NCBI GenBank assembly: GCA_902796425.1
Contig: CADBPC010000036.1
Location: 1-35,826 of the forward strand
DNA length: 35,826 nt
Direction: 5' to 3'
Source: an uncultured Lachnospiraceae bacterium
GTDB lineage: Bacteria; Bacillota; Clostridia; Lachnospirales; Lachnospiraceae
Position numbers and translations under genes: made by a program
Shown: positions 1 to 35,826 of the stretch, piece by piece
Position numbering within the stretch: the first letter of the stretch is position 1
Layout: each line of letters opens with the position of its first letter
Notes under the pieces: generated by a model
What the model saw: only the letters and a program-made list of their open reading frames with translations
What the model was told of the DNA's origin: nothing
Database searches by the model: none

Positions 1-5
1 TGAAG

Positions 6-78
6 CTGGGATAGTAGGATTCGAACCTACGAAATGACGGAGTCAGAGTCCGTTGCCTTACCGCTTGGCGATATCCCA
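6..78 (-). tRNA. tRNA-Gln (anticodon CTG)
   Basis: On the minus strand the sequence folds as a cloverleaf. The acceptor stem is TGGGATA paired with TATCCCA and is followed by a G discriminator. The D-arm reads GCCAAGCGGTAAGGC, the anticodon stem is ACGGA/TCCGT with loop CTCTGAC, and the T-arm is GTAGG-TTCGAAT-CCTAC. Anticodon CTG reads CAG. The UGGG start and the D-arm sequence are typical of bacterial tRNA-Gln. The CCA end is not encoded. Confidence 0.95.
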
Positions 79-120
79 ATATGTTGGCTGTAAGATCATT
101 CCTTACCGCTGCAAGTAGAT

Positions 121-149
121 ATTATATGACAGCGTCTCCCGATATGCAA
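121..149 (-). promoter_or_regulatory. Promoter of the tRNA-Gln gene
   Basis: On the minus strand TTGCAT (144-149) is followed after exactly 17 bases by a consensus TATAAT (121-126). The start of transcription would fall near 114, giving a leader of about 36 bases before the tRNA. The -10 matches sigma-A consensus fully; the -35 matches only in its first three bases. Confidence 0.7.
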
Positions 150-186
150 GCACTTTTTTATAACATTCGGAAATACTTTTCTGAGA

Positions 187-220
187 AAGGCAGGAACACG
201 CTTTCGCGCATTCCTGCCTT
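187..220 (-). terminator. Terminator after the YkvI-like gene
   Basis: GGCAGGAA and TTCCTGCC (189-196 and 211-218) form an 8-bp stem that is extended inside by CGC/GCG around a TTTC loop. T-rich sequence follows on both strands. The minus-strand gene ending at 277 is the natural client, and the hairpin separates it from the tRNA promoter. Confidence 0.7.
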
Positions 221-276
221 ATTTTCTTTGTGCCGGACATCCGGCCTTATCGCGGTATTTCAGGCTTTCTCGGTAT

Positions 277-1410
277 TCAGTCCTTGTTCAGCTTGCTGCG
301 GACGATGGTGAACGCAGGGATGACAAGAACGAGGATTCCGATGTAGCCGACGATGGATGTGCCCTTCTGGAGCAGGGCCTTCATGCCGAAGGATGCGCCG
401 ATGGCGGCGACGCCGAGCATGATGACGGTGATGACTGCTCTGCGCAGCTGCAGGTTCCCGATGAAGCTGAAGAGCTTGTCAAAGCGGCGGCATCCTGCGT
501 TTGCAAGGCCTGCTGCCGAGGTCAGGACTGCGAGGGTCATGAGGACGACGAATACCATGGAAAGCCAGGGGAAGCCGAGGCGTCCGAGGACTGCCATGAC
601 CGGAACGGCAACCTTGCCCGGATTGCAGAGATCCGGAATGACTGTGACATAGCTGAACAGCATGAAGGCAATGGCGATCATCAGGATTACGGTGATGATA
701 TAGCCGGAGATAATTGCCTTCTTTGTATCTTCCTTCGACTCAAGGATGTCCGCGACGGACATGACGTTGAACGCGATGGTTGACTGGAAGCAGCCGTACA
801 GGATCGCGCTGTAGATCGCGTGCAGGATGTTGGGCTCTGCGGTGCTGACGGGCGGTGCCGCGAACGCTGCCCCGAGGTCATACTGGCCGAAGGCAAAGCT
901 GAGGATGGTGATCAGAAGTACGACGCAGACGATCGCGTACATCATGTACTTGGAAGCCATCGAAAGGAGCTTCGAGCCGTACAGGCAAAGGAGCGCGGAA
1001 ATAATAATGGTAGGAATTGCCGCTCCCCAGTAGCTGAAGCCGAAATTCATAAGGACGTTTGCTTCGCCGGAGAAGGCCAGTCCGCCCGCGCACATAACTG
1101 TCGCAAGGAATAGGACATCGTAGACGATTCCCATGATCTTACCGAAGGATTCTCCGTAGCAGGACAGGACAAACGGGCGATAGTTGGTCGTCCCGTGGCT
1201 TCTTGCATACTCGGTCATATAGTACATGACGCCGCCGGTTACCAGCATTGCCAGAAGAGGCATCAGGATGCCAAACCAGCCGTACTTAACATAATAGGTT
1301 ACGCTGAAAGCGCCGGTCGCAAAGCCGGGGCCGAAGTGGCCGCCCAGCCACACGGAGGCGACACCGAGATAGGATGACGCAAAGATACTCTGCTTTTTCT
1401 TGCTGTCCAT
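277..1410 (-). CDS. YkvI-like multi-pass membrane protein (putative transporter)
   Basis: This 377-residue, very hydrophobic protein has about ten predicted membrane helices. The glycine-rich first helix (SVWLGGHFGPGFATGAF) resembles the broken first helix of LeuT-fold carriers, and the overall layout resembles the YkvI family, whose substrate is unknown. I chose the ATG at 1410 because GAGG lies 8 bases upstream; a GTG at 1419 would overlap that ribosome site. It lies 75 bases downstream of a Dabb-domain gene, probably in the same transcript, with a perfect hairpin between them and a terminator after it. Membrane location is evident. Family assignment is by recognition of pattern, and no substrate can be named. 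Confidence 0.75.
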   Translation of the reverse strand: MDSKKKQSIFASSYLGVASVWLGGHFGPGFATGAFSVTYYVKYGWFGILMPLLAMLVTGGVMYYMTEYARSHGTTNYRPFVLSCYGESFGKIMGIVYDVLFLATVMCAGGLAFSGEANVLMNFGFSYWGAAIPTIIISALLCLYGSKLLSMASKYMMYAIVCVVLLITILSFAFGQYDLGAAFAAPPVSTAEPNILHAIYSAILYGCFQSTIAFNVMSVADILESKEDTKKAIISGYIITVILMIAIAFMLFSYVTVIPDLCNPGKVAVPVMAVLGRLGFPWLSMVFVVLMTLAVLTSAAGLANAGCRRFDKLFSFIGNLQLRRAVITVIMLGVAAIGASFGMKALLQKGTSIVGYIGILVLVIPAFTIVRSKLNKD

Positions 1411-1429
1411 AGTTTTCACCTCTTTCTAT

Positions 1430-1449
1430 ATCCGGAACCGTTTCCGGAT
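1430..1449 (-). other. Perfect hairpin upstream of the YkvI-like gene
   Basis: ATCCGGAA and TTCCGGAT form a perfect 8-bp stem with a 4-base loop, about 20 bases before the YkvI-like start codon and with no T-run after it. More copies of the core TCCGGA occur near 1481 and 1961-1974. It may be an mRNA structure or a protein-binding palindrome; nothing in the sequence decides between these. Confidence 0.45.
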
Positions 1450-1485
1450 CAGTTTCCGAATTTGTTTACAGAGCACTCTTCCGGA

Positions 1486-1773
1486 TCAAAAATGATCAAA
1501 GGATGTTCTGCCAGCGATGGAATCCTTGAACTCATTTGCCATTGCCACGTGCAGCGGGTGAGTTAAATACTGCTGCAGGTATTCCTCCCCGTCCAGATCG
1601 ACCACCGCCATAATGTCCGCGTTGGAATCACGATCGATGCAGCTCCGGTATACCGCAGGCTTGTTCAGCCAGGGCAGTTCCCTGTCCAGGTCCTCGTAGG
1701 TCTTCCAGACCCTCTCCTCCGCCTTTTCAAGATCCGTTCCCGGCTTGAACTTGAGCAGTACATAATGCTTCAT
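1486..1773 (-). CDS. Dabb-domain (stress-responsive alpha/beta barrel) protein
   Basis: A small 95-residue protein starting MKHYVLLKFKPG. The pattern of an N-terminal beta strand ending in K-F-K, a helix rich in charged residues, PAVYRSCIDRDSNADIMAVVDL in the middle, and an HPLHVAMANEF segment is that of the ferredoxin-like Dabb family. These proteins dimerise and have varied or unknown roles. I selected the ATG at 1773 because GAGGAGG lies 9 bases before it; two further in-frame starts upstream would overlap that site. It is first in a two-gene unit with the YkvI-like transporter, which suggests a small-molecule metabolic role, but no substrate is evident. Confidence 0.8.
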   Translation of the reverse strand: MKHYVLLKFKPGTDLEKAEERVWKTYEDLDRELPWLNKPAVYRSCIDRDSNADIMAVVDLDGEEYLQQYLTHPLHVAMANEFKDSIAGRTSFDHF

Positions 1774-1807
1774 AACCATTCTCCTCCTCATGTTTACTCT
1801 CCCGCTT

Positions 1808-1825
1808 CATCGCGCCAACGCGATG
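1808..1825 (-). other. Palindrome at the likely transcript start
   Basis: CATCGCG and CGCGATG form a perfect 7-bp stem with a TTGG loop on the minus strand. The predicted start of transcription from the adjacent promoter falls at its edge. It would therefore be either a 5'-terminal stem-loop in the mRNA or an operator covering +1. Confidence 0.4.
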
Positions 1826-1832
1826 TAGCAGA

Positions 1833-1862
1833 ATAATAAAACTTTACTCCTTTGCGCGTAAA
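1833..1862 (-). promoter_or_regulatory. Promoter of the Dabb/YkvI-like unit
   Basis: On the minus strand TTTACG (1857-1862) is followed after 18 bases by TATTAT (1833-1838). Each hexamer matches the sigma-A consensus at four or more positions. The spacing and the position upstream of the Dabb gene fit, but the -35 is imperfect. Confidence 0.5.
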
Positions 1863-1870
1863 AATGCAAA

Positions 1871-1918
1871 TACCCGGAAAACCTCGCCGCGCAAATATGT
1901 AGCGAGGTTTCCGGGCAG
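1871..1918 (-). terminator. Terminator of the ireB-to-trkH operon
   Basis: CCCGGAAA-ACCTCGC pairs with GCGAGGT-TTCCGGG to make a stem of about 15 bp with a short loop. On the minus strand it is followed by a T-rich stretch (TATTTGCATTTTTA). It lies about 80 bases after the trkH stop codon and just before the promoter of the next unit. Confidence 0.75.
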
Positions 1919-2000
1919 TATTGTTCACCGGTATTTTCCGGGCGCCGTTTCCGTACTTTTTCCGGATATCCGGATACAGCGATATGGGATTAACTGCGGC

Positions 2001-3449
2001 TCATCTTCTCTTCCAGACCGCGGGAACAAAGAGCATCAGCATCGGATAGAGCTCGAGTCTTCCGGCCAGCATGTCGAACATGAGGACGTACTTTGATCCG
2101 CCGGCAAGTCCGTTGTAGTTCATGACCGGGCCGACCTTCGAAAGGCCGGGGCCGATGTTGTTGAAGGTTGCGGCCACTGCGGTGAAATTGGTGGTGAAAT
2201 CCTGCCGGTTGTCCAGCGAAAGAAGGAGCATCGATACAATATAGATCGCGCAGTACGCCGCAAGATAGACCGACACACCCTTGACCATTTCCTTATCGGC
2301 GGGCCTTCCGTCGAATTTCATGGTCGTGACGCTCTTGGGGTGGATGTAATGGATCAGCTCATGCCCCACGCTCTTGATGAGAATGATGATTCTGGAGACC
2401 TTGATTCCGCCGCCGGTGGAGCCCGCGCAGGCTCCGACAAACATCAGGAAAACCAGGATCATCTTCGAGAACTCCGGCCAGAGGTCAAAGTCCGTGGTTC
2501 CGTACCCGGTCGTCGTGATGATCGAAGATACCTGGAAGAAGGCATGGTGGAAGGCCTGGTAGAGCGTATCAAAATAGCCGCGGACGTTGACGGTGATCAG
2601 GGCGACGGACGCCGCGATGATTGCAAGGTACCAGCGGACCTCCTCCATCTTGAAGGCTTCCTTCCTGTTTTTCCCGAGCAGGAAATAGTATGCGTTGAAG
2701 TTGACGCCAAAGAGCGTTATGAACAGCGTTATGAACGACTGCTGAAGGCTGGTATAGCTTCCGCAGCTGTCCGCCTTTACGCCGAATCCGCCGGTTCCGG
2801 CGGAGCCGAAGGAAATGCACAGTGCATCGAACACGGGCATCCGCGCGCAGATCAGCACGATGATCTCCACGACAGTCATCGCGAAATAAATCAGGTACAG
2901 GATCTTCGCACTCTCGCGCACCTTGGGGACAAGCTTTCCGACCGAAGGGCCCGGGCTTTCCGCGCGCATCAGCTGCATATTGTGGCCGCCCGTCATGGGC
3001 AGGATCGCCAGCATGAATACGATAACGCCCATGCCTCCGACCCAGTGCGTGAAGCTGCGCCACATAAGGCTTGCGTGGGAGAGCGCCTCCACATTCTCCA
3101 GAATGCTCGCTCCGGTCGTAGTAAAGCCGGAGATCGTCTCAAACAGCGCATTCGTAAAGGAAGGGATGTCGCCGTTTACAACAAAGGGGAGGCATCCGAT
3201 CAGCGAAATCAGGATCCAGGAAAGGGAAACCGTGACCAGTCCCTCTCTCGAATAAAGAACGAACTTCTCCGGCTTTCGCTGCGTCATCAGTGTCCCGACA
3301 ATGTAGGTAGCTGCCGCGACCAGGAAGAATGATACGCACTCGAGCTCGCGGTAAATCACGCCCGTCAGAGCCGGCAGAAGCATAAGATACGCTTCAATGC
3401 GCAATATTTTCCCAAGAATATACACAACAATGTCAAAATGCATTTTCAC
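2001..3449 (-). CDS. trkH: TrkH-family potassium uptake channel subunit
   Basis: This 482-residue membrane protein carries the four pore-loop repeats of the Trk/Ktr/HKT superfamily: SGFTTTGAS near residue 108, SFGSAGTGGFG near 215, SIITTTGYGTTDF near 308, and a final NNIGPGLSKVGP near 430. The glycines of the K+ selectivity filter are all present. It forms the membrane pore, gated by the cytosolic TrkA protein encoded directly upstream; the trkA stop is 7 bases before this start. The length fits the family, and the C-terminus (VPAVWKRR) is the usual one. It is the last gene of a long operon and is followed by a terminator. Confidence 0.95.
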   Translation of the reverse strand: MKMHFDIVVYILGKILRIEAYLMLLPALTGVIYRELECVSFFLVAAATYIVGTLMTQRKPEKFVLYSREGLVTVSLSWILISLIGCLPFVVNGDIPSFTNALFETISGFTTTGASILENVEALSHASLMWRSFTHWVGGMGVIVFMLAILPMTGGHNMQLMRAESPGPSVGKLVPKVRESAKILYLIYFAMTVVEIIVLICARMPVFDALCISFGSAGTGGFGVKADSCGSYTSLQQSFITLFITLFGVNFNAYYFLLGKNRKEAFKMEEVRWYLAIIAASVALITVNVRGYFDTLYQAFHHAFFQVSSIITTTGYGTTDFDLWPEFSKMILVFLMFVGACAGSTGGGIKVSRIIILIKSVGHELIHYIHPKSVTTMKFDGRPADKEMVKGVSVYLAAYCAIYIVSMLLLSLDNRQDFTTNFTAVAATFNNIGPGLSKVGPVMNYNGLAGGSKYVLMFDMLAGRLELYPMLMLFVPAVWKRR

Positions 3450-3456
3450 TCACCCG

Positions 3457-4821
3457 TCAGGCATCCGCCAGAATGTCCCTGATATCTCCGAATCCCCGGT
3501 GCGTCGTCACGATGATCACGCTGTCCCCGACTTCGATGGAAGACTGCCCGTCCGGTATGATGATCTGCCTTGCGCGGTAAATACATGCGATCAGGACATT
3601 TTCCTTGAGCTTTAGCTGGGAGAGCGGGATACCGATGACCGGCGCGTCCTCGTGGATCGTAAACTCCAGCGCCTCCGCCTTTCCCTCGACGATGTAGTAA
3701 AGCGTCTCCATGTTGCTGCCGATGGAATTCTGCATCGCGCGCACAAAGCGGAGAATATATTCCGCGGTAATGCTCTTTGGATGAATCAGTGTGCCCAGGT
3801 CCATGCCCTGGATCAGGAAATCGATATTGCTGCGGTTGGTCTTTGTGATCACCTTCGCGTTCGGATTGAGTTTTTTGACGATCAGGGAGAGGAATACATT
3901 TTCCTCATCGATTCCGGTCAGGGAAACAAAGGAGCCGCAGGTTTCAACGCCCTCTTCCAGAAGCACGTCCTGATCGGTGCCGTCCGCATTGATGATCGTC
4001 GCCTTCGGGAGCTGCTCGCTGAGCTCCTCGCACCTTTCGATGTCCCGCTCGATGATTTTTACATCAATTCCGTAATTGAGCAGCTGCGTCGCAAGGTAGT
4101 ACGCGATCTTGCCGCCGCCGACGATGATCGTGTTGCGCACACTGTGGGTTTCAACGCCGATCCGCTTGAAGAAATCCTTGATCCGGTTCGGGGCGATAAT
4201 AACGCCCACGGTGTCCTTCGCCTGAAGGACGAACTGGCCGTTGGGGATATAGACCTCATTGTCCCTGACAACCGAGCAGACAAGGACGCCGCCGCCGATC
4301 TTTTTGGCCATTTCGATCAGCGAGCAGTCTGCGATCATGGACCCTTCCGGGATGACGAACTGGAGGAGTTCCACGCGCCCTCTTGCGAAAATATCGATCT
4401 TCATCGCAGACGGGAAGCGCAGGATTCTCGCCGCCTCTGTCGCCGCGGCGTACTCCGGGTTGATCGTCATGGAAAGGCCGAGCTCCTCTTTAATATACGG
4501 GAGCTCCTTCCAGTAAACGGGATTGCGGACACGGGCAATTGTGTTGCAGTTGCCCGCTTTTTTGGCAAACAGGCAGGTCAGGAGGTTCTCCTCGTCGGAG
4601 TCCGTAACGGCAATCAGAAGGTCGGTATCCTCAATGCCGGCGTCCTTCTGCACGGAGTAGCTGGCGCTGTTGCCGACAATTCCCATTACGTCGTAATTGT
4701 CCGTAATGCTCCCGATCACCCTGTTGTTGACATCGATAACCGCGATGTCATGTCCTTCGCCCGTAAGCTTCGATACAATCGTCTCACCGACCTTACCGCA
4801 GCCCGCAACAATAATTCTCAT
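3457..4821 (-). CDS. trkA: TrkA, NAD-binding regulator of the Trk potassium channel
   Basis: A 454-residue protein with two tandem RCK units. The first starts with the Rossmann motif IIVAGCGKVGETI (residues 3-15). The second starts with IIVGGGKIAYYLA near residue 232. Each is followed by a TrkA-C domain (the last ending VGDSVIIVTTHRGFGDI). It binds NAD(H) or nucleotides in the cytosol and gates the TrkH pore. The start codon at 4821 has AGGA 8-10 bases upstream, and the gene begins 11 bases after the glnN stop, so the three genes are translated from one message. No key glycine is missing. Confidence 0.95.
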   Translation of the reverse strand: MRIIVAGCGKVGETIVSKLTGEGHDIAVIDVNNRVIGSITDNYDVMGIVGNSASYSVQKDAGIEDTDLLIAVTDSDEENLLTCLFAKKAGNCNTIARVRNPVYWKELPYIKEELGLSMTINPEYAAATEAARILRFPSAMKIDIFARGRVELLQFVIPEGSMIADCSLIEMAKKIGGGVLVCSVVRDNEVYIPNGQFVLQAKDTVGVIIAPNRIKDFFKRIGVETHSVRNTIIVGGGKIAYYLATQLLNYGIDVKIIERDIERCEELSEQLPKATIINADGTDQDVLLEEGVETCGSFVSLTGIDEENVFLSLIVKKLNPNAKVITKTNRSNIDFLIQGMDLGTLIHPKSITAEYILRFVRAMQNSIGSNMETLYYIVEGKAEALEFTIHEDAPVIGIPLSQLKLKENVLIACIYRARQIIIPDGQSSIEVGDSVIIVTTHRGFGDIRDILADA

Positions 4822-4832
4822 AATCTATTTCC

Positions 4833-6938
4833 TCACACCTCAAACAGCAGATCTTCATAGGTCGGGAAAGGCCACTCGCTCTTATCGACAAGCATCTCCA
4901 GCTCATCGCAGGGCCTGCGCAGCTCATCCATTGCGGGAACGATCTGCTCCTTATAGAAGAAGGCCTTTTCCCTGGCGTCGGAGATTTTCCCCGCCTTATC
5001 TTCGAGATCCCTGAGCACATCCAGCGCATCCTGCGCCGCCTCGATGGCATTTGAAACCTCATTCAGGCGCTTTCCTTCCGCGCGGCACGCAGCCCCCGCT
5101 TCCCTCACGGCGAGGATCGTGTCGGCAAGGCTGTGCTCGTAGCGGATACATGCGGGGATGATCTGTTTTCCCGCCATGTCAAGCATTGTCAGGGCCTCGA
5201 TATTGATGGACTTTGCGTATGTGTCGTAGAGGATCTCTTCTCTTGACTCAAGCTCCGCCCTCGTAAAGATCCCGAACCGCTCGAAAAGCTGTACGGACTT
5301 GTCCGTTGTGAGCGCGGACGCCGCCTCGATCATGGACGGAATATTCGGAAGGCCGCGAAGCGCCGCCTCCTTTTTCCACTCCTCGGAGTAGCCGTTCCCG
5401 TCATAGATGATGCGCTGGTGCTGCGTCATGTACTCCTTGATGATGTCGTGCACCTCGAGCTCGAAATCCTCCGCAGCCTCGAGCCTGTCCGCTGCCTCGC
5501 AGAAGGCCTCGGCGATGATCGCGTTGAGGATCGTGGTGGATCCTGCCATGGAATCCGCGCTGCCGACCATGCGGAACTCGAACTTGTTGCCGGTAAAGGC
5601 AAAGGGAGAGGTCCGGTTGCGGTCGGTCGCGTCCTTGGCAAAATCAGGAAGGGTCGAGACGCCCGTCTTCAGGACGCCTCCCTCGATATGGGTCTGTGCG
5701 ATTCCCGTCTCGACCAGCTGCTTTACAACGTCCGAGAGCTGCTCCCCGAGATAGACGGAAATAATCGCGGGAGGCGCCTCGTTCGCGCCGAGTCTTAAGT
5801 CATTTCCGACGTCCGCAGCGCTCTGGCGAAGGAGATCGGCGTGGATATCCACCGCCTTCAGGACGCACGCCAGAACCAGGAGGAACTGCACATTCCTCTC
5901 CGGCGAAGCGCCCGGGTCCAGAAGGTTGATGCCGGTGTCCGTCGTAATCGACCAGTTGTTATGTTTTGCCGATCCCGAGATGCCTGCGAAGGGCTTCTCG
6001 TGCAGGAGGCAGCGCAGCCCGTGGTGGTCCGCCACCCGCTTCATCGCCTCCATGACCAGCTGGTTGTGGTCCGTCGCAAGGTTTGCCGTCTCATAGATCG
6101 GCGCAAGCTCATGCTGGCCGGGCGCAACCTCGTTGTGCTGCGTCTTTGCCGGAACGCCGAGCTTCCACAGCTCCTTGTTCAGGTCCTTCATGTACTCGCC
6201 GACGCGCTCGCGGATGACGCCGAAGTAGTGATCCTCCATCTCCTGCCCCTTGGGAGCCGGCGCGCCGAAAAGGGTCCTGCCTGTGAAAATAAGGTCGGGG
6301 CGCTTCAGGTATTTTGCCTTGTCGACAAGGAAATATTCCTGCTCCGCGCCCGTGGAGGATGTGACTCTCGATGCGCTCGTATCGCCGAAGAGCCTCACGA
6401 TCCTGAGGGCCTGGAGATTAATCGCCTCCATGGACCGGAGGAGCGGCGTCTTTTTATCCAGCGCTTCGCCCTTGTAGGAGCAGAAGGCCGTGGGGATGCA
6501 GAGCGTAACGCCCGTTCCCGACTCCTTTAAAAACGCCGGGGACGTGATGTCCCAGGCGGTGTAGCCGCGTGCCTCAAAGGTTGAGCGAAGGCCCCCCGAG
6601 GGGAAGGACGAAGCATCCGGCTCGCCCTTGATCAGGTCCTTTCCGGAAAACGCAGTGACCATGTGGCCTTCCTCGTCCGGCGTTGAGACAAAGGCGTCGT
6701 GCTTTTCGGCGGTGATGCCGGTCAGCGGCTGGAACCAGTGCGTGTAATGCGTCGCCCCGTTCTCCGTCGCCCAGTCCTTCATGGCCTTTGCGATGACGTC
6801 GGCGTCCTGGCGCGAGAGCTCGCCCCCCTCCGTCATGACCGTCCTCACATTTTTAAAGACGCTTTTGGGGAGTCTCTCTTTCATCTTGCTGAGGGTGAAT
6901 ACATTTTTACCAAACAGATCTTCTACTCTTTCGCTCAT
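4833..6938 (-). CDS. glnN: Glutamine synthetase type III
   Basis: This 701-residue enzyme has the size and landmarks of the GSIII family, which shares little sequence with GSI and GSII: the N-terminal WFQPLTG, the FPSGGLRSTFEARGYTAWD block, the catalytic barrel segments STGAEQEYFLVD, KTQHNEVAPGQHELAP and FAGISGSAKHNNWS, and GNDLRLGANEAPPAIIS. It joins ammonia to glutamate using ATP in the cytosol. GSIII forms a dodecamer and is common in Bacteroides and Clostridia. It lies 78 bases after trhP and directly before trkA. Only a weak TATAAA without a convincing -35 precedes it, so read-through from the upstream operon is the simplest reading. No PII gene or TnrA-like operator was seen. Confidence 0.96.
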   Translation of the reverse strand: MSERVEDLFGKNVFTLSKMKERLPKSVFKNVRTVMTEGGELSRQDADVIAKAMKDWATENGATHYTHWFQPLTGITAEKHDAFVSTPDEEGHMVTAFSGKDLIKGEPDASSFPSGGLRSTFEARGYTAWDITSPAFLKESGTGVTLCIPTAFCSYKGEALDKKTPLLRSMEAINLQALRIVRLFGDTSASRVTSSTGAEQEYFLVDKAKYLKRPDLIFTGRTLFGAPAPKGQEMEDHYFGVIRERVGEYMKDLNKELWKLGVPAKTQHNEVAPGQHELAPIYETANLATDHNQLVMEAMKRVADHHGLRCLLHEKPFAGISGSAKHNNWSITTDTGINLLDPGASPERNVQFLLVLACVLKAVDIHADLLRQSAADVGNDLRLGANEAPPAIISVYLGEQLSDVVKQLVETGIAQTHIEGGVLKTGVSTLPDFAKDATDRNRTSPFAFTGNKFEFRMVGSADSMAGSTTILNAIIAEAFCEAADRLEAAEDFELEVHDIIKEYMTQHQRIIYDGNGYSEEWKKEAALRGLPNIPSMIEAASALTTDKSVQLFERFGIFTRAELESREEILYDTYAKSINIEALTMLDMAGKQIIPACIRYEHSLADTILAVREAGAACRAEGKRLNEVSNAIEAAQDALDVLRDLEDKAGKISDAREKAFFYKEQIVPAMDELRRPCDELEMLVDKSEWPFPTYEDLLFEV

Positions 6939-7016
6939 GTTTGCTCCTGCATGCCCGGCCGGGACACATTCCCGCCGGATGTAAGTGTTGACTGCGCTGT
7001 CTGTTTATATCCTGTC

Positions 7017-8255
7017 TCAGGTGCGCAGAAGGTCTCCCTTTTCCGCAGCCTGCGGATCCAGATAAACCTTCAGCATCTCCTTCGGATGCGGCGCGTCGGA
7101 AACGGTGACTCCCTCATGATTTTCTATCCGTTCCACGACGGCAGGAATATCCCTCCCGTCCGGCTTCATGATCTCGATCCTGTCGCCGGTACAGAATTTA
7201 TTGCGCTGCATGATGGTGATCCCGCCGTCCTCCTGAGCATCCTCTACTATCCCCAGGAACACTGATTCGTTGACATAGGTATTGCTGTCATACACCATCG
7301 AGGTCTCGTCCGGCCTCCCGAAACAGAATCCCGTCGTGAACCTTCGGTAGGTGCACTTGCGGATTTCCTCTTCATACCAGGGGAGGTTTTCGCGGTATTT
7401 TTCCTCGCTCTCAAAATAATCGTCGATGGCCTTGCGGTAGGTCCTTGCGACCGACGCCACATAGAGCGCGGTCTTCATGCGGCCCTCGATTTTAAGACTG
7501 TCGATCCCTGCGGACACGAGCTCGGGGATGTGATCAACCATGCACAGATCTCGTGAATTGAAAATAAAGGTTCCCCGCTCGTTCTCCTCGACCGGCAGGT
7601 ACTCTCCCGGCCTCGACTCCTCCATCACCGCATATTTCCAGCGGCAGGGATGGGTGCACTCGCCGTGGTTCGCATCCCTCCCCGTAAAATAGGAGGACAG
7701 AAGGCACCGTCCCGAATAGGAGATGCACATCGCCCCGTGGACGAAGGCCTCGATCTCAAAGTGCTCCCCCTCCGGGGTCTCACTGTCGATGATCCTTCGG
7801 ATCTCGGCGATTTCCTCAAGCGAGAGCTCTCTTGCGCAGACGACACGCTTTGCGCCCATCTGCCTCCAGAAACGGAAGGTCCCCGCGTTCGTGTTGTTCG
7901 CCTGTGTGGAAATATGAATGTCCACGTGCGGGCAGTTTTCCTTTGCGAGCATGAACATCCCGGGGTCCGCGACAAGGACCGCGTCGGGTCGCATTCTTTC
8001 AAGCTCGCGGAAATAGGCGGCGGCGCCCTCAAGGTCGCGGTTGTGCGCGAGAATGTTCGCGGTCACATGGACCCTTGCGCCCTTTGCGTGCGCGTAGCGG
8101 ATTCCCTCCTCCATGTCCTCCTGGGAGAAATTGCGCGCCTTCGCGCGAAGACCGTACGCCTCGCCTCCGATATAGACAGCGTCCGCTCCGAAGTCGACCG
8201 CTGTTTTCAATACTTCAAGGTCCTTTGCGGGACACAAAAGTTCAGGTTTTATCAT
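7017..8255 (-). CDS. trhP: U32-family protein TrhP, tRNA U34 hydroxylation
   Basis: A 412-residue U32 'peptidase' family protein. The family signature is intact at about residues 168-186: EAFVHGAMCISYSGRCLLS. A following cysteine pair (GECTHPCRW) is in a region proposed to hold an iron-sulfur cluster. The N-terminal barrel opens with PELLCPAKDLEVLKTAVDFGADAVYIGG. In Bacillus and E. coli, proteins of this group act with prephenate to form 5-hydroxyuridine at the tRNA wobble position. The next gene upstream is the TrmR-type methyltransferase that uses this product, with adjoining coordinates, which supports the role. B. subtilis has two such genes side by side; only one is present here, and it corresponds in length to the longer (YrrO). 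Confidence 0.88.
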   Translation of the reverse strand: MIKPELLCPAKDLEVLKTAVDFGADAVYIGGEAYGLRAKARNFSQEDMEEGIRYAHAKGARVHVTANILAHNRDLEGAAAYFRELERMRPDAVLVADPGMFMLAKENCPHVDIHISTQANNTNAGTFRFWRQMGAKRVVCARELSLEEIAEIRRIIDSETPEGEHFEIEAFVHGAMCISYSGRCLLSSYFTGRDANHGECTHPCRWKYAVMEESRPGEYLPVEENERGTFIFNSRDLCMVDHIPELVSAGIDSLKIEGRMKTALYVASVARTYRKAIDDYFESEEKYRENLPWYEEEIRKCTYRRFTTGFCFGRPDETSMVYDSNTYVNESVFLGIVEDAQEDGGITIMQRNKFCTGDRIEIMKPDGRDIPAVVERIENHEGVTVSDAPHPKEMLKVYLDPQAAEKGDLLRT

Positions 8256-8897
8256 CTATTTCCTAACGCTGACCGCCGCCCCGTCCCCGTCCTGGAGAAG
8301 GATCGTCGCCAGCCTCTCATCATGCGTCAGCGCGTGCAGGTACTCCCGCATCCTTTTGTGAATCGTGCGGTCCCTTCGTTTGACCGCAAAGCGCGAATTC
8401 AGGATCTCTCCCTCCTTGAAAATATTGTCGGAAAGAAGAATCCCCTGCGGGGAAAGGAGCCGGAAAATCTCGGGAAGAAGATTGATGTACTGGCCCTTGG
8501 CGGCGTCCATGAAAATAAAATCGAATTCTCCCGAAAGCTCCGGGAGGACGTCCGCGGCGTCCCCTGTGATCACCTGCGTCTTTTTGTCTGCGCGCCCCAG
8601 GACCTGCCGCGCCTTCGCGGCCCTGTCCGGGTCCAGTTCGATTGTCGTAAGGCTCCTGCACTGCGGCGCGTACTCCAGCATCACCGATGCGGAATATCCG
8701 GTTCCTGCCCCGATCTCGAGAATTGTCTCAGGGCGCCCCAGCGCCATCAAAAACCGAATGAGGCTCCGGGTCTGCGGCCGGATAATCGGTACGCCTTCTG
8801 CCATTGCCTCCTTCTCAAGCTCCAGTATATGCGGCGGGACGCTCCCGCCCATCGCCTCGATAAATGTCTGTATCCGTTCCTGTGTTATCTGCTCCAT
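8256..8897 (-). CDS. trmR: TrmR-type O-methyltransferase (5-hydroxyuridine 34 of tRNA)
   Basis: This 213-residue class I methyltransferase has motif I as ILEIGAGTGYSAS, the acidic end of strand 2 as TTIELD, and FDFIFMDAAKGQY as the metal and SAM site of the COMT-like (Methyltransf_3) family. I chose the ATG at 8897 because AAGGA lies 7 bases upstream and the protein then begins at the usual family start. A longer in-frame reading to 9149 would only be the antisense-like shadow of the upstream gene's repeat tail. In Bacillus the homologue YrrM methylates 5-hydroxyuridine to 5-methoxyuridine at the wobble base. The partner trhP gene follows immediately. Confidence 0.88.
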   Translation of the reverse strand: MEQITQERIQTFIEAMGGSVPPHILELEKEAMAEGVPIIRPQTRSLIRFLMALGRPETILEIGAGTGYSASVMLEYAPQCRSLTTIELDPDRAAKARQVLGRADKKTQVITGDAADVLPELSGEFDFIFMDAAKGQYINLLPEIFRLLSPQGILLSDNIFKEGEILNSRFAVKRRDRTIHKRMREYLHALTHDERLATILLQDGDGAAVSVRK

Positions 8898-8916
8898 CGG
8901 CAGTTCCTTCAGCCGC

Positions 8917-9564
8917 CTATGGCGTGCCTGCCCCGTCTGCGGGCTGTGCTGCTCCGGTTTCATCCACGGGCTGTGACGTGCCTGTTCCGTCTGCGGGCTG
9001 CGGCGCTCCTGTTTCATCCACGGGCATAACGTTGAGGCCCGTGTCTGTGCCGGTTCCTGTTCCGGACAGATCCTCCGTTCCGGCGGAGGGGCCGGATACA
9101 TCCTCGGAAATATCCTGCGCCGTTTCGGTTGCGATCGCGGCCTTTTCATTCGAGATCTCAGCGAGAATCTGCGTCGGCGTCATGTCACTCCGGAGCTCAT
9201 AGGTTCCGGGCACGATCATGCCGTGGTACGCGGAGAAAAACTCCTGTACCGGGAAGGTGAGGCTCTCATTGACCAGTCCGCGCTTTTTGAGCATGCGCCC
9301 GATATCAAGGACATTCATGTCGCTGGTGATCGTCACCGTGACAGGCTTGCCCGTGCCCTCGGGATCGACCGCGGATTCCGAAAAGATGCCGTAGCCGATC
9401 TTATATGCGCTGCGCGCTGCGCTGATAAACCACATGATGAGGATAATAATCAGCACATATTTCAGGACTGTTCCGATCCAGTCAATTGCGCCGGGCCTGT
9501 CCCCGATCGCACTGTCGGGACGCTCATACCTGCGGCCCGGGCGGTTATTGTAAGAGTTATTCAC
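8917..9564 (-). CDS. Short MltG-like membrane protein without the transglycosylase domain
   Basis: A 215-residue protein sits where B. subtilis has yrrL (mltG). A basic cytosolic N-terminus precedes one membrane helix (YVLIIILIMWFISAARSAY). An extracellular LysM-like YceG module follows, with VTVTITSDMNVLDIGRMLK and then VPGTYELRSDMTPTQIL. The catalytic transglycosylase domain is absent. The remaining 75 residues or so form a Thr/Gly/Pro/Asp-rich tail containing an 18-residue repeat beginning VDETGA. I chose the GTG at 9564 because GGAGA lies 7 bases upstream at the rnj stop; an ATG at 9585 lacks such a site. It probably acts in the envelope as a binding or regulatory protein; a lytic function is not expected. 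Confidence 0.75.
   Translation of the reverse strand: MNNSYNNRPGRRYERPDSAIGDRPGAIDWIGTVLKYVLIIILIMWFISAARSAYKIGYGIFSESAVDPEGTGKPVTVTITSDMNVLDIGRMLKKRGLVNESLTFPVQEFFSAYHGMIVPGTYELRSDMTPTQILAEISNEKAAIATETAQDISEDVSGPSAGTEDLSGTGTGTDTGLNVMPVDETGAPQPADGTGTSQPVDETGAAQPADGAGTP
8918..9025 (-). repeat. In-frame 54-bp tandem repeat in the MltG-like gene tail
   Basis: The sequence starting near 8933 recurs 54 bases on, near 8987, with scattered changes. The encoded 18-residue unit begins VDETGA and contains QPADG. Two units are clear, the second trailing off at the stop codon. This is a typical site for length variation between strains. Confidence 0.7.
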
Positions 9565-9565
9565 A

Positions 9566-11263
9566 TCAGATCTCCATGATAACAACCAGTATCATCGGCT
9601 TTCTTTTCGTCTTTTTCCAGAAGAAATCGCCGAGCGCGTCCTTGACCGCGGAGCGGAGCTTCTCACGGCTGGTCACATGGTTTGCCTCGCAGTGCATCAG
9701 AGCCTCCTCGGCGACCACATAGGCCTCGTTCATAAGAACGTCCGCTTCCTTTATGTAAACAAATCCGCGGGATGTGATCTCCGGCCCCGCAAGGAGCTTT
9801 GCGCTCGCGGAATCGATGGTGATCGCAGCGATTGCGATACCGTCCTCCGCAAGGTGCTGCCTGTCGCGAAGAACCGCGTTTCCGACATCACCGACGCCCA
9901 GTCCGTCGACCAGGATCCCTCCGGTCGCGACCGAGTCCACAACCTCCGCATTCTCGCCGTCAAGCTCAAGGACATTGCCCGAGCGGAGGATAAAGATATT
10001 TTCCTTCTGGATTCCCAGCTCGCGCGCGATCTTTGCCTGCGCGATCAGGTGCCTGTATTCGCCGTGGACGGGAATCGCGTATTTCGGCTGAACCAGGGAA
10101 TAGATGAGCTTTAACTCCTCCTGGCAGGGATGCCCCGAAACATGCACATCCTGGAAAATAACGTCCGCGCCCTTGAGCAGCAGAAGGTTGATCACATGCG
10201 TGATCGGCTTTTCATTTCCCGGAATCGGGTGAGACGAGAAGATAACCGTGTCGCCGTGGCCGATCTTGACCTTCCGGTGCGTGTCCTCCGCCATCCTTGT
10301 CAGGGCGGCCATGCTCTCACCCTGAGATCCGGTGGTGATAATTGTCGTCTGATTGTCCGGATAGTTCTTCAGCTCATCGATGTCGATCAGCGTATTCGGC
10401 GGGATATTCAGATATCCAAGTTCGGACGCCGTCTCGATGATATTGACCATGCTGCGGCCTTCGACCGCGACCTTCCTCCCGCTCTTGTAGGAAGAATTGA
10501 TGATCTGCTGCACGCGGTCCACGTTGGAAGCAAAGGTCGCGATGATGATTCTCGTGTCCTTGTGCTCCGCAAAAATCCGGTCCATCGTCACGCCGACGGT
10601 TCGCTCGGACAGCGTATAACCCGGGCGCTCCGCGTTCGTCGAGTCCGCCATAAGCGCAAGGACGCCCTTTTTGCCGAGCTCCGCAAAGCGCTGCAGGTCG
10701 ATGGCGTCGCCGAAAACAGGCGTGTAGTCGACCTTGAAGTCTCCCGTGTGGACGACAACGCCCACCGGCGATGTGATCGCCAGCGCCGCCGCGTCGACGA
10801 TGCTGTGATTTGTCTTGATAAATTCGACCTTGAACTGTCCCAGCTCAATCGTCTGCCCGAACTGTACGACGACTCTGGTCGTTGTGTCCAGCAGCTCATA
10901 CTCCTTGAGCTTGTTGTCGATGATTCCGATCGTCAGCCTTGTCGCATAGACCGGGACATTGATTCTCTGGAGCACGTAAGGCAGGGCGCCGATGTGGTCC
11001 TCGTGACCGTGGGTGATGACAAAACCCTTTACCTTGTCGATATTTTCCTCCAGATAAGATACATCCGGAATGACCATGTCGATTCCGAACATATCGTCCT
11101 CGGGGAAAGCAAGTCCGCAGTCCACGACGATAATGCTGTCGTCATATTCGAACGCAGTGATGTTCATTCCGATCTGTTCGAGTCCGCCCAGCGGAATGAT
11201 CTTAAGACCCGGCTTTTTCGATGTTTTTCCCTGATGTAAATTGTGACTTTCTTTATTCTGCAA
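9566..11263 (-). CDS. rnj: Ribonuclease J
   Basis: A 565-residue beta-lactamase/beta-CASP ribonuclease. The zinc site HGHEDHIG is at residues 85-92. HTGDFKVDYTP, the beta-CASP motifs DSTNAERPG, GRSMVN and SSHPIPGNE, and the C-terminal histidine in HVSGHPC and VHGEYRHL follow. RNase J has 5'-3' exonuclease and endonuclease activity and replaces RNase E in Gram-positive mRNA decay and rRNA maturation. The start is TTG at 11263, with AGGAGG 12 bases upstream; the reading overlaps the ruvX end by 11 bases, indicating coupled translation. Only one copy is in the window, so J1 and J2 cannot be told apart. Confidence 0.95.
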   Translation of the reverse strand: MQNKESHNLHQGKTSKKPGLKIIPLGGLEQIGMNITAFEYDDSIIVVDCGLAFPEDDMFGIDMVIPDVSYLEENIDKVKGFVITHGHEDHIGALPYVLQRINVPVYATRLTIGIIDNKLKEYELLDTTTRVVVQFGQTIELGQFKVEFIKTNHSIVDAAALAITSPVGVVVHTGDFKVDYTPVFGDAIDLQRFAELGKKGVLALMADSTNAERPGYTLSERTVGVTMDRIFAEHKDTRIIIATFASNVDRVQQIINSSYKSGRKVAVEGRSMVNIIETASELGYLNIPPNTLIDIDELKNYPDNQTTIITTGSQGESMAALTRMAEDTHRKVKIGHGDTVIFSSHPIPGNEKPITHVINLLLLKGADVIFQDVHVSGHPCQEELKLIYSLVQPKYAIPVHGEYRHLIAQAKIARELGIQKENIFILRSGNVLELDGENAEVVDSVATGGILVDGLGVGDVGNAVLRDRQHLAEDGIAIAAITIDSASAKLLAGPEITSRGFVYIKEADVLMNEAYVVAEEALMHCEANHVTSREKLRSAVKDALGDFFWKKTKRKPMILVVIMEI

Positions 11264-11705
11264 GCTGATGTATTTCCTCCTGATGATTCTCCATATATTC
11301 CTGAAGGATCAGATTCGCAGCCACCTGATCCACATAAGTTTTGTATTCCGAGAGCCGGATCCCCTGTTCCTTTAAGAGTTCTCGTGCCTCCATCGTCGTC
11401 AGCCTCTCATCCGACATCACTGTCCGGATGCCGGTTCTTTTCTCTACCATGGCACGAAAAGCAAGCGCGGCCTCTGCGCGCTCGCCAACAGTGTCATCCA
11501 TATTCAAAGGAAGCCCGACGACGATCAGGCGGACATCCTCTTCCCGGGCGATCTGCTCAATCCTTGCCAGCGTGCGGCGAAGCATTCCTTCCCGCTCGCG
11601 CCGGATTGTCTCCCTGGGCTGTGCTGTCTTAAGCAGACTGTCGCTCACCGCGACCCCTACGGTTTTCGACCCGTAGTCCAGTCCCATAATCCGCATATGC
11701 GTCAA
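11253..11705 (-). CDS. ruvX: RuvX/YqgF-type Holliday-junction resolvase-like nuclease
   Basis: The protein has up to 150 residues in an RNase H fold. MGLDYGSKTVGVAVSD gives the first catalytic aspartate, IVVGLPLNMDD the middle strand, and SDERLTTMEARELL the second acidic site, with DQVAANLILQ at the C-terminus. Family members are implicated in processing the 5' end of 16S rRNA precursor and possibly in recombination. The start is uncertain: TTG at 11705 has GGA 6 bases upstream, whereas ATG at 11696 fits the usual family N-terminus (MRIMGLDYG) but has poor spacing. It follows ireB by 12 bases and overlaps rnj. Confidence 0.92.
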   Translation of the reverse strand: MTHMRIMGLDYGSKTVGVAVSDSLLKTAQPRETIRREREGMLRRTLARIEQIAREEDVRLIVVGLPLNMDDTVGERAEAALAFRAMVEKRTGIRTVMSDERLTTMEARELLKEQGIRLSEYKTYVDQVAANLILQEYMENHQEEIHQLAE

Positions 11706-11717
11706 ACCGGTTCCAAA

Positions 11718-11999
11718 TCAATAATCCCAGTGATTTGATTTGATATACTGCTCCAGCACCTCTTCCACAAGCTCATCGCGCTCGACCTTCATGATAAGGC
11801 TTCTAGCGCCCATGTAGTTTGTGATGTAGGTCGGGTCACCGGACATGATATACCCGACGATCTGATTGACAGGATCATACCCCTTCTTTGAGAGAGCCTC
11901 ATAGACGACGGAAAGAACCTTCTTTACGCCGCTCTCCTCATCGGGCATAACCTTAAAATACTGTGTGCTGCTCAGATCTTCTTCACTGAATCTTTTCAT
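11718..11999 (-). CDS. ireB: IreB-family regulatory phosphoprotein
   Basis: This 93-residue protein is nearly textbook for the family: FSEEDLSSTQYFKV at the N-terminus, VVYEALSKKGYDPVNQIVGYIMSGDPTYIT in the middle, and NYMGARSLIMKVERDELVEEVLEQYI at the end. In Enterococcus the homologue is phosphorylated on N-terminal threonines by the PASTA kinase IreK and modulates cell-wall stress tolerance. It is the first gene of the operon. AAAGGAG lies 5 bases before the ATG, and a strong promoter lies about 55 bases upstream. Confidence 0.96.
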   Translation of the reverse strand: MKRFSEEDLSSTQYFKVMPDEESGVKKVLSVVYEALSKKGYDPVNQIVGYIMSGDPTYITNYMGARSLIMKVERDELVEEVLEQYIKSNHWDY

Positions 12000-12055
12000 A
12001 ATTTCTCCTTTGCGGCCTGAGGCGCTGCCATGGCGCCCAGAGCCTAATCAGAGTT

Positions 12056-12084
12056 ATATTACCTTATTTTTATCGGTTGTTCAA
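12056..12084 (-). promoter_or_regulatory. Promoter of the ireB operon
   Basis: On the minus strand TTGAAC (12079-12084) is followed by exactly 17 bases and then TAATAT (12056-12061). Both elements are close to the sigma-A consensus. Transcription would start near 12049, giving a leader of about 50 bases that holds a short GGCGC/GCGCC stem before the ireB ribosome site. Confidence 0.8.
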
Positions 12085-12104
12085 CTAAGTCGGGCCGCAG
12101 CCGC

Positions 12105-12148
12105 GCTCAGTCGGGGCTCAGTCAGAGCTCAGTCGGGGCTCAGTCGGG
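12105..12148 (-). repeat. Four 11-bp tandem repeats at the mtaB stop
   Basis: On the minus strand the unit CCCGACTGAGC occurs four times head to tail, with the third copy reading TCTGACTGAGC. The first copy supplies the mtaB stop codon TGA at 12140-12142. Because 11 is not a multiple of 3, successive copies put TGA into all three frames. Confidence 0.9.
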
Positions 12149-13489
12149 GATGAATATAAGCCTGTCCCCGGCCATTCCGGTGATTGTTCCCTGCAGGATC
12201 CGGTCCGGCAAAGGCTCTCCGGTGCCGGCACTCTCCGGGATCACGCACTCCACGTAGCGCATCGTGTGTCCGGTATGGCAGGCTTCGGGGAAGCCAAAGG
12301 CCCCCTCCGGGCGATGCTCCTCCACAAGAACCTCCTCCCGGCCGCCCTCAAACAGGGCGCGGTATTCTGCCGCCTGGCGGGCGGTCAGCTCCAGAAGCTC
12401 ATCGCTCCTTATACTCTTTATCTCCTCCGGGACCTGGCCTTGCATCGACGCCGCTACGGTTCCTTTCCTCACCGAGTATTTGAACACGTGGATCTCATAA
12501 AATCTCACCTTCTCGAGGAAGGCCTTTGACTGGCCAAACTCTTCCTCCGTCTCTCCCGGGAAGCCAACAATGACATCGGTCGTAATCGCCGGGCGGTCAA
12601 AATAACGCCGGAGGAGCTCCACGCTCCGCAGATATTCATCTGCCGTGTAATGGCGGTTCATCCTCTTAAGGGTCGCGTCGCACCCGCTCTGGAGCGAGAG
12701 GTGGAAATGCGGGCAAAGCTTTGAGAGCCCAGCGCTTCTTTTCGCAAAATCCTCGGTTATCAGCCTGGGCTCGAGCGAACCGAGACGGATCCTGCGGATT
12801 CCGGAAAGGAGCTGGATCCTGGTAAACAGCCGAAGGAGCGCCTCCTGCGGCTCCTCGCCTTTGTCCTTTCCGTACGAGGACAGGTGAATTCCCGTAAGGA
12901 CGACCTCCCTGACACCGATCGCGGCAAGTCCCCTGACCTCTTCGACGATCTCATCCTCGTCTCTGGAGCGGATCCTTCCCCTCGCATAGGGAATGATGCA
13001 ATAGCTGCAGAACTGATTGCAGCCGTCCTGGATCTTGATAAACGCCCTTGTGTGGCCGGGCTTTGTAAGGAGGGCCGGGGCGGCATCCTCATCTTCGAAG
13101 GCCGCCGGGGCGGCCGGCTCTGTGTCCTTCGCGGGACCTCCCGCATGCTCCAGATATTCCTTAATAATCGCGCAGGCGTCCTTCTTCCTGTCATTTCCGA
13201 TGGCAAGGTCAACGGCAGGATCGCTTTCCACCTTCCGCCGGTCGGTCTCCACATAGCAGCCGACGGCGACCACGGCAGCGCCTGGGTTTAACTTTTTAGC
13301 CCTGTGCAGCATCTGCCGGCTCTTTCGGTCGGCGATATTGGTGACCGTGCAGGTATTGACAATATAGACATCGGCAGGCTCATCAAAGCCGACGATCGTA
13401 TATCCGTCGCTTTCCAGCTGCTGCACTATAATATCCAGTTCGTAGCTGTTGACCTTACATCCCAGATTGTGGACTGCGGCTCTCTTCAA
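12140..13489 (-). CDS. mtaB: MtaB, threonylcarbamoyladenosine tRNA methylthiotransferase
   Basis: A 449-residue radical-SAM methylthiotransferase. The N-terminal UPF0004 domain provides three cysteines for an auxiliary iron-sulfur cluster (HNLGCKVN, VNTCTVT, AVGCYVE). The radical-SAM CxxxCxxC is in DGCNQFCSYCIIPYARG near residue 155. A C-terminal TRAM-like region follows. It adds the 2-methylthio group to t6A37 of tRNAs reading ANN codons. An Ala/Pro/Asp-rich linker near residues 117-146 looks unstructured. The start is TTG at 13489, with GGGGAG 9 bases upstream. In Bacillus this gene (yqeV) follows rsmE in the dnaK cluster; here it lies about 18 kb away and is transcribed on its own. Confidence 0.94.
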   Translation of the reverse strand: MKRAAVHNLGCKVNSYELDIIVQQLESDGYTIVGFDEPADVYIVNTCTVTNIADRKSRQMLHRAKKLNPGAAVVAVGCYVETDRRKVESDPAVDLAIGNDRKKDACAIIKEYLEHAGGPAKDTEPAAPAAFEDEDAAPALLTKPGHTRAFIKIQDGCNQFCSYCIIPYARGRIRSRDEDEIVEEVRGLAAIGVREVVLTGIHLSSYGKDKGEEPQEALLRLFTRIQLLSGIRRIRLGSLEPRLITEDFAKRSAGLSKLCPHFHLSLQSGCDATLKRMNRHYTADEYLRSVELLRRYFDRPAITTDVIVGFPGETEEEFGQSKAFLEKVRFYEIHVFKYSVRKGTVAASMQGQVPEEIKSIRSDELLELTARQAAEYRALFEGGREEVLVEEHRPEGAFGFPEACHTGHTMRYVECVIPESAGTGEPLPDRILQGTITGMAGDRLIFIPD

Positions 13490-13532
13490 GTTTTCTTACT
13501 CCCCTGCGGCATAGCCAAAAGCGTAGTGCCTT

Positions 13533-13562
13533 ATAATATACACATATCCGCGAAACTGTTTA
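13533..13562 (-). promoter_or_regulatory. Probable mtaB promoter
   Basis: On the minus strand TAAACA (13557-13562) is followed after 18 bases by TATTAT (13533-13538), about 44 bases before the mtaB start. Both elements are imperfect. The only other candidate, TATAAG three bases on, overlaps this -10. It is divergent from the plus-strand promoter just beyond it. Confidence 0.45.
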
Positions 13563-13573
13563 CGAAATACACA

Positions 13574-13602
13574 TTGACTTTTAATTATCCACCGATTAGT
13601 AT
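13574..13602 (+). promoter_or_regulatory. Promoter of the HPr-like gene
   Basis: TTGACT (13574-13579) is followed by exactly 17 bases and then TAGTAT (13597-13602). A leader of about 25 bases and the GGAGG ribosome site at 13622 follow. It is back to back with the mtaB promoter, with only about 10 bases between the -35 elements. Confidence 0.75.
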
Positions 13603-13634
13603 AGTGTCGTCAATGAAAAACGGAGGTAAATGAA

Positions 13635-13865
13635 ATGAAGACGGTTAAAATCTCGCTGAATTCTATCGATAAGGTAAAGTCTTTCGTAAATGACATTACC
13701 AAGTTCGATTATGACTTCGATCTTGTTTCCGGCAGATATGTTATCGACGCAAAGTCGATTATGGGTATTTTCTCGCTCGATCTTTCCAAGCCGATCGATC
13801 TCAATATCCATGCAGAAGAAAAGCTTGACGAGATCCTGGACGTGCTCAAGCCCTATCTCGTATAA
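13635..13865 (+). CDS. HPr-like protein lacking the catalytic histidine
   Basis: This 76-residue protein is the only plus-strand gene in the window. The segment YVIDAKSIMGIFSLDL (residues 35-50) matches the HPr region around regulatory Ser46 (KSIMGxxSL); here the serine is S41. The fold pattern strand-helix-strand-strand-helix is kept, with a final acidic helix LDEILDVLKPYL. The HPr active-site loop G-[IL]-H-A-R-P is absent: residues 9-13 read NSIDK, several residues shorter. It therefore cannot relay phosphate as HPr does. By analogy with Bacillus Crh, which also lacks His15, a regulatory role through HPr kinase and a CcpA-like partner is possible but unproven. GGAGG lies 8 bases before the ATG. 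It is monocistronic. Confidence 0.8.
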   Translation: MKTVKISLNSIDKVKSFVNDITKFDYDFDLVSGRYVIDAKSIMGIFSLDLSKPIDLNIHAEEKLDEILDVLKPYLV

Positions 13866-13939
13866 AAATAATACGAATCTGTCGGGTGAGCGCAGCGTGC
13901 AGGCACGGCGCCTGCTCTCTGTACTTAGTGTACATTGAA

Positions 13940-13976
13940 AACGCGGACAGCCTTTTGGCCGCCCGCGTTTTTCTAT
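13940..13976. terminator. Bidirectional terminator between the HPr-like and MBL genes
   Basis: ACGCGG and CCGCGT pair at the base, with an inner GCC/GGC around TTTT; two mismatches interrupt the stem. TTTTTCTATTT follows on the plus strand and a CGTTTTC run on the minus strand. It lies between two convergent genes and overlaps the stop codon of the MBL-fold gene. A second hairpin, GCAGGC/GCCTGC at 13899-13916, precedes it on the plus side. Confidence 0.65.
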
Positions 13977-14809
13977 TTCCATATCCTGTCTTTGCTGTAT
14001 ACGATATTTCCATACGGCTTTACTTCGGGATTTTCCATATAGCCGACAGGCTTCGCGATCAGTCCCGCCGGTTCTCCCCTGAAGTCAAACGGGATATTCG
14101 CGAGATTTCTCTGTGCCTTGATATCTTCGCAGACATCTATGACATCTTCGATGATGCCGCAGTATCCTTCCCCGTTCCCGTGGGAGAGCAGAACCCTGTT
14201 GTATTTTCCGTCAACCTTCGGTACAAGGCGCTTCAGCGATTCCTCGTACTCTTCGACTGATGTGCTGTAATAGTCGAACAGGAAGGTGAACGGGTTGCAC
14301 GCATCCCCGGTCAGAAGAATCCTCTTTTCGGGAATCAACATGACAAGAGATCCTTTTGTATGCCCGGGACATTCATAGATTTCAACACTGATGCCGCCAA
14401 GGTCGAATATATCGCCTTCCTTCAGATCATGAAAGCTGTTCATGTCAGCCGTCGGGATGAGGTCGCCCTTGTCTGCCGAAAACGGGGGTACAACCATGTC
14501 AAAGCTGCCTTCCCTGAAGCTTTTCGAGCCGTGGTCGAGGAAAATGTAGTCGTCCTTCCTGCTCATATAAACATCGGAAAACTCAGCCGCACCCATCGCA
14601 TGGTCGACATGACCGTGCGTCAGAAGCACCGTGACGGGCTTGTCTGTCAGACGCTCCACGACAGGCTTCAGGCTCCCGATCCCGCTCCCGGTATCAAGAA
14701 GCGCCGCCCTGTTTTTTCCGGCGACAAGATACATCATCTCCCCCGAAACTGCGTGAATCCTTGTGATCCGGTCCGTTACCTTTTCTGTCCTGAACTCGAT
14801 ATAGCTCAT
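13973..14809 (-). CDS. Metallo-beta-lactamase-fold hydrolase
   Basis: A 278-residue MBL-fold protein with a complete two-metal site: THGHVDH (HxHxDH, residues 64-70), PGHT near 144, TGDACNP near 165, and LSHGNG near 205. I chose the ATG at 14809, which begins MSYIEFRTEKVTDRI. A longer reading to 14893 would overlap the permease gene and lacks a ribosome site, while GAAGG lies upstream of the chosen start. It is the last gene of the sugar importer unit, 7 bases after the permease. Its substrate is unknown; glyoxalase II-like, lactonase and phosphodiesterase activities all occur in this family. A lactonase acting on an imported sugar acid derivative is an inference from position only. Confidence 0.85.
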   Translation of the reverse strand: MSYIEFRTEKVTDRITRIHAVSGEMMYLVAGKNRAALLDTGSGIGSLKPVVERLTDKPVTVLLTHGHVDHAMGAAEFSDVYMSRKDDYIFLDHGSKSFREGSFDMVVPPFSADKGDLIPTADMNSFHDLKEGDIFDLGGISVEIYECPGHTKGSLVMLIPEKRILLTGDACNPFTFLFDYYSTSVEEYEESLKRLVPKVDGKYNRVLLSHGNGEGYCGIIEDVIDVCEDIKAQRNLANIPFDFRGEPAGLIAKPVGYMENPEVKPYGNIVYSKDRIWK

Positions 14810-14816
14810 GTTTCTC

Positions 14817-15806
14817 TCAGCCTTCCTTTTTTGCCGGCTCTTCTTTGCGCGTGTTTTCCGCAATCTTGCGTCTTGCCATCTGATAGGTATCAAAGCCGAT
14901 CGTCGCCAGCATGATTACGCCCTTCGCGACATACTGATAATACACATTCATTCCTGCCATCTGCATGCCGTTTCCAAGCAGCGCAATGATGAGAATACCT
15001 GCCACACAGCCGTTGATCTTTCCTTCACCGCCACGGATGGAAACGCCGCCCAGAAGGAGTCCCGTGATGACCGTAAACTCGGTTCCGACTGCGGTTGTCG
15101 CAGCTGCGGAGCCTGCTCTCGCCGTCAGGACTAAAGAAGCGATTCCGAGGAAGACCCCGGCCAGGACAGAAATGTAGATTTCCATCTTGTTGACATTGAT
15201 GCCTGCCAGTCTTGCTGCGTCCTTGTTGCCTCCAAGCGCGAAGATATAGCGTCCGAAATAGGTCTTGTTAAGGACAAAGCTGACCACAAAGCCAAGAATA
15301 ATGGTCATTAGAAGGGCAAAACTGAAGTTTGTGCCGAACAGTGTGCCCTGTCCGATGAACTTGTATGCTGTCGATGAGATGCCGACCGTCTTTGATGCTG
15401 AAATGACATACGAAAGGCCCTGATAGATAGTCATCGTACCGAACGTGATGAAGATTCTCGGGATTCCGAGAAGATGGCTCAGCACCGCATTGAGTGTGCA
15501 CAGGACAATCGCAATCAGAATCGTGAGTACGATCACGATCGGAAGCGGTATTCCCGCCTCTGTCATCATCTTGGCGGAAATAACTCCTGTGATACTCATC
15601 AGATAGCCGATGGAAAGATCCATGCCGCCGGACATCATGATCAGGGAAATACCAAACGCGGCGATCAGGACGTAGGCGTTCTGGTTCAGAATGTTCAGAA
15701 TATTCCTGGTGGTCAGGAAGTTGGGAGAAAAAGAGAAAAAGATTACACAGATGACCAGCAGCACCCATGCCAGGTTCCTGCGTGCAAAATCCAATACTTT
15801 ATTCAT
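14817..15806 (-). CDS. RbsC-type sugar ABC importer permease
   Basis: This 329-residue protein has about ten membrane helices of the BPD_transp_2 type. Landmarks are ISLIMMSGGMDLSIGYLMS near residue 55, FALGGNKDAARLAGINV near 190 (the coupling loop that contacts the ATPase), and LLLGGVSIRGGEGKING near 250. It forms the membrane channel for a monosaccharide-type substrate. AAAGGA lies 6 bases before the ATG, and the gene starts 15 bases after the ATPase gene ends. The sequence is that of the ribose/xylose/galactose importer class; the particular sugar cannot be read from it. Confidence 0.93.
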   Translation of the reverse strand: MNKVLDFARRNLAWVLLVICVIFFSFSPNFLTTRNILNILNQNAYVLIAAFGISLIMMSGGMDLSIGYLMSITGVISAKMMTEAGIPLPIVIVLTILIAIVLCTLNAVLSHLLGIPRIFITFGTMTIYQGLSYVISASKTVGISSTAYKFIGQGTLFGTNFSFALLMTIILGFVVSFVLNKTYFGRYIFALGGNKDAARLAGINVNKMEIYISVLAGVFLGIASLVLTARAGSAAATTAVGTEFTVITGLLLGGVSIRGGEGKINGCVAGILIIALLGNGMQMAGMNVYYQYVAKGVIMLATIGFDTYQMARRKIAENTRKEEPAKKEG

Positions 15807-15821
15807 GGCGATTCCTTTCTG

Positions 15822-17300
15822 TTATTGTAAACCTGAAGCGAGTTCCAGAACCCTGGACTGCGAGAACTCATCTCTGGAGAGCTCCCCTGTTATGCGTCCT
15901 TCATACAGCACCATCACACGGTCGCTCATTCCCAGGAGTTCTTCCATCTCCGATGAAATCATGATGATGGACATACCCTGTTCGACGAGATTATTCATCA
16001 GGTGGTAGATCTCCTGTTTTGCGCCGACATCGATTCCTCTGGTCGGTTCATCAAAGATCAGGATTTCTGTCTGCGCCGCAAGAACCTTTGCCACAACAAC
16101 CTTCTGCTGGTTTCCGCCGGAAAGGTTTTTGACCAGCTGCTTTACAGTCGGTGTCTTTATACTGAGCTTCTCTACATATTCATCGGCAAGCCGGTCCGCT
16201 TCTTTCTGGTCTACAACGGTCGCCTTACTGATTCTTCGAAGGCTCATGCTCGGAATATTCCACTGAATGGAGTACTCCAGGAAAGCTCCTTCGCGTTTTC
16301 TGTCTTCCGGAATCAGGCCGATTCCCGCTTCAATTGCATCGGATGTGTCTCTGAAATGTACCGGGTTTCCCTTCACCAGGATTTCACCCGAGGCCGGCCT
16401 GACATCTCCGAAGAGCATCTTTGCCAGTTCCGTGCGCCCTGCACCGACCAGTCCTGCCAGTCCGAGTATCTCGCCCTTTCTCAGATGAAGATTGATGTTG
16501 AAGTCTCCGTTGCCGGTGAGATTCCTGACTTCCAACACATTCTCTCCAAGCGTAACATTTCTTGAAGGGAAGGATTCTGTCAGTTCACGCCCAACCATCA
16601 TATTGATCAGATCCTGTCTGGAAACCTCATGAATCTTCTTCGTGGCGACGTACCGCCCGTCCCGGAGAATACTGACCCTATCAGAGATTTCAAAGACCTC
16701 GTCCATACGGTGACTGATGTAGATGATGGTCACGCCCTGTTCCTTGAGCTGACGGACGATCCGGAGCATATTCTCGACCTCAGCCACAGCAATCGCCGCG
16801 GAGGGCTCGTCCATGATGAGGACTTTACAGTTTTTACTGATTGCCTTTGCGATCTCGACCAGCTGCTGCTGTGCGGTGGAGAGGTCTCCGACCATACGGT
16901 GAGAGTCGATATGAACACCAAGCGACTCCATAAGTCTTGCCGCTTCTTTGTGCATTTTTTTAAAATCAGGAGAGATTGCGTTTCCTGTTTTGTCTCCCAG
17001 AAATATATTCTCCGCAATGTTCATTGACGGCACAACATTGAATTCCTGGTAGATTACTCCGATGCCGTGCTGCTTTGCCAGCGCGGGAGTCAGTTTGTCA
17101 AAAGACTCCCCGTTTATGATAACCTTTCCCGATGACGCCTCAATCGCGCCTGCAACGATCTTGATGAGCGTTGATTTGCCTGCCCCGTTTTCTCCCATGA
17201 TGGAATGAATCTCACCGGGCTCAAAGCTCAGCGATACATCGTCCAGCGCCACGACACCCGGATAGTTTTTCGTGATATGCTCCAGTTCCAGAATCGCCAT
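15822..17300 (-). CDS. RbsA/MglA-type double ATPase of the sugar importer
   Basis: A 492-residue protein with two fused nucleotide-binding domains. The first has Walker A GENGAGKST near residue 36, the signature DLSTAQQQ near 140 and Walker B VLIMDEPSAA near 160. The second has the usual altered P-loop GLVGAGRTE near 285, a full signature NLSGGNQQK near 395 and LIFDEPTRGID near 418. It powers the RbsC-type permease. I chose the ATG at 17300 with AGG 9 bases upstream; a GTG two codons earlier overlaps the ribosome site. It follows the binding-protein gene after 121 bases that contain a strong hairpin. Its intact motifs contrast with the degenerate homologue at 18722. Confidence 0.95.
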   Translation of the reverse strand: MAILELEHITKNYPGVVALDDVSLSFEPGEIHSIMGENGAGKSTLIKIVAGAIEASSGKVIINGESFDKLTPALAKQHGIGVIYQEFNVVPSMNIAENIFLGDKTGNAISPDFKKMHKEAARLMESLGVHIDSHRMVGDLSTAQQQLVEIAKAISKNCKVLIMDEPSAAIAVAEVENMLRIVRQLKEQGVTIIYISHRMDEVFEISDRVSILRDGRYVATKKIHEVSRQDLINMMVGRELTESFPSRNVTLGENVLEVRNLTGNGDFNINLHLRKGEILGLAGLVGAGRTELAKMLFGDVRPASGEILVKGNPVHFRDTSDAIEAGIGLIPEDRKREGAFLEYSIQWNIPSMSLRRISKATVVDQKEADRLADEYVEKLSIKTPTVKQLVKNLSGGNQQKVVVAKVLAAQTEILIFDEPTRGIDVGAKQEIYHLMNNLVEQGMSIIMISSEMEELLGMSDRVMVLYEGRITGELSRDEFSQSRVLELASGLQ

Positions 17301-17339
17301 TGTCACTTCCCTTTCTATGTTTTCCTTCTGAAAAGCAGC

Positions 17340-17371
17340 CGGGTGCGAACAGATGGATCTGTCCGCACCCG
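17340..17371 (-). other. Strong intercistronic hairpin between binding protein and ATPase genes
   Basis: CGGGTGCG plus GACAGA pairs over 14 bp with TCTGTTCGCACCCG around a 4-base loop. On the minus-strand RNA every position pairs, one as G-U; on the plus strand that position would be an A-C mismatch, so the structure is suited to the transcript of this operon. No T-run follows directly, so full termination is unlikely. Such hairpins commonly protect the upstream message and raise binding protein over ATPase levels. Confidence 0.75.
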
Positions 17372-17421
17372 TTCCTCAGAAGGTGTTCAGCGAAACCTTG
17401 TTCCGCCGTCTTCCTGATATA

Positions 17422-18576
17422 TTATTTATTTAGGAAGCTGTCCACGTTCTCAGCTGTAACCTTTGTTCCGGGCTCGCTGATGTAGCCGTTTTCATCCGCA
17501 TACTTGTTGTTCTGGCCGGTTGCAAGGCAGTACATGCTCATTGCAAGATCATCGCCGAGGTTGTAAGTGCCGCGGATCATGGATTCGTTTGTTCTGGAAA
17601 GGCCGATCTGCTCATAGGCAACCATCGAACTGTCCACACCGAAGATACCGAAGTGCTCTCTGTCGAGGGAGGCATCTCTCATATAGACCTCGTTGGAGCC
17701 GAGCTCGGAGTCAACACCGTAAGCAAGGATAACCTTCAGGTCAGGATATTTGCCGGTCATGATATCCGCATATTCCTGGGCCTTCATGTTTGCATCAGTC
17801 GCACCGCTAAGGTCGAACATCTCAACAACCTTTGCCTTACTGGTCAGCTGCTCGACGGTGTACATACCGTCAGTTCTTGCCTGGGATTCCTCTGTCTGGC
17901 TGTTGCCGATTACAGCAACCTCAATCGAGCCGTCCTCTGCATCCGGGAACGTGGCATCAATCCAGTCCGCAGCCATCTCGGCAGCGCCGACACCTGTCTG
18001 ATACTGATCTGTGCCCTGGCAGTATGTGTAAGTGCTTCTGTCATCCATCCATGTCGCGATGGGATAGACTTTGATACCCTGCTCAACAGCCTTTCTGCAG
18101 ACATCCTTGACGGCCTCTCTGTCGGAAACAAAGAGCATAATCGCGTCGCACCCCATGTTCATCAGGTTCTCGATGTCCGAGACCTGCGTCGCGGCATTTC
18201 CTTCGAAGGATACAGTGACCATCTCATAGCCACCCTCTTCGAAATACTTATGCATGGAATCGTCAAGTGCCGAGAAGAATTCCGCGCCAAGGGTCATGGT
18301 GGACATACCCAGCTTGGAGCCCTTCGGGAACCACTCTTCATCCTCATAGCCGATTCCTCTTTCTTCATAGGTCATATACTCCATGACCTCTCCTGCGGAC
18401 TCTGCAGCCTCACTGCTCTCCTCTGCAGTGCTTTCCGCTTCTTCGGTTTTTTCCTCCACAGTCTCCTGCGGTGCAGGCTCTGCTGCTGCCGGTGCCGGTG
18501 CGGAACCGGATCCGCAGGCGGCAAGACTTGCGGCCATGGTCATAGCAATTACTGCTGCTGCAATTCTCTTTTTCAT
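17422..18576 (-). CDS. Sugar-binding lipoprotein of the RbsABC-type importer
   Basis: A 384-residue precursor. The signal peptide MKKRIAAAVIAMTMAASLAAC ends in the lipobox LAAC (Cys21), so it is anchored to the outer face of the membrane. A long Ala/Pro/Glu linker (to about residue 65) precedes a periplasmic-binding type 4 fold. That fold has LGMSTMTLGAEFFSAL, AIMLFVSDREAVKDV, and ILAYGVDSELGSNEVYM near the hinge. It captures the sugar for the importer. I chose the ATG at 18576 because GAGAGG lies 5-6 bases upstream and the signal peptide starts there; an in-frame reading to 18654 adds only 26 unrelated residues. It has its own promoter. Confidence 0.94.
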   Translation of the reverse strand: MKKRIAAAVIAMTMAASLAACGSGSAPAPAAAEPAPQETVEEKTEEAESTAEESSEAAESAGEVMEYMTYEERGIGYEDEEWFPKGSKLGMSTMTLGAEFFSALDDSMHKYFEEGGYEMVTVSFEGNAATQVSDIENLMNMGCDAIMLFVSDREAVKDVCRKAVEQGIKVYPIATWMDDRSTYTYCQGTDQYQTGVGAAEMAADWIDATFPDAEDGSIEVAVIGNSQTEESQARTDGMYTVEQLTSKAKVVEMFDLSGATDANMKAQEYADIMTGKYPDLKVILAYGVDSELGSNEVYMRDASLDREHFGIFGVDSSMVAYEQIGLSRTNESMIRGTYNLGDDLAMSMYCLATGQNNKYADENGYISEPGTKVTAENVDSFLNK

Positions 18577-18644
18577 TTTTACCTCTCTATGGATGTATTT
18601 GTTTTTCCGGCGGACCCGAACCGGTCCCTGCCTGTTTCGATATG

Positions 18645-18673
18645 AATATAGCATCCGGCTTTACCTGCGAGAG
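18645..18673 (-). promoter_or_regulatory. Activator-type promoter of the binding-protein gene
   Basis: On the minus strand a good -10, TATATT (18645-18650), has no -35 match at 17 bases: the site at 18668-18673 reads CTCTCG. A weak -35 overlapped by a direct-repeat element is typical of promoters that depend on an AraC-family activator. The leader to the start codon is about 65 bases. Confidence 0.6.
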
Positions 18674-18706
18674 GTGGAATTTTTTGCCATGCAGGGGGTA
18701 TTTTTT
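18671..18706 (-). promoter_or_regulatory. 21-bp-spaced direct repeat, candidate YesN operator
   Basis: On the minus strand AAAAAATACCCCCTG (18692-18706) and AAAAAATTCCACCTC (18671-18685) match at 12 of 15 bases and are offset by exactly 21 bp, two helical turns. The proximal copy overlaps the -35 position. This is the arrangement used by class II AraC-type activators. The gene for such a regulator, the YesN-like protein, is 2.4 kb upstream in the same direction. Confidence 0.6.
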
Positions 18707-18721
18707 TACCTTACAGACTCC

Positions 18722-20017
18722 TTACGGACAGATAATCCGCTCGCACCAGCGGTCGATTTCGGACAATACGCCGGAAAAGAGAATAACTCTGATACCATCC
18801 TTTTTCAGATGTCTCAGATACACCAGAAACTCCTCTTCCTCGGACAGATCCATTCCCCAGAACGGGTTCTCAAAGAGCATTGTCTTCGGTTTTGAAAGCT
18901 CCCACCGGCAGGCGGACAGGATTTTTTTTTCAACCAGCGAAAGACCGGCGACCGGCGTTTTGTCTCCTTCGATATTCGTCACCTCGTGAAATCTTGCCAT
19001 CACATTATCTTCCATGCTCCGACGCACCGGCAAAAGGAGTCCTCCGGAAACACGGCGCGGTATCGACATCAGGACATTCTCCCTGACCGTCATATTTTCA
19101 CACAGCATCAATGCACTCTTTCTCGGAATCAGGACAGCTCCATCCACACAGAACCTGTCTTCCGGAAAATCGGGAAGCCTTACGTTCTGCTGCCATGTCA
19201 GGCGGTTTTCCCTGCGGATGGTCCTTAGTCTGTCCTGAAGAGATCTTCCGGTCTCGCCCATCAGGTCGAGAATTCCTTCAAACGACTTCTCCCCGTCTGC
19301 AGCTTCGGAAGAATCCCTGAACCCGCTTTTGTCCGACCCCGGTCTGTTCGCCGTAAGCTCTTCCAGCTCTCTGCCATACCACTCCATCAAATCCCTTCCC
19401 CGGCTCATTCTCTGTACCCTGTCACTGATTTTGGCCAGTTCTCCCCGCCTCTCTGACAGAATTAAAAAAGACACTCCCTGGTCCCTGTACCGGCAAAGGA
19501 GTGCCGCAAGCTGTGGTATTTCCTGTTCTTCATATGTCATCGTCGTACAGTCCAGGACCACAAGAGAGGCATGCTGCATTCTGGCCTTGACAATACTGAG
19601 GAGGTGTTTCTGCGTCTGTGTCAGCTCCCGGACGCACATATCCGCCCGTATGGACAGTCCCGATTCCTCCAGGTACCGCTCCGCTTTCCCGACGACCTGC
19701 TTATTCCGATAGATCCCATACAGGGGTCTTCCGGACTCAATCTCCATGTTCTCCGCCACAGTCAGGTTTTCAATCAGATTCCTTCCTTCCTGGCTGATAT
19801 AAATGCTGTCCGCAGACCCGGCAGGTCCCAGGACTTTGCCGTCCGTCGTGTTCCGGTCTGTGTCCAGCAGTTCAAAGAGTGTCCTGATGCCGCTCCCCGC
19901 CGGGCCGTAGACGTAGACGATCTCACCCCGGCAGACCTCGAGATTATATCCTCTTAAGTCTCCCTGGCTCTTCTCTGATTTTTTTGTTACATCGACAATC
20001 CGCAGTACTTCCTGCAT
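18722..20017 (-). CDS. Degenerate RbsA-like double ATP-binding-cassette protein (pseudo-ATPase)
   Basis: This 431-residue protein aligns along its length with sugar-importer double ATPases but has lost their catalytic motifs. In domain 1 the P-loop is GPAGSGIRT (residues 38-46, the lysine displaced by Ile-Arg), the signature is ELTQTQKHLL (131-140), and Walker B ends LDC, with Cys for the catalytic Glu. Domain 2 lacks a recognisable P-loop; its signature is GLSLVEKK (358-365) and Walker B is MLFENP (380-385). The reading frame is intact, so this is not a decaying pseudogene. It lies between the YesM kinase gene and the importer genes. A regulatory or scaffolding role between importer and kinase is inferred. 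Confidence 0.8.
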   Translation of the reverse strand: MQEVLRIVDVTKKSEKSQGDLRGYNLEVCRGEIVYVYGPAGSGIRTLFELLDTDRNTTDGKVLGPAGSADSIYISQEGRNLIENLTVAENMEIESGRPLYGIYRNKQVVGKAERYLEESGLSIRADMCVRELTQTQKHLLSIVKARMQHASLVVLDCTTMTYEEQEIPQLAALLCRYRDQGVSFLILSERRGELAKISDRVQRMSRGRDLMEWYGRELEELTANRPGSDKSGFRDSSEAADGEKSFEGILDLMGETGRSLQDRLRTIRRENRLTWQQNVRLPDFPEDRFCVDGAVLIPRKSALMLCENMTVRENVLMSIPRRVSGGLLLPVRRSMEDNVMARFHEVTNIEGDKTPVAGLSLVEKKILSACRWELSKPKTMLFENPFWGMDLSEEEEFLVYLRHLKKDGIRVILFSGVLSEIDRWCERIICP

Positions 20018-20060
20018 ACGCAGCCAAAGTCCCCCTCAAAGCATCTGTCCGGTACAGCTC

Positions 20061-21002
20061 TTATGTTGTCTGTCCCTGATCCTGTATTTCATATTTCGAT
20101 CTTGCAAAGTCGTCAACCTTCGGTATTGTGACCACCGCCGATGTTCCTTCACCCAGAGCGGAGCGGTAATGAATTCCGTATTCCTCTCCGAATGTCAGCC
20201 GGATTCTGGCGTTCACATTCTGAATGGCAATGCCGTTGTTCCTTCCGGTTCTTGTCGGCACGCGGATTTTGGAGTCCTTCAGCCTGCCGTTCAGCGCAAA
20301 GAGTGCATCCTCTGTCATGCCTGCCCCGTTGTCACTGACTATAATTACCACATTGGACTGAGTCTCATAAAGGCGTATATTCACCTTACCTTTTCTGCGC
20401 ACCTTTTCCAGGCCGTGTGTGACAGCGTTCTCAACAAGCGGCTGAAGGGTCAGCTTTGGCAGATAATACTGGCCAATCTGGTCGTTTTCCATGTCAATCT
20501 GCATTTCAAACCGGTCACCGAAGCGCTGCTTTTGAATATAGTAATAATCCCTTATGTGCTCTGTCTCCTCCTCGATACGCACCAGATTATCCCGGTTGCT
20601 GATCGCATAGCGGAAAAACCGGGAAAGCTTCTCTGTCATGGCGGCAATATCTTCCTGGCCTTCCAACAGAGCGTGTGCCCGGATCGTATCAAGTGTATTG
20701 TAAAGAAAATGAGGATTGATCTGATATTGAAGGGCGGAAAAATCAGACCTTCGGCGCAGGAGCTCGAGCTGTTCAATCTCGCTCTCGTCCCATTTCACGG
20801 TTCGGTCCTTCGCACGTACCTGTGAGATGAGATATTTCTCGATATTTTCTTCCCGGAGCGTCTGCCATAAAAGAATTACCGATGCCGCCAGCTGCGCGGC
20901 TCCGGAAAGCAGAATGAAAACGCTTCCTTTCAGCAGACCGACGCCTGCCAGAGCAAGCGCCAGGACAATCATCACAATTTCAATATACCGCAGCTTTTTC
21001 AT
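20061..21002 (-). CDS. YesM/LytS-type sensor histidine kinase with minimal sensor region
   Basis: A 313-residue kinase. Two membrane helices (about residues 7-24 and 28-47) are joined by only a few residues, so there is almost no extracellular domain. The phosphoacceptor block LQYQINPHFLYNTLDTI holds His98 (His_kinase family PF06580). The ATPase domain has LTLQPLVENAVTHGLEK as N box, VSDNGAGM as G1 and GIAIQNVNARI as G2. Usual YesM proteins carry a large extracellular Cache domain and a HAMP domain; both are missing. It pairs with the YesN-like regulator encoded just upstream. Its ribosome site is weak (AGAGCGGG). It resembles intramembrane-sensing kinases that take their signal from a membrane partner. 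Confidence 0.9.
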   Translation of the reverse strand: MKKLRYIEIVMIVLALALAGVGLLKGSVFILLSGAAQLAASVILLWQTLREENIEKYLISQVRAKDRTVKWDESEIEQLELLRRRSDFSALQYQINPHFLYNTLDTIRAHALLEGQEDIAAMTEKLSRFFRYAISNRDNLVRIEEETEHIRDYYYIQKQRFGDRFEMQIDMENDQIGQYYLPKLTLQPLVENAVTHGLEKVRRKGKVNIRLYETQSNVVIIVSDNGAGMTEDALFALNGRLKDSKIRVPTRTGRNNGIAIQNVNARIRLTFGEEYGIHYRSALGEGTSAVVTIPKVDDFARSKYEIQDQGQTT

Positions 21003-21062
21003 CCCGCTCTGACACCTGTGCTTATAAATATCTCTCCTGCAAAGCCGCTCCTTTCCGGTTCT

Positions 21063-22670
21063 TTATCCGTACAGGCGCCTGTAGTCCGAGGGCTTGATCC
21101 CCGTCGCTTTTTTAAAAAGCTTTGCATAATATTTTTCATCCGGGTACCCGACCTGCAATGCGATCTCTTTTACTGACAGGCCGGTCATGGACAGAAGGCG
21201 CTGTGACTCCTCGATTCGGACCTGCGTCAGATATTCACTGAAGCCGACCCCGGTCTTCTCCTTAAAGACACGGCTGAGGTAGGACGCACTCACACCCGCC
21301 TGCCTGGCAGCATCCTCCAGAGAGATCGCTTCGGCATATCTGCTGTGCACAAAGCGGACCGTCTCCTCAACCGGCCTTGCCATTCTCTCACTGAGCTGGC
21401 GATGTTTGGCGGTGGTGTATTTTTCAACCTCCTGATAGTATGCCCGGATTACCTGATCCGCGCTTCTGACCTTCTGCTCAGCCTCTTCCATCGCCATGCC
21501 GAGATCTTCCCGCTCCTGATCATCCTGGACGGCGCCAAGAACCGCATCCCGGACCCGGCCGAAAACCCTCAGAAGATCACCCGGAAACGGGTTCTGCAGA
21601 TTCTGTACCCTGAATGATATCTTCTGGAAAAGCTCTCCCAGCTCATCACTTCTGAAGTACCTGACGCCGTCACTGATGGCTTTGAGATCTTCTGCGGAAA
21701 ACACGGCGTCCGGCGCGATATGTCTCAGATCCGCGATCTGGCTGTAGCGGATAATCTGGCTTCCGTAGAATATGAAGCGCCCATATGATGAAATCAGCGC
21801 CTGGCGCGCCGCCGCCGGCAGCAGCGGAGTATCTGTCTGCGGCTCGCTCTGACCGATGGTCACCCTGAACTCCCCGTAGATTTCTCCAAGATCACGTATG
21901 CTGTAATACAGCATCGAAATTCCTGATGAAACAGCTGATCTGTCTTTGGCGCAATAGTTCAGGAGAAGGTAGTCCCTGCGGCAGTCGGGAAAATGAAAAA
22001 ACCTCACCCTGTCGGGAAATGACTCTTTCAGGAATCTGCCGAGTTTATCAAAATAGGCCGTTCGCTTTGCGCCTAAGATCTCTGAAAGACTTGTATCGAT
22101 GACTAGAACCTGATACAGCGGATGAGTTATCTGTATCCCGTACTTTTCTTCGATCATCTCTCTGCTGCAGCTGACCGGATCCCCTGAACTGCCTGACTTT
22201 AAAATCTCCTCCAGAAACAGCTTTCTTCTATTTTCTTCCTCTGCCGACTGATACGATTCCAGTGACGCCCTGTCCTGAGAAGCCAGGCGTTTCTGGTCCA
22301 CCAGACGGCAGACCTTGTAAAGGATCTCGTTAAGCTGCTGCTCCTCCACAGGCTTCAGCAGATAGTCGACAACATTGAGCTGAATCGCGCTCCTGGCATA
22401 CTCAAAATAACGGTAGCCTGAAAGGAGAACAAACAGGATATCCGGCTCCTTCCGATTCACTCGTTCTATCAGCTCCAGGCCGTCGTAAACCGGCATCTGT
22501 ATATCAGAGAGAACAAAATCCGGCCTGTTCTTCAGAATGCTTTCCAGCGCGCTTTCTCCGTCGTAACACTCATCAATGATTTCTATCCCAAGCTGTTCAA
22601 AGTGCCCAAGCTTCCTGACAAGCTGAATGAGCATTTTCTCATCGTCTGCGATGATCATCCGATAACTCAT
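21063..22670 (-). CDS. YesN-type response regulator with AraC DNA-binding domain
   Basis: A 535-residue protein. The receiver domain covers residues 1-120, with acidic pair DD at 9-10, phosphoacceptor Asp56 in FVLSDIQMPVYDG, and the conserved Lys in YLLKPVEE. A long middle region of the YesN type, without a named motif, follows. The C-terminal AraC helix-turn-helix pair is recognisable from EAISLEDAARQAGVSASYLSRVFKEKTG and SVKEIALQVGYPDEKYYAKLFKKATG. The start is ATG at 22670, with AGGGGG 4 bases upstream; a TTG at 22703 would overlap the preceding gene. It probably activates the importer and glycosidase genes on phosphorylation by the adjacent kinase. Confidence 0.94.
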   Translation of the reverse strand: MSYRMIIADDEKMLIQLVRKLGHFEQLGIEIIDECYDGESALESILKNRPDFVLSDIQMPVYDGLELIERVNRKEPDILFVLLSGYRYFEYARSAIQLNVVDYLLKPVEEQQLNEILYKVCRLVDQKRLASQDRASLESYQSAEEENRRKLFLEEILKSGSSGDPVSCSREMIEEKYGIQITHPLYQVLVIDTSLSEILGAKRTAYFDKLGRFLKESFPDRVRFFHFPDCRRDYLLLNYCAKDRSAVSSGISMLYYSIRDLGEIYGEFRVTIGQSEPQTDTPLLPAAARQALISSYGRFIFYGSQIIRYSQIADLRHIAPDAVFSAEDLKAISDGVRYFRSDELGELFQKISFRVQNLQNPFPGDLLRVFGRVRDAVLGAVQDDQEREDLGMAMEEAEQKVRSADQVIRAYYQEVEKYTTAKHRQLSERMARPVEETVRFVHSRYAEAISLEDAARQAGVSASYLSRVFKEKTGVGFSEYLTQVRIEESQRLLSMTGLSVKEIALQVGYPDEKYYAKLFKKATGIKPSDYRRLYG

Positions 22671-22699
22671 TTTTCCCCCTACCAGTTCCTGATCTTCTT

Positions 22700-24679
22700 T
22701 CAAATGCGTGTGATGCCGTCGTCGTCATATCTGAGATAATCCTCCGGGCGGGCATCGAAGGTGATATACTTCAGCGGGCAGGCGAACGCGTCGTCTGCAC
22801 TCCTTACCGGATCCGGCGACGCGGAAAGGTCCGCGAAGGGAAGGCAGTGTCCTTTGCGAAGAAATACCGCCGCTTCATTCAGCTTAAGCGGAATGAAATG
22901 ATCTCCATCCGGCAGGATTTCTTCGTCATAATCATTATACGCCCTGAAACGGATCAGTTTCATGTCTTCGGGAAGATACACATACCTGCCGACTGCGTTC
23001 TGTTCATAAACCGGAGCGATCATGATGCTCTCGCCGATGAGGAGCTGGTCCTCGACACGGCGTGCCCTCTCATCATCCCCGTAGACAAACGCAAGCGGCA
23101 GCGCATACATATCATCTCCAAGCGCCGCCTTCATAAATTCGGAATAGATATATGGAAGCAGCGCATACCGGAGCCGGATAAGGTCACGGAACTGCCTGAC
23201 CTTCGGGAATCGGTAGAACTCCTGGAAGCGCGTGTTCAGCTCGGAGTGGTTCCTGAATAAGGGCATGAAGATACTGACGCCCAGCCACCTCATCAGAAGG
23301 TCCTCCGTAACGTCTGCGCCAAACCCGCCTGTGTCCGCCCCGCTGTACAGAAAGCCGCACATGTTCAGGGCCGGCATCTGCTGGATATTGAGCCTTATAT
23401 GGCTCCACCAGGACCTGTTGTCCCCGGTCCACACGCCGGCATAGCGGTGCATCCCGATGTAAGACGAGCGGGAAAAAATCAGTATTCTCTTATCCGGGCA
23501 CAGTTCCTCAAAGGCCTCTCCTGCCGCGCGCGTCATCTGGAAGCCGTAGATATTGTGCACTTTATCGTGCCGCACACGCACGCCGTCATAATTGTGGTAG
23601 AAGCTCTTATAGTCGTCCCGGTTATTCGCAAGAGACAGGACCAGTCCTTTGAACTCGGACAGCTCCCTGATGCCCAGATTCCTGCCCCTGTAGTTCTCCA
23701 TCTTCCGGAACACATCCTGCAGCCGGTCTTCCGTAAAGAAGATGGACGGCTCGTTCATATCGTTCCAGAATCCGTCAATGCCCTTGTCCAGAAGGAAAGA
23801 ATAGCATCTGCCGAACCATTTCCTTGCCTGTGTATTAAGGAAGTCGGGAAAATGCACTCTTCCGGGCCATACGGCCGCAACCAGTTCGCTTCCGTCCTCT
23901 TTCGTTACGAAATACTTGTTTCTGACGCCTTCCTCATAGACGCTGTAGCCTTCCTCAATCTTTACGCCCGCATCGATGATCGGGACAAGGTGCACGCCCT
24001 GCTCCTTCATTTCCGCAACAAAGTCTCCAAAGGAAGGGAAGGTCTCCTCATTGATCGTAAAGTCCTTATATTTCTCCATGTAGTCAATGTCGAGGTAAAC
24101 ACTGTCAACCGGTATGTCTTCTTTACGATATGTATCGACCACTTTCCGCACGTCGTCCGCGGTTAAATAGCCCCATCTGCTCTGGCCGTAGCCAAAGGCC
24201 CACTTCGGCGGGATATAGCTCCTGCCCGTAAGTCCCCGCAGCTCCTTTACGATCCTGCGGGGAGTGCCCTCCGTGATCAGATAGATATCCGCGTCAAAAT
24301 CATCAAAGCGGATGGTCAGCGTACTGTAATCCGTAAATCCGATATCAAAATGAACAACCCCCGGCGTATCGACATATAACCCGAACAGGGCGTTTTCGCC
24401 AAGAAGCATTATGAAATTCTGCGACGCGTACAGGGACTTCTTTTCTTCCAGATGGAACGGATCATCCGTATTGTCACTCGTGTAAATCCAGCCGCGCTTG
24501 TTCATTCCGCGGACCGTCTCGCCAAGCCCATAGACAAGGTCATTTTCCTGCATTCGGTAAGACAGGGCCTTTCCCGCCCGGTCAACAGTCCATCCGGGCA
24601 GCGCCCCTTCTTCAGCCTCGATCCTTGTGACGACAGAGGCCGTGGGAATCGGATTGCCGATCGTGTATTTTCTGATCAT
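22700..24679 (-). CDS. GH31 alpha-glucosidase, isomaltase-like
   Basis: A 659-residue family 31 glycoside hydrolase without a signal peptide, hence cytosolic. The nucleophile is Asp307 in GFWNDMNEP and the acid/base is Asp420 in GVWTGDN. Trp169 lies in GQSRWGYL. These three numbers agree with those I recall for Ro-alphaG1 of Ruminococcus (Blautia) obeum, where Trp169 favours alpha-1,6 linkages. Release of glucose from isomaltose-type or other alpha-glucosides is therefore likely. The ribosome site AGAGGAAA comes from a duplicated piece of the upstream gene. It lies in the same direction as the GH38 gene, the hydrolase gene and yesN, with gaps of 20-40 bases. Confidence 0.92.
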   Translation of the reverse strand: MIRKYTIGNPIPTASVVTRIEAEEGALPGWTVDRAGKALSYRMQENDLVYGLGETVRGMNKRGWIYTSDNTDDPFHLEEKKSLYASQNFIMLLGENALFGLYVDTPGVVHFDIGFTDYSTLTIRFDDFDADIYLITEGTPRRIVKELRGLTGRSYIPPKWAFGYGQSRWGYLTADDVRKVVDTYRKEDIPVDSVYLDIDYMEKYKDFTINEETFPSFGDFVAEMKEQGVHLVPIIDAGVKIEEGYSVYEEGVRNKYFVTKEDGSELVAAVWPGRVHFPDFLNTQARKWFGRCYSFLLDKGIDGFWNDMNEPSIFFTEDRLQDVFRKMENYRGRNLGIRELSEFKGLVLSLANNRDDYKSFYHNYDGVRVRHDKVHNIYGFQMTRAAGEAFEELCPDKRILIFSRSSYIGMHRYAGVWTGDNRSWWSHIRLNIQQMPALNMCGFLYSGADTGGFGADVTEDLLMRWLGVSIFMPLFRNHSELNTRFQEFYRFPKVRQFRDLIRLRYALLPYIYSEFMKAALGDDMYALPLAFVYGDDERARRVEDQLLIGESIMIAPVYEQNAVGRYVYLPEDMKLIRFRAYNDYDEEILPDGDHFIPLKLNEAAVFLRKGHCLPFADLSASPDPVRSADDAFACPLKYITFDARPEDYLRYDDDGITRI

Positions 24680-24693
24680 TTCTGTTTCCTCTA

Positions 24694-24750
24694 AAACACC
24701 AGCTCCGGGAAATGCTTTTTATTTTCCCTCAAACACCAGCTCCAGGAAAT
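24694..24750 (-). repeat. 37-bp tandem duplication of the esterase 3' end
   Basis: The 20-base segment at 24731-24750, inside the last codons of the alpha/beta hydrolase gene, recurs at 24694-24713 with one change. Similarity extends further, with small indels. The second copy lies in the gap before the GH31 gene. Its equivalent of the end of the hydrolase gene has become AGAGGAAA, the GH31 ribosome site. Confidence 0.8.
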
Positions 24751-25690
24751 TCCTGGCAAGGAGCGGCCAGACTGCCACTTCCGGCATCGCCTCTCTTTCT
24801 GGCTGATTATCATTTTCCGGCCAGTCCAGAACGGCCGCCGCAGCTTCGGAAACTTCAACCTCGCCTCTTTTTACAGCTTCAACGGTATTCGTTGTCTGCT
24901 CCAGAGTATAGGGATCCCCGAAATCATTTGCCGCCCATCTCTCATCCGCCAGGGATACTCCGTGCACTCCTCTTGGGAAAACATGGTGCTCGAAGGTCAC
25001 GCCGCACTCCTTTAACGCCGATGCGAACAGATAACTGTTCTCCACCGGGACCGTTTCATCTGTCGCGGTCTGCCACAGAAAACACGGCGGCGTATCCTTT
25101 GTCACCTGCGTTTCCAGAGAATAATACTGAAGCTCTTCCTGCGTCGGCTGGAAGCCAAGAAGCGCATCAAAAGATCCCTGATGCCTCTTTTCTCCCGATG
25201 TGATTACCGGATAGCTCAGTATGGCGGCGTCCGGCCTGCAGGAAACTGCGGATAACTCAGGATCTGTCTCGGTCACATCGCCATAATGGACGCAGAGGCT
25301 CCCGCACAGATGGGCTCCCGCGGAAAAGCCGCAGAGCGCTATTTTCCCCGGATCGATTTTATAATCCGCCGCGTTTTTGCGGATCAGGCGGACCGCCCTG
25401 CCGAGGTCTCTCATCGGCTGGTCCTTTAACGGTTCCATCTGCAGCATATTCGTTGTATATGTGAAAACAAATGCATTGAAGCCGAAATCATAGAACTTCT
25501 CTGCCACGATCCCCGCCTCGGTCGGCGAAACCACCCAGTATGCTCCGCCCGGTACAACAATGACCGCCGGCCTTATCTCATCATCCGGGTGAATATAAGT
25601 CCTGAAATTCGGCTTAAAACCGAATGCCAGCGGGTAGCTGTATTCTCCCTCAGTCCAGACATCAATACGTTCGCTCATCATCATTTTCAT
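24719..25690 (-). CDS. Alpha/beta hydrolase, probable carbohydrate esterase
   Basis: A 323-residue alpha/beta-hydrolase of the BD-FAE/esterase-lipase group. The oxyanion region is VVPGGAYWVVSPTEAG. The nucleophile serine is in CGFSAGAHLCGSL, the aspartate in TATDETVPVENS, and the histidine in PRGVHGVSL, in the standard order. No signal peptide is present, so it works inside the cell, probably removing acyl groups from imported oligosaccharides. The start among several Met codons is unclear; ATG at 25690 has GAGG 5 bases upstream. It begins 2 bases after the stop of the GH38 gene and is translated with it. Its true acyl substrate is unknown. Confidence 0.85.
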   Translation of the reverse strand: MKMMMSERIDVWTEGEYSYPLAFGFKPNFRTYIHPDDEIRPAVIVVPGGAYWVVSPTEAGIVAEKFYDFGFNAFVFTYTTNMLQMEPLKDQPMRDLGRAVRLIRKNAADYKIDPGKIALCGFSAGAHLCGSLCVHYGDVTETDPELSAVSCRPDAAILSYPVITSGEKRHQGSFDALLGFQPTQEELQYYSLETQVTKDTPPCFLWQTATDETVPVENSYLFASALKECGVTFEHHVFPRGVHGVSLADERWAANDFGDPYTLEQTTNTVEAVKRGEVEVSEAAAAVLDWPENDNQPEREAMPEVAVWPLLARNFLELVFEGK

Positions 25691-25692
25691 CT

Positions 25693-28600
25693 TCACCTCA
25701 CAAATTTCAGCGTAATGATTTCAAAGTTTGTCACATTCAGTTCGACGCCGCCGTCCGTGACCTGCAGCTCTCTTATATTATTTTCCAGAAGATCGCAGAG
25801 GTAAACAGCTAAGTACTCAAAGGCAGGTTTTATTTTCACATTTGTTTTCTGGTCATACGCCTCGTAAAGCCGTACAATGACCGAATCATCCGCCTCCGCC
25901 TTTTTGATTGTCTCAATCAGGACATTTTCCCGGTCGCAGGAAACCAGTGAATAGTTCTCCGGAAGAGCCCCGCCTGCGGAAGGAATTCTCTTTGCCATGA
26001 GCGGCGTGTTCAGAAGATACGCCTCCCTGAGCGTCTTTCCTGTCCTGAAGTCTCCCTCATGCGGATAAAGGGAATACGTAAAGCTCTGCATTCCGCGGTC
26101 CGCGTCAGGATCGGGGTACGTCGCCGCCTTCAGGAGGGAGAGGCTCATGATATTCCCGTCGACGCTGTAGCCGTACTTGCAGTCATTCAGGATACTGACA
26201 CCATAGTTTCCTTCGGAGAGGTCCGCCCATTTATGCGCGCAGACTTCGAATTTCGCTGCATCCCACCCCGTGTTCTGATGCGTGGGGCGCTGCAGGTGGC
26301 CGAACTGGATATCATAAGTGGCGTTCATGCTGCGGATCGTGACAGGGAAGGCCGCCTTCAGCAGCACGTGGTCCTCATGCCAGTCGATGACTGTCTCAAA
26401 ATCGATTCTCTTTGAGCCCGGTCTTATGCGGATATTCTGCATGATTTCGGAATGTCCGTATTTCCTGTTTACCCTGATTCCGTCCGGAAGGACCTGCACG
26501 CTGCAGACGTTATCCGCGATCCATTTCTTCTGTTTATAGTAGCTGGTTATCTCCCATGCGTCATAGGCGCGCGGATAGTCCTCATAGACCTCGAGGACAT
26601 TTCCCTCCCGGCCCTCTTCGATGACCTCCCTGCAGGCGGATTTGTCGTATACGGAAACAATGTGATACCTGTCGTTGAACGTCACTCTTATAACATCATT
26701 TTCAAGCAGGCGGTCTCCGACCAGGATGCCTGCCTGAGTGTCTGCAGCGCTGCTGCCGGGCATTTCGGGGAGCACACTTCTTCCGGCCTCTTCAGGGATC
26801 ACTTTCCAGCCGTGCGCGGGGATGCTCCCGGCCTGATAAGCCGTCCCGTCAGCGGTTACGATATCGCTGATCTCAAAGGGTGTCGGATTGTAGACAAAAA
26901 TGCCGCCGGCTGTGTCCAGATTGTCCTGAATTGCTTCCAGCTTCTCCTCGAGAATGTTCCGGCCTTCCGACAGGATCCTTTCGTATTCCCGGTCCGTCAC
27001 CTTATAGACCGGCCCGATGGATGAGCCGGGGATGATATCGTGGAACTGGTTCAGCAGGATGTTTTCCGTATTTCTTCGGATCAGATCCGACGGATATTCA
27101 CCGCCGTTCAGGATCATGTCCGCAGCTGCCGCACTCTCAAGCATCAGGTACAGCAGCTCGCTTTTGCGGTTGTTTTTCTTATTCCTTGCCTGGGAGGTAT
27201 AGGTGCCGCGGTGCATCTCGAGGTACATTTCGCCGACCCATTTCGGCGTATGACGCAGCTCCTTCGTATTCTTATTAAAGTCCTCTTCGATCCTGCGGAA
27301 AAAGTCCCCGGCCTTTTCGATTTTTGCCTTCGGGATTCCCGGAATTCCGTACTTTAACCTCTCATAGTTTTCCATCATCTCCGGTGTGGGACCGCCGCCT
27401 CCGTCTCCATAGCCGAAGGTTACCAGAGTATTATCGGTCAGCGACTTGTTTTTATAGTTTTCCCAGGTGCTCTTTAGGGTCTTCGGATCCAGCTGGCAGA
27501 CGTAGGTCTTTATAATAGACGCAAAAACCCGGCTTCCGTCTATACCCTCCCACAGGAAGGTGTCATTCGGAAGCTTGTTTGACTCACTCCAGCTCATCTT
27601 GGCGGTAAAGAACTGATCCACGCCGCACTTTCGCAGAATCTGCGGCAGGGCTCCGCTGTAGCCGAAAACATCCGGGAGCCAGAGTATGTGGCTGTCTACG
27701 CCAAACTCTTCCTTCAAAAACCGTTTCCCGTAAAGGATCTGGCGTATCAGGCTCTCCCCGTGGATGAGGTTCGTGTCCGCTTCCAGCCACATGGCGCCTT
27801 CCGGCTCCCACCTTCCCTCTGCAGCCGCTTTCTTTATTTCCCCGTACAGCTCCGGATCATTTTCTTTGACGAACCGATACAGCTGGGGCTGGCTCGACAT
27901 GAAAATATATTCCGGGAAGCGTTTCATCATCTGAATGACTGTCGAGAAGCTCCGCTGCGCCTTTTCTTTTGTCTGGGCAACGGTCCAGAGCCACGCGACA
28001 TCGATATGCGTGTGGCCGATGCAGCTGACGGACGCCTCTTTTCCGCCGCAGATTCCGTTATAGAAAATTTCCTTCAGGAATCCTCTGACCTCCCGGACGC
28101 TTTTCCTGAATCCGTCGGAGCGGACGTCCCTGAGGTCAAGGAGAAACAGCGCCTTGTCCAGGCAGTCCCGGATCCTGATATAATCGTAAGAATTCTCGCC
28201 CAGCTCCAGCATCGCAAGATAGGGGACATGGATGTCGTAATACAGAGCTTCCGTCTCCGGATCGATGACGTCCAGCCGGATCGATACGGGGAAATTGCCT
28301 CCCAGCATGCCGGTATAGAGATACAGGTACAAATCATATTCCCGTCCGGGCTCCAGCGGGTACCAGGTATGATTTACGTCAAGCGCCTGCTGCGCGCTGC
28401 CGCGGGTAAATACGGTGAACTGGGGATTTGTCGCATCCCACTGTCCTTCACGCCCAGTCTTTACACTGAGCCGCAGCTCCGGGCTCACCTTAAGACCGGC
28501 CGGCGCCTCGCCGACGGTTCTGCCGCAGGCATCAGCCGGATAGTCCGGCGTCTCGCCGCAGGTACTGCCGCAGGCATCGGCTGACAGATCTTCCGGGACT

Positions 28601-28809
28601 CTGACATGCAGCCAGTAATGTGTATCGATCCCGTCAAAAAGTGTTTTCTCCGAGGCTGCTGTCCACCCGGCGTCCTCCGCAGGAGGAATGTTGGATGTCT
28701 TGTACTCCGGGCACGGAATATATTCATATTCCAGCGGGATGGAATCAAGGGTTCGAAGCTGTTCGAGCTTCTCTGTCATGACACGAATTTTTTCTTTTAT
28801 GAAATCCAC
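25693..28809 (-). CDS. GH38 alpha-mannosidase
   Basis: A 1038-residue family 38 glycoside hydrolase. The zinc-binding start of the catalytic domain is GHTHIDVAWLWT (residues 265-276), the nucleophile is Asp380 in LWLPDVFGYSGALPQIL, and NQFHDIIPGSS near residue 620 carries a further zinc ligand. Beta-sandwich domains fill the C-terminal half. I chose GTG at 28809 because AGGAGG lies 5 bases upstream; this gives the usual family length. No signal peptide means it cleaves imported manno-oligosaccharides in the cytosol. An insertion at about residues 76-105 consists of two 15-residue repeats. It is the first gene of the locus. Confidence 0.94.
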   Translation of the reverse strand: MDFIKEKIRVMTEKLEQLRTLDSIPLEYEYIPCPEYKTSNIPPAEDAGWTAASEKTLFDGIDTHYWLHVRVPEDLSADACGSTCGETPDYPADACGRTVGEAPAGLKVSPELRLSVKTGREGQWDATNPQFTVFTRGSAQQALDVNHTWYPLEPGREYDLYLYLYTGMLGGNFPVSIRLDVIDPETEALYYDIHVPYLAMLELGENSYDYIRIRDCLDKALFLLDLRDVRSDGFRKSVREVRGFLKEIFYNGICGGKEASVSCIGHTHIDVAWLWTVAQTKEKAQRSFSTVIQMMKRFPEYIFMSSQPQLYRFVKENDPELYGEIKKAAAEGRWEPEGAMWLEADTNLIHGESLIRQILYGKRFLKEEFGVDSHILWLPDVFGYSGALPQILRKCGVDQFFTAKMSWSESNKLPNDTFLWEGIDGSRVFASIIKTYVCQLDPKTLKSTWENYKNKSLTDNTLVTFGYGDGGGGPTPEMMENYERLKYGIPGIPKAKIEKAGDFFRRIEEDFNKNTKELRHTPKWVGEMYLEMHRGTYTSQARNKKNNRKSELLYLMLESAAAADMILNGGEYPSDLIRRNTENILLNQFHDIIPGSSIGPVYKVTDREYERILSEGRNILEEKLEAIQDNLDTAGGIFVYNPTPFEISDIVTADGTAYQAGSIPAHGWKVIPEEAGRSVLPEMPGSSAADTQAGILVGDRLLENDVIRVTFNDRYHIVSVYDKSACREVIEEGREGNVLEVYEDYPRAYDAWEITSYYKQKKWIADNVCSVQVLPDGIRVNRKYGHSEIMQNIRIRPGSKRIDFETVIDWHEDHVLLKAAFPVTIRSMNATYDIQFGHLQRPTHQNTGWDAAKFEVCAHKWADLSEGNYGVSILNDCKYGYSVDGNIMSLSLLKAATYPDPDADRGMQSFTYSLYPHEGDFRTGKTLREAYLLNTPLMAKRIPSAGGALPENYSLVSCDRENVLIETIKKAEADDSVIVRLYEAYDQKTNVKIKPAFEYLAVYLCDLLENNIRELQVTDGGVELNVTNFEIITLKFVR
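28502..28591 (-). repeat. In-frame 45-bp repeat inside the mannosidase gene
   Basis: Two adjacent copies with a 45-bp period encode the 15-residue units SADACGSTCGETPDY and PADACGRTVGEAPAG. They lie in the N-terminal part, well before the catalytic domain, and probably form a surface loop. Confidence 0.75.
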
Positions 28810-28833
28810 GGCTTCCTCCTGTCTGTCCTGTTT

Positions 28834-28847
28834 ATAATAACAGTATA
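28834..28847 (-). promoter_or_regulatory. Probable -10 region of the mannosidase operon
   Basis: Two overlapping candidates occur on the minus strand: TATACT (28842-28847) and TATTAT (28834-28839), 25-35 bases before the GTG start. Neither has a good -35 at 16-18 bases, so an activator is probably needed. The 14-base near-palindrome TGTTATTATAAACA covers the second candidate. Confidence 0.4.
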
Positions 28848-28864
28848 CATGATCGGCACATAAG

Positions 28865-28910
28865 ATGAGCAGGCCAAAGCTGCTCATTTTGCGGCTTAAG
28901 CCTGCTCATT
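28865..28910 (-). promoter_or_regulatory. Triple TGAGCAG repeat upstream of the mannosidase gene, candidate operator
   Basis: On the minus strand AATGAGCAG occurs at 28902-28910 and again at 28880-28888, exactly 22 bp apart. The match extends leftwards as CGAAGAATGAGCAG against CGCAAAATGAGCAG. A third copy lies in opposite orientation at 28865-28872 and can pair with either of the first two. Spacing of two helical turns fits a dimeric regulator; the alternative pairings would also allow an RNA switch. Confidence 0.55.
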
Positions 28911-28988
28911 CTTCGGCTTTTCTGATTAATCCGTTATCTCAAAGCTTTGCATTCGGCAGATAAGCGCCGTGACGCCGTCAATGAATAG

Positions 28989-29032
28989 TAAAAAAGACGT
29001 TTACGAACTGCAAAATACAATTCGTAAACGTC
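28989..29032 (-). terminator. Terminator after thiI
   Basis: A perfect 12-bp stem (GACGTTTACGAA at 28996-29007 with its complement at 29021-29032) with a 13-base loop is followed on the minus strand by TTTTTT. It ends the dnaK-to-thiI cluster and lies upstream of the mannosidase control region. Confidence 0.9.
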
Positions 29033-29063
29033 CTTTTGCTTCTTGTTTTTATTTTTTATGTTT

Positions 29064-30275
29064 TTACTCCTTGCCGACTACGCGGTATCCGTCGCGGTCC
29101 ACGATGATCAGCTCATCGGTTTCGATCGCGCGGTCCACCATCTCATCGATCTTCTCGTCAAGATTCTTTTCGTGGCGCCGGATCACCTCCACATTGGGCT
29201 TGGTCACGGGATGCTTAGCAACAAAGATTGTGCAGCAGTCCTCGTACGGAAGGATGGAGGTATCGTAGGTGTCGATCTTTCTGGAGATCGCGATGATATC
29301 TTCCTTGTCAAAGGCAATCAGCGGGCGGAACACGGGAAGCGTGCAGACCTCGTTGGTGCATGCAAGAGAGCGCATGGTCTGGGAAGCGACCTGGCCGATG
29401 CTCTCGCCGGTGATCAGGGCCTCGCACTCTGTCGCCTTCGCGATCCTCTCCGCGATGCGCATCATAAAGCGCCGCATGATGATCGTCAGCTCGTCATGCG
29501 GGCACTTCTCGTAGATGTACAGCTGGATCTCCGTGAAATTGATATTGTGAAGGTAAATAGGGCCTGTGTAGCGGGCGACGATCGATGCGAGGTCGATGAC
29601 CTTCTGCAGCGCTCTCTCGCTCGTATAGGGCGGCGCGTTGAAATAGGTCGCGTCGATCTTCAGGCCGCGCTTTGCGCACATATATCCCGCAACGGGGGAG
29701 TCGATACCGCCCGACAGAAGGAGCATTGCCTTTCCGCCGCTCCCGCAGGGAAGTCCTCCCGGGCCGGGCAGGACATGCGAGTACATGTACACCCTCTCCC
29801 TGACCTCCACATGGAACATGACCTCGGGCTCATGCACATCGACCTTCGCGTCCGGATAGGCCATCAGGATCGCCTCGCCGATTTCCGCGTTCAGCTCCTG
29901 GGAATCCAGCGGATAGTTCTTTGCAAGACGCCTTGTGTGCACCTTGAAGGTCACATGCCTGTCGGGATACTCTTCGCCGAAAAACTCCGCCGCGGCGCGC
30001 TTTAACTCCTCCGGCTCCTTCAACTCCATGATCCTCACGGGGCAGATGCCGACAATTCCAAAGACATAGCCGAGCGCTGTCGTAACCTCGTCGTAGTCAT
30101 AATCCGTCAGCGCATCGACGAACATTCTTCCGCTCGTCCTGGAGACGGAAAAGGAGCCCTCGCAGCGCTTTAACGCAATCTTGATCTGCTGGACCAGAGC
30201 CTCCTCAAAGATATGACGGTTCTTGCCCTTGATCGCTATTTCCGCGTACTTAATCAAAAAAGACTGGTATTTCAT
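29064..30275 (-). CDS. thiI: ThiI, tRNA 4-thiouridine synthase
   Basis: A 403-residue enzyme. A ferredoxin-like start (SFLIKYAEIAIKGKNR) and THUMP domain (to about residue 165) are followed by the PP-loop LLLSGGIDSPVAGY and the conserved ALITGESIGQVASQTM. It activates uridine 8 of tRNA with ATP and inserts sulfur. The C-terminal rhodanese domain of the E. coli protein is absent, as in Bacillus, so sulfur must come straight from the partner desulfurase encoded 35 bases upstream. GAGGG lies just before the ATG. A function in thiamin thiazole synthesis is less likely without the rhodanese domain. Confidence 0.95.
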   Translation of the reverse strand: MKYQSFLIKYAEIAIKGKNRHIFEEALVQQIKIALKRCEGSFSVSRTSGRMFVDALTDYDYDEVTTALGYVFGIVGICPVRIMELKEPEELKRAAAEFFGEEYPDRHVTFKVHTRRLAKNYPLDSQELNAEIGEAILMAYPDAKVDVHEPEVMFHVEVRERVYMYSHVLPGPGGLPCGSGGKAMLLLSGGIDSPVAGYMCAKRGLKIDATYFNAPPYTSERALQKVIDLASIVARYTGPIYLHNINFTEIQLYIYEKCPHDELTIIMRRFMMRIAERIAKATECEALITGESIGQVASQTMRSLACTNEVCTLPVFRPLIAFDKEDIIAISRKIDTYDTSILPYEDCCTIFVAKHPVTKPNVEVIRRHEKNLDEKIDEMVDRAIETDELIIVDRDGYRVVGKE

Positions 30276-30310
30276 TCTGCCCTCACTGCCTTATTTTCTG
30301 CGATTCTATC

Positions 30311-31468
30311 TCAATGCCTCGTGTATCTGCGAAGGAGCGGGACGAGCTCTTCCAGCGCCGCTGCCGCCGCGTCCATGTCCTCCTGCGTGTTCATAACCGA
30401 TGTACTGATCCGGATCGTGCTGTCGAGAAGCTTGTCCGGAGTTCCGATCGCCGATAGCGTCGCCGAAATGTGCGGCCGGTTGGAGGAACATGCACTTCCC
30501 GAGGATACAAAAATTCCCTTGTCCTCAAGTGCGTGGAGCAGCACCTCTGCCCTGACGCCTTCCACGGAAAGGCTGATGACATGCGGCGCGCTCTCTCTTC
30601 CCGTCAGTCCGTTTATTCTCATGCCGGGCATCGCGCTCACCCTCTGAATGAAGGTTTCCTTCATCGCATAGAGTTTGTCCAGCTCTTCGTCCAGATGGTC
30701 GTAGAGAAGCTTTGCCGCGAGGGCCATTCCCGCGATGCCGGCGACGTTCTCCGTCCCGGAGCGCATGCCGCCCTGCTGCCCGCCGCCGTAGATGATGTTA
30801 TTGATCTTTACATTGTCTCCGACATACAAAAGGCCGATCCCCTTCGGCGCATGGATCTTGTGGCCGCTCGCAGCCAGCAGGTCGATATTCATCTTCTTCG
30901 GATGAATCACCGCCTTGCCAAAACCCTGCACCGCGTCCACATGGAACAGGACCTTCGGGTTCTTTGCCTTGATCGCGGCGCCGATCTCACTGACGGGCTC
31001 CAGGGCTCCGATCTCGTTGTTCGTGTGCATGACAGAGACAAGGATCGTGTCCTCCCTCACCGCGTCCGCCGCCTGCTGCGGGCTGACAAGACCGTTCTCG
31101 TCAACGGGAAGGTAAGTGATCTCATACCCCTCGCCCTCCAGATACTTCATGGTCTCCAGCACGGCGGGGTGCTCGATCTTTGTCGTAATAAGATGTCTTC
31201 CCCTTCGCGCATTCGCCCTCGCGGCGCCGATAATCGCAAGGTTATCCGACTCCGTGCCGCAGGAGGTGAAGTAAAGATTTGAAGCATTGCACTTCAAAAT
31301 CTGCGCAAGGATCTGTTTTGCCTTCCTCAGCTCCTGCTCCGCCTCAACGCCCTTGTGGTGAAGGCTCGATGGGTTGCCGTACCTCTCAAGCAATATGTCG
31401 CTTATCAGCTGCGCGACCTCGGGAAAACACCTCGTAGTCGCGGAATTATCAAGATAAATTTCCCGCAT
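30311..31468 (-). CDS. Cysteine desulfurase (NifS/IscS-like), partner of ThiI
   Basis: A 385-residue pyridoxal-phosphate enzyme of aminotransferase class V. It starts IYLDNSATTRCFPEV, binds the cofactor through the lysine in LAASGHKIHAPKGIG, has HVDAVQGFGK as the cofactor ring site, and carries the mobile catalytic cysteine in FVSSGSACSSNRPH. It removes sulfur from cysteine as a persulfide. Pairing with thiI matches the Bacillus nifZ-thiI pair, dedicated to tRNA thiolation, and no iron-sulfur scaffold gene is nearby. It begins 4 bases after rsmE ends; the ribosome site is poor, so translation is probably coupled. Confidence 0.93.
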   Translation of the reverse strand: MREIYLDNSATTRCFPEVAQLISDILLERYGNPSSLHHKGVEAEQELRKAKQILAQILKCNASNLYFTSCGTESDNLAIIGAARANARRGRHLITTKIEHPAVLETMKYLEGEGYEITYLPVDENGLVSPQQAADAVREDTILVSVMHTNNEIGALEPVSEIGAAIKAKNPKVLFHVDAVQGFGKAVIHPKKMNIDLLAASGHKIHAPKGIGLLYVGDNVKINNIIYGGGQQGGMRSGTENVAGIAGMALAAKLLYDHLDEELDKLYAMKETFIQRVSAMPGMRINGLTGRESAPHVISLSVEGVRAEVLLHALEDKGIFVSSGSACSSNRPHISATLSAIGTPDKLLDSTIRISTSVMNTQEDMDAAAAALEELVPLLRRYTRH

Positions 31469-31472
31469 AGTT

Positions 31473-32231
31473 CTATTCTTTCTGTTCGCGTATTTCCATA
31501 AGGTAAATCATCCATGAAAGGAAGGCAAGTCCCGCGGTCTCTGTCCGAAGGATCCTCCTTCCGAGGGAGATCTTTTTTGCACCCGCTTCCAGTGCCGCGT
31601 CTGCCTCGGACGGCTCAAAGCCGCCCTCCGGCCCGATAAACACTGAAATGCTCTCGCCCGGGCGGATGGCGTCCAGGACCAGATTTGTCGAGCTGTCGCA
31701 CTCCTGAAGTTCATAGGGCAGGATGATGTGGTCCGTCTTTTCCTTAGCGAAGGCAAGCGCTTCCTGCATGGTCATCGGCTCCGTCACCTCCGGCACATAT
31801 GTCCTTCGGGACTGCTGGGCTGCCGACTGCGCGATCGCCTGCCATCTGGACGCCTTCTTTGCGCCTTTTGCCTTGTCGAGCTTTACGACGCACCTTGCCA
31901 TGCTGACCGGAATCACCGAGTAAACTCCCAGCTCAACCGCCTTCTGCACGATAAGGTCCATCTTGTCCGCCTTGGGAAGGCCCTGGAAAAGATATACCTT
32001 CACCGGAAGCTCCGTGTCCGCCTCCTTTACAAAACGAAGGCGGCAGACGACCCGCGTCTCCTCCTCCGATTCGATTCCGTAGCGATACTCCCTGCCGTCA
32101 AACCCGTTGCTGACACTGATTTCGTCCCCGGGCTTTAACCGCATCACATTCCGGATGTGGTTGACGTCGCTCCCCGTAATCTCCAGAATTTCTTTTTCTT
32201 TGCCGGCATCCGCACAGAAAAGGTGAAGCAT
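31473..32231 (-). CDS. rsmE: RsmE, 16S rRNA m3U1498 methyltransferase
   Basis: A 252-residue SPOUT methyltransferase. The N-terminal PUA-like part (HIRNVMRLKPGDEISV) is followed by GLPKADKMDLIVQKAVELGV. The trefoil-knot SAM site follows as VFIGPEGGFEPSEAD and SLGRRILRTETAGLAFLSW. It methylates the ribosome at U1498 in the decoding region. The start is uncertain: ATG at 32231 gives the normal N-terminus MLHLF, while a GTG three codons earlier overlaps the prmA stop. Either way the gene is translationally coupled to prmA, the usual order. Confidence 0.95.
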   Translation of the reverse strand: MLHLFCADAGKEKEILEITGSDVNHIRNVMRLKPGDEISVSNGFDGREYRYGIESEEETRVVCRLRFVKEADTELPVKVYLFQGLPKADKMDLIVQKAVELGVYSVIPVSMARCVVKLDKAKGAKKASRWQAIAQSAAQQSRRTYVPEVTEPMTMQEALAFAKEKTDHIILPYELQECDSSTNLVLDAIRPGESISVFIGPEGGFEPSEADAALEAGAKKISLGRRILRTETAGLAFLSWMIYLMEIREQKE

Positions 32232-32236
32232 CAGGT

Positions 32237-33403
32237 TCACCCGTCCTTTCTTGCCACAACGCAGTGCCACTCGCCCTGCACTGTCTCGTCAATGACGGTA
32301 AGTCCCGCCTCCGTGCAGGCATCCATGACGCTCTGCTGCGCTCCGTCGATAATGCCGGACGTAATATAGATTCCGCCGGGCTTAAGGCATCTTGCCGCGA
32401 CCGGCGTCAGCGGGATTAATACGCTCGGAAGAATATTGGCCGCCACGATATCGTAGGCGCCCTCTCCGACCTCCTTCTGGACCGCTTCGTCGCTGATCAG
32501 GTTTCCGAGGATGACCTTGAACTTATCGCTGTCGACGCCGTTGGCCTTCATATTATCCTCGATTGCCGGCGGCGCGCAGGGATCGAGATCCGTTCCCACA
32601 CAGCATTTCGCGCCGAACATCAAAGAGAGGATCGACAGAATGCCGCTTCCCGTGCCGACGTCCAGCATCACCGTATCCTTTGTGAGGAACTTCCTGATCT
32701 GGCGGATGCACAGCTGCGTTGTCTCATGCATGCCGGTTCCGAACGCGGTTCCCGGATCAATATGGAAAACAATGCCGTCCTTGCCTGTATCCGGCGCCTC
32801 CTCCCAGGACGGGATCACAAGGATATCGTCGATATAAAACTGGTGAAAATACTGCTTCCAGTTGTTGATCCAGTCGACGTCCTCCGTCTCACTGACGCTG
32901 ACCGTCCCCTCGCCGATATCGCAGTACTGACTGACCTCTGCCAGCTTTTCCTTAATACGGCGGACTATCTCCTCAGGCTCCACAGGGCGCCTGACCATTC
33001 CGTCATTGCCGGCGGATTCCACGTTATAGGATCTGTCTTCACCGAAACCTGCCGCGGCTGATCCGCCTTCGCCAGGTCCTGCCGCGCCTTCTTCGTCCGC
33101 ACCTTCTTCGTCCGCAGCTGACCCGGCATCTTCCGATCCGGCTGCGACAGCTTCGTCCTCTGCGGGCAGCACAAGGACAGGCCGCCCCTCTTCATCCTCC
33201 TCAAGGAAGAAGGACAGAACGGCTGTGCCGTCATCCTCCGGCTCCTGCGGCATTATATCTACGAACATCTGCTCCTTTTCCTGCGCGGTGAGCGGCACAT
33301 GGTCCTCAATCTGCGCGCCGAAAAGGCCGATCTCCTCCATCTCGCTGACAAGGATATCCTCGGCCTGGCTCAGTGTCCTGATTCTGAATCTCATCCACTT
33401 CAT
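32237..33403 (-). CDS. prmA: PrmA, ribosomal protein L11 methyltransferase, with acidic insertion
   Basis: A 388-residue methyltransferase, longer than the usual 310-320. The N-terminal L11-binding domain starts MKWMRFRIRTLSQAEDIL. The catalytic domain has WINNWKQYFHQFYIDD, the signature DPGTAFGTGMHETTQLC and motif I VMLDVGTGSGILSIL. The middle substrate motif is VAANILPSVLIPL. The extra length is an Asp/Glu/Ala/Gly-rich, probably disordered stretch at about residues 75-135, between the binding domain and its linker. It trimethylates L11. It lies 70 bases after dnaJ. Confidence 0.95.
   Translation of the reverse strand: MKWMRFRIRTLSQAEDILVSEMEEIGLFGAQIEDHVPLTAQEKEQMFVDIMPQEPEDDGTAVLSFFLEEDEEGRPVLVLPAEDEAVAAGSEDAGSAADEEGADEEGAAGPGEGGSAAAGFGEDRSYNVESAGNDGMVRRPVEPEEIVRRIKEKLAEVSQYCDIGEGTVSVSETEDVDWINNWKQYFHQFYIDDILVIPSWEEAPDTGKDGIVFHIDPGTAFGTGMHETTQLCIRQIRKFLTKDTVMLDVGTGSGILSILSLMFGAKCCVGTDLDPCAPPAIEDNMKANGVDSDKFKVILGNLISDEAVQKEVGEGAYDIVAANILPSVLIPLTPVAARCLKPGGIYITSGIIDGAQQSVMDACTEAGLTVIDETVQGEWHCVVARKDG
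33087..33116 (-). repeat. Short in-frame tandem repeat in the prmA insertion
   Basis: A 15-base unit occurs twice in direct succession (14 of 15 bases identical) and encodes the repeated acidic pentapeptide with Ala-Asp-Glu-Glu-Gly. It lies within the stretch that makes this PrmA longer than usual. Confidence 0.7.
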
Positions 33404-33473
33404 AAATCTGACTGCACCAATTCTTTTTTATTTCAAGCTGCCGGGTTCTGATTCCCGCAGCCTTTTCCGGCAT

Positions 33474-34652
33474 TTACTTCTTCCCGAACTTCCAGCCCTT
33501 CTTCCTGGCCTCGTGCTGCTGAGGCTGGGCCTCGCCGCTCTCGATTCTGGCGGCGGCGTTCAGGCTGTCGCCTGTCAGCTCGTCGAACTGACGCAGGAGT
33601 TCTTTTGCTTCCTTGCTGAGCTTGTCCGGTGTCTCGACAACCAGGGTGACATAGTGATCGCCCCTGACGTTTCTGTTCTGCAGGGTGGGAACGCCCTTGC
33701 CCTTCAGTCTGACCCTCGTGTCGGTCTGTGTGCCCGCCTTTACGTCGTAGATCACATGGCCGTCCACGGTCTCAATTACGACAGAACCGCCGAGAGCCGC
33801 GATCGCGTAGCTGATTGCGACGGTGGAGTAAATATCGTAGTCCTGGCGAACGAATCTGCGATCCTGCTCGACAATGACCTCAACCAGAAGATCTCCTCTG
33901 GGGCCGCCGTTGATTCCGGGCTCGCCCTTCTCACGGATACGGACGCTCTGTCCGTTGTCGATACCGGCGGGAATCGAAACAGAGATCGTCTTCTTACTGG
34001 TCGTGTAGCCGCTGCCTCCGCAGGTCGTGCACTTGTCCTCGATGATCTTGCCGCTGCCGCTGCACTGCGGGCAGGTCTGGACGTTTCGCATCGTCCCGAA
34101 GAAGGACTGCTGCGTATAGACCACCTGGCCCTTGCCGCTGCACTTGGGACACATCTTCGGGCTGGTGCCGGGCTTTGCTCCGGTTCCGCCGCAGGTAGGG
34201 CATGGATCCTTTAAGTTCAGCGTGAGCGTCTTTTCCGTACCGAAGACCGCCTCGTTGAACGTAACCCGGACACTCGTGCGGATATTTGCCCCCTTCATGG
34301 GGCCGTTCCCCGCGCTTCTCGACCTTGAGCCTCCGAAAATATCACCGAAGATATCGCCGAAAATATCACCGAAATCCGCGCCGTTGAAATCAAAGCCGCC
34401 GCTTCCGAAGCCGCCCGTTCCGTCAAATGCGGAGTGGCCGAACTGGTCATACTGGCGGCGCTTTTCGGTATCGCTCAGGACAGCGTACGCCTCCGACGCC
34501 TCCTTGAATTTCTTCTCCGCCTCTTTATCCCCCGGGTTTACGTCCGGATGATATTTTTTAGCCAGAACACGGTATGCCTTCTTGATCTCTTCCTCGGAAG
34601 CATCCCTGCCTACGCCGAGTACCTCGTAATAATCTCTTTTCTGCTCTGCCAT
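33474..34652 (-). CDS. dnaJ: DnaJ (Hsp40) co-chaperone
   Basis: A complete type I J-protein of 392 residues. The J-domain (residues 1-70) has the HPD motif in [11 protein letters not shown] Gly/Phe region follows to about residue 115 and includes a repeated [14 protein letters not shown] run. Four CxxCxGxG zinc motifs ([32 protein letters not shown]) lie between about 145 and 215. The C-terminal substrate-binding domains and a basic tail ending KFGKK complete it. It delivers substrates to DnaK and stimulates its ATPase. The ribosome site is weak (GGGA), and a hairpin lies between dnaK and dnaJ. Confidence 0.97.
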
Positions 34653-34753
34653 CTGTTTTTCCCGTAATCAGACAATTTAATTGTAAGCACCCCGGATCCC
34701 GGGATTATTTTCCCGGAAACCAGAGTATTTTAAGTCCCTTAAAAACAGGGTTA

Positions 34754-34783
34754 TTGCCCGGAGCACGCATATGCCCCGGGCAA
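34754..34783 (-). other. Intercistronic hairpin between dnaK and dnaJ
   Basis: TTGCCCGG and CCGGGCAA form a perfect 8-bp stem on the minus strand; a weak T-rich stretch (TAACCCTGTTTTT) follows some bases later. A second hairpin, CCGGGA/TCCCGG, lies near 34702-34723. These could cause partial termination or processing, lowering DnaJ relative to DnaK, as is usual. Confidence 0.5.
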
Positions 34784-34828
34784 ATATTTTCAACCTTTTA
34801 CTGATAGTGTCTTTCTGAAGAAATCAGA

Positions 34829-35826
34829 TTACACCTCTCTGTAGTCTCCGTCAACGACATCGTCGTTATTATTGTTGTCAGAAGAGGACTGATAGGTGCT
34901 GCCCATGTCAGGTCCCGGGCCTGCCTGCTGGCCTGCCTGGCCCTGCGCGTTCTGGTACATCTGGGCAAACAGAGCCTGGGCGTCATTCATGAGCTTCTCT
35001 CTGCCGGCCTTCAGTGCATCGACATCGCTGTCGCTGACATCGGTCTGGTCCTTTGTTCTCTCGATAACAGCCTTCAGGTCTGCGATATCGGCCTCAACAG
35101 TTGCCTTCTGGTCGCCGCTGATCTTGTCGCCGGCATCCTTCATGGCCTTCTCTGTCTGGAAAACAATCGCGTCTGCGTCGTTCCTTGCGTCGACCGCTTC
35201 CTTGCGCTTCTTATCCTGTGCCTCGTACTCTGCGGCATCCTTTACGGCCTTCTCGATATCCTCATCGGACATGTTGGAGCCGCCGGTAATCGTGATGTGC
35301 TGCTCCTTGCCTGTACCCAGATCCTTTGCGGATACGGTAACAATACCGTTCGCATCGATAGCGAAGGTAACCTCGATCTGCGGTACGCCTCTCATTGCAG
35401 GCGGGATTCCATCCAGTCTGAACTGGCCGAGGGACTTGTTGTCCCTTGCGAACTGACGCTCGCCCTGCAGGACGTTGATATCAACTGCTGTCTGGTTATC
35501 CGCTGCAGTGGAGAAGATCTGGCTCTTCTTTGTCGGGATGGTTGTGTTTCTCTCGATCAGCTTTGTAGCAATGCCGCCCATGGTCTCGATGGACAGGGAA
35601 AGCGGAGTTACATCAAGCAGAAGGACATCGCCCGCACCGGCATCGCCTGCCAGCTTGCCGCCCTGGCTAGCTGCGCCTATAGCGACGCACTCATCGGGGT
35701 TAAGGCTCTTGGACGGCTCGTGGCCGGTCAGCTGCTGAACCTTCTCCTGTACGCAGGGAACACGTGTGGAACCGCCGACCAGCAGAACCTTTCCGAGGTC
35801 CGCATTGGTAAGGCCTGCATCTCTCA
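34829..35826 (-). CDS. dnaK: DnaK (Hsp70) chaperone, C-terminal part; 5' end outside window
   Basis: The reading frame is open to the right edge, so this is the last 332 residues or so of the protein. The visible part begins within the ATPase domain ([17 protein letters not shown]). It continues through [11 protein letters not shown] and the hydrophobic interdomain linker [20 protein letters not shown]. The substrate-binding domain follows ([30 protein letters not shown]), then a helical lid, and the typical acidic end [11 protein letters not shown]. DnaK uses ATP to hold and release unfolded proteins, together with DnaJ and GrpE. The substitution of Ser for the common Gly in LSLSIET is minor. 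A heat-shock operator, if any, would lie outside the window. Confidence 0.97.

Follow-up and report, generated by a model that had tools for sequence, protein, structure and literature searches.

A conserved cassette of YesN regulator, sensor-less YesM-type kinase and RbsA-like double pseudo-ATPase

The locus lies in a stretch of 35,826 nucleotides from an uncultured Lachnospiraceae bacterium (assembly GCA_902796425.1, contig CADBPC010000036.1), called the window below. The following genes were recognised there:

14817..15806, minus strand: RbsC-type permease (BPD_transp_2; Pfam, NCBIfam)
15822..17306, minus strand: intact RbsA-type double ATPase (Pfam, NCBIfam, motif alignment)
17422..18654, minus strand: sugar-binding lipoprotein of the importer (Peripla_BP_4; Pfam)
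18722..20017, minus strand: RbsA-like double pseudo-ATPase, 431 aa (open reading frame, Pfam/NCBIfam matches, motif alignment)
20061..21002, minus strand: short YesM-type histidine kinase, 313 aa, with two adjacent membrane helices (Pfam, hydropathy)
21063..22703, minus strand: YesN-type response regulator, receiver and AraC HTH (Pfam)
22700..24679, minus strand: GH31 glycosidase, abutting the regulator on its upstream side (Pfam)

The regulator, whose domains were scanned in the window alone, is listed from a TTG at 22703 but more likely starts with the ATG at 22670. For the binding lipoprotein, the true start probably lies near 18577, downstream of the listed ATG. The window glycosidase is a possible member of the regulon. 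GH31-like frames near other cassettes were seen at L065, L176 and L185 only.

A preliminary description of this DNA had proposed an intact but catalytically dead RbsA-like frame at 18722-20017, with a normal RbsA 1.4 kb downstream. Both points were borne out when the pseudo-ATPase, whose frame is open across all 431 aa, was aligned with that working RbsA (15822-17306) as the motif reference. In domain 1 the P-loop GENGAGKST of RbsA reads GPAGSGIRT, so that the Lys is gone; the Walker B DEP reads DCT, with the Asp retained and the Glu gone, and the switch His is gone as well. Domain 2 is truncated and its P-loop subdomain is missing altogether, as had been proposed; its signature LSGGNQQ has become LSLVEKK and its Walker B DEPTRGID has become ENPFWGMD. 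The loss of the P-loop Lys and catalytic Glu in domain 1 thus stands, whereas the claim that this domain lost an LSGGQ does not: the working local RbsA has LSTAQQQ as its own domain 1 signature, so the statement fits the class and not this protein. Pfam found only ABC_tran (residues 21-156), and the ten best NCBIfam matches, which scored far under the curated cut-offs, were without exception ABC ATPases and for the most part double ATPases of the RbsA/YtfR/AraG/XylG kind. A structure predicted from an alignment of 3 rows was weak (mean pLDDT 62.7, pTM 0.46). Foldseek matched this model to ABC NBDs with query TM-scores of 0.32-0.42 among the 50 matches listed, which supports the ABC fold class of the predicted structure and nothing beyond.

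The kinase has His_kinase and HATPase_c domains by Pfam, which found no sensor or HAMP domain, and its catalytic core is intact (His, N-box and G1 residues present). A simple hydropathy scan placed hydrophobic blocks at residues 3-36 and 26-46, and by eye about KGS separates the two helices. Both methods thus agree with the earlier picture of two membrane helices and neither Cache nor HAMP. The same held more widely: all 24 kinases scanned by Pfam carried His_kinase (PF06580) and HATPase_c, none a Cache, HAMP or other sensor domain, which speaks against a missed Cache domain. The hydrophobic blocks were adjacent or merged in 41 of the 42 kinases measured (the exception is L172), and His98 is invariant across the aligned kinases.

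The window is one example of a conserved three-gene cassette that is confirmed well beyond it, in dozens of sampled bacterial genomes. Searches with the single pseudo-ATPase sequence failed because the family is so divergent. Among relatives they returned two of 61 genomes at E 1e-15, namely G000 and an ordinary RbsA (L069); among broader genome contigs, five loci, of which L010 is an ordinary RbsA by motif; and among plasmids, a first-ranked match of 27% identity. No family-grade pseudo-ATPase was found in 198 genomes of the phylum of L010's spirochaete (best match 244 bits, in a 631-aa frame). Searches guided by the kinase recovered the family where the single sequence had failed, and gave the order YesN regulator, short YesM-type kinase, RbsA-like double pseudo-ATPase. 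Since at most five candidates per genome were scored in the kinase, kinase-list and reverse searches, and up to 26 in the genus search, the numbers of genomes are minimum values, and absences should be read with caution.

We read 44 short-kinase loci, which are the tops of the kinase lists plus deliberate exceptions (L168-L172) and not a random sample. The pseudo-ATPase lay directly downstream of the kinase in 39, and in nine of these the two genes overlapped by 4 bases. One locus (L061) had a half-dead ATPase in the downstream position, one had the pseudo-ATPase on the opposite strand, and two had a P-loop-bearing relative upstream of the regulator. In genome G752 an intact RbsA follows the kinase (L168), and the pseudo-ATPase (L188) stands alone on a different contig; the genes are unlinked there, yet one gene of pseudo-ATPase grade is retained in the genome. 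The supposition that no intact ATPase occupies the downstream slot therefore holds among the 44 loci except for this RbsA, and the half-intact gene of L061 and the two upstream relatives qualify it further. When 24 kinase loci were picked by kinase score and frame length only, 23 had the gene directly downstream, counting the half-alive L061. The exception, L068 (genome G304), was chosen for its short kinase frame, had no pseudo-ATPase at the locus, and was excluded from the 44 with a kinase under the profile threshold. The profile separates unclearly at about 290-331 bits, where L170 and L171 fall among longer-frame kinases. None of 48 other YesM-type loci had a pseudo-ATPase within 1.5 kb. 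In the reverse search of 291 genomes, a list from which G752 is missing, all 12 matches of at least 355 bits adjoined a short kinase; this cut misses the known divergent members L169 (197 bits) and L170 (285 bits). The linkage to YesM/YesN genes is thus strong in both directions.

Motif loss extends through the family. The first Gly of signature 2 was found in none of 39 readable members, a Lys or Arg in P-loop 2 in four of 40 (two with gaps), and the Walker B1 Glu in seven of 40; the window copy has none of the three. The Lys of the domain 1 P-loop column is kept in 15 of 40 members, and L053 keeps both this Lys and the Asp-Glu pair, so weak nucleotide binding may occur in some members. A P-loop pattern match in L049 lies outside the P-loop column and was set aside as chance. 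Judged by their motifs, most pseudo-ATPases cannot be expected to power transport. ABC_tran was the sole recurring Pfam family, present in 21 of 23 members, and four further families appeared in one member each as weak matches. All 23 matched RbsA, XylG and AraG models (under the curated cut-offs in the one member shown), and pseudo-ATPases align with intact RbsA over their full length. The window protein and L060 (430 aa) are the two shortest members; start codons, on which kinase linker and pseudo-ATPase lengths depend, are uncertain.

The family forms one clade (FastTree local support 0.998) with a median identity of 21% among 35 members. Since kinase-linked relatives with a P-loop lie at its base, the association with the kinase probably predates the inactivation of the ATPase. 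All 40 pseudo-ATPase frames in the motif alignment, which were selected by length, are open, and at no family locus was a missing gene explained by a broken copy. Omega was 0.041, 0.070, 0.115 and 0.177 in four close pairs, which indicates purifying selection; pseudo-ATPase dS was finite in these four of five pairs (L177/L178 was saturated), and some frames probably begin too early and run into the end of the kinase gene, a possible source of bias in omega. Among 61 genomes of the window's genus, including G000, only G000 had the gene at family grade, so that the window copy has no close partner for such a comparison, and in this copy alone a recent loss of function may conceivably have occurred. 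For the family, a decaying and functionless rbsA duplicate would account for the motif loss and the fast divergence; we hold it to be extremely improbable, given the open frames, the low omega, the nearly constant gene order and the single old clade. On open frames, omega and tree together we reject pseudogene decay for the family, and the simple frameshift decay raised against the original reading is likewise not borne out by the 40 frames and the four pairs measured.

An RbsA gene lay near the pseudo-ATPase on the same strand in 32 of 40 loci, and in eight of 40 the importer was upstream, the order regulator-kinase-pseudo-ATPase being kept. No same-strand RbsA was present in the stretch read at eight of 40 loci (L048, L061, L064, L065, L067, L170, L179, L181), of which L064, L179 and L181 lie on short contigs or run up to the edge of one. 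L061 had two RbsC-type permeases and no RbsA within the 12.5 kb read. The one further RbsA-class match in G419 (L048) is on a different contig and belongs by eye to a Nup-like importer; a ribose-type importer may therefore not be required.

We compared conservation by segment in 34 pseudo-ATPases (after a 70% identity filter and removal of L187, L186, L175, L185, L178 and L181 as near-duplicate or partial) with 33 RbsA sequences (80% filter). Relative to RbsA, the segments that follow the two Q-loops (0.88 and 0.83) and the helical segments (0.84 and 0.80) were the best conserved, with the first Q-loop segment starting past the Gln itself and boundaries set after the alignment had been viewed; we take these segments to be permease-facing. 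Walker A2 (0.42) and signature 2 (0.48) were the least conserved, and non-catalytic parts had decayed too (post-Walker A2 0.55, C-tail 0.58, linker 0.61). In a first comparison of divergence between genes, kinase and pseudo-ATPase gave the highest correlation (r 0.903). In a comparison of 25 loci their r of 0.921 was second to RbsA-RbsC (0.925), and partial correlations were 0.52 for kinase and pseudo-ATPase, 0.41 for pseudo-ATPase and RbsA, and -0.01 for kinase and RbsA. For this set the same six loci were dropped together with L171 and L172, L061 and L068 were not entered, loci without all five genes fell out, and L168 was entered with the pseudo-ATPase of L188. The partial correlation of pseudo-ATPase and RbsA was only 0.13 in the seven loci with an upstream importer, and the adjacency of the two genes may thus account for some of it.

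The cassette, its common origin, the selection on it, the loss of ATP-site motifs and its usual place beside an RbsA/RbsC operon are directly supported. Linkage, surviving conservation and correlated divergence indirectly suggest more, and we lean towards the reading that the pseudo-ATPase couples the RbsC-type importer to the kinase, with the importer as the kinase's sensor. The proposal of the preliminary description, in which the protein would dock on the permease or the kinase and report importer occupancy, thus finds support in part, for the docking through this indirect evidence. The dead ATPase would bind the RbsC-type permease dimer at the usual site of RbsA without powering transport, which would turn the importer into a receptor that does not pump, or place a dead ATPase next to the pumping form. 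Docking of the sugar-loaded binding protein outside would change the permease conformation; this change would pass through the dead ATPase to the two helices and linker of the kinase, and set the activity of the kinase and thereby of YesN. With the importer as sensor, the kinase would need no sensor domain of its own. More tentatively, and rather less probably than this coupling itself, the cassette may represent a three-component class in which a sensor-less kinase has a dead importer ATPase as its sensor-coupling subunit. The same permease and binding protein would then act in turn as a pump, when joined by RbsA, and as a receptor, when joined by the dead ATPase, whose recruitment by the kinase would have preceded its loss of activity.

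The dead ATPase could instead regulate the kinase purely from the cytosol, by attaching to the kinase linker and responding to a cytoplasmic signal such as a sugar phosphate, a nucleotide or another protein; the importer would then be no more than a member of the regulon. The tight correlation of kinase and pseudo-ATPase divergence (r 0.903 and 0.921, partial 0.52), a linker from membrane to His box that is recognisably common to many members, and the loci without a ribose-type importer nearby all fit this alternative. We nevertheless regard it as unlikely, albeit worth serious attention, since, in the comparison with RbsA, the segments after the Q-loops and the helical segments are best kept and Walker A2 and signature 2 have decayed, RbsA is nearby at 32 of 40 loci, and L061 has RbsC-type permeases with no RbsA in view. 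Signal flow might also be reversed: the dead ATPase would act as a brake by vying with RbsA for access to the permease, and the kinase system would only set the amount of dead ATPase. Co-location with RbsA/RbsC and homology to RbsA are what a brake would lead one to expect; however, the gene tracks the kinase and not the importer, its order is constant in the eight loci with an upstream importer, and none of the 12 top-grade matches in 291 genomes lacked an adjoining short kinase. The unlinked pseudo-ATPase of G752 counters this last objection, and we still judge a brake improbable.

There are few well-studied cases of how sensor-less kinases get their signal and of how bacteria match expression to sugar import. 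A dead ATPase has been kept over long evolutionary times beside one kinase class, and if our preferred reading of importer-kinase coupling is true, its recurrence offers a genetic handle on transport-coupled sensing. Among general models, these genes match those of ABC-transporter and sugar-importer ATPases best, and annotation is therefore likely to name them importer ATPases.

Full-text searches of open-licence PMC papers turned up no description of such a cassette. By homology the pseudo-ATPases have the two fused NBDs of the RbsA-type class, without its intact ATP site; for RbsA itself, one degenerate site and a predicted ratio of one RbsA per two RbsC are reported (PMC11466899), whereas the pseudo-ATPases show motif losses in both domains and accompany a kinase. 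The kinase and regulator domains are those of the YesM/YesN class, and the extracellular Cache-type sensor and HAMP of that class are absent. XylFII-LytS and CuaD-CuaS-CuaR likewise combine a sensor kinase and, in CuaR, a YesN/AraC-class regulator with sugar ABC importers; the sugar-binding protein is reported to be read there through a large extracellular part of the kinase, as in the 627-aa CuaS with helices 30-49 and 316-339 and a HAMP domain (PMC10384115). By Pfam and hydropathy, the cassette kinases have no such extracellular domain.

In BceAB-BceRS a kinase without an extracellular sensor is informed by an ABC transporter ('flux sensing'); the passages cited describe a HAMP domain in BceS, helices that lie against the permease largely through lipids, and an active ATPase in a transporter that handles antimicrobial peptides, and they mention no dead ATPase in the module (PMC10314905, PMC7828314). 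The cassette kinase shares the two adjacent helices and the missing extracellular sensor, but the Bce-type HAMP was not found by Pfam in the 24 kinases scanned. Nor is there a BceB-like permease with a large extracellular loop, since the window permease is of the BPD_transp_2 type, and adjacent permeases at other loci were recognised by their similarity to it.

PhoU is not known to have an ABC fold, nor PhoR to be a YesM-type kinase, and no PhoU-family match occurred in the 23 pseudo-ATPases scanned, where only ABC_tran recurs. The likeness to Pst-PhoU-PhoR lies in the scheme: PhoU is reported to interact with PstB, the ATPase of the importer, as well as with the kinase PhoR, and the kinase is proposed to read the importer conformation through this accessory protein (PMC5775613). 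In the cassette, the putative accessory protein is instead a dead relative of the importer's own ATPase.

On the minus strand of the window, the genes are arranged in the following order:
22700-24679 (-), GH31 glycosidase
21063-22703 (-), YesN-type regulator
20061-21002 (-), short YesM-type kinase
18722-20017 (-), pseudo-ATPase, an RbsA-like double ATPase with its ATP-site motifs lost
17422-18654 (-), sugar-binding lipoprotein
15822-17306 (-), RbsA
14817-15806 (-), RbsC permease

The pseudo-ATPase frame is open across 431 aa, as the preliminary description had it; the N-terminal half resembles RbsA-type double ATPases and the C-terminal half resembles ABC ATPases weakly. When read against the working RbsA next door, P-loop 1 is changed from GENGAGKST to GPAGSGIRT, Walker B1 from MDEPS to LDCTT, signature 2 from LSGGNQQ to LSLVEKK and Walker B2 from DEPTRGID to ENPFWGMD, and P-loop 2, already reported as absent from domain 2, is indeed missing. 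In domain 1 the losses of P-loop 1 and Walker B1 hold, but the loss of LSGGQ claimed with them needs qualifying, as the working RbsA itself reads LSTAQQQ; B. subtilis RbsA, too, is reported to deviate in its signature and to have one degenerate site (PMC11466899). The motifs firmly indicate that the window protein is dead.

Two upstream genes, recognised by eye as a GH38-type glycosidase (25693-28887, minus strand) and an alpha/beta hydrolase (24719-25696, minus strand), suggest together with the GH31 gene a cluster for oligosaccharide use. A 14-pair stem-loop with a weak T tail (17371-17340, minus strand) between the binding-protein gene and rbsA possibly sets the binding protein in excess over the importer; in the scan overall, such sites were no more numerous than in shuffles.

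In a kinase search of 392 genomes of the order short kinases rank top, and among 24 loci fetched by kinase score and frame length alone, the kinase of 23 (L045-L067) is immediately followed by an RbsA-like pseudo-ATPase, which in L061 retains one P-loop, L068 being the one without it. A kinase profile built from these short kinases and the window kinase reached at least 350 bits in 15 genomes besides that of the window (G000) among 391 genomes of the class, and found 3 besides G000 among 299 of the phylum; at about 290-331 bits it returns a mixture of short family-like and longer kinases. Altogether 44 family loci were read at gene level, the window counted in, and a same-strand pseudo-ATPase directly follows the kinase in 39 of them (L181 is cut by the contig end). 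The relative at this place in L061 retains an intact P-loop 1 but lacks the Walker B1 Glu; L169 has a divergent pseudo-ATPase on the opposite strand, and in L171 and L172 an RbsA-like ATPase that has retained its P-loop(s) lies upstream of the regulator. Intact motifs in the same position were found in L168 (genome G752) alone, where an RbsA-RbsC pair directly follows the kinase in place of the pseudo-ATPase. In 49 control loci outside the group (L036-L044, L086-L099, L103-L128), no pseudo-ATPase was found within 1.5 kb on each side, and an ordinary RbsA fragment was present in two; since L086 is the L172 kinase, the independent control is 0/48. Linkage to YesM/YesN genes, whose lack the preliminary description had named as a refutation, is strong.

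G752 holds exactly one pseudo-ATPase-grade match (571 bits; next 306), alone on a different contig (L188), which makes L168 and L188 a natural unlinked pair of kinase-regulator and pseudo-ATPase. Four cassettes were read in genome G418 (L047, L052, L058, L062), and the single cassette of L058 has an RbsA-RbsC pair on either flank.

In the reverse search, with a pseudo-ATPase profile against 291 genomes of the class, 12 matches scored 355 bits or higher, a cut which overlooks the divergent members L169 and L170, before a fall to 322 bits, where full-length RbsA-like proteins start; the unlinked G752 protein is absent from this match list. A short kinase of the kinase-profile search adjoins all 12, window included. 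Among the 61 genomes of the window's genus, G000 counted in, no other than G000 has such a match, and the cassette is therefore patchy there, by transfer or loss. At least 12 distinct family labels occur among members (f1, f5, f17, f22, f24, f31 and f45; further f48, f61, f65, f73, f87, f127 and f194), while in one further phylum, the one to which a spirochaete assembly belongs, 198 genomes gave no family-grade match.

Pseudo-ATPase frames are open in 40 of 40 members, these having been chosen by length, and no broken copy was found among the family loci as the cause of an absence. In four close pairs, none of which includes the window's own copy, omega was 0.041, 0.070, 0.115 and 0.177 for the pseudo-ATPase and 0.115, 0.024, 0.073 and 0.104 for the kinase. 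On the open frames and these pseudo-ATPase values we reject simple decay, which had been raised as an alternative, for the family.

The P-loop 1 Lys is retained in 15/40 members, the Walker B1 Asp in 6/40 and Glu in 7/40, and a P-loop 2 Lys or Arg in 4/40, whereas none of 39 readable members has the first signature 2 Gly. As L053 retains both the domain 1 Lys and Asp-Glu, "dead" is graded by member and by function: hydrolysis has likely been lost in most members, and loss of nucleotide binding in all of them seems less likely than that. Conservation relative to RbsA, with segment boundaries drawn after alignment, was lowest at Walker A2 (0.42), signature 2 (0.48), post-Walker A2 (0.55) and Q2 (0.57), followed by the C-tail (0.58), linker (0.61), Walker B1 (0.64), Walker B2 (0.65) and Walker A1 (0.66); thus, the catalytic sites rank with the most decayed segments, though other parts decayed too. 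High values were found for helical segments (0.84, 0.80), for the residues following the Gln of Q-loop 1 (0.82) and, past each of the two Q-loops, for segments (0.88, 0.83) that each include a near-invariant Asn (29/34 and 33/34). Both the Q-loop and the helical regions of ABC importer ATPases face the coupling helices of the permease.

In a tree with 36 RbsA and one Nup-like outgroup, 35 pseudo-ATPases and L061 form one clade (0.966), and adding the P-loop-bearing L171 and L172 at its base gives 38 in one clade (0.998), in which the order of L171 relative to L172 has little support (0.292 for the node above L172). Because L171 and L172 also adjoin regulator-kinase pairs, the simplest reading, provisional in view of the long branches, is that association of an RbsA-like ATPase with the kinase preceded the loss of the ATP sites. 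The ATPases of L171 (3800-5470), L172 (2950-4443) and L061 (4247-5827), with P-loop(s) kept and other motifs lost beside regulator-kinase pairs, look like stages of loss. More partial RbsA-like reading frames were seen near divergent members (L067:15932-16701, L169:10775-11632).

The kinase had been described as sensor-less, and this is confirmed: Pfam finds His_kinase and HATPase_c but no sensor or HAMP domain in the window kinase and in 24/24 kinases scanned, and by eye about 3 residues separate the two hydrophobic helices of the former. A 24-sequence alignment shows no variation at the phospho-acceptor His or the ATP-binding residues. By a simple hydropathy scan, hydrophobic blocks are merged, overlapping or at most 6 residues apart in 41 of 42 kinases, the sole exception being that of L172 (94 residues); the L170 and L182 kinases were missed by the pattern used, yet have the His box.

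Our favoured interpretation is that the importer would act as the kinase's sensor through the dead ATPase, which would replace RbsA on an RbsC dimer, or join the importer, and relay the permease state to the kinase; its chief competitor is a model in which the signal is cytosolic. Within the stretch read, a same-strand RbsA is present in 32 of 40 loci (the 39 and L061; the RbsA of L175 and of L176 is cut by a contig end, and that of L173 is counted from the pseudo-ATPase profile search). It lies upstream of regulator and kinase in 8 loci, of which L053 and L058 have another downstream. None was found in the stretch read of L048, L061, L064, L065, L067, L170, L179 and L181; for L064, L179 and L181 the contig is short or the locus stops at its edge, L170 has its importer on the other strand, and the 12.5 kb read for L061 contain a pair of RbsC-type permeases but not an RbsA. 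What weighs most against a strict need for RbsC is L048: the rest of its genome (G419) likewise showed no recognisable ribose-type importer, its one other RbsA-class match belonging to an importer that by eye looks Nup-type, and a double permease frame is also present. Upstream of the L048 regulator, a frame at 10871-11542, where the contig stops, resembles by eye a xylulokinase end, hinting at a pentose signal at a locus without a local importer.

Partial correlations of divergence over the 25 loci with all five genes form a chain (regulator-kinase 0.40, kinase-pseudo-ATPase 0.52, pseudo-ATPase-RbsA 0.41, RbsA-RbsC 0.71), with kinase-RbsA and kinase-RbsC about zero and regulator-pseudo-ATPase at 0.33, which fits a pseudo-ATPase standing between kinase and importer. 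Among the 7 importer-upstream loci, a noisy subset of 21 pairs, kinase-pseudo-ATPase holds up at 0.59, regulator-kinase falls to 0.14 and pseudo-ATPase-RbsA to 0.13, and regulator-RbsA is 0.34. The chain may in part be due to genes lying next to each other.

In open-licence PMC full text, no account was found of a YesM-type kinase partnered by a pseudo-ATPase, and the listed Pfam and NCBIfam matches (25 of 174 in one NCBIfam listing) include no model specific to such a protein. We file the cassette under transporter-coupled two-component signalling; what is new, within that full text, is the pseudo-ATPase as kinase partner. Kinases driven by an ABC transporter have precedents in Pst-PhoU-PhoR (PMC5775613) and BceAB-BceS (PMC10314905, PMC7828314), and kinase-regulator pairs of this sort with a tie to sugar importers have them in XylFII-LytS and CuaDSR (PMC10384115); the latter two, however, work via an extracellular part, whereas the window kinase is without one.
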